DNA from: a virus | Virus record (IMG/VR): IMGVR_UViG_3300027850_000003 | Location: 62,001-126,000 of that record | Length of the DNA: 64,000 nucleotides | Strand: one strand, 5' to 3' | Part shown: positions 1-64,000 of the stretch, one piece after another | How the letters are laid out: each line of letters opens with the position of its first letter | Position numbering within the stretch: position 1 is the first letter of the stretch | The notes under the pieces: generated by a model | Told to the model about the DNA's origin: nothing | What the model saw: the letters and a program-made list of their open reading frames with translations, nothing else | The model's database searches: none | Position numbers and translations under genes: made by a program

Positions 1-477
1 TCCTATGAAGAAGATTTCATTGAAAATATGACAAAGATTAGCTTCAAAGGTATCATGCTAGAGTATTGTAAGCTAGCAGATAATATTGAGAATTTAGATT
101 TAGAATTTGTAAACAGTAGAAGATTTACTTTAGAAAAACTAGCTCAAGAAAATTTATCATTAGATATAAAAGAGATAGTAAAAAAAGTAGGAACTAAAAG
201 AATCCGAACACTAAATTATGCTAAAGTAGCTATCAACAAAGAATTATATAGCAAGTGTGATGAGGTGAAAGATGCTATTAGTGAAGCGATCTACAACAAA
301 CTAGAGAAGAATACTTTTTATTCTACAGCTCAAATTAAACAAGTTTTAGGAAAAATTTATAAAGATTTTAAGATTGAAAAAACACCTAAAGCAGTAGAAC
401 TTGATAAATATTGTAGTATTCGCAAGGTAAGTAGAACTGTAGAAAATAAATTAGTTAAAGGAGTCTTTATAGTGTAA
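1..477 (+). CDS. SF2 helicase-like protein H0, C-terminal part (cut by window edge)
   Basis: The reading frame is open from base 1, so this is the 3' end of a longer gene that starts to the left. The 158 visible residues match the C-terminal domain of the three complete helicase-like genes in this window. They share an LG..RI(R/K)(T/A)L.Y block, then an FYS block followed by K..L..IY, and a VKG ending. It is closest to the copy at 40520-42304 (both have RIRTL). The helicase core is outside the window, so activity cannot be judged. A GIY-YIG nuclease follows 120 bases downstream. Homology of the domain is clear by eye; the function of the domain is unknown. Confidence 0.8.
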   Translation, partial: SYEEDFIENMTKISFKGIMLEYCKLADNIENLDLEFVNSRRFTLEKLAQENLSLDIKEIVKKVGTKRIRTLNYAKVAINKELYSKCDEVKDAISEAIYNKLEKNTFYSTAQIKQVLGKIYKDFKIEKTPKAVELDKYCSIRKVSRTVENKLVKGVFIV

Positions 478-521
478 TTACCTTTTCTCTAAGTATTTTT
501 ATCCTATATACTGAATAATTA

Positions 522-598
522 CTGTAAAAAATGGAATACTAAGTTATAATAGAGGTAGTTAAGTGAGAACTCTCAGCATTAAATTACCTCTTTCTTTT
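522..598 (+). promoter_or_regulatory. Promoter and leader hairpin before GIY-YIG gene
   Basis: A perfect TATAAT lies at 545-550, with only a weak -35 region (near 522-527). Immediately after it, AGAGGTA (551-557) can pair with TACCTCT (585-591), followed by a T-rich stretch just before the ATG at 599. This could be a leader attenuator or a terminator of the upstream helicase gene. The promoter is inferred from the -10 box only. Confidence 0.45.
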
Positions 599-895
599 AT
601 GACCTATTTCAATTTAAAACCAGTCCAAGACCAGAAAGGAATCTATCTTCTATACGTTAAAGATGAGCTTGCTTATGTAGGTAAAAGCAATAATATTTTA
701 ATAAGACCACAACAGCGTTTTTATATTACAGATAAAGAATCATCTACTAAAGATATAGATAGAATTGAATATTATGTTTGTAACTCCTTAACAGACTGTG
801 AACGACTAGAGACTTATCTTATTAATACTTTTGCTCCTAAATATAATTTAGATGAAGTTTCTCCTGATAAATTAACTTTAGTAATTGGTAATTAG
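599..895 (+). CDS. GIY-YIG endonuclease, free-standing
   Basis: The 98-residue protein begins with a GIY...AYVG core (GIYLLYVKDELAYVGKS) and later has ETYLINT, matching the GIY-YIG nuclease domain with its conserved Glu and Asn. The ATG at 599 is chosen over the upstream GTG at 563 because its first residues line up with the second GIY-YIG protein in the window (complement of 59036-59827), which starts MIKFHLKP. It has no extra DNA-binding domain, so it is either a minimal nuclease or half of a former fusion. Free-standing GIY-YIG nucleases in phages are often intergenic homing enzymes. It lies just downstream of a helicase-family gene, a pairing seen again at 57410-59827. Confidence 0.8.
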   Translation: MTYFNLKPVQDQKGIYLLYVKDELAYVGKSNNILIRPQQRFYITDKESSTKDIDRIEYYVCNSLTDCERLETYLINTFAPKYNLDEVSPDKLTLVIGN

Positions 896-1047
896 TAATA
901 GTCTATTTTGTTTTTTTTTATCCATAAATATCTCATAGTAGAGGTAATAAGTTAATATACTTAATTGAGAGATAGAAAGAATAAACTAACTCATTTATCT
1001 TTCTTCTCTTCAATAAAGTACACTAAATATAGTACATAAAAAATAAG

Positions 1048-1419
1048 ATGCAGTTACTAATTCCAAGACTTAAGTTAATAAAATTCGGTAGAAAACTAGG
1101 TAGTAAAGATAAAAAGAAGAGAAACTTAAAAGCTAAAAATGTTACTTATCAAGGAGTCAAATACAAGTTAGGAGCTAGTAAAATCAGTACCAATAAGAAT
1201 AAGAAAAGGGTTAGAGAAATTACTAACTTATCTACTGGAGCAACTAAGAAAGTACATTATGGTTATAAACCTATGGATAACTACGGTAATGGTCATAGAA
1301 GTGAGAAGAGAAGAAATAATTATTTATCGAGAAGTGCTGGTATAAGAGATGGACAAGGGAACCTAACTAAAGGTAATCCCATGTCTCCTAATTTTCTAAG
1401 TAGAGAAGATTTATGGTAG
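1048..1419 (+). CDS. Basic small protein with conserved C-terminal VHYG...LW module
   Basis: A 123-residue, strongly basic protein. The N-terminus holds FGRKLGSKDKKKR, a motif that recurs in the 15704-16120 protein. The C-terminal half (KKVHYGYKP...RRNNYLSRSAGI...SREDLW) resembles a module found in many phages and large DNA viruses, with pattern VHFG, an R-rich YxxR stretch, and a final Trp. I recognise the pattern but know no biochemical role. Basic composition suggests nucleic acid binding or packaging in the virion (inference). It is convergent with the minus-strand small-gene cluster, ending 10 bases from the stop of the next gene. Confidence 0.6.
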   Translation: MQLLIPRLKLIKFGRKLGSKDKKKRNLKAKNVTYQGVKYKLGASKISTNKNKKRVREITNLSTGATKKVHYGYKPMDNYGNGHRSEKRRNNYLSRSAGIRDGQGNLTKGNPMSPNFLSREDLW

Positions 1420-1429
1420 TGTAAATATT

Positions 1430-1612
1430 TTACTCATCTTCAAATAAAAGTTTAATTAGCCCATTATGTTCTTTTAGTAACTTACTATTATAGATAGTAA
1501 TCTTTGCATATATCTTTCCATTATCAGAAGGGGATATCATAGCTGTTCCTACTTGTTCTCCAGTGGAAACAATTACTACTGGAACTTTTTTCTCGTCTAC
1601 ACTTTTATTCAT
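1430..1612 (-). CDS. Hypothetical small protein (60 aa)
   Basis: Sixty residues with no recognised domain, mixed charge and a predicted beta-rich middle. It is the last gene of a minus-strand run of six and overlaps the upstream gene by 8 bases, which suggests translational coupling. It could be a small host-takeover protein, but nothing in the sequence shows this. Confidence 0.5.
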   Translation of the reverse strand: MNKSVDEKKVPVVIVSTGEQVGTAMISPSDNGKIYAKITIYNSKLLKEHNGLIKLLFEDE

Positions 1613-1811
1613 TATTTTCTTTTCTAGTTATTTGATTAGTAAAATACTCGTACACTTTATCTTTGTCTAAGAAGGAACAACTAGATATCCTAGTAGCATG
1701 AGTACATCCATTAGCGTATAAAGAATATTTGTTTTTCTCTTTAATTGCGTAGTAACCGAATTTTCCAAGATCCCATTCCCAAATGATACTAGATTTTTTT
1801 ATTTTTGACAT
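1605..1811 (-). CDS. Hypothetical small protein (68 aa)
   Basis: Sixty-eight residues with an aromatic-rich middle (WEWDLGKFGYYAI) and two cysteines. It overlaps genes on both sides, 8 bases downstream and 23 bases upstream, as expected in a tightly packed phage early operon. No family recognised. Confidence 0.5.
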   Translation of the reverse strand: MSKIKKSSIIWEWDLGKFGYYAIKEKNKYSLYANGCTHATRISSCSFLDKDKVYEYFTNQITRKENNE

Positions 1812-2067
1812 ATAGCTCTTTATATTTCTTAGTTACAAGCTTAGTAGCATCAATAAAATGATGACCACCAAATACAGCAAAGTTCAATTGAGTGAGCCTA
1901 GTATAACAATCTAAAGTGTTCCAGTTGAATCCTACTACACATTTATGATTAGGACTTTTAACTACCATGCTTCCATTATCATTCTCTACTAAATGACCTC
2001 TAACCTCTAACCATTCTTGCACTACTATATCTGAGGAGAATACTAATTTACTAAATAATTCTTCCAT
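1789..2067 (-). CDS. Hypothetical protein (92 aa)
   Basis: Ninety-two residues, alpha/beta composition with GGHHFIDATK near residue 70 and a basic C-terminus. No recognised family. Part of the minus-strand cluster 1430-2974, which is transcribed away from the terminase gene. Confidence 0.5.
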   Translation of the reverse strand: MEELFSKLVFSSDIVVQEWLEVRGHLVENDNGSMVVKSPNHKCVVGFNWNTLDCYTRLTQLNFAVFGGHHFIDATKLVTKKYKELYVKNKKI

Positions 2068-2103
2068 TATTATACTTCCACTACTAGCTGATAATTTTTT
2101 TTA

Positions 2104-2289
2104 TCAGAGGCTATTTGTATTTTCATATTTGTCTTTAGGGATAAAAGTGTCTAGATCAATTAAATCAGGGGAGATAAAAATCCCTACTACAATCGCAATA
2201 ATTAACACTAATACATAAGGGTCAGAAGTCTGTTTTCTTTTCTTAGGTTTCTCAAAAGATTCTTCAACAGTAATAGTATATTTTTTCAT
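2104..2289 (-). CDS. Small single-pass membrane protein (61 aa)
   Basis: A basic N-terminal part (KPKKRKQ) precedes one clear transmembrane segment (PYVLVLIIAIVVGIFISP, about residues 25-42) and an acidic tail. The charge pattern suggests an N-in orientation. No family recognised. A perfect 7-bp hairpin with a six-T loop (CTGATAA at 2088-2094, TTATCAG at 2101-2107) overlaps the stop codon region. Confidence 0.55.
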   Translation of the reverse strand: MKKYTITVEESFEKPKKRKQTSDPYVLVLIIAIVVGIFISPDLIDLDTFIPKDKYENTNSL

Positions 2290-2292
2290 AAT

Positions 2293-2742
2293 CTAGTAAG
2301 TAAAATGTGATAGTTTATCTATTAATACTTCATCAAGATTTGTATCTGGAAACTGTGGATTATTGAGGTTAGAATCTTGTCCCCAAACTTCTTTAGTTAG
2401 TTTATTACGGTAAGTAAAATCTCCTACTAATTCCTGGTTAATTTCACATTCTAGATGATGAATTTGATTATCCCAAGTAAGCATTATTCTAAAATCTTCA
2501 TTACCGTATCCATAGCAGCAATCTGGAACCTGTAGTATTCCATTTTTATATTTACTAAACAAATTAGATAAAGAATTAAAGCAATAAGAAGTGATATCAA
2601 CTACTCTGTCATTTTCATTAACTTTAATAGCTTCTTCTCTTAGAGAATTTAAATAATTAGTAAATTTAGTAATTTGAAGATCGTGGTTCATTTGTTTTTT
2701 CTCACTAATAAAAAAATCCCCGTTCAGAGGACTTATCAACAT
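2293..2742 (-). CDS. Hypothetical protein (149 aa)
   Basis: No recognised family. The first residues (MLISPLNGDFF) may be extra, because a second ATG gives MNHDLQITKF 17 codons later. The middle contains a CCYGYGNEDF stretch. It lies 3 bases upstream of the membrane protein gene and is probably co-transcribed with it. Confidence 0.5.
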   Translation of the reverse strand: MLISPLNGDFFISEKKQMNHDLQITKFTNYLNSLREEAIKVNENDRVVDITSYCFNSLSNLFSKYKNGILQVPDCCYGYGNEDFRIMLTWDNQIHHLECEINQELVGDFTYRNKLTKEVWGQDSNLNNPQFPDTNLDEVLIDKLSHFTY

Positions 2743-2761
2743 TATAGCAAGTAAAGCAGTA

Positions 2762-2974
2762 TTATGTACTTATTCCAGAATAATTAGCTACTCCGATACA
2801 TTGTAGATGAAAGAACAATTCTTCTAATTCGTTAATTGCACAAATTAATTCTTGACCTTTTTCATTAGTAAGTTTAATTTCAGTGTCTCCTACTAACTCA
2901 GAAGTTAGGCAACAATTAGCAAGAGTACAAGAAGTAATTAGGTCTTTACCGTTAACAGTTTTCTTAGTGATCAT
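2762..2974 (-). CDS. Hypothetical small protein (70 aa), first gene of minus cluster
   Basis: Seventy residues with three cysteines in the first third (CTLANCC) and again near the C-terminus. No recognised family. It is divergent from the terminase gene, with a 53-base intergenic region in which the minus strand has a TATAAT-type -10 box. This probably drives the whole minus cluster. Confidence 0.5.
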   Translation of the reverse strand: MITKKTVNGKDLITSCTLANCCLTSELVGDTEIKLTNEKGQELICAINELEELFFHLQCIGVANYSGIST

Positions 2975-3027
2975 ATTTTTAAGATGTTATTGTAGTAATA
3001 TTATAGCTTAGAGAGTAGTAACAAATA

Positions 3028-4611
3028 ATGGTAAGTAAAAGATCACAGAAAGATAAGATTCAATTTTTAGATCAAGAGATAGAATTTCTTCTAAATCAGC
3101 AGAGATATTTAAATGCTTCTAACTCATTATATGATTTTCTCAAGATAGGGTTTGATCACGTTGAGACTCATAATTTTCGAGATAGTAGATTAGCAGAAGC
3201 TTTATGTGAGCATTTAGAAGCTGTTATGGCTGGACAGATAAAAAGACTAATTATAAATATTAGTCCTAGAACTATGAAGACTTTACTAACAGGAGTCTAT
3301 TTCCCTGCTTATTGGTGGTTAAAGAAACCTCATTTAAAGTTTATCTATTGTAGTTACACCTTTGATATTGCTAAAGTATGTTCCGAGAAGTTTAGGAATC
3401 TAGTTAAACATGATTATTATAATTTAGTTCAAAGCACTATTGAGAAGTACAACGATTCTCCTTTAAAAATAATATCTGATAGTGAAAAACATATTCTCAA
3501 TTCTTATCGTGGAGATAGAAGTACAGTAGGTATTGGTGGCTCGATTACTGGTAAAGGTGCAGATGTAATCATACTAGATGACCCTTTAAAAGCTTCTGAG
3601 GCTAAGAGTAGGAAAGTAAATATGAGAACTAACCAATTTATAGGTGAGACTCTTATTTCTAGGTTAGACAAGACCAGTGAGGAAAAGGTCTTTATATTAA
3701 TCCAGCAAAAGTTAACCCAAGATGATACTTCTGCGTTTTTAGAGGCAATGGGAGGATGGGATAGATTAGTATTGCCTTTACTTTATACTGGTGTTTCTGA
3801 GAGTGATACTAGGCTAGGTTTTAAAGATTGGAGAACTAAACCTGGGGAAATATTAGTCCCAGAACTATTAAATATTGAAGAGATTAGACGAATGGAAGTA
3901 GAGATGACTTCTATTGAGTTTGAACGTCAATGTCAGCAGAACGTTAAAGGGATTTCTGGTAATGTTATCTCGAATAAATATTTTAAGGAATATCAGAATA
4001 CTCCTCCTTATGAGCAATATATCTTAGCAGCAGATTTAGCTGAATCAGTACAAGATGATGCGTGCTTTACTGGATTAGTAGTTTTTGGTATTTATGCGGG
4101 TAAATATTATGTAGTAGATGTAGTAGAGAAAAGATTAGGTTTTGATGATCAAATATTAGAAGTTAAAAATCTCTTAGCTAAGTACCCTATCTCTTATAAG
4201 TTGATAGAAAAAAAGAGTATGGGAGCAGCACTTATCAATGTCTTGTCTAGAGAGATTCCTGGTATTATAGCTCTTGAACCTAGAGACTATGGGAATGAGA
4301 AAGAAAACAGATTGAAAGCTACTCTTCCTGCATTTATGGCTGGAAAGATATATTTCCCTACTAAAGAGTCCTGTGAAAAAATTGAAACTCTTAAAGACCA
4401 AATAGTTACTTACCCTCTTACTAGATATGATGATATTATGGATGCCTTCTGTTATGGAGTCTTATGGTTAGAAAGAAATAATAAAGTAATTTTAACTGAA
4501 GAAACAGTGGTTATTGTACCTGAACATATAAAACAAAGGAGAAATATCTTTGATGATACTCCTCCTAATAGTGTGTTTGGTTCAGTTAATAGTAGTAGAT
4601 TTAGGTTTTAA
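3028..4611 (+). CDS. terL: Terminase large subunit (TerL)
   Basis: The 527-residue protein has both halves of a packaging motor. The ATPase has a Walker A at about residues 79-85 (SPRTMKT), and a Walker B IILDDP at about 181-186. The RNase H-like nuclease has Asp336 (AADLAES), Glu394 (IEKKSMG) and the YDDIMDAF block near 467-474. TerL binds the portal, drives DNA into the prohead and cuts the concatemer. Length is normal for the family. It is read from a short divergent intergenic region and its stop overlaps the end of the antisense HU-like gene by 4 bases. No small terminase or portal gene is recognised next to it. Confidence 0.95.
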   Translation: MVSKRSQKDKIQFLDQEIEFLLNQQRYLNASNSLYDFLKIGFDHVETHNFRDSRLAEALCEHLEAVMAGQIKRLIINISPRTMKTLLTGVYFPAYWWLKKPHLKFIYCSYTFDIAKVCSEKFRNLVKHDYYNLVQSTIEKYNDSPLKIISDSEKHILNSYRGDRSTVGIGGSITGKGADVIILDDPLKASEAKSRKVNMRTNQFIGETLISRLDKTSEEKVFILIQQKLTQDDTSAFLEAMGGWDRLVLPLLYTGVSESDTRLGFKDWRTKPGEILVPELLNIEEIRRMEVEMTSIEFERQCQQNVKGISGNVISNKYFKEYQNTPPYEQYILAADLAESVQDDACFTGLVVFGIYAGKYYVVDVVEKRLGFDDQILEVKNLLAKYPISYKLIEKKSMGAALINVLSREIPGIIALEPRDYGNEKENRLKATLPAFMAGKIYFPTKESCEKIETLKDQIVTYPLTRYDDIMDAFCYGVLWLERNNKVILTEETVVIVPEHIKQRRNIFDDTPPNSVFGSVNSSRFRF

Positions 4612-4946
4612 GACTCAGATAAGAATGAGTAACCTCTAGTAGCAAATCGTTTCTTTACAGCACTATTAAGAGCTAGACGAGGACGATTATATCCTTTAAC
4701 TGGAAGAGTAGTATTTCTACCAATATCTCTCCGTACTGTATCTGGAATAGTTTTAAACTCAATTACCCCTAGAGGAGTTGTTACCTCTTTACCTTCCTCT
4801 AAAAATTTAATAATAGCTTCAAAGTTAATATCAAATAGTTTAGTAAGAAGAGCTTGAGATAAAAGAGTATCAGTTTCTTCTCTTAGTTGAGATTGAATTT
4901 CGAGAATTAAGTCTTTCTTAGTGACTTTAGGAAAATTAGCAGACAT
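4608..4946 (-). CDS. HU/IHF-like DNA-binding protein
   Basis: The 112-residue protein begins with two helices as in HU. It then has GKEVTTPLGVIEFKT and, after the beta-arm region, GRNTTLPVKGYNRPRLALN. This matches the HU pattern of a GFGTF-like strand, GRNP, arm and P.FK.G..LK helix. HU proteins bend and compact DNA as dimers. The gene is antisense to the packaging operon, wedged between terL and the MuF gene, with its own upstream TATAAT-type -10 (read from 4975 leftwards). The arm is divergent, so target preference may differ from bacterial HU. Confidence 0.65.
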   Translation of the reverse strand: MSANFPKVTKKDLILEIQSQLREETDTLLSQALLTKLFDINFEAIIKFLEEGKEVTTPLGVIEFKTIPDTVRRDIGRNTTLPVKGYNRPRLALNSAVKKRFATRGYSFLSES

Positions 4947-5001
4947 ATATTTATGTTATATTCATTACAGTATTGATTAATTATAGTATAAGAGTTTTAA
5001 T

Positions 5002-7785
5002 ATGACAACTAGATTGAAGAAAAAAAATAATAAAAGTAGTCTTAGTAGAGATTATGTTGAGAAGTTTGTCAGTAATGTAGAGAGTAAACTAAGTAACTTT
5101 AATACTCAATTTCTAACACCTTATAAAGAAAAACTAGATAAATTAGATTTATCCGTTATAAAAGATATCGAGAAAGATTTTAAATTACCTACATTACTTA
5201 TTAAAAATGCTGTAGATGACTTATGGAATTACCATTGGGTGTTAGGTCAAAAAGATGTTCTAAGTAGTGAAAAAAATAAGGTTAGTAATTATAGTGGAAA
5301 TTTAAACCTTACTACTTTTGCTCAGACTAAAGGAGAACTAATAGTTGAAAAAAAACAGTTACAAGAGTCTAATAAAAGAATTAAACGGATTCAAAGAGAG
5401 CTTAGAAAAGAGTTAAGTAGTGATAGTAGAAATCAAAATAATATTGATGGATTAGTAAGTAGATTAAAAAAGGAAAGTAGTTTACTAGAAAAAATATTAG
5501 GAAATATTAGAAGTAATGGTACAGAAAAACAGTTAGCATTTAATGAGGTACGAATTAGAGATTTACAAGAAACTATTAGAGTCTTAGAGTTAGAAGCTTA
5601 TGAGGATAAAAATAATACTAATGTTACTACTGGTATTGATATCTTAAATTCTAGTGAGTTCGGTACTATTTATATAAATAAAAGGACTCTACTCTTAAGT
5701 CAAAATTATTCTAGCTCATATAAGAATAAAGTAATTAAAAAAATACAAAACTACTTTGATACGACTACTGATGGAAAAAGGTATAAAAATAGAGAGCAAA
5801 CGTTATTTGATTCACTAACTACTAAAGGTGATTCAGTTACAGATATTAATCGTGTTAAACAAATAGTAAATACAGAGATATCACTAGCTTATAATTTAGG
5901 GAGATTAAAGAAGCTACAAGAGTTAGGGTATACAAGAGTAAAAGTCACTAATGAAAGAGAAAATACTATTAATAGAGTAATAGCTCTTAGTCGATTTAAT
6001 GGAAAATTATGGAAAGTATATAAGCAGCCTGATAAAGAAAAGTTGATGCCTTTATTATGTAATTTTTGTGCAGAGATGGATGGAAGAGAATTTAATATCA
6101 ACACTATCTATGAAGGTAAAGTAAATACTCAATTTCATAATAGATATTCTAGAGTACCTCCTTTTCATGTATCTTGTTGGTGCTATTTTGTAGGAGTAGA
6201 TGATCGTGATAAGAAAGATTCTATACTACCTGTACCTCAATCTCAGATTAATGATGCTCTTCTATTATCCAGTATAGGTTTAACATCGGTAGTTGGAGCT
6301 TATTTAGCTTTTAATAAATTTGGTGGTAATAAAGTAAAACTTTCAGAAGTTCTTAAAAAGACTAAAGAGGTAGTTAAAGAAACAGCGGAAAAAGCGTTAG
6401 TTAAAGTACAAAGTATTCCTAAAAAGACAAAAAGTGTAGTAGATAATCTATTAGATAGACCAAAAGCAAATATTCCCTTAAGACAACTACAAGAAGTTAA
6501 TAAGATTACTGATGAAGTATTTGATGCTGTAGGGCTAGATACTAAACAATTACTAATGATACCTTTAAACCTTCCTAGCAAACAACCAGAGTTAGTAGAA
6601 GAAATGGTAGTAAATAACATAGATGAAGTAGTATCTAATACACCTTATAAGACTTTAAACGTAGCTCCTAAGACTTTTAATACTGTAATAGAAGAAATAC
6701 CTAATTATGTTCAATCTCTTCAACCAATTATTAAAGCTAGGGAGGACTACTACAGGTTAAGAAATATTATTTATGATACTTCCGTCGCACTAGAGACAAG
6801 ACAATCTTTGTATAACACTTATATTACCTCCAGGACTAACTATGACTCTCTTATTACTAAGCATTTATCAGATACCCGTAATTTAAAAAATACAGTTAAT
6901 AGTGTACAATCTCAAATATCAGTAGATGCTAATAGACAACTCTTAGCTAATAGAGGTAGCCTTCCTAATAATTTAACTTTAAAAGATGCTCTTAATAGTA
7001 TGAGAAGTAGAAAAGCTTTAACCTTTACTGATAATCAATTAAAAACTATAAGAGATAATTTAACCTTAGAACGTAGACAGTTAAGAGAAAAGATAGGAGT
7101 AGAAAGTAAAGTATTAGACTCTGTATTAGATGGGGTAGACACTCAACAAAAAGTAGTAGAGCTTAAAAATGTCTCAAGTAATATTAGTGAAACTACTGCT
7201 TCTTATGTAGCTAAACCTAAGACTTTAGACAAAATAATAACTAATATAGATTCAATTAAAAAAGAACTAAATAATATTAATACTACTAAAGACACTATTC
7301 GTTCTCTTAGTACCTCTAGAATTAGAGGTGGAAATTCAATAGATAGACAATTACTAATAGATACTCAAGAAACTTATATTAAAAAGGTAATAGAGCAACA
7401 GAAAATATTAGCTAAAGAGTTAGAAAAACTTCCTGATGATATAGATAAAATAGATAATTTTGTTAACCTATATAGGTCAGAGATAATAGATAAAGCTAAA
7501 ACTAATTACCCTTATAGTAAAAATACTTGGAGTAATAATGAGCTTTCTAGTTTAGATAAACAGTATAAAAAGGCTAGTGATTTAATAACTACTCGTAATA
7601 CTTACCAATCCTACTTAGATGAAACTGAAGATATGTTAGCTAAGTTAAGTAATTTTGAAACTACTATAGTAGATAATACAATCAAATTTTCTGATAATTA
7701 TTCTAATGATATTATTATAAATAGAGATGTACTTAAAAAAATCTCTAAATTACCCAGTATAAAAGATATAGTATTTAATACATAA
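5002..7785 (+). CDS. MuF-type minor head protein with long C-terminal extension
   Basis: The 927-residue protein carries a MuF (Mu gpF/SPP1 gp7-like) domain at about residues 270-400. Its putative metal-binding residues are CNFC (about 353-356) and HVSCWC (about 389-394). Residues 1-260 are mostly helical and charged. The ~500 residues after the domain are helical, rich in Asn, Lys and Thr, with a short hydrophobic stretch near 425-440. MuF proteins normally sit near the portal and are about 250-450 residues, so this one is unusually long. In some phages MuF carries a C-terminal effector, but no catalytic motif was seen here. It occupies the usual position between terminase and protease genes. 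Confidence 0.75.
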   Translation: MTTRLKKKNNKSSLSRDYVEKFVSNVESKLSNFNTQFLTPYKEKLDKLDLSVIKDIEKDFKLPTLLIKNAVDDLWNYHWVLGQKDVLSSEKNKVSNYSGNLNLTTFAQTKGELIVEKKQLQESNKRIKRIQRELRKELSSDSRNQNNIDGLVSRLKKESSLLEKILGNIRSNGTEKQLAFNEVRIRDLQETIRVLELEAYEDKNNTNVTTGIDILNSSEFGTIYINKRTLLLSQNYSSSYKNKVIKKIQNYFDTTTDGKRYKNREQTLFDSLTTKGDSVTDINRVKQIVNTEISLAYNLGRLKKLQELGYTRVKVTNERENTINRVIALSRFNGKLWKVYKQPDKEKLMPLLCNFCAEMDGREFNINTIYEGKVNTQFHNRYSRVPPFHVSCWCYFVGVDDRDKKDSILPVPQSQINDALLLSSIGLTSVVGAYLAFNKFGGNKVKLSEVLKKTKEVVKETAEKALVKVQSIPKKTKSVVDNLLDRPKANIPLRQLQEVNKITDEVFDAVGLDTKQLLMIPLNLPSKQPELVEEMVVNNIDEVVSNTPYKTLNVAPKTFNTVIEEIPNYVQSLQPIIKAREDYYRLRNIIYDTSVALETRQSLYNTYITSRTNYDSLITKHLSDTRNLKNTVNSVQSQISVDANRQLLANRGSLPNNLTLKDALNSMRSRKALTFTDNQLKTIRDNLTLERRQLREKIGVESKVLDSVLDGVDTQQKVVELKNVSSNISETTASYVAKPKTLDKIITNIDSIKKELNNINTTKDTIRSLSTSRIRGGNSIDRQLLIDTQETYIKKVIEQQKILAKELEKLPDDIDKIDNFVNLYRSEIIDKAKTNYPYSKNTWSNNELSSLDKQYKKASDLITTRNTYQSYLDETEDMLAKLSNFETTIVDNTIKFSDNYSNDIIINRDVLKKISKLPSIKDIVFNT

Positions 7786-7789
7786 ATAA

Positions 7790-8884
7790 ATGAAAGATTA
7801 TAGGTTTATCACTTTTGCAGGGGAAGTTCAACCCTCTAAGAAAAGTAAGAAAGATGTTAAGGTTAAAGGTTATGTTAGAAACGGTAAATTTGTTCAATCT
7901 TTTCAACGTAAACAATTGCTAAATGATGAGAATAAAGAGTTAGCTAAAAAAGTAGCTATAGGTAGTTTAATTACATTAGGAGGAGTCTTAGGGCTTGGCT
8001 TGGCTGGAGCTGCTGTAGTTAAGCTCAGATATAATCGTAATTTAATTAAATTTGGTCAACAGATAAAAGCAAACAAGCTTCCAATGGATATGAAAGCTCC
8101 TAAAAAAAATTATGTAGCACCTTATAATATAGGAGATAAGGATTCTATGGATTTTTTTATTGGCCCGCTAAGTGCTAAAGGGGATTCTGGTGGAGCAGCG
8201 TTAATGGTACTTACTAAAAAAGCCTTAAAAAAGACCAAATTAAAAGACCAACATGAGTTAATACCTTTAATTCACAATTATCAAGTGTCAGGAAATGATG
8301 AGTTTCAGCTTTACACTTCTGCTATTGATGCTACTAGAAAAGCGGTAGCAGATGGATATAACATGGACTCAGTTTTGATGTCTAAAGAAATATTTAAATG
8401 GCATACTTTAAACCCTACTAAACCGATTAAATTAATTACTCATAGTGCCGGAGGTTTTCAAAGTAGAGATGTTCCTCATATTTTAAAAGCTGCTGGAGTG
8501 CCACCTAAACTAATGAAGGTATTCTCTATGGGAAGTCCTGATTTTGGTTTAGTGGATGATATAGTTCCTGCAAGTCGTATTATGAATAGTGATGACCTAT
8601 ATACTAATAAACTTAAAACACTAACAAATAAATCTAAAGTATCTTTACCTTCACTAAATAGAAATACTACTTATATAGGTAATGGGTATACTCCTGCTTT
8701 TGAAAAAATAAGGTATACTAAAGCTCTTAAAGAAGCTGACCAAACAGGATATTATGGAGATGTAGATTTACCAAAAAATCAACAAAGAGCAGTAGCTCAC
8801 TCTTTAGGAGCTTATATGAATGGAGAAACTGTTACGTCTAAAAAGAATTTAGATTTATTAAAAAATTTCTTAGCTATAGATTAA
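7790..8884 (+). CDS. Alpha/beta-hydrolase (lipase-like) with N-terminal basic region and membrane segment
   Basis: Residues 1-45 are basic (KKSKKDVKVKGYVRNGKF). Residues 54-77 form a glycine-rich transmembrane segment. The rest resembles an alpha/beta hydrolase: the nucleophile elbow is THSAGG (Ser219), a GSPDFG block follows, and AHSLGAY near the C-terminus could provide the His. Substrate is unknown; a lipid or ester is inferred from the fold. It starts 4 bases after the MuF gene and precedes the protease gene, so it is probably a virion protein, perhaps capsid-internal and ejected. It overlaps the antisense XRE gene by 11 bases. Confidence 0.7.
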   Translation: MKDYRFITFAGEVQPSKKSKKDVKVKGYVRNGKFVQSFQRKQLLNDENKELAKKVAIGSLITLGGVLGLGLAGAAVVKLRYNRNLIKFGQQIKANKLPMDMKAPKKNYVAPYNIGDKDSMDFFIGPLSAKGDSGGAALMVLTKKALKKTKLKDQHELIPLIHNYQVSGNDEFQLYTSAIDATRKAVADGYNMDSVLMSKEIFKWHTLNPTKPIKLITHSAGGFQSRDVPHILKAAGVPPKLMKVFSMGSPDFGLVDDIVPASRIMNSDDLYTNKLKTLTNKSKVSLPSLNRNTTYIGNGYTPAFEKIRYTKALKEADQTGYYGDVDLPKNQQRAVAHSLGAYMNGETVTSKKNLDLLKNFLAID

Positions 8885-9080
8885 AATCTATTAAATTGAG
8901 TAGACTATTAATATAAGCAAATTTACTAATAGTAATATCTCTTTTCCCATTTTCTATTTTGGAGATTTCTGCTTGAGTATATGAAAGTAATTTACCTAGT
9001 GCAAATTGAGATATATTGTTTTTACATCTATACTCCTTTAATTTATTTCCAAATCTTTTGTTAATACTTAAATAATCCAT
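8874..9080 (-). CDS. XRE-family (Cro/CI-type) transcription regulator
   Basis: Sixty-eight residues containing a helix-turn-helix at about residues 22-52 (ISQFALGKLLSYTQ followed by AEISKIENGKR), the XRE signature. There is no oligomerisation domain, so it is a minimal regulator. It is transcribed against the head operon and is divergent from the protease gene. A near-perfect palindrome lies one base upstream of its start codon, suggesting autoregulation and control of the capsid operon (inference). Confidence 0.85.
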   Translation of the reverse strand: MDYLSINKRFGNKLKEYRCKNNISQFALGKLLSYTQAEISKIENGKRDITISKFAYINSLLNLIDFNL

Positions 9081-9081
9081 T

Positions 9082-9096
9082 ATTCCCTATAGGAAT
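9082..9096. promoter_or_regulatory. Palindromic operator candidate between XRE gene and capsid operon
   Basis: The 15-base sequence ATTCCCTATAGGAAT has dyad symmetry, with arms ATTCC and GGAAT around CTATA. It begins one base from the XRE start codon in the 67-base region divergent with the protease gene. Size and position fit a dimeric XRE operator. Binding is inferred. Confidence 0.5.
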
Positions 9097-9147
9097 TACT
9101 AAACTCTAAAAATATACTAACATAAAAATAGGTGATATAAATTAGAT

Positions 9148-10449
9148 ATGACGATTATACATTTTAATACTCTTCCTACTCCATTACAAGAAGTAGAGAA
9201 TAGTGACCCAAATTCGTTAACTAAAGAAGGTTTAATATTTTACTCAACACTAGAGAACAGTCCTCACGTTGATAGTAGAAAAGTGTCTCATGACTTCTCT
9301 CCTGATAAAATTTACAGGTTAGTTGCTAATACTAATAAACATTTTGATATATCAGAAGTAGGTATTCCAGTATTAACTGAACATAAAAAAGATGTTAATA
9401 ATGTAGTAGGGTTTATTGAGTCCCCAGTAGAAGCTAGAATTATTGATGAAGTTTATACTAAAGGTAATCCTAAGTTAAAACATTTATTAGGAAGAGTCGG
9501 AGTATTCGTAAAAGATGTAGTTATCAAAACTCCTGAAATTATTGATAGAATGAAAAGAGGATTAGCTAAAACAGTAAGTGCTGGAATAGATTTAGATTCT
9601 TTCTCTATTAAAGAATTATCCTTAGTTGCTCTTCCTGCAATACCAAATGCTACTTTATTTAGCTATCATGGAAACAAATCAATTCCTAATATGAAAAAAG
9701 TAAAAAATAAAAATTTATTAGTAGCTAAAGGATATAATGAAAGTAATTATGCTCTATCTATTGATGAAGCTCTAAATGCTGCTCAAACAACAGAGCAACA
9801 ACGAGAAGAGGCTCAGAAAGTATTTGACGCTTTTCTTGAAGTGATTGAGGATGCTAATGAAATTGATGAAGAAGAGATGAGTTCAATGGGAATTCAAGAT
9901 CCTTCTGAAATTATTCAATCTGCTATTGATGATTTGAGTAGTAGATTAGGAGATATGTTTTTAGGAGGTATGGTTGACGATCAACAACAATATCCTCCTC
10001 AGCAACAGCCTCAATCTCAACCTCCAACTAGACCACCTGCTAGAGGTAAATTCAACTCTCCTAGTGATATAGCAATGTTTTACACTGGACAAGGCTACAC
10101 AGCAGAATTCGGTTATCGTCAAGCTATTACTGGGGCATTTAAACAGCTTCGTAATAGAAATCTAACTGGTCAATCTGTAGGTCAAATAGGAAGTAAGTTT
10201 GCTAGTAAAATAGGAAACGCTACTAGAGGTAAATTTGCAAGTATTGGTAGAGGGTTTACTAAAGCTAGTAGAGCTATTACTGGAGGGGCAAGAATAAAAG
10301 AATTAGCTCCTAAACTAACTAATAATCAAGTAAATAAACAAATGAATCAAGTTGATAAATTCGGTAGAGGAAGCACTAATCCAAAACCACTACCAAGACC
10401 TATGAATCCTGCACTTTCTAGACCTAACCGAAAACCTAAAGTAGTATAA
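9148..10449 (+). CDS. Prohead protease (HK97/U35 type) with C-terminal extension
   Basis: The first ~170 residues match the HK97-type prohead serine protease. His79 is in LTEHKKD, Ser144 is in KTVSAGID, and the conserved ELSLVALPAIPNA block is at 157-169. It would process scaffold and head proteins during capsid maturation. The other 260 residues include an acidic helical part (200-275), a Gln/Pro-rich linker (QQQYPPQQQPQSQ) and a basic glycine-rich tail. The extension may act as a built-in scaffold, as in other protease-scaffold fusions (inference). It also contains GYTAEFG, a possible self-cleavage site. Confidence 0.85.
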   Translation: MTIIHFNTLPTPLQEVENSDPNSLTKEGLIFYSTLENSPHVDSRKVSHDFSPDKIYRLVANTNKHFDISEVGIPVLTEHKKDVNNVVGFIESPVEARIIDEVYTKGNPKLKHLLGRVGVFVKDVVIKTPEIIDRMKRGLAKTVSAGIDLDSFSIKELSLVALPAIPNATLFSYHGNKSIPNMKKVKNKNLLVAKGYNESNYALSIDEALNAAQTTEQQREEAQKVFDAFLEVIEDANEIDEEEMSSMGIQDPSEIIQSAIDDLSSRLGDMFLGGMVDDQQQYPPQQQPQSQPPTRPPARGKFNSPSDIAMFYTGQGYTAEFGYRQAITGAFKQLRNRNLTGQSVGQIGSKFASKIGNATRGKFASIGRGFTKASRAITGGARIKELAPKLTNNQVNKQMNQVDKFGRGSTNPKPLPRPMNPALSRPNRKPKVV

Positions 10450-10474
10450 AACTATAATATAAAAAATAACAATT

Positions 10475-11083
10475 ATGAAATTCATGAATTCTAACTACGG
10501 CAATGACGGATACAATTACGCTAATTTTCAAAGAGTTTCCGCTGGGCAAGCTGCTAGAAAAGTTGTAAAGGAAAGAAAAACTGTAGAGAGGGGATTAGAG
10601 ATGAAAAAATCTGGTCAGATTGCTACTCCTGGGTCATCCTTCAACTCTAAAAATCCTGCTATGGGTAGAGGAGATTTTGCTCCTAGTGCGTTCCCTAATG
10701 AAGTTGGCCCTCAACCTCTTTATGGCCCTCGCGCTCAAAGTAAAGCATTAAAAGGTACTTTATCTAGGCCTCAGATAAGAGAGCCGGGTGTAGGAAGAAA
10801 TGTTAGGTCTACTGCTGCTGGAGCAAATCAAAGAGCTAGAGACACTTTTAAAACACAGGGGAAAGCTGGAAAAAAAGTTAAATCTGCAATTGCTGGAGCT
10901 AAACAATCTGGTAGAGATGCAGTTTATGCTGGTAAAAAAGGTCTTAAAGCAGCCGGACGTTTTGCTATGAGAAATAAGGTAGGAGTAGGTCTAGCTGCTG
11001 CTGGTGCTTTGGGAGCGGTTGGGTATGGTGTCTACCGTAAGACTCGCTCAGATAAAGGTAGAAAACGTGGAAGCAATGATTAA
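10475..11083 (+). CDS. Basic small head-region protein with membrane segment and RSDKGRKR tail
   Basis: A 202-residue protein, very basic and rich in Gly, Ala and Arg. It starts with an Asn/Tyr-rich stretch ending YANF. Near residues 168-185 is a glycine-alanine hydrophobic segment (VGVGLAAAGALGAVGYGV), followed at once by RKTRSDKGRKRGSND at the C-terminus. The last motif recurs in two other small proteins of the window. No enzymatic domain. The position between protease and scaffold suggests a capsid-internal, DNA-associated or ejected protein (inference). Confidence 0.65.
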   Translation: MKFMNSNYGNDGYNYANFQRVSAGQAARKVVKERKTVERGLEMKKSGQIATPGSSFNSKNPAMGRGDFAPSAFPNEVGPQPLYGPRAQSKALKGTLSRPQIREPGVGRNVRSTAAGANQRARDTFKTQGKAGKKVKSAIAGAKQSGRDAVYAGKKGLKAAGRFAMRNKVGVGLAAAGALGAVGYGVYRKTRSDKGRKRGSND

Positions 11084-11303
11084 GCCAAAACTATTAAATT
11101 TAGCTCGTGGGGCTGCTGCTGGGTCTGCTTTAGGTTATGGTGCAAGCTATTTAGCTGGAGAACCGGATGTAAAAGTTCCTGTTCTTTCTAAAGGAAAATT
11201 AAAAAAGAATCCTAGTAAAAAAGGTATGACAGTACAAAGAGCAGCTATTTTAGCAGGACTTGGGGCTGGTGGAGCTTATGGACTACTTAAAAAGGTAAAG
11301 TAA
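11076..11303 (+). CDS. Small basic glycine-rich membrane protein (75 aa)
   Basis: The start at 11076 is chosen because it overlaps the previous stop by 8 bases, typical of coupling here. The frame is open further upstream but lies inside the preceding gene. Two glycine/alanine-rich hydrophobic stretches (GAAAGSALGYGASYLAG and ILAGLGAGGAYGLL) are separated by a lysine-rich loop. It may form a two-pass membrane hairpin. No family recognised. Its stop overlaps the next start as TAATG. Confidence 0.6.
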   Translation: MIKPKLLNLARGAAAGSALGYGASYLAGEPDVKVPVLSKGKLKKNPSKKGMTVQRAAILAGLGAGGAYGLLKKVK

Positions 11304-12334
11304 TGACTACAATTAAACAACTTGAAAGAGAGTACACCGAACTTTACAGTGATACTGTTGAATCTTTAGAACAAGCTTATGAATCTCAAGAAATAGATGA
11401 AGAAGAATTTATTTCTCTTAAGACTCAAACTTTAGCTGAACTAGAAGAAGCATTAGCAGAACTTAGAGGACTAACTCTAGAAGATTTAGAAAACTATAAT
11501 GAAGATGATACAGAAGAATATTCTATGAATAATAACTACGCAAATTTTAGTACGGCAAGCACATATTTAGTTCCAGCAGTTATGGGTCTAATTGATAGTC
11601 ATTATGAAGATCGAGATGAGGCTTTTTATGACATTATGGATTCTACTGGGATTGATGAAGAAGACTTAGAAGGGTTCTTGACTGGTCAACTTGAAGCTAC
11701 TCCTGACTTCATTGATATCTTAAGTGGAATGTTTGAGGAAACCGCCACAGATATCGACTCTGCTCTTGGTCTTCAAATGATGGGAGCTTTGGATCGTGGG
11801 GATACTACAGAAGAAGAACTGGAAGAATCTGATTACGAAGATGACGAGGATGAGGATGATGAGTATTATTATGAGGATGATGTTGAGGAAGAAAGTGATG
11901 AAGTAGACGCTGAAGCTGTTTACTCTTATATCGATCCTCGTGTTCAAGAGTTAGAGTCTAAGATGGCCGACTTTGAACTAAGTAATGAACTTAAAGAACG
12001 TCTTTCTACTATCTCTGACTATGCTCGTCAAGGGATTGATGAACGTTGGTTATCTAAAGCTCAATACGACTTACTGATTGGCTCCTTCAACCGAGATGAG
12101 GATAGAGTAGCTGCATTCTCTCAAACCGCAGAAGCTAATAACGTAGACCTTTCTACTCAACTTTATGCTATTCAATTTGCTCTTAAAGCTGCTGAAAAAT
12201 GTGGAGATCCTAGAATCAACTTTGGCTCTTATATTAATGAAGCTGAATTTTCAGTTAATAGTGAAGAAGAAGAATTAGCAAAGCTTCAAGTAGAAAAGAT
12301 GATTGAAAATCGTTTGTTGTTCAAAAAATACTAA
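11303..12334 (+). CDS. Acidic protein, capsid scaffold candidate
   Basis: The 343-residue protein is very acidic, with a Glu/Asp/Tyr run around residues 170-205, and is mostly helical. Position between protease and decoration/major capsid genes, acidity and helical content fit a scaffold. No sequence family is recognised, so this is inference. An in-frame ATG at residue 75 starts MNNNYANFS, echoing the N-terminus of the 10475 protein, and could be an internal start. Near the C-terminus INEAEFSVNS could be a protease site. Confidence 0.55.
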   Translation: MTTIKQLEREYTELYSDTVESLEQAYESQEIDEEEFISLKTQTLAELEEALAELRGLTLEDLENYNEDDTEEYSMNNNYANFSTASTYLVPAVMGLIDSHYEDRDEAFYDIMDSTGIDEEDLEGFLTGQLEATPDFIDILSGMFEETATDIDSALGLQMMGALDRGDTTEEELEESDYEDDEDEDDEYYYEDDVEEESDEVDAEAVYSYIDPRVQELESKMADFELSNELKERLSTISDYARQGIDERWLSKAQYDLLIGSFNRDEDRVAAFSQTAEANNVDLSTQLYAIQFALKAAEKCGDPRINFGSYINEAEFSVNSEEEELAKLQVEKMIENRLLFKKY

Positions 12335-12344
12335 AGAATAAATT

Positions 12345-13181
12345 ATGTTTGCAAGATACGGGTCAACTAACTCAGAAAAAGCTATTATTGCTTTCCCAAG
12401 AAATGTCAGAGTTCCTTACCATGTTGCAATGACTGGTAGCCATATTTCCCCCAATAAAGAAGGTAGAAAAGCTCTAGAAGAAGGTCACTTTGTTTCTAAG
12501 AAGAATGGAGTTCATCGGTTTCTCCCTCGTTCAAGAGTTACTACTGTTCCTAGTGGAAGTCGATTTAAAGTAAAGAATCCCTATGTCTTTGTTCAAGGGG
12601 ATGTACTTCAAATTACTCAACCAGTAGCAGTTCTAGCAGTTACTGGGACAACAGCAGCAGGTATTACTATCAATGAGACGAGAACATTTAACTATACTCC
12701 TGTAGGGGCAGCTAATGCAACTGAAGCAGCTACTATGATTGCTACATATTTTAACTCTCTACCTGATATTAGTAGCACATTAGAACTTATTTCTATGGGG
12801 GCAAATATTTATTTTTATTCCCCAGTAAGTATGAGACCTGTAACTTTTACTCCTAGTGGAAGTCTTGGCACTACTGTAACTACTACTGTTCTTACTACTA
12901 CTCCTATTGGAACTCTTCAAGCTATTGATTTAGTAACTGAAGAACTTATCTTAGGAGCTGCTGTTGCTGGTACTCTTCCTGTTGGTTCAGTAGTAGGAGT
13001 TTCACAAGACGAAGTGTTAGGTATTTTCTCTCACTCAGTAGATTATACTTCTGGTGGGATTACTGGTAACACTATTGGAGTAATTGATGAGGCTAAAGTT
13101 TATAAACTTCACCTACCTCACTGGGATAACTCTCTTACTTATGAATGTCCTAGACTTCATATTAGAGAAGTGTGGTCTTAA
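12345..13181 (+). CDS. Capsid decoration-like or structural head protein
   Basis: A 278-residue, Thr/Gly/Val-rich, beta-predicted protein. It lies directly before the major capsid gene, the position of lambda gpD-type stabilisation proteins. The N-terminal part includes RVPYHVAMTGSH; the middle is low-complexity Thr/Ala. No specific family motif could be confirmed. It is followed by a 34-base A/T-only spacer before the capsid gene. Confidence 0.5.
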   Translation: MFARYGSTNSEKAIIAFPRNVRVPYHVAMTGSHISPNKEGRKALEEGHFVSKKNGVHRFLPRSRVTTVPSGSRFKVKNPYVFVQGDVLQITQPVAVLAVTGTTAAGITINETRTFNYTPVGAANATEAATMIATYFNSLPDISSTLELISMGANIYFYSPVSMRPVTFTPSGSLGTTVTTTVLTTTPIGTLQAIDLVTEELILGAAVAGTLPVGSVVGVSQDEVLGIFSHSVDYTSGGITGNTIGVIDEAKVYKLHLPHWDNSLTYECPRLHIREVWS

Positions 13182-13215
13182 TAATAAATAATAAAAAGAT
13201 AAATAATAAAAATAT

Positions 13216-14382
13216 ATGGCATACGTTGCAAGTTTTTTCTCTGAGAGGTTCGTCGCCAAGCAGGTAATGGCTATGGTTGATGAAACTGAACATCAGTTAC
13301 TTAAAAGAGGTAAACTGATTGATAAATATTTTCCTACTCAAATGTTTGATGGAAGAGATTTTGTTGGTCTACTAACTAAGAGAGTCGCCCCTGCTGCATC
13401 TATTGTCGCTTATGGTGCTGAAATTCCATTGGTAAGCTTTGGTGGAGTTGAACGAATGGCTGCTACGTTATTCAAGCTAGGTACTTCACGTCTATATGAT
13501 GAAGAAACTCAGTGGAAAATGATGGAAGCACAGAACTTAGCTATCACTAAAGGTATTAAAGTTCAAAAAGTTTATAATCCTGATGGTACTGTTACTCCTG
13601 GTTCAAGTTCAGATTTAGCTACTATTCTATTTGGTCAAGTTAATGATCTTTTAAGAGGTATTACTGATAGAATGGATCACTTGAAATGGCAAGTGGCTCA
13701 AACTGGTGCAGTAGATATGACTGACCCAATTACAGGTATTCCTTTATCTCTTGATTTTAAGAAGGCTGGAGTTAACTATAATCATTTCCCTACCCCTCTT
13801 ACTCTAACTGGTAATACTGTAACTCCTACTTTGAATAAGTGGAGTGATTATGTAAATGCTCAGGCTCTTCAAAATCTCTCTGATGCCTGTGATACTTACT
13901 ACGATACTAATGGTTATATGCCAGACAAGATTGTAATGAGTCGTAAGTTATGGAAAGATTTCTTACAACAAAGAAGCACTCGTGATGCAGCTAGGCAAAT
14001 GTCTACTGTTGAACTAGGTCTAGTATCTCCTGATATGGGAAGAAAACTACTAGCTATGAGAGACTTACCAGACGTGGAAGTATTTGAAGAAAAGTATCAA
14101 GAACAATTAGCTGATGGTTCAATTGTAGATGTTAACTTCTTGAATAATAATCGTTTTGTATTCCTTAAAGAAGATATGGGGATTAGTGCAATCGGCCCTA
14201 CTCTTGAATCTGTTCCTACTATTATTGGAGGTGGTGATGTTCCTATTGAGCCTAAGTCAGGTATTTATGTAACTACTTATGAGCAAAATAAACATCCTAA
14301 GCAAGACGTATCTATGGCAACTGCAACTTTTCTTCCTATCGTAATGAATCCTAAGCAATTATATTCTCAACAGGTTAAGTAA
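13216..14382 (+). CDS. Major capsid protein (lambda gpE-like)
   Basis: The 388-residue protein resembles the phage major capsid protein E family. It has an N-terminal helix, a DETEHQLLKRGKLID region, and a central strand region with LPDVEVFEEKY. The conserved C-terminal FLPIVMNPKQ segment follows. It would form the icosahedral shell with an HK97 fold. The leader is unusual: 34 bases of only A, T and one G, with no Shine-Dalgarno, although this should be the most expressed protein. The stop overlaps the next start (TAATG). Confidence 0.85.
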   Translation: MAYVASFFSERFVAKQVMAMVDETEHQLLKRGKLIDKYFPTQMFDGRDFVGLLTKRVAPAASIVAYGAEIPLVSFGGVERMAATLFKLGTSRLYDEETQWKMMEAQNLAITKGIKVQKVYNPDGTVTPGSSSDLATILFGQVNDLLRGITDRMDHLKWQVAQTGAVDMTDPITGIPLSLDFKKAGVNYNHFPTPLTLTGNTVTPTLNKWSDYVNAQALQNLSDACDTYYDTNGYMPDKIVMSRKLWKDFLQQRSTRDAARQMSTVELGLVSPDMGRKLLAMRDLPDVEVFEEKYQEQLADGSIVDVNFLNNNRFVFLKEDMGISAIGPTLESVPTIIGGGDVPIEPKSGIYVTTYEQNKHPKQDVSMATATFLPIVMNPKQLYSQQVK

Positions 14383-14813
14383 TGAAAAAATATACCTTGC
14401 TGAAAAATATTGTTACTAAGGAGGGTAATATGATTTTTGCTCGTCAAGCTTTTTATATGGAAGGTGAAATTCCTAAAGAGTTTATTAATCCTCTAAACGT
14501 AATAGTAGTAGAAGATACACAAGCAGTTATTCATACACAAACTAATACTCCAGATGAAACACATTATTTAACTGGGAAGGATGTCACTACTCTTACTCCT
14601 AAGTTTTACGATCCTAGTAAAGTAGAGGTTATTGATAAGCTAAACATTAATTCTATGTCTTTAGACCAATTGAAAGTTCTTAAAGGAATTGGGGAGAAGA
14701 TTGCTACTCAGCTAATTACTAATAGACCTTACACTGATTTAACTGACCTAACTACTAAAGTTAAACCCTCTCCTGGTAAAAACTGGGAAGAATTCAATTT
14801 CATGTTCTCTTAA
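14382..14813 (+). CDS. Head protein with C-terminal helix-hairpin-helix domain
   Basis: A 143-residue protein coupled to the capsid gene by TAATG. The first 60 residues are beta-like. Residues 88-123 (LNINSMSLDQLKVLKGIGEK and following) form a ComEA-type helix-hairpin-helix with the GIG turn at 102-104, a motif that binds DNA backbone non-specifically. In this position the protein may be a head completion or connector protein that contacts the packaged DNA end (inference). A strong terminator follows. Confidence 0.65.
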   Translation: MKKYTLLKNIVTKEGNMIFARQAFYMEGEIPKEFINPLNVIVVEDTQAVIHTQTNTPDETHYLTGKDVTTLTPKFYDPSKVEVIDKLNINSMSLDQLKVLKGIGEKIATQLITNRPYTDLTDLTTKVKPSPGKNWEEFNFMFS

Positions 14814-14840
14814 AAATATCTCTAGTACAAAAGATAATAC

Positions 14841-14878
14841 TAGGTATAGTTTTACTAGAGAGCTATACCTATTTTTTT
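14841..14878 (+). terminator. Rho-independent terminator after capsid operon
   Basis: TAGGTATAG (14841-14849) pairs perfectly with CTATACCTA (14863-14871), followed by seven T residues. The T-run ends directly at the ATG of the next gene (14879), so it also forms that gene's leader. It separates the capsid block from the neck block. Confidence 0.85.
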
Positions 14879-15304
14879 ATGATAATACAACATAAAGTTA
14901 CAACTCTCCAAGTAGTTAGAGATAGTTATAAAGAAAAACCCCAGATATATCTTAAGGAATCTAAACATTCTATAAGAGATACTATCCCAGTAATAGTAGA
15001 TATAACTTCATCTACTCCTATCACTATTAATAATATTGGATTGACGTTTAGGATATATCACCAATTAACAGGCTTAATACTTCAACAATATAATACTGAT
15101 AGTTTTATATTTCCTATAGTAGAAGTCAATAAAATACAGGCTATCTTATACGTTAATGGAAGTGATATACCTAACTTCTATGCCTCTAAGCTTTTAGAAT
15201 TTCCAAATAAAACTCATAAGCTTAACTATGAAATGATTATATCCGCTAATACTACTCGAAATATTTCTAAATTTACTGATAACGGAGAATTCTATGTCTA
15301 TTAA
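14879..15304 (+). CDS. Hypothetical structural protein (141 aa)
   Basis: Beta-predicted 141-residue protein, no recognised family. It opens the neck region, starts at the end of the terminator T-run, and overlaps the next gene by 11 bases. Probably a virion or connector protein by position only. Confidence 0.5.
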   Translation: MIIQHKVTTLQVVRDSYKEKPQIYLKESKHSIRDTIPVIVDITSSTPITINNIGLTFRIYHQLTGLILQQYNTDSFIFPIVEVNKIQAILYVNGSDIPNFYASKLLEFPNKTHKLNYEMIISANTTRNISKFTDNGEFYVY

Positions 15305-15695
15305 AGTTAATACATATCGAGAATGGAAAGATAATAGACTATCAGGTTCTATTGTTCCTAGAAAAGATGATTTACCTTTAGGGGTTAGTTTAGAGTCTAT
15401 AGATAATCCCTCTCTCTTAGGAGTTGGAGTATCTGTTAATTTTATAGTATTTACTAACACTTCTACTACTAATTTCTCAGTAGGGAATTACGGAACTCTT
15501 ACTGGTTTATCTCCTATTGTTACTGAACCTTCTAAAATTATCTTTAAAGGCTTAGTAGAGAAAGAACAATTACAAACTAGATTAGACCCAAATCTAGATT
15601 CTTCAGTATATTTCGTTACTAAAGCTGTATTTCCTGATACTGCTGAAGTTACTATTGATGAGGGCTATTTCACTTCTAAAGTTACTCTTATTTAA
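15294..15695 (+). CDS. Hypothetical beta-rich structural protein (133 aa)
   Basis: A 133-residue protein with alternating hydrophobic and Thr/Ser residues, predicted beta sandwich. No family recognised. It overlaps the upstream gene and is followed 8 bases later by the small basic membrane protein gene. It could be a neck or decoration protein. Confidence 0.5.
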   Translation: MSIKVNTYREWKDNRLSGSIVPRKDDLPLGVSLESIDNPSLLGVGVSVNFIVFTNTSTTNFSVGNYGTLTGLSPIVTEPSKIIFKGLVEKEQLQTRLDPNLDSSVYFVTKAVFPDTAEVTIDEGYFTSKVTLI

Positions 15696-15703
15696 TTAAA
15701 AAT

Positions 15704-16120
15704 ATGAGAGATATTACCTTTATGGGTTCTACTAATAATATTGAATTTAATAGAAAACGTGGCTCTAAGGATAAAAAGAAAAGAAAAAGAAAAGTCATTA
15801 ATAACAGGCCAAGTGCAGATGGTCAAGCTCCTCTTAATGAAATCGGTCAACAAAGAACTGGGTATAAATATTATCGTAAACGTAGAGCTTTAAGGTTTAT
15901 TGGGCAATTAGCAGTAGCGGGAGGAGTAGTAGGAGCAGCTTTATCTGTTCCATCAGCAGTAGTTCTTCAAAATCCTAAAGCTATGTTAGTGGGAGCAGGA
16001 CTAGGGGCAGTAGGTTTAGGAGGTATTAGCTATTTAGAACACGCTAATAATAAATATAGTCCTTTCTATAGAAAGAAATTACCAGTCATAGTAGACTCTA
16101 GTAAATATAAAGTAAAATAA
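15704..16120 (+). CDS. Basic protein with GSKDKKKRKRK motif and glycine-rich membrane segments
   Basis: The N-terminus (ITFMGSTNNIEFNRKRG followed by SKDKKKRKRK) has a short beta-like stretch and then a lysine/arginine block almost identical to that of the 1048 protein. Residues about 67-85 and 93-110 are glycine/alanine-rich hydrophobic segments. It belongs to the group of basic, membrane-capable small proteins scattered in the head and neck region. No enzymatic domain. Role in capsid DNA binding or ejection is inference. Confidence 0.6.
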   Translation: MRDITFMGSTNNIEFNRKRGSKDKKKRKRKVINNRPSADGQAPLNEIGQQRTGYKYYRKRRALRFIGQLAVAGGVVGAALSVPSAVVLQNPKAMLVGAGLGAVGLGGISYLEHANNKYSPFYRKKLPVIVDSSKYKVK

Positions 16121-16121
16121 A

Positions 16122-16889
16122 ATGTCAAGATTAAAAATTATTAATAAAACTCCACTAAAGAGTAGAGCAATTCCGTTTATTGAGCTAAATCCTAATTATT
16201 TCTATTGGTTAGATATTGGTACTGAAATAGTAGTAGATATCTTAAGAGAAAAAGATAAGCACTTAGAGGTTAAATTACTTACATCTAATCTTAAAAATTT
16301 ACCAGTAGGAGTTAAAGTCTGGTATATTTACAAAGAACACGTCCAAGTAACCGAAGAACCAGGTAATACTAAGACCAGTAAAAATACTCTTAAGACTGAC
16401 TATTACTACCAGTTATATAACAAGTATCATCCTTATACTTCTTGTTTCCTTAGTTGTGTAGCAATGCTCCTATCTTTCCATAAGGTTAAAGTAACCCCTG
16501 ATGAACTATATAACAAATGTTTAGATTTAGGTTACAATAGATTTTCTCATCAAGATATTTCTGCAATATTAAGAAGTTACGGAGTTAAATATACTTCTAA
16601 AACTAATGGAACTTTTAAAGAGATAAAAGAGACTCTTAAGACTTCCCCTGTTATTCTTGGGACATATCTTACTGAAGGGACTCATATTGTACTATTAGTA
16701 GGATTTGATGATCAAGCTTATGATGGAAGAGGAGCTTTTATAGTTAATGACCCTTATGGAGAATTTACTCATAATGGTTATATTCATACTAATATAGCTG
16801 GTAACGAGACTCTTTACAGTTACTCTTTAATTAAACAAGTAGGCGCTCCAGAAGGTGAAGGAAATTACTGGATTCACGTTCCACAATAA
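16122..16889 (+). CDS. C39-like cysteine peptidase
   Basis: The 255-residue protein has an SH3-like N-terminal part (about residues 25-76) and a papain-fold C39-like domain from about residue 95. The catalytic Cys is probably Cys108 (TSCFLSCVAML), with His188 (GTHIVLLVGFDD) and Asp210 (VNDPYG). C39-like enzymes cleave peptides. In a phage, roles include peptidoglycan stem-peptide cleavage or virion protein processing. There is no ABC transporter or peptide leader nearby, which argues against a bacteriocin role. The next gene is holin-like, so a lysis pair is possible. Confidence 0.75.
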   Translation: MSRLKIINKTPLKSRAIPFIELNPNYFYWLDIGTEIVVDILREKDKHLEVKLLTSNLKNLPVGVKVWYIYKEHVQVTEEPGNTKTSKNTLKTDYYYQLYNKYHPYTSCFLSCVAMLLSFHKVKVTPDELYNKCLDLGYNRFSHQDISAILRSYGVKYTSKTNGTFKEIKETLKTSPVILGTYLTEGTHIVLLVGFDDQAYDGRGAFIVNDPYGEFTHNGYIHTNIAGNETLYSYSLIKQVGAPEGEGNYWIHVPQ

Positions 16890-16893
16890 AAAT

Positions 16894-17172
16894 ATGAAAA
16901 ATAAAATGAAACGCTCACTATATTTCACCAAGACTTTTTTCTTTTCTCTACTACTCTATTTCTCAGTAGTCTATTCTCCTCTAGTTAATTATATATATGA
17001 TAAAGAACTAACTAAGGAGGATTTCACTGCATTATTAATAGGTACTTTTAGTTTCTTAGGAGTAAGTCAAGGTCGTATGAGGGTCAACGATGATATTAGA
17101 AAGAGTGCAGAATCAGGAGTTGCTACCGGACTCTTAACCTCTAAAGTAATTCCTAGTAAACCTGAAAGGTAA
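16894..17172 (+). CDS. Holin-like small membrane protein (92 aa)
   Basis: The start at 16894 (MKNKMKRSLYF) is preferred to an upstream GTG inside the peptidase gene. A basic N-terminus is followed by one transmembrane segment (TFFFSLLLYFSVVYSPLVNYIY) and a second moderately hydrophobic stretch (FTALLIGTFSFLGVSQG). The C-tail is basic. Size and topology fit a two-segment holin, and it lies 4 bases after the C39-like peptidase. It could equally be a virion membrane protein, because the pair is inside the neck operon. Confidence 0.45.
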   Translation: MKNKMKRSLYFTKTFFFSLLLYFSVVYSPLVNYIYDKELTKEDFTALLIGTFSFLGVSQGRMRVNDDIRKSAESGVATGLLTSKVIPSKPER

Positions 17173-17178
17173 TATGAA

Positions 17179-18735
17179 ATGGTTGTATTTAGCTTATTAT
17201 TAGAAAAATGTGGAGAGGATTACTATTACCGGTATATAAGTGACAAGATTACTTACTATATTCCGTCTTATAAAATAGATAAACTTAATCAAGATGTAAA
17301 AGATACTGATAGCTTTAAGGAGTATCATTATTCAGTAAATGTTAGAGATTTTTTAAATAATGTATATAAGTTAGGTGAGTATACTCTTAATACTACTGTT
17401 ACTGATATTCGTAATAAAAAAGATATAGAGTTAACTTTCTTTGGCTATAAGTACAATGAATTTATTGTAGTAGTTGGTACTCAAAAAGTAGATGACTTAC
17501 TACAAGAGACATTATTTAAAGAGGATTATATATTTCTTGTTCGATGGTTTAGTAGTAAAGAAGATACTATAGATGATATTTCAGATAATGTAACTTCTTT
17601 ACTAGGTTATACAAAAGAGGAGTTATTATCTAAGCCTTATTTAGAGTTTATTCATCCTGAAGATAAAGAGACTTTCATTAAAGAGTTAACTAAATATGTA
17701 GTAGATAAGACTCCTTCTTTTTATCAAAAATATCGTTTAATAAGTAGCTTAGGAAAACCTATTAGTATTTTAGACCATTCTTGTGTAATTACTAATAGTG
17801 AAGGTAGTTCTATAGTTGGTTATTTAAGAGATATTACTTTAGAAATTGAAATGTCTAGTAAATTAAAAGAATTAACTAACTTGGATGAGGAAGGTTTTAA
17901 TAGTGGAGCAGTTATAAATATTGAATGGAATAAATATTATAAGGTTACTCGTTGGAATAAGGAAGCTGCTAATATACTAGGTTGGACTAATGATTCAGTA
18001 ATAGATAAACATATCTCAGAACTTAAATTATTTAACGATGAAGATGTTACTAAAATTGAAGGTCAAGTTGATAGGCTAATTAATCGAGAAGTTGAAAATA
18101 TAATTAGTAGCTTTAAAATAACTAAAAAAGACGGCTCAATATTAAATACTAAATGGTCTAATAGGGCAATAAATAGAAAGGGGGATACTAGAGTTCTTTC
18201 TACTGTAGTAGACCAAAGCCAAGAAGCTCTTTTAACTATGAGGTTAGATGAGGTACAGGAAAGGTCTGATTTGTTACTTCAAACTTTATTTAATACTAAT
18301 AATGTTTCTAATGAGGTATTTGGTAAATTAGTGCATAGTCCTCTTACTGCTAACCCTGAAAGTCTAATAAAAGCTGAAATTCTTATTCGTAAATTAGAAG
18401 AAGAAATTACTCGACTTAATAACACTGTTTTTTATAATAATGATAATAATTTACTTAATGATGTAGCTTTCCTTAAAAAAGAAGATTACTTATTCAATGA
18501 AAAATTAGTTAGACTAGAAGAGCAGAATAAAGAGTTATCTTTTAAATTAGAAAGTTTACTAAATATTAATGTGCTTACTTTTTTAAAGAATTTAAGTAGT
18601 AAAAATCTACTAGCAGCTATGATTATTAGTTACATAGTATTTGGGCAATTGATACCTGCTATTTATCCTTCAATTATTAAACCTACTATTACTAATATAA
18701 ATAAAGAAGTTAGACAATTAACAGGACAAGACTAA
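17179..18735 (+). CDS. PAS-domain protein with C-terminal coiled coil and membrane segment
   Basis: The 518-residue protein has at least two PAS domains. The first is at about 118-222 (LLGYTKEELL, FIHPEDKETF, then a PAC-like VGYLRDITLE). The second is at about 243-348 (VTRWNKEAANILGWT, ITKKDGSILN, VVDQSQEA). Residues 1-110 may be a third, degenerate one. Residues 350-465 form a coiled coil and 476-500 a transmembrane segment. There is no kinase, cyclase or other output domain. PAS domains sense ligands, redox or light, or mediate dimerisation. Such a protein inside a phage neck/tail operon is very unusual. Role unknown. Confidence 0.75.
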   Translation: MVVFSLLLEKCGEDYYYRYISDKITYYIPSYKIDKLNQDVKDTDSFKEYHYSVNVRDFLNNVYKLGEYTLNTTVTDIRNKKDIELTFFGYKYNEFIVVVGTQKVDDLLQETLFKEDYIFLVRWFSSKEDTIDDISDNVTSLLGYTKEELLSKPYLEFIHPEDKETFIKELTKYVVDKTPSFYQKYRLISSLGKPISILDHSCVITNSEGSSIVGYLRDITLEIEMSSKLKELTNLDEEGFNSGAVINIEWNKYYKVTRWNKEAANILGWTNDSVIDKHISELKLFNDEDVTKIEGQVDRLINREVENIISSFKITKKDGSILNTKWSNRAINRKGDTRVLSTVVDQSQEALLTMRLDEVQERSDLLLQTLFNTNNVSNEVFGKLVHSPLTANPESLIKAEILIRKLEEEITRLNNTVFYNNDNNLLNDVAFLKKEDYLFNEKLVRLEEQNKELSFKLESLLNINVLTFLKNLSSKNLLAAMIISYIVFGQLIPAIYPSIIKPTITNINKEVRQLTGQD

Positions 18736-18736
18736 T

Positions 18737-18943
18737 ATGAAATTAAAACTAGCAGAGTTCAGTAAGACTAATGCTCAGGGGCGAAAAAGGTACAAAAGAA
18801 AACTTAAGCTTAAACCTAAAATTACTAATGACCCTTTAGCTACTAAAGATAGTAGAGATAAAGTTAAAACAAGTGTTCAAGTAGTACGAGAAGGTCGTAA
18901 ATGGATTAATACAGGAGTAAGTATTGGGAGATTCCTTAAATAA
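18737..18943 (+). CDS. Small basic protein (68 aa)
   Basis: Very basic (GRKRYKRKLKLKPK), no hydrophobic segment. It starts KLKLAEFSKTN, where LAE-F-S matches the xxEF(S/G/N) motif seen in other head-region proteins. Likely nucleic-acid binding by composition only. It starts one base after the PAS gene stop and ends in a TAATG overlap with the gp36-like gene. Confidence 0.55.
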   Translation: MKLKLAEFSKTNAQGRKRYKRKLKLKPKITNDPLATKDSRDKVKTSVQVVREGRKWINTGVSIGRFLK

Positions 18944-19530
18944 TGTATAAATATATAACAGTAGAAAAGATTCAAAGGAGACTAGGTAGAAGAGCTAATG
19001 TATTTACTAACTCACTTATTCCTAGTGATAATGTCTCGGTAATATCTAGTAATTTAGATACAGAACTAATACATGATTTAATTATTAGAAATGAGGCTTT
19101 GATAGATACATATTTCGGGATGCTTTATGCTCTTCCAATTGACTTAAGAGATGTTCCACTAATTGAGCCAATATTAGAGGGATTCGTTATTAATGATTTA
19201 ATGATGTCTCTTTATGACCAAGGAATGATTGCTTCACTTGGAGGAGATGGTGGGTTTGGTTCTACTATTTATCAGAAAGCTAAAGAGTTATTGAAAGGAT
19301 ATTTTATAGGTTCTGGTATTTATATTCCAGGTATCTTTGCCCCAGAAGATAATGCAATGAAAGAAGCCTACCCATTACTATTACCTTATACTCCTAGATT
19401 AACAGAGAGGAGAGATAATATTACTAGGAGCTATACTCTTATAGGTAATTATCAGAAAAATAGAAGTAACATGGAATTTGATTTTACAAATAATAAAAAA
19501 GTATTTGGGGTAGAAGACAGATTATGGTAA
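18943..19530 (+). CDS. Head-tail connector, Mu gp36-like (DUF1320)
   Basis: The 195-residue protein has the helical pattern of the Mu gp36/DUF1320 connector: an N-terminal segment, then EALIDTYFGMLYALPI and a helix with INDLMMSLYDQG. These proteins form a ring below the portal or aid head-tail joining. The C-terminal 60 residues are an extension with no recognised domain. Start is coupled by TAATG. Confidence 0.65.
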   Translation: MYKYITVEKIQRRLGRRANVFTNSLIPSDNVSVISSNLDTELIHDLIIRNEALIDTYFGMLYALPIDLRDVPLIEPILEGFVINDLMMSLYDQGMIASLGGDGGFGSTIYQKAKELLKGYFIGSGIYIPGIFAPEDNAMKEAYPLLLPYTPRLTERRDNITRSYTLIGNYQKNRSNMEFDFTNNKKVFGVEDRLW

Positions 19531-19661
19531 TTTATTTTATTGGTACTGGACTAACTGGGGCAACTTTATTAACCGCTAAAAAACTAGATGATGCTAATGA
19601 ATCTGGCAAACTTAGAGACTGGGGAAGTAAATCAGGATTAAACAAATATAAGAAGAAATAA
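19524..19661 (+). CDS. Small membrane-anchored basic protein (45 aa)
   Basis: Overlaps the connector gene by 7 bases. Translation gives one hydrophobic N-terminal segment (VIYFIGTGLTGATLLTA) followed by a hydrophilic, lysine-rich C-terminus (LNKYKKK). Tight packing, a normal ATG and the fit to the basic-membrane protein theme of this region support it. No family. Confidence 0.5.
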   Translation: MVIYFIGTGLTGATLLTAKKLDDANESGKLRDWGSKSGLNKYKKK

Positions 19662-19665
19662 AATT

Positions 19666-20013
19666 ATGATTCAATTTACATATATGGGTGAGTTTTCTAC
19701 TGCTAACTTTGGTAAAGATAGTAATCAAAAGAAATGGGATGATGATGATTATGTAACTATGGATTTCAAAGGTAAAGGTGGAGTAGGAAAAAAGAGATTA
19801 AAAGTAGTACCTAATATAAAGACAGATATGGTATTAACTGGTGGTTTATTTGGAGGTCTTGGCGCACTAACACAAGCTAATAAAGGATGGAAACGTAAAC
19901 TAGCAGGAGGTCTTATCGGTACTGTAGCAGGTGCAGGTGGAGCCTATTTAGGTAGAAAAAGAATGAGAGATATAGATGGGCGTTCTGATAAAGGTAAAAA
20001 GAGAATGAAATAA
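19666..20013 (+). CDS. Basic protein with glycine-rich segments and RSDKGKKRMK tail
   Basis: A 115-residue basic protein. The N-terminus is FTYMGEFSTANFGKDS, including an MGEFS motif. The middle has two glycine-rich hydrophobic segments (MVLTGGLFGGLGALTQ and LAGGLIGTVAGAGGAYLG). It ends RSDKGKKRMK, nearly the same as the tail of the 10475 protein and the 27-residue peptide at 28191. Likely a member of a virion-internal or membrane-inserting group (inference). Confidence 0.65.
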   Translation: MIQFTYMGEFSTANFGKDSNQKKWDDDDYVTMDFKGKGGVGKKRLKVVPNIKTDMVLTGGLFGGLGALTQANKGWKRKLAGGLIGTVAGAGGAYLGRKRMRDIDGRSDKGKKRMK

Positions 20014-20014
20014 T

Positions 20015-20539
20015 ATGGAAACTGAATCTTATAAAAACAATTCAAAGAAAGTAGATAAAATATTTAATTGGCAAACTGACCATCAAGGAACTATAAGGAA
20101 TAATACTTGCCACTTAGAGATATATTCTCCTCTATATGATTTTGATGTTACCTCTCAACGAATAAAGGAAAAACGAAGATATCTTAATAGTAAAGAATAT
20201 GAATTAGTTATTTGCAATGACTTTAATGATCATGTATCAGGTTCAATATCTACTGAACTCTATCCCTTAGTATCAAAAGTAGTTGCTGATAATATCTTAT
20301 TAATTCCTCATACTATTTGGATTAACAGATATGAGGAACATCATGAAGGTCTATTTACATTTGAATACTCTATCTCTCTAGTAGATATTGATAATAACTA
20401 TATAGGAAATCAAAGTTTTACTTATTACTCTATATGGCAAAATGAGTTAGATTATTTAATTACTGGGAATCCTGTAGAGCTTAGACAAGTATGTTCCTCT
20501 GGTTGGAATAAGCTATACGAGAGATGGAAAAATAAATGA
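20015..20539 (+). CDS. Hypothetical protein (174 aa)
   Basis: A 174-residue mixed alpha/beta protein, no recognised family. It starts right after the previous stop and is the last gene before a hairpin and a probable new promoter region. By position it may be a neck or tail accessory protein. Confidence 0.5.
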   Translation: METESYKNNSKKVDKIFNWQTDHQGTIRNNTCHLEIYSPLYDFDVTSQRIKEKRRYLNSKEYELVICNDFNDHVSGSISTELYPLVSKVVADNILLIPHTIWINRYEEHHEGLFTFEYSISLVDIDNNYIGNQSFTYYSIWQNELDYLITGNPVELRQVCSSGWNKLYERWKNK

Positions 20540-20554
20540 TTCCTAAAGTGAATA

Positions 20555-20587
20555 ATACTAAATATCTAGTCTTATTTAATTTAGTAT
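20555..20587. other. Intergenic hairpin before tail-associated genes
   Basis: ATACTAAA (20555-20562) pairs perfectly with TTTAGTAT (20580-20587) around a 17-base loop. No T-run follows, so it is not a classic terminator. The A/T-rich sequence after it (GTATAAAGATAAAGTATAAA) may hold the promoter of the 20627 gene. Confidence 0.35.
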
Positions 20588-20626
20588 AAAGATAAAGTAT
20601 AAAAATAATAATATCAATTTTCAATT

Positions 20627-21457
20627 ATGGCAGATAATAAAAGTCCGTTACAAGCTACTAATCTTCTCAGGTTTTTTACTGGGGAATTAGTTACATCTCC
20701 TCTAAATAATAATCTATTTATTGGTCTATCTACTACTCTTCCTACTGCTGCTGGTGGTAACTTTACTGAGCCTGCACCATCTACTGGTTATGCAAAAGTA
20801 CAGTATCCAACTGGGGTATCTTATTTCTCTGAGCCAGTTAATCGTACTTGTTTTAACCAACAACTTATTCGATTTAATGACGCTTTAACTCAGTATCCTA
20901 CTATTGTTGCTATTGGTCTATTTGATCAATCCTCAGATACTGTACCTATTTACTTTGGACATATCGATCAAGGAATGAGTATTGAAATAGGAGATGCGCT
21001 ATATTTCCCCCCTGGTAAAGTTATCGTTAAAGAAACTCAGTCTACCTTTGTTAAGTCAGATTTTCTAGCTCACTCTCAGTTGAAGTTATTGAGAAATGAA
21101 ACATTTGAGACTCCTGCTGAAGTATTTTTAGCTCTAGGTACTAAGACTCCTACTAATAATGGAGATATTGGTGAACTTGTAGCATCTAACTCACCTGGTT
21201 ATATTCGAGTTCCTATTCCTTGTAATTCTACTAACTGGCAGATTATAGGTAGACAAGCTAGAAATTTAATGGAAATTATTTATCCTGCTGCTAACAACGC
21301 ACCTTGGGAACCTATTAAATCTTTTGCATTACATAGAAGTGCTACTGGTGTTGGTAATATGCTTTACTGTGGAGCATTCGGCCCTAACAATACTAAAGTA
21401 ATTAACTCTTTAGATATTGCTAGAGTTCCTATTAGTGCAATTACTGTCACTGAGTAA
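20627..21457 (+). CDS. Tail-associated protein with two tandem homologous domains
   Basis: The 276-residue protein contains an internal duplication. LLRFFTGELVTSPLNNNLFI...LPT...GYAKVQYP in the first half aligns with LKLLRNETFETPAEVFLAL...TPT...GYIRVPIP in the second. Each half ends with a beta segment. This domain type occurs in phage tail fibre or virion proteins as a beta sandwich. Position suggests a tail or neck appendage. Exact role unknown. Confidence 0.55.
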   Translation: MADNKSPLQATNLLRFFTGELVTSPLNNNLFIGLSTTLPTAAGGNFTEPAPSTGYAKVQYPTGVSYFSEPVNRTCFNQQLIRFNDALTQYPTIVAIGLFDQSSDTVPIYFGHIDQGMSIEIGDALYFPPGKVIVKETQSTFVKSDFLAHSQLKLLRNETFETPAEVFLALGTKTPTNNGDIGELVASNSPGYIRVPIPCNSTNWQIIGRQARNLMEIIYPAANNAPWEPIKSFALHRSATGVGNMLYCGAFGPNNTKVINSLDIARVPISAITVTE

Positions 21458-21469
21458 AGGAGTAATTAA

Positions 21470-22378
21470 ATGACTGATTACGCATTACAAGCTACTATTT
21501 ATACTGATAATTCTAAAATGGAGATATCAGATATGAGTTATGACAGAGCAGGAGTAGCGACTATAGAGACAGATAGTAGTGAAATGAGTATTAGTGATGT
21601 AAAATATACTAGAGCAATGACTGCTAATATCTATACTGATAAGAGTAAAATTGAAGCTATTCTTACTAAGCTTACTGCTTATATCTCTACTATTTATACC
21701 GACAAGAGTTCTATCACTCTAAGACTACAAAAGGATACTGCTTCATCTGCTAGCATTAATATCCCTGAAGCTAAAACTAATATTTTTTTAACTGCTTTAC
21801 GATATACTCAAGCTACTATTTCTTCTGGTTTTGATACTGGAATGAAAATAATTATGAAGGTTGATAGAGCATTAAGTAGTGTAATGGAAGTTGATAGCTC
21901 TTCTTTTAATATTAGTACCTTAGAAAGAGATATTCTTACTGAAGCTCCTACTGGTCAAACTTACGTGATTATTAAAGGAGTAGATGTATCTCTTAATGGT
22001 TACTCGTTAGCTAGAAACTCAGTTCATGCTATCAATATTCTAATTTATGGGAATAGATTAACTAGAGAAGGAACTCATTTAGAATTTATAGTTAAACGAA
22101 ATATTTCTGACCCTGATGATAGTGCAGTAATTTATAACACTACTATCAATGGACAAGGGATTAAGTTTATCCAAGTGATAAATATTCCTGAAACTACTCT
22201 TAAAGAATACAAAGCTCAAATTCAATTGAAAGAGTCTGATTTCTATCTAATCAGTCAACAAAGACCTATTAAACTATACTATGAAGTCCGAGTAATTGAT
22301 TCATTAGATGGTCGTTATCCTCCAGTAGAAGCAGGTTATTTTAATCTCACTACTACCCTAATTGAAAATAGATTCTAG
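21470..22378 (+). CDS. Beta-repeat virion protein (IYTDxS repeats)
   Basis: The first ~165 residues of 302 consist of degenerate repeats of about 22-25 residues. These include IYTDNSKMEI, IETDSSEMSI, IYTDKSKIEA and IYTDKSSITL, suggesting a solenoid or stacked beta hairpins. The C-terminal 130 residues form a separate beta domain. Likely a virion spike or fibre; no family recognised. It follows the duplicated-domain protein by 12 bases, with AAAGGAG as a rare SD-like leader. Confidence 0.55.
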   Translation: MTDYALQATIYTDNSKMEISDMSYDRAGVATIETDSSEMSISDVKYTRAMTANIYTDKSKIEAILTKLTAYISTIYTDKSSITLRLQKDTASSASINIPEAKTNIFLTALRYTQATISSGFDTGMKIIMKVDRALSSVMEVDSSSFNISTLERDILTEAPTGQTYVIIKGVDVSLNGYSLARNSVHAINILIYGNRLTREGTHLEFIVKRNISDPDDSAVIYNTTINGQGIKFIQVINIPETTLKEYKAQIQLKESDFYLISQQRPIKLYYEVRVIDSLDGRYPPVEAGYFNLTTTLIENRF

Positions 22379-22404
22379 GATGAAAATATCTTAAGGTAAT
22401 TATC

Positions 22405-22989
22405 ATGGTAACTCTTTCAGCAGATTTTTCTGGGATGGATGGATTAAGTAAAAAGTTCCAAAACGCATTGAAAAGAAGAAAAGACCTAACTCCTCTTGAA
22501 TTAGGTATTAAAGAAGTCTTAGTAGAAGATGTTAAATTACGTTTCGCTACTGCTCCTCTAACTAACAAAGGGGGAATAGCTCATGGGAACGTTTATTGGA
22601 GTGCAATGTCTCCTAATTGGTTGGCTACTCATCCTGAAAGAATGGGAAAACCATTACTAACAGATACTAAGAAACTGCTTAACTCTTTAATTGTTGGGAA
22701 CGACGACTCAATCTTCAGTATTAATAGAGAGGGGTTTGAATTTGGTACTAAAGTTAAATATGCTAAAGATCATCAACCAGACTCTATTGGTACTTCTATC
22801 CCTTTATCTCTGCTACAAGATGAAAGAGTTTCTACCATGTTCAGAAACGAAGGGAAGCTACCTCCTAGACCTTTTCTATTTATTCATGAGTCTCTTAATA
22901 CTGAGTTAGTAGACGTTATCTCAGAGTTTATATTAACTGGGGAAACACATATTAGAACTAAATCTGATGTTAAGGAGATGAAAGAATAA
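22405..22989 (+). CDS. Virion morphogenesis / tail completion protein (Mu gpG/HK97 gp10-like)
   Basis: The 194-residue protein has the pattern of the phage virion morphogenesis family: a helical N-terminus, PLLTDTKKLLNSLIV, FGTKVKYAKDHQPDS, and LPPRPFLF near the C-terminus. Relatives join head and tail. The TAATG overlap couples it to the next gene, as expected for neck/tail-terminator pairs. Confidence 0.65.
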   Translation: MVTLSADFSGMDGLSKKFQNALKRRKDLTPLELGIKEVLVEDVKLRFATAPLTNKGGIAHGNVYWSAMSPNWLATHPERMGKPLLTDTKKLLNSLIVGNDDSIFSINREGFEFGTKVKYAKDHQPDSIGTSIPLSLLQDERVSTMFRNEGKLPPRPFLFIHESLNTELVDVISEFILTGETHIRTKSDVKEMKE

Positions 22990-23537
22990 TGGAAAACTCA
23001 CTATCTCCTAGAGTAATTGAGAAGTTAATAGAGAAAGAGAATTTAGGTAGTACACAAAAATATTCTGCTAATTTAGTTATTACTCCTAACTTAGATGAAT
23101 CAGTTGACTATATAGCTAGATATCTTTTTGAACATATCAATAAAGACTTCTTCTCTTATATAGAGGAAAACCCAGGACTTAGAAGTAGCTTAGGAGAAAT
23201 AGCTGTTAGGAGTTATAGGACTTATGACGCTTATCAAGTATCTACTCCAGAATACCCTCTACTTAAGGTTTACCGAGTATCTGATAATTGGAAACCTCAA
23301 AAGTTACTAAGAACTTCTTCTATATCTATCTCTTACTCGTTAGTTCTTCCTCAACAAGAAAGGCTAATGTCTCTACTTAACTGGATTAGTTATGAAATTA
23401 GAAAACATCTCTTAAGCCCTAGTTTCAAAGTAAAGATTCTAGAAGATGGAGTTAGAACTCAGTATAGAACAATGATTAATGAGGTAGGACAAGCTATCCA
23501 CTCCTTCTTAAGAGTAGATATAACTATCATAGACTAG
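22989..23537 (+). CDS. Tail terminator candidate
   Basis: A 182-residue alpha/beta protein following the gp10-like gene and preceding the tail tube region, the usual place of the tail terminator. TSSISISYSLVLPQQERLMSLLNWI has the strand-helix alternation of that family, but no diagnostic motif exists. Assignment is mostly from gene order. Confidence 0.45.
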   Translation: MENSLSPRVIEKLIEKENLGSTQKYSANLVITPNLDESVDYIARYLFEHINKDFFSYIEENPGLRSSLGEIAVRSYRTYDAYQVSTPEYPLLKVYRVSDNWKPQKLLRTSSISISYSLVLPQQERLMSLLNWISYEIRKHLLSPSFKVKILEDGVRTQYRTMINEVGQAIHSFLRVDITIID

Positions 23538-23587
23538 CTCAAAATCTAACCACTAAGACTAAATAATAAATAAATAAATATAAAATA

Positions 23588-23950
23588 ATGGCAATTTCAA
23601 TTAATTTTAATAGACCAAAGCTAGTAACCACATTACCAGAAGTAGTATCTCTTACTGCAACTCTAGCAGAAGATACAGCTAATAATCTTTATGCAATAGA
23701 CGTAAAATACACTGTTACCAAAGACGATGCTACTACTGTTATCAAGGTTCTTAAAAGAATCAAAGTAACTCCTGTATTAGTAGGAACTTCAATGAGACTA
23801 GATTTTGTTGAACTCACTTTTCCTCCTACTGCTATTGAAAATCCGCTTGACGCAGCAGCTATTTCTACCTCTCCTGTTACTAGAGGAGGTTCCCAAATTG
23901 ATTTAGACACCTTCCTTACTGGAACTGGTGATCTAAGAAAGAATACCTAA
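23588..23950 (+). CDS. Hypothetical tail protein (120 aa)
   Basis: Beta-rich, Thr/Val-rich 120-residue protein in front of the tail tube gene. No family recognised. It is preceded by a spacer rich in AATAAATA units with no Shine-Dalgarno, like the capsid and tube genes, which hints at high expression. Confidence 0.5.
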   Translation: MAISINFNRPKLVTTLPEVVSLTATLAEDTANNLYAIDVKYTVTKDDATTVIKVLKRIKVTPVLVGTSMRLDFVELTFPPTAIENPLDAAAISTSPVTRGGSQIDLDTFLTGTGDLRKNT

Positions 23951-23985
23951 TAAATAAATAATAAATAATAAAAGAGAAATAATAT

Positions 23986-24747
23986 ATGACAATCGAAAAA
24001 TTTCAATCAACCTTTATTGGTGTTGGTGAATTAAAAATGAGGAGAGTAAAGGATAATCTTGTTTATCACTTGCCTACTCCTATGAATATGGTAGTTGAAC
24101 CTGGAAAGAATGAACGAATTCTTATGGGTAGAAATAAGTTAGGTAGACGAGTAGAGGTTGCCTCCTTCATTGATGCAGAGAACCCTGTACTTAATATCTC
24201 TTATGGGGTAGTTCAACCTGAGTTACTACAATTTAGACTGGGAAATTACTTTGAAACTGTTACTAAGGATCTCTATTTACCTACCTTCTTTGACTTAGCT
24301 AGTGGTGGGACTTTTCCTGCTGTTCAAGCTCCTTCATTAGGTCACTCAGTAATTAACGGAGCAGATGCTATTGCGTCTATTAAACGTCCAGATGGAACCT
24401 CTCAGGCTTTAGTAGAAGGACCAGATTTTACTATTGGTGCTGGTGGACAAGTAACATTCTCTGCTGCTCTAGTAGCTGCTAAAGAGACGGTATCAATGCT
24501 TATTCCTTATAATGTCACTGGACTAGGAATTGGTTCGGAAATGATTGGTAGACATGAAGTAGTAGCCACTATTATTGACTCAGAAGGTTATGTATGGTTC
24601 TTTCATGCACCTAATGCTAAGCCGTCCGCTGCTGGAGGTTCTATTGATTTTAGTGCTGAGTCTTTTGATTTACAACTGAAACTATATAACTCTGGTGGAT
24701 GTCAACCGTTTACTTTGATTAAGAGTTCTGATAAGGTTTCTTGTTAA
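23986..24747 (+). CDS. Major tail tube protein candidate
   Basis: The 253-residue protein is beta-rich, with a strand-loop pattern starting GVGELKMRRV and ending in a beta domain. It lies last before a terminator and upstream of the tail chaperone and tape measure (separated by island 1). These features fit a siphophage tail tube subunit. The A/T-only leader suggests strong expression. The insert around residues 110-150 may be a surface domain. No strict family motif confirmed. Confidence 0.55.
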   Translation: MTIEKFQSTFIGVGELKMRRVKDNLVYHLPTPMNMVVEPGKNERILMGRNKLGRRVEVASFIDAENPVLNISYGVVQPELLQFRLGNYFETVTKDLYLPTFFDLASGGTFPAVQAPSLGHSVINGADAIASIKRPDGTSQALVEGPDFTIGAGGQVTFSAALVAAKETVSMLIPYNVTGLGIGSEMIGRHEVVATIIDSEGYVWFFHAPNAKPSAAGGSIDFSAESFDLQLKLYNSGGCQPFTLIKSSDKVSC

Positions 24748-24774
24748 ATTAGTTAAGAGATAAAGAGTTTATTA

Positions 24775-24818
24775 AGCTCCAACGTCTCTTATCTTACGAA
24801 CGAGACTTTAAATATTTT
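24775..24818 (-). repeat. Structured sequence element A, inverted copy of element B
   Basis: Bases 24796-24818 are the exact reverse complement of 57199-57221 (23 of 23). Bases 24775-24790 are the exact reverse complement of 57278-57293 (16 of 16). Between the two blocks there are 5 bases here and 56 in copy B. In both copies GTCTC can pair with GAGAC, so the conserved blocks flank a variable-length loop, as in a structured RNA. It lies between the tail tube gene and its terminator, about 0.3 kb before H1. Confidence 0.6.
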
Positions 24819-24887
24819 GCTAGGTTCCTATTTTATTTAGTAGAATAGTGATAAGAGTATTACACGTTTAACTTTTGTACACTTACT

Positions 24888-24918
24888 AGGGGTTCTGATA
24901 AAGAGCCTCTATTTTTAT
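24888..24918 (+). terminator. Terminator downstream of tail tube gene
   Basis: AGGGGTTCT (24888-24896) pairs with AGAGCCTCT (24902-24910) in a 9-bp stem with two G-T pairs and a GATAA-type loop, followed by ATTTTT. It ends the neck-tail operon before island 1. Confidence 0.75.
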
Positions 24919-24945
24919 GTCTTTATTAGGAAGCATTCTTTTCTA

Positions 24946-25070
24946 TTGACATAATTTCTCTGACATATTTTATAAAACTTGGAATTCAAATATAGCTATA
25001 TATTTCAACTTTTATGTCAGATATATTTTTTTATCTACTTTGACATATTTATTGAAATTAGTGCTATAAT
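24946..25070 (+). promoter_or_regulatory. H1 promoter with repeated TGACATA motifs
   Basis: TTGACA (25040-25045) and TATAAT (25065-25070) form a promoter with a 19-base spacer ahead of H1. TGACATA-type motifs occur at 24947, 24961, 25041 and inverted at 25014-25019, one overlapping the -35 box. The pair at 24961 and 25019 gives a dyad 59 bases long. This looks like an operator array (inference), and the 59-base block is repeated downstream of H1. Confidence 0.55.
24961..25019 (+). repeat. 59-bp direct repeat, left copy, flanking H1
   Basis: This block aligns without gaps to 26906-26964, with about 44 of 59 bases identical by eye. Both begin TGACATATTTTAT and end in TTTTATGTC. The copies lie on either side of H1, the second directly before a helicase relic. 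This suggests tandem duplication of promoter plus gene, or flanking repeats of a mobile unit. Confidence 0.6.
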
Positions 25071-25097
25071 GAATATATTCTATAAAATGTGTCAACT

Positions 25098-26876
25098 ATG
25101 AAATGTCAAATCAACGCACCAATCGAAGCTTTATATGTTAGTAATTTCTTAGATGAGATTCCTAAAGGTATAGTAAATAAAGGAGCTTGTGGAGTAGGAA
25201 TGAGTTCTATTGCTCTTGAAGATAATTATCCTACTATAATAGCTGTTCCTACTATTGAAGTTATTAAAAATAAAACTGCCCAATACCCAAATAACAGAAG
25301 GTTAGAATCTGTATTCGGTTATTACGCAGATATTAAAGAGAAAAATCTAATTCACTATGTTAAGTCTACCACAGTTCCTAAAATCTTAGTTACTTATGAC
25401 TCTTTCCATAGGGTAGCTAAATTAGTAGATAAGAATAAATATCGAGTAGTAGTGGATGAATTCTCTGATTTGTTAGATGCTTATAGCTATAGAGAAAAAG
25501 CTATTGAACATTTACTTACCTCAGTTCAAGAGTTTGATTATGTTAGCTATATCTCAGCTACTCCACTTAAAGAAGAGTATTATCCTGAAGCTCTTAAAAA
25601 CCTTAATGAGTATGAGATAGTTTGGCAAGGTACAGTCAAAATTAAAGTTGAAAGAAAGAAAACTAATAAACCTTATAAAGCTGCTTGTAATATTATCGAC
25701 AGTTATCGAGCTGGAGGGGGAGAAGGATTATTGATGCCTAATGGTCACTATTCAAAAGCTGCTTATTTTTTTGTTAATTCAGTAAATTCAATTGCTAATA
25801 TTCTAGAAGCTTCTGATTTAAATCCAACTGATGCAAGAGTTATTTGTGCTAATAACGAAGTGAATCAAAAAAAGCTAGAAAATTATCCAATAGAAACTGC
25901 TTTAGCTCCTGAGAAGAAGTTCAATTTTATTACTAGCACTGCTTTCAAAGGATGTGACTTTTACTCTGAGACTGGAGTTACTTATATTATTAGTAACACT
26001 TCTAACAGTAATACATTAATCTCGATTGATACGGATGTTAAACAAATAGCGGGTAGAATTCGTAACGCTAATAATCCTTTCAACAATCACATTTATCACA
26101 TTTACAATACTGATAATTCATTACTATCTGCTGAGAATTTTGAGAAATTAGTACAAAAGAAAATAAAAGCTACTAACTCTATTATTTCAATGTTTTATAA
26201 AGGGAACGAAGATGAACGAGCTATTTGGTTAGAGAATTATTATTTGAAAGCTAAATGTAGATTTAGAGATGACGACTATACTTATCTAACTGAAGAAGGA
26301 GATATTATTTTCAATGATTATGCGGTTCTAAATGATAAAAGAAGATGGGAAGTTTCTAGTAATGTTTATCGAGATGGAGTGTCTATTAGACAAGCTTATA
26401 TTGATGCTGGATGTTTTGATATTTCTACTTTCCAAGACTTTGAGAAGATTGAAGATGATGGGTTTCTTAGCAAACTTACTAATGGTAGTTTTAAAGAATA
26501 TTGTCAGAGGTATATCAATAACTCAGATGAAAGACTTTATATTGGGGATAGATTCCCTGTTATTAAAGAAGCTTTTACTAAATTAGGTGAAGCTAGGATG
26601 AAAGCTCTTAGCTATAATGCCCAAAGATTTTTAGCTGAAATGCAAGCTACTTCGGATACTACAAAGAACTACATAATTAAAGAATTAAAAGCGAATCTTA
26701 AAGTAGGGGAGGAATATGTCTTATCTGATATTAAGGGTTTACTCAATAGTCTTTACTATAAAGTAGGAATCAAAAAGAAAGCTAAAGCTACTGAAATTGA
26801 TAATTACCTTGAAGTTGAGAAACGACAGAGACGAGTAAATGGAGTTCTTAAAAACATGATCGTAATCATTAAGTAA
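25098..26876 (+). CDS. SF2 helicase-like protein H1
   Basis: The 592-residue protein has recognisable superfamily 2 motifs. The P-loop position is GACGVGMS (29-36), where the usual Lys is Met. Motif Ia-like PT follows. DEFS (120-123) is in the Walker B position, SATP (153-156) is motif III, and QIAGRIR (about 316-322) is motif VI. A C-terminal domain (last ~150 residues) is shared with H0, H2, H3, the relic at 26969 and the GIY-YIG fusion. The ATG at 25098 is preferred to the GTG at 25089 because it matches H2's N-terminus. It has its own promoter between tail tube and chaperone genes. Loss of the P-loop Lys is shared by all copies; related phage families with GxGG-type loops exist. Role may be replication or element mobility; unknown. 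Confidence 0.8.
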   Translation: MKCQINAPIEALYVSNFLDEIPKGIVNKGACGVGMSSIALEDNYPTIIAVPTIEVIKNKTAQYPNNRRLESVFGYYADIKEKNLIHYVKSTTVPKILVTYDSFHRVAKLVDKNKYRVVVDEFSDLLDAYSYREKAIEHLLTSVQEFDYVSYISATPLKEEYYPEALKNLNEYEIVWQGTVKIKVERKKTNKPYKAACNIIDSYRAGGGEGLLMPNGHYSKAAYFFVNSVNSIANILEASDLNPTDARVICANNEVNQKKLENYPIETALAPEKKFNFITSTAFKGCDFYSETGVTYIISNTSNSNTLISIDTDVKQIAGRIRNANNPFNNHIYHIYNTDNSLLSAENFEKLVQKKIKATNSIISMFYKGNEDERAIWLENYYLKAKCRFRDDDYTYLTEEGDIIFNDYAVLNDKRRWEVSSNVYRDGVSIRQAYIDAGCFDISTFQDFEKIEDDGFLSKLTNGSFKEYCQRYINNSDERLYIGDRFPVIKEAFTKLGEARMKALSYNAQRFLAEMQATSDTTKNYIIKELKANLKVGEEYVLSDIKGLLNSLYYKVGIKKKAKATEIDNYLEVEKRQRRVNGVLKNMIVIIK

Positions 26877-26905
26877 ATTAGTAGAGGAGCCTTAAAACTC
26901 CTCAC

Positions 26906-26964
26906 TGACATATTTTATTAAATCTCTATATCATATTAAGGTAAATATTTCATTTTTTATGTCT
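26906..26964 (+). repeat. 59-bp direct repeat, right copy
   Basis: Right-hand partner of 24961-25019 (about 75 percent identical, no gaps). It starts 30 bases after the H1 stop, just beyond a GAGGAG/CTCCTC hairpin (26885-26904). It ends 4 bases before the relic of another helicase C-terminus, so it looks like the former promoter region of that lost copy. Confidence 0.6.
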
Positions 26965-26968
26965 TTGA

Positions 26969-27169
26969 GATAGTGAAGTTAAAAAATTATTTAGTGGGAA
27001 ATCTGGTTTTTACTTATCTAAGGATATAAAAATTATACTGAGTTATCTTTATAAAAATTTAGGAGTGGATAAGAAAGCTAAAGCTAATGATATAGAACCT
27101 GTTTTAAACGTTAAAGCTACTGCAAAAAAGATAAATAAAAAGACTGTAGTAGGTTACGAGTTGATATAG
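26969..27169 (+). pseudogene. Relic of a fifth helicase-family gene (C-terminal 66 codons)
   Basis: Directly after an in-frame TGA, 66 codons without a start codon read DSEVKKLFSGKSGFYLSKDI and continue to KKINKKTVVGYELI before a TAG stop. This aligns with the C-terminal domain of H3 (FYSCKDMKILL, KINDKTVKGYQIVI) better than with the adjacent H1. The helicase core is gone. It shows that an older family member was largely deleted next to H1. The rest of the gap to 27355 holds nothing I recognise. Confidence 0.75.
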
Positions 27170-27355
27170 AAGTAACCTCTATTTTATATCTATCTTTAAT
27201 TTATAGAATGACTTATTCCCTTTTATTTTAAAAGCTATCCTATTCTTAGGAAAGTTAGAAGAAAAAAGGGGATTAATGTCAATAGTACCAAAACATAATG
27301 TTGATAAAATGTTTCAATCATGAGGTAATTGAGTTATTCTTCAATTAAATTAAAA

Positions 27356-27429
27356 TGACCCTGGTAGAAGTCGAATCTACAACATCCAAATTAGAAGTTT
27401 GGTACTCTGTCCAGTTGAGTTACAGGATC
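27356..27429 (-). tRNA. tRNA-Arg (anticodon TCT)
   Basis: Read on the minus strand, a complete cloverleaf of 74 bases. The acceptor stem is GATCCTG/CAGGGTC, the D stem ACTC/GAGT. The anticodon stem CCAAA/TTTGG has loop CTTCTAA, giving anticodon TCT. The T stem is GTAGA/TCTAC with a TTCGACT loop. No CCA is encoded. It would read AGA, the arginine codon that dominates this phage. Confidence 0.93.
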
Positions 27430-27453
27430 GTTATTAAATACTAACATATTATT

Positions 27454-27486
27454 GAGGTAACTAGATTATTCTAATTACCTCTTTTT
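27454..27486 (+). terminator. Hairpin terminator (GAGGTAA type)
   Basis: GAGGTAA (27454-27460) pairs with TTACCTC (27475-27481), extended by TAG/CTA, followed by five T residues. It would stop plus-strand transcription coming from H1 and the relic. Related GAGGTA/TACCTC hairpins occur at 551-591 and near 42385 and 59892. Confidence 0.65.
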
Positions 27487-27494
27487 ATTATCTC

Positions 27495-27605
27495 TTACTT
27501 ATTAGTATCTTTTTTAGGTTTTTCAGGAATATAAACTTTTATACTTACTTTTTTTCCTTTGTCATCTTCAGTAATCCACTCAGCATCTGGCTTTTGATCA
27601 TTCAT
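27495..27605 (-). CDS. Hypothetical 36-residue protein
   Basis: Reads MNDQKPDAEWITEDDKGK and continues to a lysine-rich end, with GAGAC as a weak SD-like sequence before the ATG. It is in line with the deoxyribosyltransferase-like gene (27656-28141) on the same strand and just upstream of the tRNA. It is short, so it may be spurious, but composition looks coding. Confidence 0.4.
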   Translation of the reverse strand: MNDQKPDAEWITEDDKGKKVSIKVYIPEKPKKDTNK

Positions 27606-27655
27606 AGTTTTTGTCTCTTTATTATACTTTTATTATACTTCTTCTAAACGAGTTC

Positions 27656-28141
27656 TTACGAGTTAAATTTTCCGCCGTTAATATCCTCCATAATAGAAAG
27701 ATAACTACTTAAATTATCTTTAGGAGTAATAGTAGTAGTACCAGTAAACTCTTTTCCATTGAACCAGAAATAAGGAATTCTTAACTTCTCAACAAACTCC
27801 ATTTCTTTTTTAGTTGAGTAACCAATATAATTAGTCTCATCTGTCACTATTACTGCTGCGTTAGACTGATATATTTTATAGTAGTGAAGCATTTTTACTT
27901 GATCATAGTCTCTTGTTAAAGTATCAGTACCATATAAATCAAAGGAATGACCCCAACTCCCACACATAGTTATTATCCAATTTTTAAAAGTAAGTAGCTT
28001 GTTAACTCTCATAGCTTGGAAGAAGTATTTAGTAGAACCACACAATACTACGTTCCCTGAGCCTTGAGTAAAGAATTCATCGGAGGTATAGTTAGTCATA
28101 TTCTTCAGTCCTATTGAGTACAAAACGAGGTTAAATAACAT
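27656..28141 (-). CDS. Nucleoside 2-deoxyribosyltransferase-like protein
   Basis: The protein (161 residues from the first ATG, 147 from MTNYTSDEF) has VVLCGSTKYF (about 31-40), WIITMCGSWGHS (about 55-66) and TNYIGYSTKKEMEFV near 103-117. These match a Rossmann-like family related to nucleoside 2-deoxyribosyltransferases, with pattern CGST+F, then GYIG.ST..E. Such proteins bind nucleosides or nucleotides, and some cleave N-glycosidic bonds. A role in nucleotide salvage or nucleotide-signal handling during infection is possible. Catalytic function is not proven by sequence alone. Confidence 0.65.
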   Translation of the reverse strand: MLFNLVLYSIGLKNMTNYTSDEFFTQGSGNVVLCGSTKYFFQAMRVNKLLTFKNWIITMCGSWGHSFDLYGTDTLTRDYDQVKMLHYYKIYQSNAAVIVTDETNYIGYSTKKEMEFVEKLRIPYFWFNGKEFTGTTTITPKDNLSSYLSIMEDINGGKFNS

Positions 28142-28190
28142 TCTAACATGATAGAGTATAATTAAGTAGTAAAAGTAAACGATAAATAGT

Positions 28191-28274
28191 ATGCATCAAA
28201 GAATATGTAGTTGGAGTAATAGTGCTGGATTTGCTAGAAAACTAAGAAGTGATAAAGGAAGAAAAAGAAAATGA
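28191..28274 (+). CDS. 27-residue basic peptide ending RSDKGRKRK
   Basis: Translation gives MHQRICSWSNSAGFARKL and then RSDKGRKRK. The tail matches those of the 10475 and 19666 proteins. Its stop overlaps the start of the next gene (ATGA). The shared motif makes this tiny gene credible. It might be a signal-only remnant of a larger member of that group. Confidence 0.5.
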   Translation: MHQRICSWSNSAGFARKLRSDKGRKRK

Positions 28275-28663
28275 ATAGACGTGACTTTCTAAAATTAGGC
28301 TCATCAACAATTAGAAAACAAGCTACTTCCATTCCCTCTGAAATAGCTAAAGTTTCTAAAAATACTGTTGGTAATCTAATGGAATATGACAAAACAGTAA
28401 AAGCAATTAAGACTGACGGTAACAAAGTTATTAATAGAGGTTCTTTTTTAAGTAAAGCTAAGAAAAAAATAAGTTCATTATTAATACGAAACCCTAAAGA
28501 GACTACTTATTTAGCTAAAAAAGGAGCAGGAACTATGTTAAACGCTACTAAAACTGCCTCTAACCCAGTAGGTGCAGCCCTTAAATTAGATGGTAGAAAG
28601 TTAGGTAAAATTGGTAAGTTCCTTAGTAAATTTAGAGCTAATAATAACTTGACGAGGTTTTAA
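28271..28663 (+). CDS. Basic protein (130 aa), coupled to the 27-residue peptide
   Basis: A lysine-rich 130-residue protein with little hydrophobic content. It starts MNRRDFLKLG, which looks like a twin-arginine signal, but no hydrophobic region follows, so export by that route is not supported. No family recognised. Composition fits DNA or capsid binding (inference). Confidence 0.5.
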   Translation: MNRRDFLKLGSSTIRKQATSIPSEIAKVSKNTVGNLMEYDKTVKAIKTDGNKVINRGSFLSKAKKKISSLLIRNPKETTYLAKKGAGTMLNATKTASNPVGAALKLDGRKLGKIGKFLSKFRANNNLTRF

Positions 28664-28772
28664 TATTCTTAGGGTCTAAAAGCTTTTACTATAACACTTA
28701 AGAGAACCAAAAAGAATTAGACTTAATACTTGGAATCAGTTTAAACAGTTCAGTTAAAATATGCGACAAATT

Positions 28773-29198
28773 TCATATCCCTAACTTCTGAGCTGATAAA
28801 TAAGATAGTAAACCGCAAGACCAAGAGAACATAGCAAAATCCATTATTTCTCTTAAGTCTAAATTTAAATCATTAGGGTTAAGAATGAATAATAGATATA
28901 CTAAATATCCACTCCAACATCCTTTACAAAATGGACAAGCTAATAGTTTCTCTAATGTCTTATATAATCCGAACCAATAAATATTAGGTTTCTCATTAGT
29001 AGTATAGACTATGAGATTAGTATTATTACTTTGGGTTTTCTTAGTAGATAGTTCAAATTGTTCTTTTGTCCATAAGAGTAATTTTTGCCATAGTAGTCCA
29101 GTTATCTTATAATCAAATAGTAGAAATCGAGAAGATATAGCATAAAGAAATAATAATGCTATATTATGAGAAGGTAAGTTAAAAGAATAATAATCCAT
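28773..29198 (-). CDS. Membrane protein with CPFCKGCW motif (DUF1360-like)
   Basis: From the ATG at 29198 the protein has 141 residues. It has several hydrophobic segments and the motif CPFCKGCWSGYL, seen in a family of small phage and bacterial membrane proteins of unknown function (DUF1360-like). An alternative ATG at 29213 would overlap the divergent chaperone gene. With the 29198 start, the two start codons are one base apart on opposite strands. Confidence 0.6.
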   Translation of the reverse strand: MDYYSFNLPSHNIALLFLYAISSRFLLFDYKITGLLWQKLLLWTKEQFELSTKKTQSNNTNLIVYTTNEKPNIYWFGLYKTLEKLLACPFCKGCWSGYLVYLLFILNPNDLNLDLREIMDFAMFSWSCGLLSYLSAQKLGI

Positions 29199-29199
29199 A

Positions 29200-29667
29200 A
29201 TGAAAAATTTCAAAGTTAAAGTACAAAGTTCAATTTACAATCCTGAGACTGATTCGACTTCTTTAGTTACTAATAAAGTATATATTATTCAACGAGTAGT
29301 TAGGAGTGAGTTAGACACTATTATCCAATTACATAAAGAGGTTCTTATTAGGTTTTTAGATACTGATGCTAATATGGGAGAGTTTATCCGTAATAATGAG
29401 TCATGGGAATTACTTAAGACTTTAGCTAAAAATTTAAATATTTTAGGACAGAAAGAGAAAGGATTTGATTTAGAAGAAATTGCAGATGACTTAGAGCAAA
29501 TTTGCCAAATATTTATTTCTCAAAGTATGAGTGATGAGGGAGTGCTAGATTTAGAAGAAGGATGGAAACCGTCTCTCTTAGCAGATTTACATAAACTAGA
29601 TTTTCCTTTATATATGAGAGAAGCTATAAAAAAGTACCAGGAGAAGAGGGAAGAAAAGAAAGAGTAA
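29200..29667 (+). CDS. Tail assembly chaperone, short form (gpG-like)
   Basis: The 155-residue protein lies directly upstream of the tape measure gene, with a mixed N-terminus and acidic helical C-terminus. This is the position and form of lambda gpG, which binds the tape measure protein before tail tube assembly. Near its 3' end is a canonical -1 slippery heptamer in the correct frame, giving a longer fusion product. Sequence family similarity is weak; assignment rests on position and frameshift. Confidence 0.75.
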   Translation: MKNFKVKVQSSIYNPETDSTSLVTNKVYIIQRVVRSELDTIIQLHKEVLIRFLDTDANMGEFIRNNESWELLKTLAKNLNILGQKEKGFDLEEIADDLEQICQIFISQSMSDEGVLDLEEGWKPSLLADLHKLDFPLYMREAIKKYQEKREEKKE

Positions 29668-29981
29668 AATTATCTGCTCCTCTACCTAGTTCTGGTGATA
29701 GTTCTATTGACCAATTAGCTTTTCTCTTAGAAGTTTATAAAGAATATCCAATTAATCCAGTTAGAGATTTATGGGAGAAATTAGATAGTATCTCTTTAGA
29801 TTTACTAATTAATCAGACTCTTGAACATCATAGACCTCAAGAAGAAAGAAATAGAGAATTTGCAGTAGAGCTAGGAGAGAAGTTTAAGCAGGAGAAAGGA
29901 GATTCTTCTATCATTACTATAAATAATGGTAAACAAGTATCTGCCAACGATTTTATGAATTTTAAATTTGATAGTAATTAA
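29200..29981 (+). CDS. Tail assembly chaperone, frameshift product (gpGT-like)
   Basis: A -1 shift at 29628-29634 joins 29200-29634 to 29634-29981 and yields 260 residues. The extension (KKVPGEEGRKERVKLSAPLP and onward to NDFMNFKFDSN) is open for 115 codons after the shift, has no start codon of its own and ends 3 bases before the tape measure ATG. This is the classical gpG/gpGT arrangement. The T domain is expected to contact tube subunits. Without the frameshift the 316 bases before the tape measure would be unexplained. Confidence 0.85.
29628..29634 (+). promoter_or_regulatory. Programmed -1 ribosomal frameshift site A AAA AAG
   Basis: In the chaperone frame the codons are ATA AAA AAG, so the heptamer A AAA AAG is in the XXXYYYZ phase. 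After slippage the frame reads AAA AAA GTA CCA GGA. The short-form stop (29665-29667) lies 11 codons downstream. A G-rich stretch (CAGGAGAAGAGGGAAG) follows, which could add stimulation. Confidence 0.85.
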
Positions 29982-29983
29982 TA

Positions 29984-32900
29984 ATGGATACCAGTAGCAA
30001 TATTAAGTTTAACGTTGAGGGGGATGATAAGTTCTCTAAATTTCTAGAAAAAACTCAGAAGTCATTAAAAGAACTAAGTGAAAAGACTCTTAAAACTTTT
30101 AGTGCAGGGTTTAAATCATCTTCTGCTGAGATTACTAATAGTCAAAAAGCAGTAGAAAAGTTATTAGTTGAATATAATAAGCTCTCTAAGAATACTCTCA
30201 CTTTAAATAAAGCAACTCAGACATTAACTAAAAGTTTTGGGTTAGCTTTTGCTGCTTTTGGTGCTTATACTAATGTTATTCAGGCTAAGGCATATTTTGA
30301 TGTAGTTTTAGGTGGGGTTTTAGAAATTCGAGAAGCTCTTGAAAAGACAGGTCGAGGGTTAAACTTAATGGCTGCTAGCGGATACGATGCAGCTCCTCTA
30401 GTAAATACTTTTGGAGAAATAGCAGCAGTAATAACAGGTAATCAAGAAGCTATTGAGAACTTCACTACTAAATCTACTTTAGCTTTTAACTCGTTTGAAC
30501 AAAAACTAAATGAAGTAAATATTGTATTTGGTTTATCAAAAGAAAGGTTATCGGAATATGGAGATGCACTACAAAATGGATTAGAAAAGAATCTAAAGAA
30601 TAGTGTATCTTCGCTTACAGCATTAAACGCTGCATATCAAGCTGCTTCTGGTGGGTTTACTGAGTTTCAACAAAACCAAGATGTAGTGAATCTAGCAATT
30701 AAAGCTAATAAAGCTGCTCCTGGTAGTGACCTATACCAGCTTGGGGGTGCTATTAGTAAAGGTGCTGGACTATTAGAAACTAAAGATGTTAAAGAATTAG
30801 AAGTTGTTACTGCTAAATGGTTAGCCACTGAACAGTTAGGTTTAACTACTGTAGGAGAAATGACTGAATATCTTACTGGTATGTATTCAGCTCTTAAAAA
30901 TGCAGGTGTAGGTACTAATAAATTAGTAGATGAGACTCAAGGCTTAGTAGTAGCTTTTACTAAGTTAGGTGCTAAAGTTCCAGAGATTACTACTCAGATG
31001 GAAGCTTTTAGTAGAAATACTATTAGCAAAACTCCTGAAGCACAAAAAGCATTAGAAGGTTTAGTTGATGCTCAAGGTAAAGCGATTACTCTTAACCAAG
31101 AATATTTTAAAGATAAAGGAATAGTTCAAGGTATATTAGATTTTGCAGAAGCAGTAGGATATAACACTGAGAAGATTAAAGAAGTCTATAACGAGACTAA
31201 TGCTTTCAACTTTGCAATGAAAGTGTTAGCTCAGAATGGTAAATTAGCTAAAGACTCAATTGAGAGTATTAGTAAAGTTACTTCTGAAAATTTAACTGAA
31301 GCTTTTGACTCTGCTACTTCTTCCTCTCAAGCTAAGATGGAACAAATCACTAACTCCTATGATGAGATTATGATTTCTTTTGGTAAAGCTTTTAAACAAA
31401 GAAGTCAAGAAGGAATTGAATCTGTAGAGATTTATAAAAAATTATTAGTTACATTTAAAGACCCTCTTATTAAAATAGCGGAGACATCTATTGCTGTTTT
31501 CGATAATATTAGTAAAGTTACAGGAGTGTTAGGAGCAGTAGCTAAGACAATTATTAGTATTGGAGGTAGTCTGCTTAGCTTCAAAGCTTTTGGTTTAATT
31601 CTTGGTGGATTAACTAATGGTTTCAAAGATTTAAGAAAAGAAAGCTCAGTAATTAAAGACCTTTACACTTCTAATCAAGGTTTAGTAGCTATTGGTAAAC
31701 AGGTATTAGGAATAGACCAACAAAAACTACTAAGTCAAGACAGAATTAATAAAGCAATTGCTAACTCATCAACTTTAGAAAGAGAATTAACTAATTCAAT
31801 AGGTAAGACTAATGAAGCAAGAGCATCGTCTATTACAGCAGTACAAAAAGAAATAGACGCAATAGTAGCTAGAGATAACTCAGTTATTAAAGGACAAGCT
31901 AATGTAGCTAAAATAGAGGAATCTCTTCAAAAGAAGCAAGATAAAAGTAGGGGGTTACAAGATCAAGTAGTAGAGACAGAAGGTACAGTATCAACTACTG
32001 AAAATCTTAAAAAAACTATTGATACTAAATTAGCTGACGATATTGGAAATGTTCAAAGATTTAAAAAATTAGAAGAACTAAATGCTAAAGAATCTCTTAT
32101 CAGACAAGGGGAAATTGGGGATAGAGAAAAAGCTCAACTAAAGCAAATCAACTCTGAAAAACTTAGATTAAATAACACTTATTCTAATACTACTTTAAAT
32201 GAGTTAAAAGACTTAGAAAAGCAAAAAGATGTAATAAGAGCTAAAAGTAATAAGAGAGAAAAAGATTTTGTAGACTTAGCAAAACTTAGAACTAAAGAGT
32301 TAGAGGTATTAGCTAATGAAAAAGAGAAACAAAAAACTCGTACTCCACTAACAGATAAAGAAAAATCTAATTTATCTAAAGCTAGCGCTGACCTAACAAA
32401 TAAGATTAATCAGGAAGAATTAGTATTACTAAGTCAACGTCAGAAACTACAAGAAGCTAATAACTTAGTAGATAAGGAATCTGAAAAATTAAATAAAGCT
32501 AGAGTAAAAGAAACTGAAAATCTTAATAGAGTTACTAAAGCTACTACTGAGCTAGCAGTGCTACAACAAGATTTAAATACTAAAAAAACTACAAGTGATA
32601 GAGTCAATATTGCTACTGAAATTCAAAACCAGAAGCTTTACTCACTACAAAAAGATTTAAGGAAAGAGCAAAATACTCTTGATAAAATTAGAAATAAAGA
32701 TAGTCAGGAATATCAACAACAATTACAAAAAATATCTAAATTACAGGAGCAAGAAGCTGCTCAACAATCTACTGTTCAAAAAGCTAGAACTACTCAACAG
32801 CTAGCACAAAAAGAGTATAACAAAGCTGATGTAGAAGCTAGAACTAAATTAAGAGAACTTACTAAACAACAAGGCTTAGCTGAAGGTTCTTTAATAAGTT

Positions 32901-35900
32901 TAAAAACTAAATCAGGGGAAATTACTTTTAAAAATACTGCTTTTAATAGAGGAATAATCTCTTCAGTAGAAGGCTATGGAAAAACAATTACTGCACTACA
33001 AACTCCTTTTGAAAGTTTTGGGAAGTTGCAAGATAAATTAAAAAATAAAGTAATAGATTTAAAAACACAAATTAGTCAAACTGGGGCCGAGGCAAAAGTT
33101 GAATTAGACGCTGCTGGTAACAAAATCTTAACTACTTCTCAGAAAATAAGTAATAGTTTTAAATCTATAGGGGAGTCTTTTAAAGGAGCATTAATATCTA
33201 CTGGAATTGGATTAGTTATTGGGGCAGTGATAGGACTAGGAGTTAAGCTAGTTCAGATAGGTCAAGAACAAGCTAAATTAGATAAAATATATAAAGAGTT
33301 TAATATTACTTTAGAAGAGTCCGCTACTAAATTTGATAGAGCAAATATATCTTTTGATACTGGTACTCAAGGACTTAGTAAGTTTGGAGATAGGATAGAA
33401 AATTCTAAAAAATTAATGTTAGAGACATCTAGTGTCTGGGATGCTTTAGGCTCTACTGTAATGAAAGTAGTAGATTTAATAGTTTTTAATTTTACTAAAT
33501 TAAGTCCTGGGGGAATACTACTCTCTTCTATGTGGAATAGTTGGTCAGATGCAGCATTTACTAAAAGAGCTGCTAAGATGTCTCAAGTATCTGATTTTAT
33601 TCAAGTTTATGAGCTATCTCTTAGAGGACAAAATAAAGAGTTAGAGAAAGGGAATTTATTAACTGAAACTTCTAATCAAAAAATAAAAAATAAGATGATT
33701 CTTACTGGGGAAGACTTAGAGCGAGAAAAAGCTGCTAATTCTACTCGTATTGAGTCATTCCAATCTATGACAGATGTTCAAAAAAAGCAGCTAGAACAAC
33801 TAAAAAGTATTGGAGATAAATTAACTGATAGAGATAAAGCTCAAATTAGTATTCTTGAAGCTGAAATATCTAGACGAGAAAAATTAGTTGAAGTTAGTAA
33901 AAAACAATTTGAGAACCAACTTAAATATCAAGAAGCTCGTAATCTACTAATAGATAGAGAGAATAAGTTTAGTAACGAACAAGTATCTCTTAATGAATTA
34001 AAAACTCTTCAAGGTGAAGTAGATAGCTCTCAAACTACTTTAAATGCAAATATTAGTTCTGGATTAGACATTTATTCTAGTTCGATCAAGGACTCCACTA
34101 TTAAATCTAAACAATTTCTTTCTGACCTTAAAGATGGAAGCTTAAGTGTTAAAGCATCTATCAAATCTCTTGGTGGGGAAATTTATAAAGTAGGAGAAGA
34201 TAGTAAAGTAGTAAGTCAATTACCCGCAGATGTTTTAAAATCTATTCAAGATGCTATTAAAGGTAAAGAAGTAGACGGTAAGAAATACTCCTTAGAGCAG
34301 GTATTAAATCTTAAAGAGACTAGAGATGCTCTTACTACTGCTGGGGTAGAAATACCTAAAGACTTAAAAGTTCTAGCAGATAAAATGAAAAAGAGCTATG
34401 AAGCTTCTGAAGGGGAACTTCAATTAATAAATCTTAAAGACTTAGAAAAAGATTTAGCGGGTTTTAGCGTATTAAGTGATAAATACCAAGAGAAGAAGAG
34501 ACAGTTCCTATCTACTACTAAAGATGACATTGGTGCTACCACCTTCTCAACTTCGCTTAGAAAATCTCTTAGGTTAGCAGAGACAGATTTACAGAACTTT
34601 AATAATGCCTTAGATGCGTCTTCTAAAGGTGCTAATAAGTTTGTGACATCTTCCACTCAGAAATTTACTGAACAAGCCTTAAAAGGGACATTAGACCTTA
34701 CTGAAGGATTAAAAGAGCTAGGTAAAGTAGAAAGTGAGATTGATCCTAAACAATTAGGAAAACTTAAAGATGCAATTACTGGTAAAAATAAAGATGAGAT
34801 ATTAAGTGCATTAAAAGAAATTGGAGTTACTACTGAACAGACATTATCCGCCGATTCAATTGACTTTAATAAGTTTGAAGCAGGTATTACTACTTTTGTT
34901 GAATCACTAAATGCAGTGGCAGAAAGTGGGGAGATTAGCAGTGAGGAAGTAGCTAAAAAGTTTGAATCTTTCTATGACCAAATGAAAGGTAAAGTTACCC
35001 CTGCTGCTTATAAAGATTTAACTGAGACTCTTATAGGTTATGAGAAAGCTGCTAGTACCCAACGTATTAATCTTATTACAATGGAGACTAACGCATTAGA
35101 ACAACAGAAAAAATATGGCTTAGTCTTAGAGGAAGATTATATTAAGGATGTTAACAACTTAAACATTAAGACTACTGAAGAAAATATTAATAATAAAAAA
35201 ATTGAGCTGAAAAGATTGCTTAGTTTATATAAAGAATCTGCTCCTCAAATAGTTAAGGCTAAAGCTGAATTAGAGTCTTTAGAGCTAGATTTAAATGCAC
35301 AGAAATCTAATAATCCTATAGAGATAGCTAAATCACAAAGTAAGGCGAGATTTGATGTTTTAAAAAAAGATTTGGAATTAGGTAATGTCACAAAAAGACA
35401 GTATATCGAAGAGGAACTTAGAGATTCTAAAAATCTATATTCTATTCAACTATCCGAAAAACAAAAGACATTATCCGAGCTAATGAAAGATGAGGTAAAA
35501 AATGCTAAGGCTATCAAAGCTTTGAGAAAATCTATGGAATTAGACGAAAAAGACTTTAATCTTAATCTATTAGAAATCAATAGACGGAGGATTGAGGAGC
35601 AGTTTAAGATGCAAACTAACGCTTTAGGTAAAAGAGATTTAAAAGCTAGAGAAGCTGCTATAAACGGTACTACTAAAGCTGAGTTAGAATCAAATCGCCA
35701 ATTAGAAAGAGACAAGATTAGTCTTAATATTCAAAGTTTACAAGCTAGATTAGCTATTGAAAAAAAAGGTAGTGATAAGTTCCTTGAGATCGAGAGACAA
35801 TTAGTAGAGGCTCAACTCTCTTTAAGGGAGACTCAAGTTAAACAAGGTAAGGATCGAGTTAACGAGTCTATTGAAGCTAAAAGAACTGAACTGTCCACTA

Positions 35901-38900
35901 TTGCTGCGTTAGAAGAAAGAAATAATTTAAAAGGTACTTCTGACGAAAGTTTAGAAAAGACTAGAAAGCTTAGAGAGAAAGAAGTTCAATTATCCATTGA
36001 TGCGATTAACTCTCAGGTTTCTTTAACAGAGAAAGGTAGCACTCAAAGGTTAGCTCTTGAAACACAATTAATACAAGAAGTAAATAAGTTAGAAAAAACT
36101 CAACTAGATAATAGAAAAGAAAGACTAGAAGTAGCTCTTGAGAAAAAACGCAGACAATTAGAAACTGAACAAATTACATTAGAAAAATCTACTATTAGAG
36201 GTACTACTGATAAAGATTTAGAAGCTGATAGACAACTAAAAGAAAAAGATATTAGAAACACTATTGATGCTTTAACTCAAAAGGCTAATATTTATCAAAA
36301 AGGTAAAAAAGAACGAATTGCTATTGAACAAGAAATAGCTAAAGAAACACTTAAACTAGATAAACAAGTCTTTGAAAATCAAAAGTCTAGATTACAAACT
36401 CAAATAGATAATCGTAAAAAAACTTTTGCGGATAGCCAATTACAGTTAGAAAAGTTGATGGTATTGGGAACTTCTGTTGAAGATTCTAAGAAGGTTCGTG
36501 CGTCTAAAGAAGAAGAATTACAAATTAATATTGAAGCTATTAAAAAAGAGATTAACTTAACTAAAGAAGGCAGTAATCAGCGTAAAGACTTAGAACGTAA
36601 TCTAAAAGGAGAATTATTAAAATTAGATAAGCAAAAAGTAGCTAACAAACGGGAGCTAATAGATGAAGAAATTAATCTTGAAAAAACTAAGATTAGTAAA
36701 ATTCAAGCTCTTCTAGAACGTTCAACTATCAATGGTAGTTTTGAAAAAGACTTAGATAAGCTGAGAGTCCTAAAAGAAAAAGAAACTCAAATTAATATTA
36801 GTTCTATCCAAAAGCAATTAGCTACTTATAAATTAGGAGCAAAAGAACGCCTAACTTTAGAAGCTCAACTAACCCAAGAAGTTACTAAATTACAGAAAAT
36901 ACAATTTGGAAATAAAAAAGAACGATTAGAATCTCAACTAGAAGACACAAGAAATAAATTAGACAAACAAGTAGCTATAAAAGAAGCTGCTCTAATTGAT
37001 GGTGCAACAGAACAAGAACTCAAAGTAGTAGAAGAAACTAAGATTAAAGAAACTAAATTTACTATTGATTCTGTTAAAAAGCAAATGGCTCTTTATAAGG
37101 AAGGTAGTAAGGAGAGGTTAGCATTAGAAGTTAATCTACAAAAAGAAATAAACAATCTTAGAAAGCAAACATTGGATAAAGAAAGAAATTTAATCCAGAA
37201 TAATTTAGACTTTAAGAAAACTAAAATTGATATATCCAATATTGAAGGAGAAAAGAAACTACTTCAAGGGGATATTGATAGAGAAACTTTTGAAGATAAT
37301 ATCTCTGCATCTAGTCAAAAAGTGAATCTACTCCAACAAGAAGCGTTTACTAAACAACTTAAACTATATCAAAAAGGTAGTAAGGAATACCTAGAGATAT
37401 TGAAGCAGGTATCTCAGTTACAAGTAGATTATCAAAAGTCTGTAGTAGATAAAGCTATTAGAGATATTGATAGATTAACTAAGACTCAAAGTAATTCAAT
37501 TGAAGCTCAAAAACAATCTATTAACAGACAAGTAAGTGCAAGTGACTCATTAACTAAAGAACTTCAAGAACAAATTAAACTTGAGGATTCTAGAAGTTCA
37601 GTAATTAAAGCTACATCTGACTATCAAATTTCTATCCTAGAGCTAAGTAAAAGGTCTACTGGGGATATTGAAAAAAGAGCTAAGATTGATGTACAAATAG
37701 CTGAAATGAAACAGAAAGCTCTATTAGAAGGTCAAGAATTAGAACTAAACTCTATCAAAAATAATGAACTAATTAATCGTTCTGCATTAGAAAGAGAGCG
37801 GATTCAGATTAGTCTTAATAGGTTAGAGTTAGATAGAACTAAACTACAGACTGAAGCAGAATTAAGAAAAGCTAAGTTGAATAAGTTAGATAAAGCTTCT
37901 ATTGATGCACTTCAGCTACAGTTAGATTCAATTAATGATCAATACTCTGCATTAGGTAGAAGTGAAGATTTAATCTCTACTCAAATATCTAATCAAGCTG
38001 AAATTAGTCAGAATCAGATCCAAGTAATTAAGCAGCAACAGGACTTAGCAAGACGTAACTCATCCCTTGACGTTGAACAAGCTAAGCAAAACGTTATCAT
38101 TGTAAGCTATGAAAAACAGCTTTCCCAACTGAAAATGAAAGGAACTCTGATAGAAGCTAATGCAAATAAAGAGAAAATGATAGGTGATATGCTAACTAAG
38201 GCTTATGACACTCAAATCTCTATTTTGAATAGTAGAAAAGAATTAATGGACTCAACATTGAGCTCTATTGATTCTCTTTATGGAATTGAACAGTCAATGG
38301 CTAAAAGTGACCTAACTAAGGACAAACTAGCTAAAGACCAGGCTAAAGATCGTTTAAATTTCTTAGAGTTCCAACAACGAATTGAGAGAGAAAGTTTTGA
38401 TTTAGAAAAAGCTAAGAATAAAATTATTAGAGAAAGACAGAAAGTTGAGTTAGAGATGTTAGAGATTAATTCTCGTCAAGCTCTTGCTACTGCTAAAGTT
38501 GAAGAAGCTCGTACTAATGCTCGTAAAGATGCTACTGATGAAGAGAAATTAGCAGCTAAACTTGCAGTAGAATCAGTAGAACAAGGAATATTAGCAGCAA
38601 AAACTAATAAGGAATTATCTCTTGAATTATCAAAAATAGAAGAACAATCTGAAAAAAATAAAGAAGTTATTAATGCTCGTAATCAAAGAAATCAAAAGTT
38701 ACAAGCTCAACAAGCTCTTGCTCAACTAACTTCTGATACTACAGATGACAGAGAAGTAGCAGGTAAAGCTAGACAATTCAGAGGGCAAGACCAAAATAGT
38801 TTAGCTAGTATTGCTACTGTATCCACTAAAGGTATTGATAAGATTATATCTGATTTTCAAAAAGCTATGGAAGCTAGAAAGCCAATTGATATAACTACTA

Positions 38901-39670
38901 ATCCTGTAGATAAAATTAATGTTACATCCACTTCAAATATTCCTAGTGTTGGAGGGTTAAGTAAAAGCTCTAATATCTCTACTACTTCTACTTCTAAAAG
39001 TGAATCTCCTATAGATAAAGAGAATAAAAAAGAAGAGACTAAGAATAATAGTGAAAATGTAGCTATTTCTATTACTAATTTACAAAAATCATTAATAGAT
39101 AAATTACAGTTGACTACTAACACTTTGGTTGAGACTCTTAAGGGTAATACTACTCAGCTACTAGATAGTAGTAAATCAGTATACAACCTAATTAATGTAT
39201 CTGGTAAAAATATTAGCAAGCTCTTAAGTGACACTGCTAAAATAATTACTGGTGGAGTATCTAAACCTAAAAAAGGAACCATTATTAAAGACCAAGATGG
39301 TCAAGAAGATAGTATTGCAGTAGATGACCCTAATAGGAAAGGTGGAATTACTACTACTAAAGAACCCTTAATAGATTCACTTAAAACTGTTAGACAAAGT
39401 GTTGATTCTTTTAAATTATCTTTTGATAACTCTAATCAAATTAAAAAAAATGAAGCAGATAGAAGACATAAGGAAGAGTTAGATAATACTACTACTCTTA
39501 ATAGAAATATTGAAGAGCTAGTTAAAGTAGTAGAGGAATATATAGTTAAAGGTGGCAATGTGACTGTTAACTCACCTATAACTATTCAAGGTGGAAATAA
39601 GGATACTGGATTAGATATTAATACTCACTTATATAATTTAGCAACTAAAATCGAAAGGAGACAAAAGTAA
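29984..39670 (+). CDS. Tail tape measure protein, giant (3228 aa)
   Basis: A single 9.7-kb gene after the chaperone pair, as for tape measure proteins. The N-terminal ~1100 residues contain hydrophobic segments at about 85-100, 516-546 and 1070-1089 within long helical regions. The central and C-terminal parts are almost all charged coiled coil. Residues 1886-2486 hold at least six tandem 89-residue repeats. No peptidoglycan hydrolase domain is apparent. At about 0.15 nm per helical residue the predicted tail is near 480 nm, longer than most siphophages. Its stop overlaps the next start (TAATG). Confidence 0.93.
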   Translation: MDTSSNIKFNVEGDDKFSKFLEKTQKSLKELSEKTLKTFSAGFKSSSAEITNSQKAVEKLLVEYNKLSKNTLTLNKATQTLTKSFGLAFAAFGAYTNVIQAKAYFDVVLGGVLEIREALEKTGRGLNLMAASGYDAAPLVNTFGEIAAVITGNQEAIENFTTKSTLAFNSFEQKLNEVNIVFGLSKERLSEYGDALQNGLEKNLKNSVSSLTALNAAYQAASGGFTEFQQNQDVVNLAIKANKAAPGSDLYQLGGAISKGAGLLETKDVKELEVVTAKWLATEQLGLTTVGEMTEYLTGMYSALKNAGVGTNKLVDETQGLVVAFTKLGAKVPEITTQMEAFSRNTISKTPEAQKALEGLVDAQGKAITLNQEYFKDKGIVQGILDFAEAVGYNTEKIKEVYNETNAFNFAMKVLAQNGKLAKDSIESISKVTSENLTEAFDSATSSSQAKMEQITNSYDEIMISFGKAFKQRSQEGIESVEIYKKLLVTFKDPLIKIAETSIAVFDNISKVTGVLGAVAKTIISIGGSLLSFKAFGLILGGLTNGFKDLRKESSVIKDLYTSNQGLVAIGKQVLGIDQQKLLSQDRINKAIANSSTLERELTNSIGKTNEARASSITAVQKEIDAIVARDNSVIKGQANVAKIEESLQKKQDKSRGLQDQVVETEGTVSTTENLKKTIDTKLADDIGNVQRFKKLEELNAKESLIRQGEIGDREKAQLKQINSEKLRLNNTYSNTTLNELKDLEKQKDVIRAKSNKREKDFVDLAKLRTKELEVLANEKEKQKTRTPLTDKEKSNLSKASADLTNKINQEELVLLSQRQKLQEANNLVDKESEKLNKARVKETENLNRVTKATTELAVLQQDLNTKKTTSDRVNIATEIQNQKLYSLQKDLRKEQNTLDKIRNKDSQEYQQQLQKISKLQEQEAAQQSTVQKARTTQQLAQKEYNKADVEARTKLRELTKQQGLAEGSLISLKTKSGEITFKNTAFNRGIISSVEGYGKTITALQTPFESFGKLQDKLKNKVIDLKTQISQTGAEAKVELDAAGNKILTTSQKISNSFKSIGESFKGALISTGIGLVIGAVIGLGVKLVQIGQEQAKLDKIYKEFNITLEESATKFDRANISFDTGTQGLSKFGDRIENSKKLMLETSSVWDALGSTVMKVVDLIVFNFTKLSPGGILLSSMWNSWSDAAFTKRAAKMSQVSDFIQVYELSLRGQNKELEKGNLLTETSNQKIKNKMILTGEDLEREKAANSTRIESFQSMTDVQKKQLEQLKSIGDKLTDRDKAQISILEAEISRREKLVEVSKKQFENQLKYQEARNLLIDRENKFSNEQVSLNELKTLQGEVDSSQTTLNANISSGLDIYSSSIKDSTIKSKQFLSDLKDGSLSVKASIKSLGGEIYKVGEDSKVVSQLPADVLKSIQDAIKGKEVDGKKYSLEQVLNLKETRDALTTAGVEIPKDLKVLADKMKKSYEASEGELQLINLKDLEKDLAGFSVLSDKYQEKKRQFLSTTKDDIGATTFSTSLRKSLRLAETDLQNFNNALDASSKGANKFVTSSTQKFTEQALKGTLDLTEGLKELGKVESEIDPKQLGKLKDAITGKNKDEILSALKEIGVTTEQTLSADSIDFNKFEAGITTFVESLNAVAESGEISSEEVAKKFESFYDQMKGKVTPAAYKDLTETLIGYEKAASTQRINLITMETNALEQQKKYGLVLEEDYIKDVNNLNIKTTEENINNKKIELKRLLSLYKESAPQIVKAKAELESLELDLNAQKSNNPIEIAKSQSKARFDVLKKDLELGNVTKRQYIEEELRDSKNLYSIQLSEKQKTLSELMKDEVKNAKAIKALRKSMELDEKDFNLNLLEINRRRIEEQFKMQTNALGKRDLKAREAAINGTTKAELESNRQLERDKISLNIQSLQARLAIEKKGSDKFLEIERQLVEAQLSLRETQVKQGKDRVNESIEAKRTELSTIAALEERNNLKGTSDESLEKTRKLREKEVQLSIDAINSQVSLTEKGSTQRLALETQLIQEVNKLEKTQLDNRKERLEVALEKKRRQLETEQITLEKSTIRGTTDKDLEADRQLKEKDIRNTIDALTQKANIYQKGKKERIAIEQEIAKETLKLDKQVFENQKSRLQTQIDNRKKTFADSQLQLEKLMVLGTSVEDSKKVRASKEEELQINIEAIKKEINLTKEGSNQRKDLERNLKGELLKLDKQKVANKRELIDEEINLEKTKISKIQALLERSTINGSFEKDLDKLRVLKEKETQINISSIQKQLATYKLGAKERLTLEAQLTQEVTKLQKIQFGNKKERLESQLEDTRNKLDKQVAIKEAALIDGATEQELKVVEETKIKETKFTIDSVKKQMALYKEGSKERLALEVNLQKEINNLRKQTLDKERNLIQNNLDFKKTKIDISNIEGEKKLLQGDIDRETFEDNISASSQKVNLLQQEAFTKQLKLYQKGSKEYLEILKQVSQLQVDYQKSVVDKAIRDIDRLTKTQSNSIEAQKQSINRQVSASDSLTKELQEQIKLEDSRSSVIKATSDYQISILELSKRSTGDIEKRAKIDVQIAEMKQKALLEGQELELNSIKNNELINRSALERERIQISLNRLELDRTKLQTEAELRKAKLNKLDKASIDALQLQLDSINDQYSALGRSEDLISTQISNQAEISQNQIQVIKQQQDLARRNSSLDVEQAKQNVIIVSYEKQLSQLKMKGTLIEANANKEKMIGDMLTKAYDTQISILNSRKELMDSTLSSIDSLYGIEQSMAKSDLTKDKLAKDQAKDRLNFLEFQQRIERESFDLEKAKNKIIRERQKVELEMLEINSRQALATAKVEEARTNARKDATDEEKLAAKLAVESVEQGILAAKTNKELSLELSKIEEQSEKNKEVINARNQRNQKLQAQQALAQLTSDTTDDREVAGKARQFRGQDQNSLASIATVSTKGIDKIISDFQKAMEARKPIDITTNPVDKINVTSTSNIPSVGGLSKSSNISTTSTSKSESPIDKENKKEETKNNSENVAISITNLQKSLIDKLQLTTNTLVETLKGNTTQLLDSSKSVYNLINVSGKNISKLLSDTAKIITGGVSKPKKGTIIKDQDGQEDSIAVDDPNRKGGITTTKEPLIDSLKTVRQSVDSFKLSFDNSNQIKKNEADRRHKEELDNTTTLNRNIEELVKVVEEYIVKGGNVTVNSPITIQGGNKDTGLDINTHLYNLATKIERRQK
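35640..37440 (+). repeat. Tandem 267-bp (89-residue) repeats in tape measure gene
   Basis: Repeat landmarks INGTTK, LKGTSD, IRGTTD, VLGTSV, INGSFE and IDGATE recur about every 267 bases. Each is followed by a charged helix and KG(S/K/A)xxR, then LE.QL.xE. At least six units are visible and a degenerate one follows. Divergence between units shows the duplications are old. Confidence 0.85.
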
Positions 39671-40275
39671 TGGCTACTCAATTTCAAGATATAGATGACC
39701 CAGTAATCTTAGGACATCATGGCAGAGAAGATGATTTAACTAAATGTTTTCCTCTTCATCGTAAGGTATGCTTCTTAAATGAAAAAAATCTCTTAGCAGG
39801 AACTGAGATAGGAGATGAAGTATTATACGATATAAATGGGAAATCCTATATTTGCTTATTTGTGGAGTCTAACGCTTATCAAGTAACTAATGAAGGTGAA
39901 GCTACGAGAATGGCTTCTACTGGTTCTGGTTCTTATGTTAAATATTCTCTTATTCGTAAAGGATTCACTGCTCAATTTGATTATACTACTACTGATGTAT
40001 TAGTTTCATTAGATAAAATTGCTAAGGATGCTATAAGAGAAAGGAAGTTCGTGGAAGTGATTGATTATGTTAGACCTGAGACTAAGGATTATGATAAAGG
40101 ATTCACTATTCGTAAAGGGCTGATTTATTTACCTCTTATTTATTCAGGACTAATGAGCGGACAGAAGGAGGATACTTATAATGGAAGTAAGATTACTAAA
40201 CCTACAACTAGACCTATTATTACTCCTGAAGGATTCTCTCTTACCTTTGCTGAAAACTCTTATAGGATAGGTTAA
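39670..40275 (+). CDS. Distal tail protein candidate (201 aa)
   Basis: A 201-residue, beta-rich protein coupled by TAATG to the tape measure gene. Genes in this place usually encode the distal tail or tail-tip protein. No motif confirms it. Operon ends with a hairpin at 40344-40370 before island 2. Confidence 0.45.
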   Translation: MATQFQDIDDPVILGHHGREDDLTKCFPLHRKVCFLNEKNLLAGTEIGDEVLYDINGKSYICLFVESNAYQVTNEGEATRMASTGSGSYVKYSLIRKGFTAQFDYTTTDVLVSLDKIAKDAIRERKFVEVIDYVRPETKDYDKGFTIRKGLIYLPLIYSGLMSGQKEDTYNGSKITKPTTRPIITPEGFSLTFAENSYRIG

Positions 40276-40343
40276 ATATAAAGAAATTAGACGATAGGTT
40301 CGTCAGTAGCTAGGTAGTTTTAGATAGATTAGAAGAAAATGAA

Positions 40344-40370
40344 AAGGGTGTCGGTTAAAATGATACCCTT
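40344..40370 (+). terminator. Strong hairpin after distal tail gene
   Basis: AAGGGTGTC (40344-40352) pairs with GATACCCTT (40362-40370), 9 bp with one G-T pair and a 9-base loop. No T-run follows (GGAGGTAG instead), so it may be a weak terminator or a processing/protection hairpin. Confidence 0.45.
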
Positions 40371-40445
40371 GGAGGTAGACAAGAAACTGGTATTATCCAC
40401 TATTTTAGAAAATTACCTTAAGAGTAAAACCAAATAATTTTGCTA

Positions 40446-40471
40446 AACTGATGACAAAGTATAATTGTTGT
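40446..40471 (+). repeat. 26-bp inverted repeat, left end of H2 unit
   Basis: Perfect reverse complement of 42340-42365 over 26 bases. Similarity extends outward with a further ATAATTTT block after a short 3-4-base gap. It contains ATGACA (40451-40456), which forms the -35 box of the H2 promoter. Confidence 0.85.
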
Positions 40472-40479
40472 AGTATAAT
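40451..40479 (+). promoter_or_regulatory. H2 promoter
   Basis: ATGACA (40451-40456) and TATAAT (40474-40479) are separated by exactly 17 bases, a near-consensus sigma-70 promoter, 40 bases before the H2 ATG. The -35 half lies inside the left inverted repeat; the right repeat lacks the -10 box. Confidence 0.7.
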
Positions 40480-40519
40480 GTAGATAGACAAGAACAAAAG
40501 TTTATCGCCAAAACAAAAA

Positions 40520-42304
40520 ATGCAACATAACATTATCGAAGCACCAATTAAAGCCATCTACCTAAGTGAGTTTCTTACTGAGTTACCTCAAGGAATACTA
40601 AATAAAGGGGCAACTGGAGTAGGAGGGACAGAAATGGCTCTTAAATCATCAGAGTCTTATATAATAGCTGTTCCAACAATAGAAATAATAGTTAACAAAA
40701 AGAATCAGAACCCAGAGATAGTAGAAGTTTATGGAGATACTACATTTAAAGAGTTTTCAAAACAGATTAAAAGTAGAGTCAAGTATAAGATTTTCACTAC
40801 TTATGATTCACTTCCTAAAACTATTAATTGGCTTACTTCTTTAAGTACCAACCCATATAAAACTAGATTATTAGTTGATGAATACCACAAAATACTAAAT
40901 GATTATAGCTATCGTGATAAGGCAATTGATAATCTACTAAAACAAGCGAGTAAATTTGAGTATGTAACTTATTTATCTGCAACTTCTATTAAGCCTAAGT
41001 TTACTCCTAGAATATTAGAATCTCTTGATTATACTGAGATTAAATGGTCTACTAAAGAGATTAAATTACATCGGAAGAAAACTCCTAATCCTTTTGCTGC
41101 AGTAGTTAAAATTATTACTAGATACAAAGCTAATAATTACCAGATGAAAATCAATGGTCATATTAGTAATGAAGCATATTTCTTTGTGAATTCGGTTAAG
41201 TCAATTAAAGATATTATTAACAACGCTGGACTTACTCAAGATGAAGTGAAAATTATATGTTCTACTACTGATAGAAATCAACACATACTAGATGATTTTG
41301 AGATTGGAAATGTTCATGATCCTAATAAACCTTTTACGTTCGTTACTTCTAAATCATTCCTTGGAGTAGATTTTTACTCGGATAGTGGAGTCATTTACGT
41401 TGTTAGTAATGTTAATAGAAAAAATACTCTACTAGATATTTCTACTGATATCACTCAAATAGCTGGCAGGATTCGTAATATCAATAACCCATTCAAAGAT
41501 ACTATCTTCCATATTTATAATACTGGGATACAAGAGCTAAGCCAACAACAGTTCAAAGATAATATTGAAAAGAAAATTGAAAACACTAATATTCAAATCA
41601 ATGTCTTTAACAATAAGTTAGAACCAAAAGAAAAAGCTGCTTTCTTAGTTCGATATGAGTTAGATATCGAAAAAGATTACAGCTATTACAATCCGGAAAC
41701 TAATGAATTAGAGTTTAATGAACTTAAAAAACTAAATGAGGAGTTTAACTACGAAGTTCTATTCACTATTTATAATAATGGTATTAGTATTCGTCAAGGA
41801 TATTTAGAAGCAGGATTTACTCTTGAAGGAAACCAAGAATATGAAAAAGTAGAAAAAGATTTCTTAGCAACTGCTACTAGCATAAGTTATCAGTCAATGT
41901 TAAAGCAATATGTGGAATTAATATCTCAAAAAAATCTTAGTTCTGATGACCAATATACTTTAAATAGTATTGATAAGTTAGATCCTACTATTAAGAAAGC
42001 AGTAGATATTTTAGGAACCTCTCGTATTAGAACTCTACGATATCATAAAAGTAAAATAACTAATGAACTTTATTATAACTCTAACCAAGTTAAAGAAGCT
42101 ATTAAAAGTAGTTTAGCTAAGAAAATAGAAAATAATAAATTTTACAGTTTCAATGAGTGTAAAGCTTTACTTAGTGACATTCATATCATTCTTAAAATAG
42201 ATAAAAAATGTAAAGGTAAAGATGTTTTAAGTTATTTAGAAGGAAAAGTTATTAATAAACGAATAGAAGGAATCCTACTTCAAGGATGTATTTTTGAGGA
42301 CTGA
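40520..42304 (+). CDS. SF2 helicase-like protein H2
   Basis: The 594-residue protein has the same architecture as H1. The loop is NKGATGVGGTEMAL (P-loop Lys replaced by Gly). DEYH is in the Walker B position, SATS is motif III and QIAGRIRN is motif VI. A shared C-terminal domain with RIRTL and FYSFNECKALL follows. It is the most divergent complete copy and is closest to H0. The leader before ATG is A-rich without SD. It forms a single-gene transcription unit between inverted repeats. Role unknown. Confidence 0.8.
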   Translation: MQHNIIEAPIKAIYLSEFLTELPQGILNKGATGVGGTEMALKSSESYIIAVPTIEIIVNKKNQNPEIVEVYGDTTFKEFSKQIKSRVKYKIFTTYDSLPKTINWLTSLSTNPYKTRLLVDEYHKILNDYSYRDKAIDNLLKQASKFEYVTYLSATSIKPKFTPRILESLDYTEIKWSTKEIKLHRKKTPNPFAAVVKIITRYKANNYQMKINGHISNEAYFFVNSVKSIKDIINNAGLTQDEVKIICSTTDRNQHILDDFEIGNVHDPNKPFTFVTSKSFLGVDFYSDSGVIYVVSNVNRKNTLLDISTDITQIAGRIRNINNPFKDTIFHIYNTGIQELSQQQFKDNIEKKIENTNIQINVFNNKLEPKEKAAFLVRYELDIEKDYSYYNPETNELEFNELKKLNEEFNYEVLFTIYNNGISIRQGYLEAGFTLEGNQEYEKVEKDFLATATSISYQSMLKQYVELISQKNLSSDDQYTLNSIDKLDPTIKKAVDILGTSRIRTLRYHKSKITNELYYNSNQVKEAIKSSLAKKIENNKFYSFNECKALLSDIHIILKIDKKCKGKDVLSYLEGKVINKRIEGILLQGCIFED

Positions 42305-42339
42305 TGATAAATATAGTAGATACTAGGAGTCGTTTAACA

Positions 42340-42365
42340 ACAACAATTATACTTTGTCATCAGTT
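42340..42365 (-). repeat. 26-bp inverted repeat, right end of H2 unit
   Basis: Partner of 40446-40471, beginning 36 bases after the H2 stop. It is followed 20 bases later by a short terminator. Confidence 0.85.
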
Positions 42366-42382
42366 ATAAAAATTATAGTTAA

Positions 42383-42410
42383 GGAGGTAGAATATAAAAC
42401 TACCTTTTTC
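42383..42410 (+). terminator. Terminator after H2
   Basis: AGGTAG (42385-42390) pairs with CTACCT (42400-42405), followed by TTTTTC. Same GAGGTA-type hairpin as at 551-591 and 27454-27486. Confidence 0.6.
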
Positions 42411-42415
42411 TCCCT

Positions 42416-42628
42416 TTAAAATAGCTCTAAGTCTTTTAAGAGATAATCTTTCGACTTTAATTTTTTTTCTTTATTTTGTCTAGCGTTATCCCTATAAAAT
42501 AAGCTACACTGCTGTAAATAATCTACTACTTCTTTTTCTAATGATTCAGGATACTTTCTAATTAAATATTCTAACAAGCTACGACATTCAATAGCAAGTA
42601 TTATTTTATCAAACTCTTCAAAACCCAT
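42416..42628 (-). CDS. Hypothetical small helical protein (70 aa)
   Basis: A charged 70-residue protein, mostly helical, lysine-rich near the C-terminus. No family. Second gene of a two-gene minus-strand unit in island 2, convergent with H2. Confidence 0.5.
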   Translation of the reverse strand: MGFEEFDKIILAIECRSLLEYLIRKYPESLEKEVVDYLQQCSLFYRDNARQNKEKKLKSKDYLLKDLELF

Positions 42629-42649
42629 TTTAATTACTCACCAGTACAA

Positions 42650-42919
42650 TTAATCATTTACCACATACTCTTTAGCTATTATTTCTTCTAACTTATAAGA
42701 CTTTTTAAGCTTTTTTAGTTTACTCATGGTTGATAGACTTTCTTGGCTCATTACCTCCTGTCTTTTCTGTATAAGTGAAATATCAATAGTAATTATATCT
42801 ATCATTATTTTAAATTCTTCATAAGCATCTAAGTCTAATATCTTCCTCTTGAGGTATTTAATATTATTCTCTAACTTTGCTAAATATTCTTGGAGTAATT
42901 GGTCTAACTCTTTATTCAT
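42650..42919 (-). CDS. Hypothetical coiled-coil protein (89 aa)
   Basis: A heptad-rich helical protein (ELDQLLQEYLAKLENNIKYL) of 89 residues, no family. First gene of the minus-strand pair, divergent from the tail gene at 42952 with 32 bases between starts. Confidence 0.5.
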   Translation of the reverse strand: MNKELDQLLQEYLAKLENNIKYLKRKILDLDAYEEFKIMIDIITIDISLIQKRQEVMSQESLSTMSKLKKLKKSYKLEEIIAKEYVVND

Positions 42920-42951
42920 GTTATTTTAATTGTATAGCTTTTTAATTACTT

Positions 42952-43314
42952 ATGTTCCAAATTATAACTAATAATACTACTCCAGATATTTATATCGAAG
43001 ATAAACAATTAATCTCTATTCCTTGTTTCTATCTTACTAATGGAACTTCTATGACTAGCTTTGCTCCTATGTTCAATATAGAAAGCACAGAAGAAGATTT
43101 ATTAGACATAGAGGAATTTAGTTATGTATTATCTACTACTCCTTCTCAATATCAAATGTTCGAGATAAGTATAAATGACCTAGAACCCTTAGACGATATT
43201 TCTAGCCTATATATAAATGGAAGTAAATATCAGAATCTCTTAGAGGTAAAAGATTTAGTCTTAAATACTACTCAACAAAATATTACTACAATAGAAGAAA
43301 GAGAATCTACCTAA
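42952..43314 (+). CDS. Hypothetical tail-region protein (120 aa)
   Basis: Acidic 120-residue protein, no family recognised. Coupled to the 894-residue tail protein by TAATG, so probably a tail-tip partner or assembly protein. Confidence 0.5.
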   Translation: MFQIITNNTTPDIYIEDKQLISIPCFYLTNGTSMTSFAPMFNIESTEEDLLDIEEFSYVLSTTPSQYQMFEISINDLEPLDDISSLYINGSKYQNLLEVKDLVLNTTQQNITTIEEREST

Positions 43315-45998
43315 TGACTACTAAACAAATTCCCTTAAATAATATCCTCAACACTTTTAACGAATTACCCTTAGAACAAATAAATAAATTAGCTGCTTCT
43401 CCTGGTACTTTTCTTTATAACCCACTAACTAAAAAAATTCTATTATGCTGTAAAGTTAACACTAAAATTACTAATGACCCTCAACCTCTTAAAATACTAG
43501 GTAACAAGGAGATATTTATTAGTAATCAAATAGAGCTTCCTAATTTTATAGTAGAACATAAATTAGTTGGAGGATTTACTCTTAGTAGAAGTTTTGAAAA
43601 TCATCCTTCTATTGGATTTAATTTGATATGTAGTAGAGATGAGATATTAGCCTTAAGAGGTAAATTTAGAGATATTGAAAAGAAATATGTCTTCTACGAT
43701 ACCCCTTTTCGATTAACTAATTACTCAGAAGATATAGAGAATAGAAGTGAGCATCCTATAGGTTCTTACTCTATTAGTTTATCTTTTGAGGGTTGGTATT
43801 CTAAGCTAATCAATACACCTTTCTTTGTTAAAAATAGAGGCAGTCTAACAAGTAGTCAAAACTTTGAAGCTCCTGAGTGTAAAATTGAGGGAAGCAATAT
43901 TCCTAAATCTGGTCTGTCTAACTCACTTAATAAGCCTAATGAGTTAGTAATTCCTCTTAGTAGTTTTGCTAGTAGATTAGGGTTTAACTATTTAGGCTAT
44001 AACTTTCTATGTAATTATCAGAAACCAGTTGCCCCAGATTTAACTACTACTTTTGCTAGTGAATTAGATAGTAGAAAAAGAACTAAAGGACTTTATACTC
44101 TTTTTTCTTCTAATGAGGGGGTTAAGACTATTACTTGGGCTAAACCTTCTACTTTCAAAGTTAAGGAAAGTAAAATTATTAGTAACGTTTCTTACTCGGA
44201 TAACTTAGCAGAATTAGGGTATAAACCTAGTGAGTTATCTTGGAATCAATCTGGAGAAGAACCTTTAGATAATCAAGAAGAAGATACTTTTCAAAATACT
44301 CAACCTTCTTGGCTTCAATTAAATATAAAAATTAAAGAAAGTATTCTTGACCCAGATAACGCTACCTCTCCTCCTAATGACCAAGGATTGATTAAGACAA
44401 TGGATCTTAACTATGATATGTCAGGAAAGACTAAGATTAAAACTTTTACTAGGAGAGAAGGAACAACTATCTTATGGGAAAAAATAGAGACTTGGGGATT
44501 TATGTATCTATCCAAAGAAATAGTAATAACGAGAGACGGAGAAAAGATAATTGAAGCTTCTCCTAGTAATTATTGGGGACTTACTGAATCTCAAGAGACT
44601 ACTCATCTATACGATTCTGTTACTGGGTACTACTTAGGAAATAAGATTAGTGGTTGGAAAATGTGTCGCTTCAAACAAGAATCTTCTACTGAAACAGCTA
44701 AACTAGAAATAGAAAAAGAAGGGTTAGGAAACCCTCTTAGTAAAGCTTATGAGGAAGATGTAGTAGTTAGAGGAGAAAAAGTATTTGAATTAAATGAAGT
44801 GGTGGACTGTTATAGATTTAGAGCCGTCCCTATCATTGGTGGAACTCAATATATCTTAAGACAATTGAGAGATTATTATCAAGATTCTAACAATTCAACT
44901 CCTAGTATTCCTTATCAAGTATGTACTAAAGATGGAAAATTAATTACTAAATATGCAATTGACCCTACTTGGGTTGAGCCTATGTATATTGGAGAAGAAT
45001 ATAATTACTACTCTTGTTATTCTAGGATTGAAGACCCTGCTAATATTGCTTTAAGAAGAGAGTTTAGAGACTCCCCACCAGAAACTCCTACTGATAACCC
45101 TATTTATAATCCCACATTATCTACTGGTAGAGAACAAGAAGTATATAAAAAAGTATTTATCCACAGGAGTAAAGGCACTATCCAAGAAGAAGGATTAGGT
45201 TTTTCCTCTTCTGGTAGTTCAGTTAAAGATAATTTTATTGGAGATGACAAAGATGGAGTAGAAGATAGATATGAAACTCATGTAACTCAACGTTCTGCAC
45301 AAGATAGTAATTTTAGAAATGCTACTACTACTATTACTGTTGAAGAATCTACTGGTAGACCAGGAGAACCTGGAAGAAAACAATTACCTTTTGTACTTAA
45401 AACTGAAGAAAGTCTTAAAGAAAACTCAGATATCTATTTCCAAATGATAGAGACTAAGAGAGTGGATAAGACACAAGAGCCTAAAGATAGCTATAAATAC
45501 CTCTTAGTTACTCAAGGATATAACGTTAATGACCCAGTACAAGGTTCCGTTTCTTATAATACTAGACATAAATCGGAAGCATTTTTAGGAGCTATTACTG
45601 ATTTAGAAATAGAAGATATGAATAGTAATTGTTCTATCTCTTTTACTACTTTATTTAGACCTAAAATTATAGAAGGAAGTAAACTTAATTTTAGTTACTC
45701 TTGGGATTCATGGAAGACTAGAGTGATAAGTAATAGTTCCTCAGTTAATATAGTTGGTTATCTTGAATTAGAAGATGGAACCTTACTCACTGAAGTCACA
45801 GGCTCCACTAATTTAAGCTTAGGAATTGATAGTAGTTTGGGAAGCTTGACCTCACTTAAAAAAATTAAATTACCAAAAGAACCTGCTCAACCAGAAGTAT
45901 CTCCTAATAAAAACGATGCTTATATTTTTAATATGTATACTCGTGGTAAAGAACTAGGTAAAATATTCTACGGATTTGGTTCTAGATATAGCGGTTAA
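43314..45998 (+). CDS. Large tail-tip / baseplate protein (894 aa)
   Basis: An 894-residue, beta-rich protein without a recognised enzymatic motif. It includes a charged, proline-rich middle (residues ~590-700) and a C-terminal beta domain. It follows tape measure and distal tail genes, where hub or baseplate proteins are usually encoded. Function by position only. Confidence 0.5.
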   Translation: MTTKQIPLNNILNTFNELPLEQINKLAASPGTFLYNPLTKKILLCCKVNTKITNDPQPLKILGNKEIFISNQIELPNFIVEHKLVGGFTLSRSFENHPSIGFNLICSRDEILALRGKFRDIEKKYVFYDTPFRLTNYSEDIENRSEHPIGSYSISLSFEGWYSKLINTPFFVKNRGSLTSSQNFEAPECKIEGSNIPKSGLSNSLNKPNELVIPLSSFASRLGFNYLGYNFLCNYQKPVAPDLTTTFASELDSRKRTKGLYTLFSSNEGVKTITWAKPSTFKVKESKIISNVSYSDNLAELGYKPSELSWNQSGEEPLDNQEEDTFQNTQPSWLQLNIKIKESILDPDNATSPPNDQGLIKTMDLNYDMSGKTKIKTFTRREGTTILWEKIETWGFMYLSKEIVITRDGEKIIEASPSNYWGLTESQETTHLYDSVTGYYLGNKISGWKMCRFKQESSTETAKLEIEKEGLGNPLSKAYEEDVVVRGEKVFELNEVVDCYRFRAVPIIGGTQYILRQLRDYYQDSNNSTPSIPYQVCTKDGKLITKYAIDPTWVEPMYIGEEYNYYSCYSRIEDPANIALRREFRDSPPETPTDNPIYNPTLSTGREQEVYKKVFIHRSKGTIQEEGLGFSSSGSSVKDNFIGDDKDGVEDRYETHVTQRSAQDSNFRNATTTITVEESTGRPGEPGRKQLPFVLKTEESLKENSDIYFQMIETKRVDKTQEPKDSYKYLLVTQGYNVNDPVQGSVSYNTRHKSEAFLGAITDLEIEDMNSNCSISFTTLFRPKIIEGSKLNFSYSWDSWKTRVISNSSSVNIVGYLELEDGTLLTEVTGSTNLSLGIDSSLGSLTSLKKIKLPKEPAQPEVSPNKNDAYIFNMYTRGKELGKIFYGFGSRYSG

Positions 45999-46010
45999 TA
46001 AAAGTAAAAT

Positions 46011-46310
46011 TCAAAGTAAATACATTGTTTTTTCAAAAATATTCCAGAAGTTGTTGATAGGTTGACGATCTACTATAAATCTAGTTGCGAGATGGAAATT
46101 ATCATATAAATGAGAAAAGTTATTATTATAAACACTTAAAAGACATCCATTTTTAAAGTATTTAATATCGCAAGGTTCTAGAATACTCCAGTAATTTGGA
46201 TCTCCTATCTTACTACTAGGGATATAAAATTCTATAAGATTAAATAATTTATCTGGTAAGTCTAATATCGTATCTTTTGATAAAAGTATCTTCAAATTAA
46301 CCTCCGCCAA
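46011..46310 (-). CDS. Hypothetical protein (99 aa)
   Basis: A 99-residue protein with several aromatic residues, no family recognised. It is read against the tail operon, downstream of the basic 548-residue protein on the same strand, 48 bases after that gene ends. Confidence 0.45.
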   Translation of the reverse strand: MAEVNLKILLSKDTILDLPDKLFNLIEFYIPSSKIGDPNYWSILEPCDIKYFKNGCLLSVYNNNFSHLYDNFHLATRFIVDRQPINNFWNIFEKTMYLL

Positions 46311-46358
46311 AAAACATCAATATTGCTAACCATTACGATTGTGTAATACCTACTATTT

Positions 46359-48005
46359 TTACTTTCCACTAATATGACTAATTAAACGAATAACAGTTCT
46401 CATTTTAGGATCTTTAATACCTGCTCTATCTAGTCCAGCTTCTAATTCTGGATTAGGTCTTAACATATCAAGAAGAGCTTTACCATCAGTTGCAAAGTCC
46501 TTAGCTTTTACAATAGTGTCGTCTATCTCAGGTTGCATTATTTTAGCAGTCCTTTTAGCTAACTCCCTTCTACTTACTTTCTTATAATCAATACCCTCTT
46601 TTTTATATAAATCACTTAAATTTTCTTGTATTCTTTGTAATCGTTGAGTATATCCTTTTGGATTAGTAGTTTGAAGATTACCAGATTTTATTTGACCCAT
46701 GAGAGTTTTTATCACTTTAGGTTTAACTACTCTTGAATATACCAACGACTCAGTAGCACTAGATAGTCCATTTTTAGTTCTACTCATCATCTCTCTTCTA
46801 CCTGTAATAGTTGCTAACGCTTTTTGCCACTCATCATCTCTTACAGTAATATTTAACTCTTCTAGCTCAGAATTTTTAGCTAAGCTATTCATCTGTCTAA
46901 TAATTTTACCCATAGGAGCTTTAGGTTCTACTACGTCCCCTAACATTGTCAGTGCTTTATCCTTATTTACTTTAGGAATAACTTTCTTTAATAATGCTCT
47001 TTTAGAAGGTGAAGGAACAATATCATCTAGCTTGTTTTTTTTTAATAAATCATTTTGTCTAACTAATCTATCATTTACTTTCCTACTCGCTTTAGTAATT
47101 ACCTGTTCTACATCAGCTTTATTTCCAGTATCTAATATAGCTTTAAGACCTTTAGTATCTGGAGGTCTACCTAACAAGCTTTCTCTAATAGGTCTAGTAA
47201 GAGCTTTCTCCATTTGAATAGTAGCTTTCATTGGAATATCAAGACTATCATAATCCCTCTGAGTATTTCTCATATTGATTACTGAGGAAGTTACTTTATC
47301 TTTTTTACTAGGAACTAATAGATTTTTTCTTGGTTTTACTTTAGCTGGTGACAATAGTTTTATTCCCTCTTTTTTTACTAATAGTTCAGTAGGTTCTTTT
47401 TTTAAATTACTTTTTAGAGGAGTTTCCCACGGGTCAGATACTTTACTAAATCCTGTCTTTTTACGAATACCAGAAGCTCTTTTAGATACTTTTAAGACTC
47501 TATCTCCTTTTTCCAGCATTCTAGTTCCCGGAGTATTTTTAGTATTCCAAAAGTCTTTTAACTCTGGCATATCGTTAATCCTAGAGTCTTTTACTTCAAC
47601 TAACTTAGGTGTTTTAACTGGTATTACTGCATCCACTTCTTTAATTAATGTAGTAGTTTTATTTAGTTTTTTTTTACCAACCCCCCATTCATCATCCATT
47701 TGTTGAATAAACTCTTTACCAGACATAGATTTTTGTTTCGGAGGAGTCCCTATCGTCTCATTAATTACTTTTATTGGGTTCCCTGATTTACTGGATTTTG
47801 GAATAAGAAGTGAGGGTTTTTTCTTACTTAAGAGCAACGCAACTCCACCTACTCCTATAACCGCTGCTGTTCCTAAAGCAATATTTCTGTTACGATTACT
47901 ATCTTCATCTTTTTTACGGAAGAAGTCTTTAACCCTTATTACTTTAAATCCACTCTTCCCTTTTGATAACCTACTGTGACCTTTTACCTTATCTTTCCCA
48001 AACAT
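46359..48005 (-). CDS. Large basic protein with N-terminal membrane segment (548 aa)
   Basis: A very lysine/arginine-rich 548-residue protein. It begins FGKDKVKGHSRLSKGKSG, followed by one transmembrane segment (IALGTAAVIGVGGVALLLS, about 42-60). The remaining ~480 residues are basic, with repeated short helical segments and no recognised domain. The layout (basic start, glycine-rich membrane segment, basic body) resembles the small proteins in the head region. Long open frames on the opposite strand are codon-bias shadows. It may be a virion-internal or DNA-binding protein; unknown. Confidence 0.6.
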   Translation of the reverse strand: MFGKDKVKGHSRLSKGKSGFKVIRVKDFFRKKDEDSNRNRNIALGTAAVIGVGGVALLLSKKKPSLLIPKSSKSGNPIKVINETIGTPPKQKSMSGKEFIQQMDDEWGVGKKKLNKTTTLIKEVDAVIPVKTPKLVEVKDSRINDMPELKDFWNTKNTPGTRMLEKGDRVLKVSKRASGIRKKTGFSKVSDPWETPLKSNLKKEPTELLVKKEGIKLLSPAKVKPRKNLLVPSKKDKVTSSVINMRNTQRDYDSLDIPMKATIQMEKALTRPIRESLLGRPPDTKGLKAILDTGNKADVEQVITKASRKVNDRLVRQNDLLKKNKLDDIVPSPSKRALLKKVIPKVNKDKALTMLGDVVEPKAPMGKIIRQMNSLAKNSELEELNITVRDDEWQKALATITGRREMMSRTKNGLSSATESLVYSRVVKPKVIKTLMGQIKSGNLQTTNPKGYTQRLQRIQENLSDLYKKEGIDYKKVSRRELAKRTAKIMQPEIDDTIVKAKDFATDGKALLDMLRPNPELEAGLDRAGIKDPKMRTVIRLISHISGK

Positions 48006-48050
48006 ACTGATTATTAATGTATTATTGATATATCCCTTACTATAACTTAA

Positions 48051-48209
48051 ATGAAAGAAGAGATATTAATTAAAGAAATATTAGACATCTTAGGGAAAAA
48101 TAGAATAAATATAAAAGGAAATATTCTTACTATTGGTAATCAAAAATTGATAATACCTAAGAGTAAGGGAAATAACACTACTTCTACTAGACCTATTCAA
48201 ATTCGCTAA
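48051..48209 (+). CDS. Hypothetical small protein (52 aa)
   Basis: Translation starts KEEILIKEILDILGKNRI and ends with a basic, Thr-rich tail. No family. It precedes the 822-residue fibre protein by 8 bases and would be the first gene of that operon, divergent from the basic 548-residue gene. Confidence 0.5.
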   Translation: MKEEILIKEILDILGKNRINIKGNILTIGNQKLIIPKSKGNNTTSTRPIQIR

Positions 48210-48217
48210 TAAATAAA

Positions 48218-50686
48218 ATGGCTGTAACTTACGCAAATAGTAGAATTGTTTTACCTAATAGTTGTTGGAGCATCGCCTCTACTACAGGAGGTCAACTTTC
48301 TGCTAAACCTTTATACTTCTCACTTCAAACAGAAAATAGAGTAGGAAGAAATTTATTATTAATATCTTCTCTTATTAATATTTCTAACTTTGGGAAAATA
48401 ACTATAACTATTAATTCTCAAGCTAAATTGCCTGCTGAAGAGATATTTAATTATATTATAGGAGCTAGTAGCTTTTCAAATCCTAATACTTTTTCTCAGA
48501 TAGCTAAAATACCAATTAGTTCATCTACTACATTTCCTATTGTCTTAGAGATTACTAAAGATGTATTTTTAAGAACTGGTCATATTACTTCAGAAGATAT
48601 TACTAATATTCTTAGTTCTGATTTACTTCATGGAATGTTGATTGGTTATACAGTGACAGGACTAATTTATGAGTATGACAACTTCGATTCTACTTCTGTA
48701 ATAGATAATCAATTAGTTCTTTCTACTACTACTAATAAACGATTTAAGGCTAGAGGAAGCTTCTCAACGTATATTTCCTCAGTTTACGATATAGATGGCT
48801 CTAGACTCGATTTAAGAGAGTCTAATGAAATTACTCCAATATTAAATAGTTATAATCCAGATGGAAGTGACTCTTCTTCTATTAACCTATGGTTAGATAA
48901 TCCTAGTGGAATAGTAGTAGCAGGAACTCGAATAACTCTAATAGTTAAGATAAATGAGCTAATAAAGACTAACTTATTTGATAAAAAGATTCGCTATATA
49001 TTTAATGGAGTAGTAAATCTTAATACTTGTGAGTTAAGGACTACTAAGAGAGATGGAATTACACCTTTTGAAAAACTAGGAATTCCCTTAACTTTTAATA
49101 GTAATACTCCTAATTTTAATATTGAGGAATATTTAGAGATAGGTGAAGCGTTATCTTTTAGTATTTACCTTAATTTCTTAGGAGCAGAGATAAATGATTT
49201 TTTACCTGAAAAAGCGGTTATATCTATCTATCCTTCTTTCGTTTCTAATATTGGTAGTTACGTTGCAGGTTCAGAAGTAATAGGGGATTGTATATTTCCT
49301 GATGGGGGAAGGAGAAGAGTGTTACCTTCAACTACTATTTCTGGACTAGAAGTATTGAGCGGTTCAGGATTAATTAAGAACTACACTTTTCCTTTATTGC
49401 CTAAGACTACTATTTTAGGTCTTATACCAAATACAGATAATCAAAAAGTATTTATTAGCAACTTAGGAAATTGTTTTGTAGCTCCTACTGATGTACCTAA
49501 TAATTCTGCTATAAGAGCTTTTGTGTCTACTAAGAGTGGGCAAACATCTTCTAGTAGTTGGAGTAGTTATATTTCTATCACTCAAAATAGTAATTTTACT
49601 TTAACTCTTACTCTTCCCACTTCTATTAGGAGTGATTATCCGGATGTTATTGCAACTACTACTTCTACTTTCTCTATAGGGAAATATATTGTATATGTGC
49701 AAAGGCAATCTAACTTAGAGATAAGAAAATTTGAGATTACTTATAATAGTAATACTCCTAATAATTTATACTCTGTAGTTTTACCAGATTGGAGTACAGG
49801 GATAGTAACCACTTCTATCCCTACTAATATAGATAATACTTTTAACCTTTACTCTTTACCGTATTTTGTAGTAGATAATGGATTAGGAAGTGGATTCTCT
49901 ATTGGTAATTATAGATTCTGTGTCTCTTATAGTTATGATGGAAATCAAGTAACCTCTATAAGTCACGATGTAGCTAGAGGATGTATTGTTGAGTTAGATA
50001 TGCCTTTATCCCAAGCTCTTAACAATATGAAGTATTTAGGAGAACCTTTATTTATGGGACAATTATTAGCCTTAGACACTACATATATCCCTGATGGACA
50101 AAGGAGATATCTTAAGGGAACTGATAATAGTTACTTAGACTTAGTGTTTAATAAATATATGACTGGGGTAGCTAATAATATTAATATTTTTAGACCTAAT
50201 AATATTGCTGCTACTTCACCTGGTATTTGGAAAGATAAAGAGTCCGGATTAGACTTAGATCAAGTAACTCAATATGTGTACTCTTCTATTTATCCTAACC
50301 TCTCTACTCTTAATGATTTAATTAGAACAGTCGATGATGGTATTATTCCTTTAATCTTAGCTTTAGGAGGTGGAGGTGGAAGTGGTGAGTCTCCTACAAT
50401 TTACCCTTTAATAACTGTTAATGCTACTACTATTTCTCCTGATTTAGATATAAGTGATAAATATTTCTTTAATACTACTGGGACTCTTAGTAATATCAAT
50501 AATCCACTAAATATAAATAATGGAGATAAATTTACTATTCAGACTAATAATACAGGAGTTTATAATTTTGGTAGCTCTTACCACTTACCAGAGAACTATA
50601 CTTCTGTTATACTTGATGGGAAAGCTAATATAGAGGCAACTCGAAGAGGAACTTCTACTGATATAATTATTTATAGTGTTTGGTAA
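48218..50686 (+). CDS. Tail fibre or tail-tip protein (822 aa)
   Basis: An 822-residue Ser/Thr/Asn-rich beta protein. Near residue 720 a GGGGGSGES linker separates a C-terminal domain of ~90 residues rich in short strands, as in trimeric fibre ends. Position at the head of the fibre gene group supports a virion appendage. No enzymatic motif. Confidence 0.6.
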   Translation: MAVTYANSRIVLPNSCWSIASTTGGQLSAKPLYFSLQTENRVGRNLLLISSLINISNFGKITITINSQAKLPAEEIFNYIIGASSFSNPNTFSQIAKIPISSSTTFPIVLEITKDVFLRTGHITSEDITNILSSDLLHGMLIGYTVTGLIYEYDNFDSTSVIDNQLVLSTTTNKRFKARGSFSTYISSVYDIDGSRLDLRESNEITPILNSYNPDGSDSSSINLWLDNPSGIVVAGTRITLIVKINELIKTNLFDKKIRYIFNGVVNLNTCELRTTKRDGITPFEKLGIPLTFNSNTPNFNIEEYLEIGEALSFSIYLNFLGAEINDFLPEKAVISIYPSFVSNIGSYVAGSEVIGDCIFPDGGRRRVLPSTTISGLEVLSGSGLIKNYTFPLLPKTTILGLIPNTDNQKVFISNLGNCFVAPTDVPNNSAIRAFVSTKSGQTSSSSWSSYISITQNSNFTLTLTLPTSIRSDYPDVIATTTSTFSIGKYIVYVQRQSNLEIRKFEITYNSNTPNNLYSVVLPDWSTGIVTTSIPTNIDNTFNLYSLPYFVVDNGLGSGFSIGNYRFCVSYSYDGNQVTSISHDVARGCIVELDMPLSQALNNMKYLGEPLFMGQLLALDTTYIPDGQRRYLKGTDNSYLDLVFNKYMTGVANNINIFRPNNIAATSPGIWKDKESGLDLDQVTQYVYSSIYPNLSTLNDLIRTVDDGIIPLILALGGGGGSGESPTIYPLITVNATTISPDLDISDKYFFNTTGTLSNINNPLNINNGDKFTIQTNNTGVYNFGSSYHLPENYTSVILDGKANIEATRRGTSTDIIIYSVW

Positions 50687-50693
50687 AAAAAAT

Positions 50694-51020
50694 ATGAAAA
50701 GATTAACGTTACAAGATGAGATAACAAAGCATCATTTAGATAATAAGTATAGTGTGAAAAAAGAAGATTTAACTAAACTACTAGAAGACTCTACTACAGA
50801 AGAAATAATTTTTCATAGTAAAGAGATGGTTATTTCTTTTAAACTTCCTTGTGGGTTTACTGTAGCAGGAAGAAGTGCAGTAGTTAATCCTAAGAAGTTT
50901 GACATGAATATTGGAAGACTTCTTTGTTACGAGGATGCTCTTGGACAATTATGGAAGCTAGAAGGTTATCGAATGCAGTGGAAGATGTACCAAGAACAAG
51001 GAGAAAATAATGCAGATTGA
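50694..51020 (+). CDS. N4 gp49 / Sf6 gp66-like protein
   Basis: The ATG at 50694 is preferred to a GTG inside the upstream gene. The 108-residue protein has the block GFTVAGRSAVVNPKKFDMNI, followed by a helix and WKLEGYRMQWKMY. This matches the phage family named after N4 gp49 and Sf6 gene 66 (pattern GFTV.G.SA, NFD..IG, WxLEGY). The role of the family is not known. It is placed inside the fibre operon. Confidence 0.7.
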   Translation: MKRLTLQDEITKHHLDNKYSVKKEDLTKLLEDSTTEEIIFHSKEMVISFKLPCGFTVAGRSAVVNPKKFDMNIGRLLCYEDALGQLWKLEGYRMQWKMYQEQGENNAD

Positions 51021-51213
51021 ACCTAATGATTATTTACAAAAGCTAATAGAAATTTATCAAGCTCAATGTAACCAGTATCTTAATGAGAGAATTAGTTTAC
51101 AAGCTCAACTAGATTTAGTATTGAAAGAGCTAGAGAAAACTGAGACTAAGTTAGCTGAACTAGAAAATAAAGAAGAGAAAGTGATAGATGTCAACACGAA
51201 TACTGATACTTAA
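51010..51213 (+). CDS. Small coiled-coil protein (67 aa)
   Basis: Heptad pattern with LQAQLDLVLKELEKTETKLA over most of 67 residues. It overlaps both neighbours, by 11 and 26 bases, which is compact phage style. It could be a trimerisation chaperone for fibres (inference). Confidence 0.5.
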   Translation: MQIEPNDYLQKLIEIYQAQCNQYLNERISLQAQLDLVLKELEKTETKLAELENKEEKVIDVNTNTDT

Positions 51214-52303
51214 AGATGGGGTTATTAAACCTGCTTCTTCCTCTGATGATTTAGGAATAGGAGGCTCATCTCTTACTTTAGGAGTTACATCTATTACTGC
51301 ATATCGTGGGGATTACGGGGACTTAGCTTATCTTCACTCTCAGATAACAAGTGGAAACCCTCATGGACTAACTTTAAATAGTCTAGTAGGAACTCAAACT
51401 AATAATAGAGTTCTTAGAAGCGACGGGACTAATGTAACATTGTCTCAAGTAAGTTTAACTACTGATGTTATTAATACTCTTCCTGCTTCTTTAGGAGGTA
51501 GTGGACAATCTAATTACACTATAGGAGATATTTTATTCGCTTCTACTTCTACTGCTCTTTCTAAGTTAGTAAATGTAGCTACTGGAAATGTACTGCTATC
51601 TGGAGGAGTTGGAGCTGTACCTAGTTATGGGAAAGTTGGGCTAACTACTCATATAAGTGGAGTTTTACCTATTTCCAATGGGGGGACGGGTAGCGCTACT
51701 CAGAATTTTGTGGACTTAACTGCTGCTCAAACTGTTGGAGGGGCAAAAACTTTTACCTCACCAGTAGCTATTACTAACACCACTCAATCAACGTCATCAA
51801 CGACTGGAGCTTTAGTAGTAAACGGAGGAGCAGGAATCGGAGGAAATTGCAATGTAGCAGGTTACTTAACTCAGGCGGATAGACAATTTAGATGTGCTGC
51901 TAGTACAAGTCAATCACTCACTCTGGGCGTGGCGACTAAGATTACGCTAGGGAATATTATAACAAATACAGGTGGCCAATATGTTTCAGCTACTTCTAGA
52001 TTAGTAGCTAGTGGAACCGAAGTATGGAGAATCACTGTTTACATTACATTTAATCTAAGTGTGGCAAATAGGATATTACTTTATGTTTACAAAAACGGTG
52101 TTGAGGTATCTGGGCTTTCACGGATTTTAGACAATCCCACAAATGCAGGATTCTTTGCAACAACCATTACTATCCCTGAATTTCCTTTAGTGAATAATGA
52201 CTTTTTAGAGGTTTTCGCTCAACCTATAGGTTCTGGTACTGTTAGTGTATTCGGTGATGCAAACCTTAATGCTTCTTTTTGGTATGGAAACAGAATAAGA
52301 TAA
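51188..52303 (+). CDS. Tail fibre with C1q-like tip
   Basis: The 371-residue protein contains AYLHSQITSGNPHGL and the phage-fibre repeat NGGTGSATQNFVDLTAAQTV. It then has TGALVVNGGAGIGGN, all common in phage fibre shafts. The last ~130 residues are a beta sandwich resembling a C1q/TNF-like domain. It likely binds the host surface. The C-terminal third has less AT-biased codons than its neighbours, hinting at acquired tip sequence. Confidence 0.75.
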   Translation: MSTRILILKDGVIKPASSSDDLGIGGSSLTLGVTSITAYRGDYGDLAYLHSQITSGNPHGLTLNSLVGTQTNNRVLRSDGTNVTLSQVSLTTDVINTLPASLGGSGQSNYTIGDILFASTSTALSKLVNVATGNVLLSGGVGAVPSYGKVGLTTHISGVLPISNGGTGSATQNFVDLTAAQTVGGAKTFTSPVAITNTTQSTSSTTGALVVNGGAGIGGNCNVAGYLTQADRQFRCAASTSQSLTLGVATKITLGNIITNTGGQYVSATSRLVASGTEVWRITVYITFNLSVANRILLYVYKNGVEVSGLSRILDNPTNAGFFATTITIPEFPLVNNDFLEVFAQPIGSGTVSVFGDANLNASFWYGNRIR

Positions 52304-52307
52304 TAAT

Positions 52308-52847
52308 ATGAAACTAGAAACCGAATTAAGCTTAACTAGAATCCAAATTGACGAAATCAGTCGATTAGAGTACGACAATGGAATTCTAACTGTTTACTTT
52401 TCTAAATCCCTAAAAATAGGAGATGAAGAAATGGAAGCGGTGTTTGATATTAGTAACCCTGTTAAACCAAATATCGCAGAAATTCAAGATGCTTTAGATA
52501 CAATTTTTACTTCTGCATTCCAAGCGAGGACGACGCAATTATCTCCTAATCCATTAGATTCAACTCTAATCCTTCCACCTAACTATAAAGCTTTTTATTC
52601 TGAACTACTAACTACTGAGTTATTTGGAATTGCTAGATATTCAGCAGGAGAAGATATTCAATCTTGTATTGCTTATTCAGATTTTGCTTTAGCTCTTACT
52701 AATTCAATTGCAGGAAATGAGAACCCTATAGCTTTTCAAATATGTCTTAATAATATGATTGGAGTTTTAGGAGATAAAGTTAATTCTGATATATTAGAAG
52801 TATTAAGAGAATTAATAAACGAAAACAATTTACCACTAACTATCTAA
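52308..52847 (+). CDS. Hypothetical fibre-associated protein (179 aa)
   Basis: A 179-residue alpha/beta protein right after the fibre gene, coupled by TAATG to the next. No family. May be a fibre assembly chaperone or structural partner. Confidence 0.5.
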   Translation: MKLETELSLTRIQIDEISRLEYDNGILTVYFSKSLKIGDEEMEAVFDISNPVKPNIAEIQDALDTIFTSAFQARTTQLSPNPLDSTLILPPNYKAFYSELLTTELFGIARYSAGEDIQSCIAYSDFALALTNSIAGNENPIAFQICLNNMIGVLGDKVNSDILEVLRELINENNLPLTI

Positions 52848-53230
52848 TGGCTACTCAGTATATAACAGAAACCCTTACTCTTAACGTTGCTCCTACTACT
52901 CTTTTTACTGCTACTGCTACTACCTCTTATATTTTAGCTAAATTTTTACTTAAGAATGAGAGAAGTGAGCCTGGTAAAATTACTATTAAGTTAAATGATA
53001 AAGAAGTAGTTAAAGATTTAGTTCTCCCTATATTTAATCAGAAGCCTATAGAACTAGACTCAATCTCTAAGCTTAAATTATCTAGTAATGATACTTTAGA
53101 AATTACTATTATCCCTGATAGTTTAGCTGGTGGAAGTGTCTTTGGTCTTATAGGCGGGTTTCCTTGGTATACTCAAGTAGAAGCAAATGCAGCTACAATG
53201 ATAATGTCCTACGTCATGATTACTACTTAA
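52847..53230 (+). CDS. Hypothetical beta-rich virion protein (127 aa)
   Basis: A 127-residue protein, beta sandwich-like, with KFLLKNERSEPGKITIKLND. It resembles small fibre or tail-tip decoration proteins but no family is certain. TAATG coupling to upstream gene. Confidence 0.5.
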   Translation: MATQYITETLTLNVAPTTLFTATATTSYILAKFLLKNERSEPGKITIKLNDKEVVKDLVLPIFNQKPIELDSISKLKLSSNDTLEITIIPDSLAGGSVFGLIGGFPWYTQVEANAATMIMSYVMITT

Positions 53231-53259
53231 CTTATCCTAATTAAAAATAACTAAAATAT

Positions 53260-53835
53260 ATGCCACAAGATTTTTATTCTACTACTCCTGGGTCAGGTCT
53301 TAAAATTGCTGCTGAATCTTATACTGATAGCGGAAACACTCTTTATGTTCCTATCATTAGTAATAAAGTAGTCACCTCTATTGGTACTAATACTGGAGGA
53401 ATTGGTACTACTTCTTATGCAGCTAATCAATTAATGGGAACTTCTCAATTTACTTTTTCTGACGTAGCTCTTAAAGCTGGTTTAGGTGGAGTAATTCAAA
53501 ATGCTTCTTTATACTGTGAAGTTGTATCTACTGGTCAATATCTCCTAAGACTTTTCAGTAAACCTATTACTACTGTATTTGCTGATAGAGCTAATTATGC
53601 CTCTTATGCTTTAACTGATGTAGAAGCTCGAACCTTTATTGGGGATATTGAATTCTCTTTCCCTTTAGCTTCTTCTCTTAACACTACTTACTCAGTTAAC
53701 GGGATATCAATGGCTTTCTCAACTGATGATGCTGGTTCTCCTGCTATTTATGGATTACTCTTAGCTAGAAATGCTCACTCTCTCCCCTCTGTAACTGGTC
53801 AAGGGATTAGGATTAACTTAAATGTTTTACTATAA
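53260..53835 (+). CDS. Hypothetical virion protein (191 aa)
   Basis: A 191-residue Ser/Thr-rich beta protein. No recognised domain. Member of the fibre operon by position and composition. Confidence 0.5.
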   Translation: MPQDFYSTTPGSGLKIAAESYTDSGNTLYVPIISNKVVTSIGTNTGGIGTTSYAANQLMGTSQFTFSDVALKAGLGGVIQNASLYCEVVSTGQYLLRLFSKPITTVFADRANYASYALTDVEARTFIGDIEFSFPLASSLNTTYSVNGISMAFSTDDAGSPAIYGLLLARNAHSLPSVTGQGIRINLNVLL

Positions 53836-53840
53836 TAATT

Positions 53841-54353
53841 ATGAAAACACAAAATGTAGTAAAGATTAATCCCATAGTAGAAATCACTTCTCCTATATTA
53901 CTTCAATGTAAGTCAGGGGAGTGTGGGAGATGTCCTAATGGTACTGGGAAAATGTTATGGGTTCCTGGAGGTATTGTTAATTTAGATGGAACTATTGGTA
54001 GTGTCCTTCTTAATTTTCAATATAATTTCTTTGATAAAAGTACACAAAGTGCGTCTCCTATTACATTTAATCTTGCAACAGGATTTAACTCTTTAACTAG
54101 CACTACTTTCTCTTATAGTAACCCACCTAATAAAGCTTGGGCAACAGCTAATAATGCTAATAATACTATTAATCTATCTCCTAGTTTAATGGGAGGAAGT
54201 GATATTGTTAGAAATATTAGACTTACTGTTCTTCAATCTACTGGTGCTTGGCTATTCTTTCGTCAACCTAATCCTGCTATTTCTAACGTTCATGATGCTC
54301 TTTGCTTCGAGTATAACCATGAGAGACGATTGATTACTTTTAGATCCTTTTAA
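53841..54353 (+). CDS. Hypothetical virion protein with CxxxxCGRCP motif (170 aa)
   Basis: The N-terminus has CKSGECGRCPNGTG, three closely spaced cysteines that could bind metal or form a disulfide. The remainder is beta-rich. Last gene of the fibre operon. Family unknown. Confidence 0.5.
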   Translation: MKTQNVVKINPIVEITSPILLQCKSGECGRCPNGTGKMLWVPGGIVNLDGTIGSVLLNFQYNFFDKSTQSASPITFNLATGFNSLTSTTFSYSNPPNKAWATANNANNTINLSPSLMGGSDIVRNIRLTVLQSTGAWLFFRQPNPAISNVHDALCFEYNHERRLITFRSF

Positions 54354-54361
54354 TTAATTAC

Positions 54362-54392
54362 TTACAACACTATTGTAGTTCTGTGATATAAT
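54362..54392 (+). promoter_or_regulatory. Promoter of Ant-like gene
   Basis: TATAAT (54387-54392) with TTACAA (54362-54367) 19 bases upstream. ACAACACTATTGT in between forms a small dyad that may be an operator. The gene has an SD-like AAAGGAA, unusual in this window. Confidence 0.55.
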
Positions 54393-54421
54393 ATAAAAGT
54401 AAGATTAAAGGAATTGAACTT

Positions 54422-55195
54422 ATGACGAATTTAACCTACTCTTCTACTGATTCTGGACTTGAAGTTGTTATCGCTTTTAATGGTGAAGCTTATTGTACTC
54501 AGTCTAGTTATTCTCGATGGACTGGGATTGATAGAACTACGGCAGTAAAAAGGTGTCAAAGTCTTGAAATAGAACAAATTGATACCCCCGTACATTCCTT
54601 CACACCGGGTAAGTTAATTCGTACTCCTATCAATACGGGACATCAGATTCAAGAAGTAGTTTTAATCCCAGCTAAAATTATGGCTCGTTGGTTAGCTAAA
54701 GATAATCCTGAACTATTTGACCAAGTAATCAGTGCTGGTGCTACTCAGTTCCTTTATTCAATGGCTGGGTATGAAGTTAAAGCTACTCTTACTACTACTC
54801 TTACTACTACTCTTACTACTACTCTTCCTCAGACTTATATTGAAGCTCTTAAGTCTTTAGTAGAAAGTGAAGAAGCTAAAGAGCAACTTAAACTAGAAAA
54901 CTCTATTCTAGAAGCTCAAGTAGAAGATTTAATTGAGGACACTGAACGTCAATCTGAAATTATTGATGAGCTTTATGATTACTCTTCTATTATCCGAATT
55001 GCTAAATACAATGATGTAAGTGAAAAGAACTATAATTGGAGAAAACTAAAAGCTGCTTCAAAGGTCTTAGGGTTAGAAATTAAAGTAGCTCCTTGCCAAA
55101 GATTCGGTTACAAAAATATCTATTCTCACGATGCTTGGAAAGCTGCATATCCTAAAATTAATCTTCCTGAGTTATCAGCCATTGTTAATGTATAA
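54422..55195 (+). CDS. Antirepressor/KilA-like regulator
   Basis: The 257-residue protein has an N-terminal region (about 1-105) with AYCTQSSYSRWTGID and VVLIPAKIMARWL. It resembles phage antirepressor-type proteins common in cyanobacterial genomes. A (TLTT)n linker, a coiled coil (about 145-185) and a C-terminal ~80-residue domain with NYNWRKLKAASKVLGLEI follow, similar to KilA-C/Ant C-terminal modules. Such proteins bind DNA or inactivate repressors. It has its own promoter and a terminator, so it is a single-gene unit. Confidence 0.6.
   Translation: MTNLTYSSTDSGLEVVIAFNGEAYCTQSSYSRWTGIDRTTAVKRCQSLEIEQIDTPVHSFTPGKLIRTPINTGHQIQEVVLIPAKIMARWLAKDNPELFDQVISAGATQFLYSMAGYEVKATLTTTLTTTLTTTLPQTYIEALKSLVESEEAKEQLKLENSILEAQVEDLIEDTERQSEIIDELYDYSSIIRIAKYNDVSEKNYNWRKLKAASKVLGLEIKVAPCQRFGYKNIYSHDAWKAAYPKINLPELSAIVNV
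54788..54823 (+). repeat. 12-bp tandem repeats in Ant-like gene
   Basis: Three perfect copies of CTTACTACTACT encode the (TLTT) linker. Unit length is a multiple of three, so copy-number changes would alter linker length without breaking the frame. Confidence 0.9.
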
Positions 55196-55215
55196 TAATA
55201 AGTAGTCATGAGTTA

Positions 55216-55245
55216 AGGAGTAGATATAAAGTCCACTCCTTTTTT
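55216..55245 (+). terminator. Terminator after Ant-like gene
   Basis: AGGAGT (55216-55221) pairs with ACTCCT (55235-55240), followed by TTTTT. It lies between the Ant-like gene and a convergent minus-strand operon. Confidence 0.7.
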
Positions 55246-55260
55246 ATTATCTATTTACAC

Positions 55261-55638
55261 TTAATCATCATCTTCGTCTATGTAACTAATAAGCTCTTTA
55301 GGTACTAATAATTTTACTCCAATAGACTGAACCATATTAACTAAATCTTGTAAGTCATTAGGATTAATATCCATTGAATCCTCCTCATCTTCATTACAAA
55401 ATATAAATCTTGCTAATTTTTTATAAGGGTCTCCTATATTTGTATACTGCAATTTAATAGGTAAAATTCTTTTAACCTCTTTTTCAGTAAATAAATATAA
55501 TTTAGGTCTAGGAGGGTATTCAATAACAAATACTAATTTTCTTTCATTATATTTAAGAGCTGGATGGTCACGAAAATCACTAATTGGTTTCATTTTATTT
55601 ATTTTACGTTCGTGTTTTAGAGTTATACTATTAAACAT
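55261..55638 (-). CDS. Hypothetical protein, last gene of HigA/ATPase operon (125 aa)
   Basis: A 125-residue protein with a basic first half and an acidic C-terminus ending IDEDDD. It overlaps the HigA-like gene by 8 bases. An internal start (MKPISDF) is possible. It does not resemble a RelE/HigB toxin, although it occupies a partner position. Confidence 0.5.
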   Translation of the reverse strand: MFNSITLKHERKINKMKPISDFRDHPALKYNERKLVFVIEYPPRPKLYLFTEKEVKRILPIKLQYTNIGDPYKKLARFIFCNEDEEDSMDINPNDLQDLVNMVQSIGVKLLVPKELISYIDEDDD

Positions 55639-55930
55639 CTTCTTTACTATCCCAGATATCTACTTTCCTTTGAAGTCTCATTAATAGCTCAGAACTAACA
55701 CCTAGTTTAATACCTAATATACTACCTAGTCTACTTTCTAAATTTTTAGCCCAGTAATGAGTCATAGGTCTATCTCCTTCTAATATCTCATCTAACTCAA
55801 TATTATAAAGGTACAAGTCTCCAATACTACTATCTCTTTCCTCTAGTAAATCTCTTATTATTTCTCCTGGGTGAATTGGTCTAATCTTACGGGATAAAAT
55901 GGATGACACTGATACCGTATTTTCTTTCAT
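55631..55930 (-). CDS. HigA-like XRE-family protein
   Basis: Residues 17-29 (RPIHPGEIIRDLL) and the C-terminal VSSELLMRLQRKVDIW match the HigA antitoxin family, which has HPGEIL at the start and LLxLQxxYDLW at the end. The central helix-turn-helix is degenerate (LYLYNIELDEILEGDR). No HigB toxin is recognised next to it. Phage orphan antitoxin-like proteins can regulate or block host toxins (inference). Confidence 0.65.
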   Translation of the reverse strand: MKENTVSVSSILSRKIRPIHPGEIIRDLLEERDSSIGDLYLYNIELDEILEGDRPMTHYWAKNLESRLGSILGIKLGVSSELLMRLQRKVDIWDSKEDV

Positions 55931-55937
55931 TGTATGC

Positions 55938-56474
55938 TTATTCTTCTAAATAATCTTTACTAGAAACCCACTTAAAATGATCCAAAGATAAGACTTGACT
56001 AACACTACTAATTAATAAAGGATTATGCACTGCACAGATTATTTGCTTAGTAGTAGACTCATCTTTCAAAAACTTAGATAACTTTTTAATAGATTTAATA
56101 GATAACGCTAAATCTGGTTCATCTACTAAAACGGCTACATTATCTTCTAACTTAGATATTGTCCTTAATATTGAGTTATTTGATTCTCCATGACTATGAA
56201 AGATAGAAGCGATTTGAGAAAGAGTTTCTATTCTACCTTTAGTTCTAGGATTACCATGTTCTAAATCTAGATAGCAACAATCATTATATTCATCAGTTTC
56301 TACTGTTACATCTATCTTTTCTCCTGCTATTTTTTTCCCAAAGATTACTTCTAATAAAGAAGATTTTCCACTACCATTGTCTCCTACTAATAGATTTAAT
56401 CCTTTCTTAAAAGTAAATATCTGCCCCTTAGTAAACTTTCTAAAATTAGAGTTAAAGGTTATTGATTTTAGCAT
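55938..56474 (-). CDS. Compact ABC-type ATPase
   Basis: The 178-residue protein has Walker A GDNGSGKSS (31-39), Walker B VAVLVDEP (about 112-119) and an H-loop-like AVHNP (about 149). It is a minimal Rad50/AAA_21-like ATPase without a coiled-coil insert or nuclease domain. Overlap by one base with the upstream gene indicates co-expression. It may work with neighbouring proteins in DNA surveillance or phage-phage conflict, but nothing proves this. Confidence 0.7.
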   Translation of the reverse strand: MLKSITFNSNFRKFTKGQIFTFKKGLNLLVGDNGSGKSSLLEVIFGKKIAGEKIDVTVETDEYNDCCYLDLEHGNPRTKGRIETLSQIASIFHSHGESNNSILRTISKLEDNVAVLVDEPDLALSIKSIKKLSKFLKDESTTKQIICAVHNPLLISSVSQVLSLDHFKWVSSKDYLEE

Positions 56475-56875
56475 TATAAGACCTCTACTATATCTCCATC
56501 ACAATCATTAGCTTCATAATACACTTTACCGTATTGCTTCATTCCCTCACAAATAGATAATACTATCTCCTCTGCTAACCCCCAATAACTAAGACTCCAA
56601 ATAATTTCCTTATCTCCATACTCAGAATAATCACTATCGCAATCAAAGTGAACCATTAGGATTCTAGATTCATTATTAACTTTAAAGTAGATATTGAAGA
56701 ATTTACTACTTGGATTACATTCAATTCTAGGAAACTGACTTGTCTTATCTTTCCACACATAATCTCCAGAAGAATATTTCTTAATAATAGGGATTAGTAC
56801 ATTTTCTATTTTACTTAATACTGAGAAGATATCTTTATTCTCAGTCACTACGAACCCAACAGTTGAAATTCCCAT
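56474..56875 (-). CDS. Hypothetical protein paired with ABC-type ATPase (133 aa)
   Basis: A 133-residue alpha/beta protein with many acidic residues (FDCDSDYSEYGD, ANDCDGDIVEVL). No family. Overlaps the ATPase gene by one base, so likely a functional partner. Confidence 0.5.
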   Translation of the reverse strand: MGISTVGFVVTENKDIFSVLSKIENVLIPIIKKYSSGDYVWKDKTSQFPRIECNPSSKFFNIYFKVNNESRILMVHFDCDSDYSEYGDKEIIWSLSYWGLAEEIVLSICEGMKQYGKVYYEANDCDGDIVEVL

Positions 56876-57100
56876 TTATTTTATTTCCTTACTCTTAACT
56901 ACTTTATCTACTAACTTTTTCCAATCATCTATCAAAGGCTTATAGTTTACATAATATTCCTCACTAAACTGTACTTCACTTCTCTCTCCACTATAGGCTC
57001 TGAACCTTGTTTCACTATGATTTCCGAGTCTCGTTTCCCACTCCTCCTCATACTCTTCAATATAAAGTTCGTTATTATAATACTTAATAAAAATAATCAT
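56876..57100 (-). CDS. Hypothetical small protein (74 aa)
   Basis: Tyr- and Glu-rich 74-residue protein, first gene of the five-gene minus-strand operon (57100 to 55261). No family recognised. Confidence 0.45.
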   Translation of the reverse strand: MIIFIKYYNNELYIEEYEEEWETRLGNHSETRFRAYSGERSEVQFSEEYYVNYKPLIDDWKKLVDKVVKSKEIK

Positions 57101-57198
57101 AGTTCACTGATACTAAAATAAAGAATATTAAATAAGTCTCATTCTTTCTCTCGCTTTGACTCGTTCTCTCATTCCTATACTATGACTTGGAACTTAGT

Positions 57199-57293
57199 AA
57201 AATATTTAAAGTCTCGTTCGTCTTTGAGTAGTTGCTTAGTATCTAGTGGTGACTAAGATATTAGAACAAAATCTTCCAAGAGACGTTGGAGCT
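57199..57293 (+). ncRNA. Structured sequence element B upstream of H3
   Basis: Two blocks (57199-57221, 57278-57293) are identical to the reverse complement of element A near 24775-24818. GTCTC (57211-57215) can pair with GAGAC (57280-57284). The 56-base middle, absent from A, holds a hairpin CTTAGT/ACTAAG (57235-57257). Conserved stem with variable loop suggests a structured RNA or a recombination site. The 309-base gap 57101-57409 otherwise holds an AATCTT/AAGATT hairpin (57301-57316). Confidence 0.45.
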
Positions 57294-57333
57294 AATAGAA
57301 AATCTTAAGAAAAGATTAAGATAAGGAATTAAT

Positions 57334-57400
57334 TATAATAGATACCACTTTTTTCTACCATATAAGGTTAAAATAGAGATATCCCAAACAGAAAAAGTGT
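57334..57400 (+). promoter_or_regulatory. H3 promoter region
   Basis: TATAAT at 57334-57339 with no good -35 box. CACTTTTTTC (57346-57355) and GAAAAAGTG (57392-57400) form an inverted repeat framing the transcript start area. It may be a leader hairpin or operator. No SD before the ATG at 57410. Confidence 0.4.
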
Positions 57401-57409
57401 TAAAAATAA

Positions 57410-59092
57410 ATGTATTACTCCGATAAATATTCAGAAATTCCAAATGGCATAGTTGACAAAGGAGCTTGTGGAATAGGTTTAACTAGCTATGCTCTTGAGA
57501 ATAATGTTCCTACTGTAGTAGTTACTCCTACTGTAGCTATGATTAAAAACAAAGTATCTCAATACCCAAATAATAGAAGGTCAGATTCAATTATAGGATT
57601 TTACCAAGGAGTATCACTAGCTACTATTAAAAATTATATTGAATATACTGCTATACCTAAAATAATGGTAACATTTGATAGTTTTTATAAAATAGTCCCT
57701 TTTATAGATGACACTTACCAAATCATAGTAGATGAGTTTAGTGAATTATTAGATGCCTATAACTACAGAAATAAAGCAATATCAAAATTACTTATTGAAG
57801 TTCAAAAGTTTAGTAAAGTTTCTTATGTATCAGCTACTCCTACTAAAGTCGAATATCTCCCTCTTCAATTAAAAGATTTAGATTACACTACTTTAGAATG
57901 GGATGATTTAACTAAGATCAATATTGATTTACTTCATAAAAAAAGACCTATTCAAACTGTTAGAGCTTTAATAAATAAGTACCGTAGTGGTTTAGTAGAA
58001 ATTAACGGAATTAAAAGTGATGCAGGATATTTCTTTGTTAACAGTGTTCGGATGATTAAAGAAATATGTGAAAAATCAGAACTCTTAAATTCTGAAGTTA
58101 GAATTATTTGCTCGGATACAGATAAGAATAAACGTACATTAGGTGATTATGATATTTCTACTTCACTTGATCCCGAAACACTATTTACTTTTATTACTTC
58201 TTGTAGCTTTAAAGGTTCAGATTTCTATAGTGAAAGAGGTGTAGTATTTGTAGTATCCAATAATACTAATACACATACATTAATAACTATTGACACAGAC
58301 ATTATTCAAATCGCAGGTAGGATAAGAAACCCTACTAATCCTTTCCGAAACTACTTATGTCACATCTTTAATGTTAATCCTCTTAGTTTAAGTAGAGAAG
58401 AATTTTTAAAAATAACTGAGGAGAAGATTAAACAAAGCAATACCTTATTACAAGGATATAGTAAACTTACTGATGAAGAACGAGATTTATTTCTCTCAAC
58501 TCAAAATTTAGAAAACTTTTATATCTCTATAACTGAAGAAGGAGTTCCTTACTATGACGAGATGTTGTATTTATTAGATAAAAGAAGATATGAGGATATT
58601 GCTCAAGTATATAAAGATGGTCTTTCTATTAATAGTTATTATTCATCTTTAAATGAAGTAGATGTATTGTCTAGCACCAAATTAGATATTGACTATTTAG
58701 TTAATAATTCTTTTTATTCTCTTTGTAAAACTGCTGTTGAAGGTAAAGGGGATTTAGAAACTATTTATAAACAATTTCCATTAATTAAAGATGCTATTGA
58801 AAAATTAGGAAAAGAAAAAATTAAAGCTTTAGGTTTTCATATCACTAAAATTCAATACGAAATTGACGACTTTGACAAAAAAGATAAAGTTAAAACAGTG
58901 GTGATAAAAGAAATAGACAAAGAAAAATTTTATAGTTGTAAAGATATGAAGATATTACTTGGATACATTTATGCCAGACTAGGTATTAGAGCAACCGCTA
59001 AAGCTTCAGATATTTTAGAATACTGTAACGCTAAGTTATGTTATAGAAAAATAAACGATAAAACAGTAAAAGGATATCAAATAGTAATTTAA
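57410..59092 (+). CDS. SF2 helicase-like protein H3
   Basis: The 560-residue protein is clearly paralogous to H1. Its loop is DKGACGIGLTSYAL (P-loop Lys replaced by Leu). DEFS is in the Walker B position, SATP is motif III and QIAGRIRN is motif VI. The shared C-terminal domain ends KTVKGYQIVI. The N-terminus is about 10 residues shorter than H1/H2, and a TAA directly upstream excludes a longer start. Its 3' end abuts that of the convergent GIY-YIG fusion gene. Function as for H1 unknown. Confidence 0.8.
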   Translation: MYYSDKYSEIPNGIVDKGACGIGLTSYALENNVPTVVVTPTVAMIKNKVSQYPNNRRSDSIIGFYQGVSLATIKNYIEYTAIPKIMVTFDSFYKIVPFIDDTYQIIVDEFSELLDAYNYRNKAISKLLIEVQKFSKVSYVSATPTKVEYLPLQLKDLDYTTLEWDDLTKINIDLLHKKRPIQTVRALINKYRSGLVEINGIKSDAGYFFVNSVRMIKEICEKSELLNSEVRIICSDTDKNKRTLGDYDISTSLDPETLFTFITSCSFKGSDFYSERGVVFVVSNNTNTHTLITIDTDIIQIAGRIRNPTNPFRNYLCHIFNVNPLSLSREEFLKITEEKIKQSNTLLQGYSKLTDEERDLFLSTQNLENFYISITEEGVPYYDEMLYLLDKRRYEDIAQVYKDGLSINSYYSSLNEVDVLSSTKLDIDYLVNNSFYSLCKTAVEGKGDLETIYKQFPLIKDAIEKLGKEKIKALGFHITKIQYEIDDFDKKDKVKTVVIKEIDKEKFYSCKDMKILLGYIYARLGIRATAKASDILEYCNAKLCYRKINDKTVKGYQIVI

Positions 59093-59827
59093 CACCTCTA
59101 CTCCTTTAACAAGTTTACCTTTTAACCTAACAGTTTTATATTTAACTTCTGCGTAATTAGCTATATCAATAGCTTTTCCTTTCTTTGCAATATCTAGTTT
59201 TTCATAAATATTATTGAGAGTATTTTTAACAAAAGCTAGAGAATAGAAAGTCTCTATATCTAAAAGTCGAATGAGTTCATCTTTAATACATTGCTGAATA
59301 TCAGTGTTATTAAATTTAAGCTCATCTATTAATCTATTAACAAGATAACCTAAAGCTTTCATTCTCTTGGCTCCTAATTTAGTAAAAGCCTCTCTAATAA
59401 TAGGAAATCTATCACCAATATAAAATCTTTCATCTGGGCTACTAATATACTTCTGACAATATTCTTTAAAACTACCATTAGTAGGAAACCCATCATCTTC
59501 AATCTCTTCTACCTCGTATTTTTCTGGTAATTCTACTTTAATTGTTACTCCACCTAAATAAACTTTTTCTTTATTAAATGTAGGATGCAGAGTATTAATT
59601 AAATAAGTCTCAATAATATCTGAGTCTGCTAGAGATTCACAAGGATAATACTCAATTACATCTATTAGTGATTTCCATTCCTGATACTCTGGATCATTAG
59701 GATTAAAATGATCATTTAGCCTACTTCTAAGATTTGAGCTTCTACCAACATAAGCTAGTTCATTTTTGACATAAAGAAGATAAACCCCAATTTTTTCTTT
59801 TAACGGTTTTAAATGAAACTTAATCAT
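59036..59827 (-). CDS. GIY-YIG nuclease fused to helicase-family C-terminal domain
   Basis: Residues 1-95 are a GIY-YIG domain (GVYLLYVKNELAYVGRSS, ETYLINTLHP). From about residue 110 the protein continues EDDGFPTNGSFKEYCQKYIS and SPDERFYIGDRFPIIREAF, almost the same as H1's C-terminal domain. The family stop after KLVKGVEV is missing. The frame runs on for 18 codons into the antisense of H3's end, so the last residues (NYYLISFYCF) are probably read-through sequence. The helicase core is absent. The fusion links nuclease and helicase families and suggests the C-terminal domain is a portable DNA-targeting module (inference). Confidence 0.8.
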   Translation of the reverse strand: MIKFHLKPLKEKIGVYLLYVKNELAYVGRSSNLRSRLNDHFNPNDPEYQEWKSLIDVIEYYPCESLADSDIIETYLINTLHPTFNKEKVYLGGVTIKVELPEKYEVEEIEDDGFPTNGSFKEYCQKYISSPDERFYIGDRFPIIREAFTKLGAKRMKALGYLVNRLIDELKFNNTDIQQCIKDELIRLLDIETFYSLAFVKNTLNNIYEKLDIAKKGKAIDIANYAEVKYKTVRLKGKLVKGVEVLNYYLISFYCFIVYFSIT

Positions 59828-59891
59828 AAACTATGTTCTTATATTTATAATGTAGAAATTTGAAAATAATTCATAGAAAAATCAACATTAA

Positions 59892-59916
59892 AGAGGTACT
59901 AAAAATATCTCTTTCC
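59892..59916 (+). terminator. GAGGTA-type hairpin near tRNA-Tyr
   Basis: AGAGGTA (59892-59898) pairs with TATCTCT (59906-59912) with one G-T pair, followed by TTCCC. It is weak as a terminator but is the fourth hairpin of this type found at the edge of a helicase or GIY-YIG gene. Confidence 0.35.
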
Positions 59917-59930
59917 CTATTGACAAATAA

Positions 59931-60011
59931 TGGGTGAGAGTAGAATTGAACTACTGGTGCTTACGCTACTGTTTTACAGACAGCTACCTTTACCAACAGG
60001 AGGACTCACCC
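59931..60011 (-). tRNA. tRNA-Tyr (anticodon GTA)
   Basis: Read on the minus strand, acceptor stem GGGTGAG/CTCACCC. The anticodon stem GCTGT/ACAGT has loop CTGTAAA, giving anticodon GTA. A long variable arm typical of bacterial tRNA-Tyr is present. The T stem is AGTAG/CTACT with loop TTCAATT. No CCA is encoded. It lies about 100 bases upstream of the GIY-YIG fusion gene on the same strand. Confidence 0.9.
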
Positions 60012-60068
60012 GATACCTCAGATTATATCATAGAGATAGAAAAAGCTACTCAACTATCTCTTTTTTAT

Positions 60069-60479
60069 TTACCTGAGAAACTCCTCTTCCAGAATATCTG
60101 CTATTTGATTAAAATTTAATCCCCAAATATCATTTAATTGAGTTAAATCATCGTAATTAATTCTATCTTCTTCTTCATAGTTTTCTTCTAATATTTCTAG
60201 TAGTTTTGAATTTTTTGAGCTGATTTTAAAATCAGGTGTCCTATCTTCTAAGTTTAAGAGGTTTAAAATACTCTTAGGTAGCGCATCCTTTTCATTTAAA
60301 ATAGTGGCGTAATAACTGTCCTCTCCTTCATCCCAGTCTTTCCTGTTAGTGATATCGCAGAGAACTCCTAGACAACAAAACCTATCATCTATACTCCTTA
60401 AACAACCTTGGCCCTGAGTATATTTACCACTTCTAAGGGCTTCGATCCATTCTTTAATTAGTTTTAAATTAGTATTCAT
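60069..60479 (-). CDS. Conserved phage protein, WIEALRSGKYxQG family (copy 1)
   Basis: The 136-residue protein has the widespread phage pattern: WIEALRSGKYTQGQG, then RFCCLGVLCD, a LPxxIxxLL block and an acidic C-terminus (LNDIWGLNFNQIADIL). Function of the family is unknown. A second copy is cut by the right window edge. Two Cys pairs suggest metal binding (inference). Confidence 0.7.
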   Translation of the reverse strand: MNTNLKLIKEWIEALRSGKYTQGQGCLRSIDDRFCCLGVLCDITNRKDWDEGEDSYYATILNEKDALPKSILNLLNLEDRTPDFKISSKNSKLLEILEENYEEEDRINYDDLTQLNDIWGLNFNQIADILEEEFLR

Positions 60480-60575
60480 TTAATTTTTTCCTATATTTAT
60501 TTTAATTGAGTCAGATATTTCTTCTATGCTAGTATTTTTGTTAATATTAATAAAGTAAATAACCACTAATCTACC

Positions 60576-63563
60576 ATGAATGACGACCAAGTAGTACAGC
60601 AAATATCTAAATTACTGAAGAATACCTCTTTTATTGGTTATGCCTTAAATGGTGGAATAGGAACTAAGATAAACGTTCGCAATACTGAGACAGGTAAGAC
60701 TATTCAAGCTCTTAGTATTAATGTTGATTCTACTGGAGAAGTCTTAGTAGTTAAAGACTCAGAAGATGGTCAATATAAAGCAGTTACATTTAAGACTGCT
60801 GAGAAGGTAAGTACAAAGATAATTCAGCTAAGAAAGACTAAACCTACTAATGACAAGAAAATAATTGAATATACAGATTCTGATATTGAAGTATTCTACC
60901 TATTCGTTAAATTAATAGATACTGGTAGCCCTGTTGCTACTGATTTAAATTCTACTTGGATTAGGAGAGGAAGCTCTTGTACTCAGTTCGTAGGAGCTTA
61001 TGAAAGATGTAATTACGCAGCTAGAGAGACTATTGGAGGGGTTAGTCATACTGGACTAGAGTATCAACCTTATAATACTCTTCAATCTTGTCTTAACGAT
61101 GATTTGGGGAGAGATGCAAAGACTCCTCATGGTACTAAGGATGCACAAGGAGGAGGACTTGGCAATAAAATCTACTCTACTAGGATGACCTCAGTAGAAG
61201 AGCAATATATGCTAGGAGCTTTAACTTCTCATGATAATGCTAATGGTACAAGTTTTAAGAAACTATTTGGTTATGGATCTATTTTAGAATGTTCAGGGGC
61301 TATGTTCATGGATGGTTGGGGGCCATCAACGAATCAAGCTGGGGAAGAGTATACTCGTTGCTATTTTCAATATTTCCCAGGTTTTACTAATGCTTGTACT
61401 CCTGCTATGCAAGTTGCTGGTTATTGTACTAATCAAGGCTTTATCAATAGTAGATGTCCTCTTCCTGGTCAACCGTTACCTCCTGGTCAACCTAGTGTCG
61501 GAGATATTGATAATAGTTGGGGTCATATTTATGGATGGAAAGATTTACCTTACTCATTTTTTTATAGAAGAAGATTTTACCAAGGTTATGTAGGAGGGGT
61601 AAGTGTCCCTGGTTATTTTTTAATATTACAAGTGAATGAAGACCAAACTCCTACTATCCCAGAAGGTTTCTTTCCTTGGGTTCCTGGTTGCCCTTCTAAT
61701 AATCAAGGAGGGCCGTATGATGGTAGTGGAGGTAATAGATTCCCTGATGGAGTTCCACCTGTTCAGAAGAGAGATATGAAGCTATCTACTCATAGAGCTG
61801 AAATTTGGTTAGGAAGTAGTAAGAAAGAAGAAGCTATTAAATTACATGAACTAGGTGCTAGTGATTTATTTAGTGGAATGTATAACTCATTTATTACTAG
61901 AGCAGATGAAACAATAGTAGATACTGAAAACAGACTTCAAAGAGGGCCTAACTTTACTCCTACTAACGAAGAGGTTACTGTTCATAATAAAATATACGAA
62001 AATTGGAACAAAAATAGAATTGATTTAAATATTAATCCTAAAGTCTGGATTTATATTATTAATAATACGCCTAAAGCTGCAACCTCTACTACTGGTTATA
62101 CTCTTGATAATCATGTTAATGATCCTACTAATGCTACTCTTCACAGAGCTATTAATAACTTATACAATAGAACTATTAATTTATCGGTAGTAGATAATAA
62201 AACCCAGATAATACATCTTAAATTAGGGTTAACTTCTAGAAGCACTCTTTCTAATAGCGATTGTAAAGGAATAGGAGGCTGGGATGGTTTTTTTAGAGAT
62301 AGCACTCAGAAACTTAGTAATCAGAGTTGGGAATATCAAAAATACATAACTATTACTGTAAAAGATTGGAGTATATTATCCTCTACTAATACACTTGATA
62401 CTACTAAATTAGAAACAGAAGATTTTTGGAATACAGATAATATTAAACGTAGATTTTTTACTTCTTTTGGAGGTCATAGGATTAACTTAAATCTTAAAGA
62501 CACTTATGACCAAATACTACTTAGAAATAACGCTGAAATAGATACTGAAAAAATAATAAGTGACCTTCATTTTGAACAACTTAACTACTCACTAAAATTT
62601 ATAACTCCCACTACTAGCACTTTGGGTGGAGAATTATATTTTTCAGGATTAAACTTTCTCCCTTCTCCTTCTAACTTTTACAATCCTAGTAGGTATTACG
62701 CTTTAAGCTCTAGAAGTTGGTGGGAATTATGGGCTAAAGGGACTTATAGTAAAAAAAATAAAAGATTAAGTTCTATAGTTGGTTATGAAAAAAATCGTCA
62801 TCAAGTAGTGAAAAGTTATGGGTTAGGTGCAAATTTAACATATAATAATGCTGCTACAGACCCATATTTATATAATGAAAGTTATTTTGAATATTTAAGT
62901 AGTAGACCTAAAGTATTTATTCCCTCTTTAATTAAAAAATTAAGAGGAGATAAGCTGTTTTTTAATAGTAACCGCTATATAACTGATAAACAAGAAACTT
63001 TAGAAAAAATAGGATCTTTGTTTTTCTTTTCTAGCCCTACAAGTAATTGGACAAATGATTTCTTTTTCTCTAATGTCCCAGAGTACCAATATATCTCTCT
63101 TCCTAGTCTTTATTATGGTAATGATAACGGTATAGAAACTTTAACATCTAATAATAATTCTTTACAACCTGACTTTCTGGGTAATAACAATTTTTTAAAA
63201 ATTATGAATACTCGTTCATGGTTTCAAAGACTTTGGGCGCAATTTATATATGATGAAAATATTAAAGTAGATGTGGATTCTTATAAAGATGTTAATTTTA
63301 CACTTCCTACTAACATCCCTCAGTATAAAAAATTTAGTTTATTTAAAGAGGGGATTACTGCTGAATATCCTTTCTCTACTCGTATAAGTTTTAGTGATCC
63401 TGCTTTAGAGTTAAACACAGTTCTTTCTCCTGGTAAGCTAGAAATAGCTAATAAACAAGTAACTATTAACAAACCCACTAATGTAACTTTAGACCCGAAT
63501 ACTAGCTTTCTAGTCTATTTATACCCCAATGTTACTGTGACTAAAAAAACCAAGGAAATTTGA
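60576..63563 (+). CDS. Large virion-type protein (995 aa)
   Basis: The 995-residue protein is Asn/Ser/Thr-rich with about a dozen cysteines in the first 400 residues and a proline-rich PLPPGQP segment near 297-303. The N-terminal 110 residues look like a small alpha/beta domain, the rest beta-rich. No hydrolase motif seen. Likely a tail or fibre protein outside the main fibre cluster. It is flanked by two minus-strand genes of one family. Role by composition only. Confidence 0.5.
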   Translation: MNDDQVVQQISKLLKNTSFIGYALNGGIGTKINVRNTETGKTIQALSINVDSTGEVLVVKDSEDGQYKAVTFKTAEKVSTKIIQLRKTKPTNDKKIIEYTDSDIEVFYLFVKLIDTGSPVATDLNSTWIRRGSSCTQFVGAYERCNYAARETIGGVSHTGLEYQPYNTLQSCLNDDLGRDAKTPHGTKDAQGGGLGNKIYSTRMTSVEEQYMLGALTSHDNANGTSFKKLFGYGSILECSGAMFMDGWGPSTNQAGEEYTRCYFQYFPGFTNACTPAMQVAGYCTNQGFINSRCPLPGQPLPPGQPSVGDIDNSWGHIYGWKDLPYSFFYRRRFYQGYVGGVSVPGYFLILQVNEDQTPTIPEGFFPWVPGCPSNNQGGPYDGSGGNRFPDGVPPVQKRDMKLSTHRAEIWLGSSKKEEAIKLHELGASDLFSGMYNSFITRADETIVDTENRLQRGPNFTPTNEEVTVHNKIYENWNKNRIDLNINPKVWIYIINNTPKAATSTTGYTLDNHVNDPTNATLHRAINNLYNRTINLSVVDNKTQIIHLKLGLTSRSTLSNSDCKGIGGWDGFFRDSTQKLSNQSWEYQKYITITVKDWSILSSTNTLDTTKLETEDFWNTDNIKRRFFTSFGGHRINLNLKDTYDQILLRNNAEIDTEKIISDLHFEQLNYSLKFITPTTSTLGGELYFSGLNFLPSPSNFYNPSRYYALSSRSWWELWAKGTYSKKNKRLSSIVGYEKNRHQVVKSYGLGANLTYNNAATDPYLYNESYFEYLSSRPKVFIPSLIKKLRGDKLFFNSNRYITDKQETLEKIGSLFFFSSPTSNWTNDFFFSNVPEYQYISLPSLYYGNDNGIETLTSNNNSLQPDFLGNNNFLKIMNTRSWFQRLWAQFIYDENIKVDVDSYKDVNFTLPTNIPQYKKFSLFKEGITAEYPFSTRISFSDPALELNTVLSPGKLEIANKQVTINKPTNVTLDPNTSFLVYLYPNVTVTKKTKEI

Positions 63564-63614
63564 TTTATTAGGTAGTGAATCCAATAATATACTCACTACC
63601 TACTCCCAATAATA

Positions 63615-64000
63615 CTAGAAGAACTCTGCCTCTAAAATATCAGCTATCTGGTCAAAAGTTAAACCATAGTCGTCATTTAACTCAGCCAACTCAAAATATT
63701 CATAATCATCACAATCTACACCTTGAAGTATTTTTCTTAATTCAGTGTTTTCAGAATTAATATAAAAGTTCCCTCCTCTGCCCTCTACTTCTAAAATTTC
63801 TCTTATCTCTATAGGTAAGGTTTCTTTCTCATCATAAATAATATATTCTTCTCCCTCTCGCTGCTTCCATTCTTTAGGTTTAACTTTATCGCAGAGAACT
63901 CCTAAGCAACAGTAGGTATCTTCGTTAATTTTTAAACTGTACTTCCCTTGTTGATACTCTCCACTTCTAAGGGCTTCGATCCATTCTTTAATAATAGTAA
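63615..64000 (-). CDS. Conserved phage protein, WIEALRSGKYxQG family (copy 2, partial)
   Basis: Read on the minus strand from the window edge: IIKEWIEALRSGEYQQGKYS, CCLGVLCD, then ELNDDYGLTFDQIADILEAE and a TAG stop. It aligns along its whole visible length with the 60069-60479 protein, so the two are paralogues framing the 995-residue gene. The N-terminal residues lie beyond the window. Confidence 0.75.
   Translation of the reverse strand, partial: TIIKEWIEALRSGEYQQGKYSLKINEDTYCCLGVLCDKVKPKEWKQREGEEYIIYDEKETLPIEIREILEVEGRGGNFYINSENTELRKILQGVDCDDYEYFELAELNDDYGLTFDQIADILEAEFF

Follow-up and report, generated by a model that had tools for sequence, protein, structure and literature searches.

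In the window, a 64,000-nt stretch covering positions 62,001 to 126,000 of the viral record IMGVR_UViG_3300027850_000003 (G000; 129,969 bases), a single long open reading frame on the + strand (H2; 40520-42304, 594 aa) is enclosed by inverted repeats. From the ORF list and domain and fold searches, H2 is an SF2-helicase-like protein with a C-terminal domain at about residues 455-594. The 26-bp repeat arms (40446-40471 and 42340-42365) were exact reverse complements, as an earlier note had reported at the same coordinates, and the pair was found once in the record; by chance, such an exact 26-bp inverted pair is expected about 1.3e-5 times per 64 kb. Allowing up to three mismatches, neither the window (100 shuffles gave 0) nor the complete record had a further copy of the arm. 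A second, outward block of similarity claimed in the same note was also recovered: the gapped similarity of the arms extended over 40434-40478 on the left (+) and 42334-42376 on the right (−), scoring 62 where shuffles reached at most 36, with the outer block ATAATTTT at 40434-40441 and 42369-42376. In an ungapped inverted-repeat scan on pieces of the record, in which the pair around the paralogue H1 was split by a piece boundary, just two inverted repeats scored above 17, one around H2 and the other around a paralogue at 12 kb. A 17-bp exact inverted repeat at record positions 8684-8700 and 10654-10670 (1,953 nt apart, with no helicase copy) was at chance level.

The left repeat coincides with a sigma-70-like promoter (ATGACA-17-TATAAT; 40451-40479, + strand) that matched the consensus at 11 of 12 positions and was the top promoter of the region, in line with the earlier description of a −35 box in the left repeat and a 17-base spacer to TATAAT. 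The −35 box lies inside the repeat and the −10 box just beyond its exact core. Because the −10 is missing at the right copy, the right repeat is not an equivalent promoter. The left repeat is upstream of the predicted transcription start, and therefore the two repeats cannot pair in the H2 mRNA; from this position we infer that the repeats would function at the level of DNA, and an RNA hairpin between the repeats was rejected as their main role. A role as promoter and terminator only, which the note had named as a challenge to its own reading, would likewise account poorly for the right repeat, given a left repeat that lies outside the predicted transcript.

Pfam searches with H2 returned only SF2 helicase families, weakly; PHROGs, NCBIfam and PADLOC gave no match, and a PDB sequence search gave nothing meaningful. 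Domain searches found no transposase or DNA-strand-transfer domain in H2, in agreement with the proposal that the unit holds one gene and its promoter and no transposase. Motifs II (DE), III ([ST]AT) and VI (QxxGRxR) were intact in 55 of 55 family members. The canonical motif I lysine (position 36) was found in none of the 55, and a lysine seven residues earlier was invariant; this deviant motif I (H2 residues 29-37, window ~40604-40630) had invariant Lys29, Gly33, Gly35 and Ser/Thr37. As the usual lysine is absent from all 55 members, helicase activity is uncertain.

An AlphaFold2 model of H2, built from a 13-sequence alignment (mean pLDDT 79), had the core of an SF2 helicase and, at the C-terminus, a helical domain whose end (helix-helix-strand-strand) we read, in the model, as winged-helix-like. 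The top Foldseek match in the PDB was HSV-1 OBP with OriS DNA (9hgi, E 5.7e-10), and in a fold search of BFVD the first match was an unnamed protein (24% identity), with several annotated replication origin-binding proteins from rank 6. Both results favour a reading in which every cassette acts as a replication origin of its own and encodes the matching initiator, an origin-binding helicase that binds inverted boxes surrounding an AT-rich core in the manner of herpes OBP at OriS. However, Brr2 was close behind in the PDB (E 4e-9) and VIA-align placed generic DEAD/DEAH proteins first (Z 15-17), in rows that covered H2 residues 7-442 and from which a missing family is not thereby excluded. The Pfam origin-binding family of the herpesvirus type (Herpes_ori_bp) matched 0 of 13 members at E ≤ 1, and several origins in one genome would be unusual. 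We therefore consider this reading unlikely. Pfam nuclease families were also absent among the 13 members.

H2 is one of five full-length SF2-helicase-like paralogues in the 130-kb record, at 12, 60, 87, 102 (H2) and 119 kb; their paralogy was established by sequence comparison, the other four sharing 35-51% identity with H2. One further match, the sixth, was partial and is the C-terminal part of a GIY-YIG protein. The paralogue search placed the 3′ end of H1 (record 60645-62477) at window positions 1-477 (+), followed by its right repeat unit at 477-542 (−; gapped score 83 against a shuffle maximum of 36); its left unit, at record 60576-60640, is outside the window. The 87-kb paralogue (87k; 25098-26876, +), 41% identical to H2, has direct flanking repeats at −141 to −79 and +25 to +87, and no flanking repeat was detected at the 119-kb paralogue (119k; 57410-59092, +). 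A tRNA-Arg (27356-27429) lies near 87k and a tRNA-Tyr (59931-60011) near the pair formed by 119k and a GIY-YIG gene.

The family extends to other genomes. The relative G001 had two further copies, one 65% identical to H2, and profile searches found more in G002-G007. Family relatives occurred at 26 bacterial-genome loci, mostly in Bacteroidales and also in Hymenobacter and Pseudanabaena, and a relative search gave 31 IMG/VR loci, ten of which duplicated earlier ones. Another large viral contig, IMG/VR 3300046323_000587 (226 kb; loci L132 and L137), held at least two family copies. Sequence homologues with 23-30% identity were present in Psychrobacter phage D'Alembert (CAH1193522, 'DEAD-like helicase'), Phab24 and ET-ABTNL-9. 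Among 50,697 phage records, there was no distant DNA match to the H2 locus.

Repeats at the ends were a property of most phage copies. In a test of 300-nt flanks, in which a pass required z > 5 and 0 out of 100 shuffles, flanking repeats were present at 11 of the 16 phage copies compared with 0 of 184 other ORFs (≥250 aa) of the same six genomes, a contrast that is partly one of intergenic setting and a control that is imperfectly matched, because control genes mostly have coding flanks. The five copies that did not pass were the 12-kb copy, 119k, G004_90k, G006_19k and G007_15k. At the 12-kb copy, a 47-nt inverted repeat (45/47) was found further out, at record positions 12152-12198 and 14235-14281, outside the window. 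By eye, its arms differ at two positions, and these changes compensate for each other in the pairing of the ends of each arm; further in and close to the gene, this copy has another pair of repeat units, in direct orientation. For distant relatives, 57 further loci were considered, of which 5 lacked an ORF, 2 came with short flanks and 10 were duplicates; 5 of the 40 newly tested loci were positive, namely L097 and L110 (same repeat), L129 and L130 (near-duplicates) and L133. The homologues in D'Alembert, Phab24 and ET-ABTNL-9 differ from H2 in that no flanking repeats were found at these three loci.

The orientation of the repeats bears on how the unit could work. Repeats were inverted at H2 and most other repeat-positive copies, and direct at G002_39k, G003_127k and 87k. 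A recombinase flipping H2 at its repeats (phase variation) would suit the exact inverted repeats around a promoter-gene unit, yet direct repeats at other copies cannot invert, and inversion would make no on/off switch because the gene would flip as a whole and take most of its promoter with it; such an invertible segment is scarcely credible. A transposon or a mobile insertion cassette that ends in inverted repeats, with an unknown transposase acting in trans, would explain the perfect 26-bp ends at H2, the 45/47 ends at the 12-kb copy and the long imperfect ends at H1 and others. It would not explain the three repeat-positive copies with direct repeats, and the ends differ among copies of one genome, so that one transposase would hardly recognise all of them. 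In addition, we saw no target-site duplication by eye and no transposase domain, and the H2 ends, which the earlier note had proposed to seek in other phages, have no second copy in the record and no exact match in IMG/VR contigs. A transposon is thus very unlikely.

The repeat units are about 45-62 bp long and mostly private to each copy. The left unit is close to the start codon and overlaps the promoter, and in several copies the −10 lies between half-sites. Pooled over 14 copies (G006 and G007 omitted), the units were imperfect palindromes, with z 4.5 upstream and z 5.9 downstream compared with a mean z of 0.4 for 109 control upstream regions (12 shuffles each), a result that also speaks for the origin reading; the palindromy of the H2 units themselves was not significant (z 0.0 and 0.2). 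Similar units were shared by the same-site pair G004_102k/G005_90k, by 87k and the 57-kb copy of G001 (57k; z 10.4) and by the 12k/20k pair (z 7.2). Units of different clades reached z 7.0, nearly the value for 12k/20k, and there was no unit match between H2 and its closest relative, G001_37k. Between unit similarity and the identity of the C-terminal domains the correlation was weak (rho 0.18, p 0.06, 105 pairs), also with the same-site pair removed (rho 0.16, p 0.10).

The position of the left unit near the start codon, around the −10 in several copies, raises regulation as the sole function of the repeats: the left repeat would be an operator/promoter, the right one would offer another place for binding, with looping, road-block or antisense control as variants, and the gene would move no differently from any accessory gene, by illegitimate recombination. 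That no clean insertion boundary was found is in keeping with this explanation. However, autorepression needs no 3′ copy of the repeat, yet 11 of 16 copies have one. Two observations on gene movement, set out below, also oppose it: homology between the 87k and 57k cassettes stops at the 3′ unit, and a helicase remnant retained a 3′ unit at another site. Regulation alone is a possible but doubtful account.

Presence and absence of the helicase genes were then compared between genomes. G003, G004 and G005 hold both genes that flank H2, with no helicase and no repeats between them (3/3); in G002, G006 and G007 the flanking genes had no counterpart, which makes these genomes uninformative, and G001 stops short of the site. 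The earlier note had regarded relatives that lack H2 and keep both repeats as evidence against a mobile unit, and these three relatives keep neither. Across the helicase family, presence/absence variation at intergenic sites was found among close relatives. A clean empty site, which the note had also suggested looking for, was found in none of the comparisons made, because neighbouring small genes also differ.

The locations of related copies differed as well. G000 and G001 have a collinear layout, and identity between their structural proteins reaches 94%. Their copies 87k and 57k share 80% identity yet occupy non-homologous sites. DNA similarity between 87k and 57k beyond the gene was limited to positions −57 to −1 upstream (the promoter unit) and to the right unit downstream. 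Similarly, 119k and G004_90k belong to the same clade and occupy different sites, with no flank similarity at all. Directly relevant to displacement, an orphan helicase C-terminal stub of 66 residues (26969-27166, +; G000 88969-89166; E 2e-17) lies behind the right unit of 87k and belongs to another clade, that of 12k/20k, being 59% identical to the 12-kb copy. G001 has no helicase at the site matching 87k, but it has a 16-residue helicase C-terminus, and 3′ of this stub lies a repeat that matches the unit at the 20-kb copy in G005 (z 15.3). The stub at 26969-27166 appears to be a fossil of displacement and, with C-terminal stubs at the 87k site in both genomes, one clade therefore appears to have displaced another. 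Helicase copies thus seem to change their location among related viruses. The minimal mobile element proposed earlier is partly supported, in that the family moves between sites and H2 and its repeats are missing in three relatives; it is not supported as a transposon, because some repeats are direct (3 of the 11 repeat-positive copies) and neither a transposase nor a DNA-strand-transfer domain was found.

The C-terminal domain of the family is not confined to helicases, since the last ~130 residues of the helicase-like proteins recur in three other proteins of G000 and G001. One is a GIY-YIG nuclease (Pfam) fused to the helicase C-terminal domain (59036-59827, −; G000 121036-121827; E 1.2e-39), convergent with 119k and overlapping it. 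The second fusion (G000 45064-45867) has the domain at E 1.2e-19 and GIY-YIG by Pfam, and the third protein (G001 53467-54069) carries the domain (E 1.2e-20) with a weak Pfam match to GIY-YIG (E 0.07). A further GIY-YIG fusion with the domain lies directly behind the helicase at locus L116. Locus L101 (Dysgonomonas) has two ORFs with the domain upstream of its helicase (195-896 and 947-1978), and their N-terminal parts match no Pfam family. A single-sequence model of the GIY-YIG fusion had a mean pLDDT of 37.9 and was left unused.

A GIY-YIG nuclease-like ORF of 98 aa without the common domain (599-895, +) begins 56 nt behind the H1 right repeat. Three of five GIY-YIG ORFs of this type in the six genomes adjoin a helicase copy (H1, 119k and G004_19k), as counted with a profile built from those five and one Phab24 gene, a sixth, weak match (E 0.003) being dropped from the count. 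The helicase homologue of Phab24 adjoins a GIY-YIG-like gene, and that of D'Alembert adjoins an HNH gene according to the record annotation. No flanking units were found at the GIY-YIG fusion genes, and no units common to these genes and 87k/57k.

Taking these results together, we give about an even chance to the proposal that H2 is a member of a multi-copy family of free-standing mobile helicase genes that carry their own units at both ends and are spread by recombination, each encoding an SF2-helicase-like protein similar to viral origin-binding helicases in its predicted fold. Against the proposal stand the lack of a clean empty site, the weak correlation between units and C-terminal domains, the H2 units without significant palindromy and without a match at G001_37k, the copies and distant relatives that did not pass the repeat test, the imperfectly matched control, and the absence of units at GIY-YIG fusion genes. 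The C-terminal domain of the family probably binds DNA, and its sites would be the units. The left unit, which overlaps the promoter, would then probably serve as an operator for autorepression, and the unit pair probably marks the cassette ends or a focus of recombination or replication. Cassettes could spread among co-infecting phages by recombination-dependent gene replacement, like homing genes, perhaps with help from the GIY-YIG nucleases that have the common C-terminal domain. An alternative is that each cassette replicates selfishly, as a helicase gene of the origin-binding type between its own sites. Several incompatible kinds would compete and displace one another within a phage genome, and GIY-YIG nucleases, having captured the DNA-binding domain of the helicase, would cut the sites of rival cassettes as weapons or homing partners; we think this improbable. 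With H2 as a mobile helicase gene, its type could represent a class of small mobile gene not described before. To our knowledge, phage single-gene mobile elements are known mainly as endonucleases, and a literature search turned up no account of helicase genes that are mobile and have end repeats private to each copy. For a helicase-like gene, movement as a cassette that brings its own sites would be another means of persistence for a single gene.

H2 shares features with several known systems. Like the T4-like free-standing homing genes (seg, mob; PMC2988022), the H2 family consists of single intergenic genes that are patchy among relatives. In contrast to seg and mob, the H2 family is helicase-like, has no nuclease domain and has a recognition-like unit at both ends. 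In I-TevI (PMC2988022), a DNA-binding domain can act on an operator at its own promoter as well as on the mobility target, and by analogy the C-terminal domain of H2 may do both. The herpesvirus UL9/OBP (PMC12543377) is an SF2 helicase that binds inverted boxes around an AT-rich spacer, and it resembles H2 in having an SF2 helicase N-domain plus a C-terminal domain. The H2 family differs in that it has no Pfam-level match to it, has a deviant motif I, is multi-copy and apparently mobile, and has putative sites that flank the gene itself. ICP1 Odn (gp88; PMC8263062) is an origin-directed nuclease of the GIY-YIG superfamily that shares a DNA-binding domain with a replication protein; its target is a set of semi-palindromic repeats, and it cuts the sites of that replication protein. 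The GIY-YIG genes with the C-terminal domain resemble Odn in being nucleases fused to a domain of another protein. They differ from it in that the domain comes from the phage's own multi-copy SF2-helicase-like family and the domain order is opposite, and their binding and cleavage are putative. The presence of a common C-terminal domain in helicases and GIY-YIG nucleases of the same genomes resembles the Odn/RepA arms race and makes the acquisition of new targets by nucleases directly testable.

Follow-up and report, generated by a model that had tools for sequence, protein, structure and literature searches.

Among the free-standing homing endonucleases of phages, those encoded by GIY-YIG and T5orf172 genes are common (PMC2988022, PMC10448857). 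One example, T4 segE, lies next to uvsW, a helicase gene that is also its target (PMC2988022); a homing nuclease beside a helicase can therefore simply be aimed at that helicase gene. A different arrangement is found in ICP1 Odn, which borrows its domain from the RepA initiator of a satellite (PMC8263062). The phage locus described here joins a GIY-YIG domain to a C-terminal domain (CTD) that also ends a family of helicases in the same genome, and no report of a GIY-YIG nuclease having a domain in common with such helicases was found in the open-licence literature.

The window, the whole stretch of 64,000 nucleotides that was analysed, covers positions 62001-126000 of a phage contig that is 129,969 bases long. 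Coordinates refer to the window unless they are given as genome positions. The GIY-YIG genes of this phage and the parts of the fusion gene F1 are as follows:

59036-59827, minus strand: F1, GIY-YIG nuclease fused to the CTD, 263 aa, ATG start
59573-59791, minus strand: GIY-YIG domain of F1 (aa 13-85), identified by Pfam match and catalytic positions
59312-59470, minus strand: predicted helical-bundle half of the F1 CTD (aa 120-172), 64% identical to H1
59084-59305, minus strand: predicted winged-helix half of the F1 CTD (aa 175-248), 33% identical to H1
599-895, plus strand (ORF 563-895): free GIY-YIG gene directly behind helicase H0; it lacks the CTD and most resembles the GIY half of F2
genome 45064-45879, minus strand, outside the window: F2, second fusion of GIY-YIG and CTD

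Residues 13-85 of F1 match the Pfam GIY-YIG family (PF01541) above its cut-off (E=2.1e-9), and the alignment shows the catalytic positions to be kept (VY, YVG, Arg, Glu and Asn, with the Tyr aligned), as they also are in F2. The rest of the protein is a CTD of ~135 aa, which matches the CTD profile with E=5e-47, F1 being itself among the sequences of that profile. A search of the phage's own genome with the F1 protein returned eight places, namely F1, F2 (E 2e-40), the free GIY-YIG gene (genome 62563-62895) and five helicase-like C-termini (E 6e-37 to 4e-8). DNA similarity between F1 and the helicase gene H1 starts at F1 nt 323 and H1 nt 1358, the codons of EIEDDGF (residues 110 and 455), and amounts to 69% over 375 nt from there on; the GIY half gave no significant alignment in this comparison. 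The junction at EDDGF between the GIY part and an H1-type CTD, which the original prediction had recognised in both proteins, is real. The CTD of F1 is nearest to those of H1-type helicases (46-49%) and less close to that of the adjoining helicase H3; it derives from the H1 type and not from its neighbour. F1 and H3 are convergent, and because F1 overlaps the 3' end of H3 by 57 nt its last residues are read from the antisense strand of H3.

Several other assignments of F1 were considered and rejected. An SLX1-type structure-specific nuclease would carry a C-terminal RING/PHD zinc domain; this is absent from F1, where the CTD sits in its place, and a Pfam scan of F1 found no zinc-binding domain. 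F1 and the helicases do not correspond to a known anti-phage defence system, since PADLOC gave only weak GIY-YIG cross-matches to PDC-S14 and UzuA, and the helicases matched none of its models at E<0.01. Five Vibrio matches of the 'excinuclease ABC subunit C' type cover the GIY domain alone, and viral contigs searched with F1 alone gave no matches.

The CTD ends five SF2-type helicase paralogs of this 130-kb phage:

1-477, plus strand: C-terminal end (CTD) of helicase H0, whose gene begins outside the window (genome 60645-62477)
25089-26876, plus strand: H1, SF2-type helicase with CTD at 26439-26873 (genome 87089-88876), the helicase type closest to the F1 CTD
40520-42304, plus strand: H2, SF2-type helicase with CTD at 41837-42301 (genome 102520-104304)
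57410-59092, plus strand: H3, SF2-type helicase with CTD, convergent with F1 (genome 119410-121092)
58670-59089, plus strand: CTD of H3
genome 12475-14154, minus strand, outside the window: H4, helicase with CTD

An AlphaFold model of H1 (pLDDT 87) matched DEAD-box and other SF2 structures (Foldseek E about 1e-10), and motif II (DE), motif III (SAT) and motif VI (QxxGRxR) are kept. Model and motifs together place the partner helicases in SF2, with two predicted RecA-like lobes bearing SF2 motifs. They share this core with SF2 helicases of the DEAD-box, UvsW and XPB types but differ from them at Walker A: the canonical GxxxxGK[ST] is not matched, the Lys position being occupied by M, G, L or C (GACGVGMS, GATGVGGT, GACGIGLT), and an invariant Lys lies four residues ahead of the first conserved Gly in 14 aligned relatives. 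This upstream residue may replace the Walker A lysine in the helicases, including H1, H2 and H3. A further difference is that no Pfam model reaches its cut-off, and no model in Pfam, NCBIfam, PHROG or PADLOC describes the family. Relatives occur in Bacteroidota genomes and, at 45% identity, in a Pseudanabaena genome bin; they were present in 8 of 61 Bacteroides-family genomes sampled and in 2 of 77 genomes of the bin's class, and are rare and patchy in bacterial genomes. The host of the F1 phage is possibly cyanobacterial. The stretch upstream of H1 (24958-25094) has repeated TGACATA-like motifs, some direct and some inverted, which could be promoter elements or an operator.

The CTD had been described as occurring only behind the helicase core, a restriction that does not hold: about ten further loci encode it in non-helicase proteins. 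It matched no entry in the family libraries searched, its DnaJ and IL-10 matches among PDB sequences and Pfam being due to chance, and its alignment is too diverged to support a pattern scan. H0 gives a weak GMT-wHTH match in Pfam (E 0.05). An AlphaFold model (57 sequences; pLDDT 92.8, pTM 0.78) consists of a helical bundle followed by elements in the order H-S-H-H-S-wing-S, which is that of a winged helix. This model had no significant match among PDB structures (best E 0.38); the winged-helix proteins PadR, RFX5, ROQ and RTP recur among its non-significant matches. A viral structure library gave matches to a crAss-like 'Meiotically up-regulated protein 113' (E 8.6e-5) and to a protein of 606 aa, the same length as the helicase of ET-ABTNL-9. 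The wHTH half has a mean net charge of +4.3. The winged helix is a usual DNA-binding fold, and the modelled CTD is probably a DNA-binding domain.

The F1 fusion is neither a one-off nor an assembly artefact, which would have counted against the original proposal, because the same domain combination recurs in other phages. In addition to F2, a third fusion (F3) that has lost its N-terminal GIY half occurs in the related phage IMGVR_UViG_3300018890_000002, and comparable genes are present in at least six further phage contigs. A scan of viral contigs yielded 53 helicase loci. In contigs G018, G025, G026, G032, G033 and G036, a gene encoding a MUG113/T5orf172-like nuclease with CTD starts no more than about 20 nt from the stop codon of the helicase gene, and the helicase preceding such a gene carries the same CTD (at least six phage contigs). 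MUG113/T5orf172 belongs to the GIY-YIG superfamily, and its models scored above the Pfam cut-offs in all five adjacent genes tested (G018, G025, G026, G033 and G036). Other nuclease-CTD versions are broken (G022 and a second G025 locus) or lie apart from a helicase (G016 and a second G032 locus). Elsewhere the helicase is followed by a GIY-YIG gene without CTD (H0 in the window, G002, Phab24, L046, L162), an HNH gene (D'Alembert, L044, L158, L164) or a PD-(D/E)XK-like gene (L021, L034, L048, L167), the PD-(D/E)XK calls and those at L046, L158, L162 and L164 being assigned by motif reading.

The original proposal that nuclease and helicase-like genes travel together is therefore borne out in part. 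Helicases adjoin nucleases of these kinds in many contigs, and the free GIY-YIG gene does lie right behind H0, in an ORF that follows the H0 end at 477. However, the convergent F1 and H3 form no operon, the CTD of F1 comes from the H1 type, H3 has moved in another phage without F1, and most helicase copies have no nuclease neighbour; none of H1, H2 and H4 adjoins an intact nuclease gene. At the loci L115, L116, L054 and L113 (contigs G032, G022, G025 and G038), the partner genes are intact, frameshifted or broken at the N-terminus, and the C-terminal part of one 480-aa protein among them gives three weak CTD matches. Vibrio phage 166E36-1 was rejected as a further helicase-nuclease pair, the gene ahead of its nuclease not being this helicase.

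Where helicase and nuclease both carry the domain, their CTDs tend to match. Identity averaged 49.6% in eight adjacent pairs versus 35.2% in mismatched ones (permutation p=0.0013). The CTD of the adjacent helicase was closer than those of same-genome paralogs in six of seven comparable pairs, a control that does not tell co-evolution from gene conversion. The exception is the pair G025b, whose CTDs are 22% identical and which matches a helicase of another phage at 64%; this suggests exchange.

The genes also move and decay. Two further features of the window bear on this:

55931-60575, no strand: accessory insert (site X) holding H3 and F1, absent in the relatives G002 and G003
26969-27169, plus strand: 66-aa remnant of the winged-helix half of the CTD, located 92 nt behind H1 and with no visible start codon

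In G002 and G003, only 5 and 14 bp separate the homologs of the flanking genes (55631-55930 and 60576-63563), and the 4.6-kb insert is missing; site X thus shows the presence and absence at an otherwise conserved site that is expected of a homing endonuclease. It is no clean single-gene insertion, since it carries other genes too, including non-syntenic small ones. Within it, a PHROG 18067 gene (60069-60479, minus strand) has a close paralog in the same genome (4422-4841, minus strand) and non-syntenic homologs in relatives, and looks mobile. H3 has a copy in G002 at an unrelated locus, before the homolog of genome gene 1870-3165. Its amino acid identity of 86% compares with a median of 53.9% for 77 ortholog pairs, one of which is higher; the genome was taken in pieces for these gene comparisons, and genes spanning joins can be missed. 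DNA homology extends from 26 nt upstream of the H3 gene to 14 nt before its end, and none was detected in the 2.5-kb flanks. H1 occurs in G000 and G001 at unrelated positions with homology restricted essentially to the gene, and the site that it occupies in G000 is empty both in G002, which has a 253-bp gap there, and in G003. A locus between two terminase-region genes holds an H0-type, H2-type or H4-type helicase, varying by relative. These helicases are themselves mobile as single genes and increase in number inside the genomes of phages. Another CTD remnant lies behind a helicase in a Bacteroides genome, and the end-to-end meeting of CTD genes seen in F1 and H3 recurs in two convergent helicases of a Bacteroidaceae genome.

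Two other genes outside the window were noted in the same genome. A 1150-aa ribonucleotide reductase (L011:15730-19182, minus strand) contains an apparent intein with LAGLIDADG-like motifs, which appears to be a further homing-type element in this phage. A 573-aa protein (L015:1469-3190, minus strand) appears to combine a sulfotransferase-like P-loop domain with a glycosyltransferase-like domain and has homologs in G002 and G003.

The best explanation of these data, which we consider about evenly balanced between right and wrong as a whole, is that F1 is a homing-type nuclease encoded by a free-standing gene and directed to its target by a DNA-binding domain that comes from a helicase. The GIY-YIG catalytic domain would have been joined to the predicted DNA-recognition domain (helical bundle plus winged helix) of an H1-type helicase. 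We infer that this CTD binds DNA and brings F1 to a site of the kind recognised by the parent helicase type, where the GIY-YIG domain would cut rival or uninserted phage DNA; repair would then copy the nuclease and nearby genes, mobile helicase genes included, into the cut genome, so that cleavage would drive the spread. The homing-type system first proposed for the locus agrees with this in that the genes behave as mobile elements with empty sites in relatives. Against the free-standing homing nuclease stand the mismatched CTDs of G025b, the further genes of the site X insert, the absence of an intact nuclease next to H1, H2 and H4, the lack of a significant PDB match for the CTD, whose helical half is possibly a protein-interaction module, and the failure to find any repeat, or any site of binding or cleavage, that the loci share. 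A stronger version, which seems rather doubtful to us, is a two-gene mobile unit: an SF2-like helicase and a GIY-YIG-superfamily nuclease would read the same site through co-evolving CTD copies, helicase genes would spread between phage genomes by helicase-assisted, nuclease-driven homing, and paralogs of different specificity would accumulate in one genome.

The main rival, to which we give a similarly low probability, is an origin-directed interference nuclease resembling ICP1 Odn. The helicases would act as initiators or loaders in replication and use the CTD to bind an origin; by mimicking this specificity, the fusion would cut the origin of a competitor phage or satellite. Consistent with this, the helicase copies of Phab24, ET-ABTNL-9 and D'Alembert follow 0.9-2.2 kb without annotated genes, and a 991-aa gut phage protein (L023:4182-7157) joins helicase and CTD to an N-terminal BT4734-like domain (PF08800, E 2e-12), which we take to be primase-associated. 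However, the DNA upstream of the helicases yielded no iteron array, only two-copy matches and unremarkable repeats, and up to five helicase copies per genome are odd for an initiator. The phage's helicases have this CTD too, so that the DNA of the phage itself would be a target, and no satellite or competitor carrying the CTD was found.

A recombination or repair pair is less likely still. In such a pair the helicase would remodel branched DNA that a GIY-YIG, HNH or PD-(D/E)XK nuclease then resolves, and the CTD would bind structured DNA or hold the two proteins together. The nuclease fold behind the helicase does vary between phages while its position is constant, and the Foldseek list for the SF2 core of H1 contains BLM, WRN and XPB in complex with the Bax1 nuclease. 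Five copies per genome, gene-sized movement, broken partners and patchy presence are nevertheless unlike housekeeping genes, and the resemblance of the two CTDs in a pair points to site specificity. Equally improbable is ordinary mosaicism, with helicases and nucleases as unrelated accessory genes at insertion-tolerant sites and the fusion as a chance recombination. Gene-sized exchange is common in phages, the other non-syntenic small genes of site X and the many helicases without a nuclease neighbour fit this explanation, and the movement of H1, H2 and H4 could be of this kind because they lack an adjacent intact nuclease. However, the combination of nuclease and CTD arises with two branches of the GIY superfamily (PF01541 and MUG113/T5orf172), and it repeatedly comes immediately after a helicase whose own CTD matches. 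Least probable is that the CTD, above all its helical half, is a protein-protein module docking the nuclease on its partner helicase, with DNA chosen elsewhere: the greater identity of F1 to H1 in the helical than in the winged-helix half could reflect a conserved interface, and dimerisation would likewise yield matched CTDs, but the second half, with its winged-helix topology and positive charge, looks more suited to binding nucleic acid, and free GIY-YIG partners without CTD also sit behind helicases.

If F1 is a homing-type nuclease, it offers a concrete test of how such enzymes may gain new targets, by taking the DNA-reading domain of a helicase, and the matched CTDs of adjacent pairs are natural experiments on target acquisition. 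The CTD is a putative recognition domain, absent from all searched libraries, that a nuclease and a helicase family have in common in phages of several host groups. That the helicase genes are mobile also raises the question of their function.

Among known systems, the T4 seg genes and the T5orf172 homing endonuclease genes of ICP1 resemble F1 in being stand-alone genes with a GIY-YIG-superfamily catalytic domain and a separate DNA-binding domain (predicted in F1), and in their patchy presence, turnover and place beside core or helicase genes (PMC2988022, PMC10448857). F1 differs in that its putative DNA-binding part is uncatalogued and common to mobile helicases of the same genome, and its cleavage and homing activities are putative. 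I-TevI of the T4 td intron differs from F1, which has no intron and whose CTD is common to helicases and has no curated family match. The gene pairs QXM18516-QXM18517 of Acinetobacter phage Phab24 and DAL_143-DAL_142 of Psychrobacter phage D'Alembert each have a helicase with CTD followed directly by a nuclease, GIY-YIG-like in the former and HNH in the latter, but these nucleases lack a recognisable CTD. ICP1 Odn is alike in that a GIY-YIG-superfamily nuclease carries a DNA-binding domain borrowed from a replication-type protein (PMC8263062); by its sequence, F1 likewise is a nuclease fused to a domain of putative DNA-binding type homologous to that of another protein. Unlike Odn, F1 has its CTD in common with the phage's own SF2-type helicases, and comparable genes form operon-like pairs with helicases in other phages. 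The parallel suggests that weapons for the competition between viruses may generally arise in this way, from a nuclease that takes over the reading domain of another protein.
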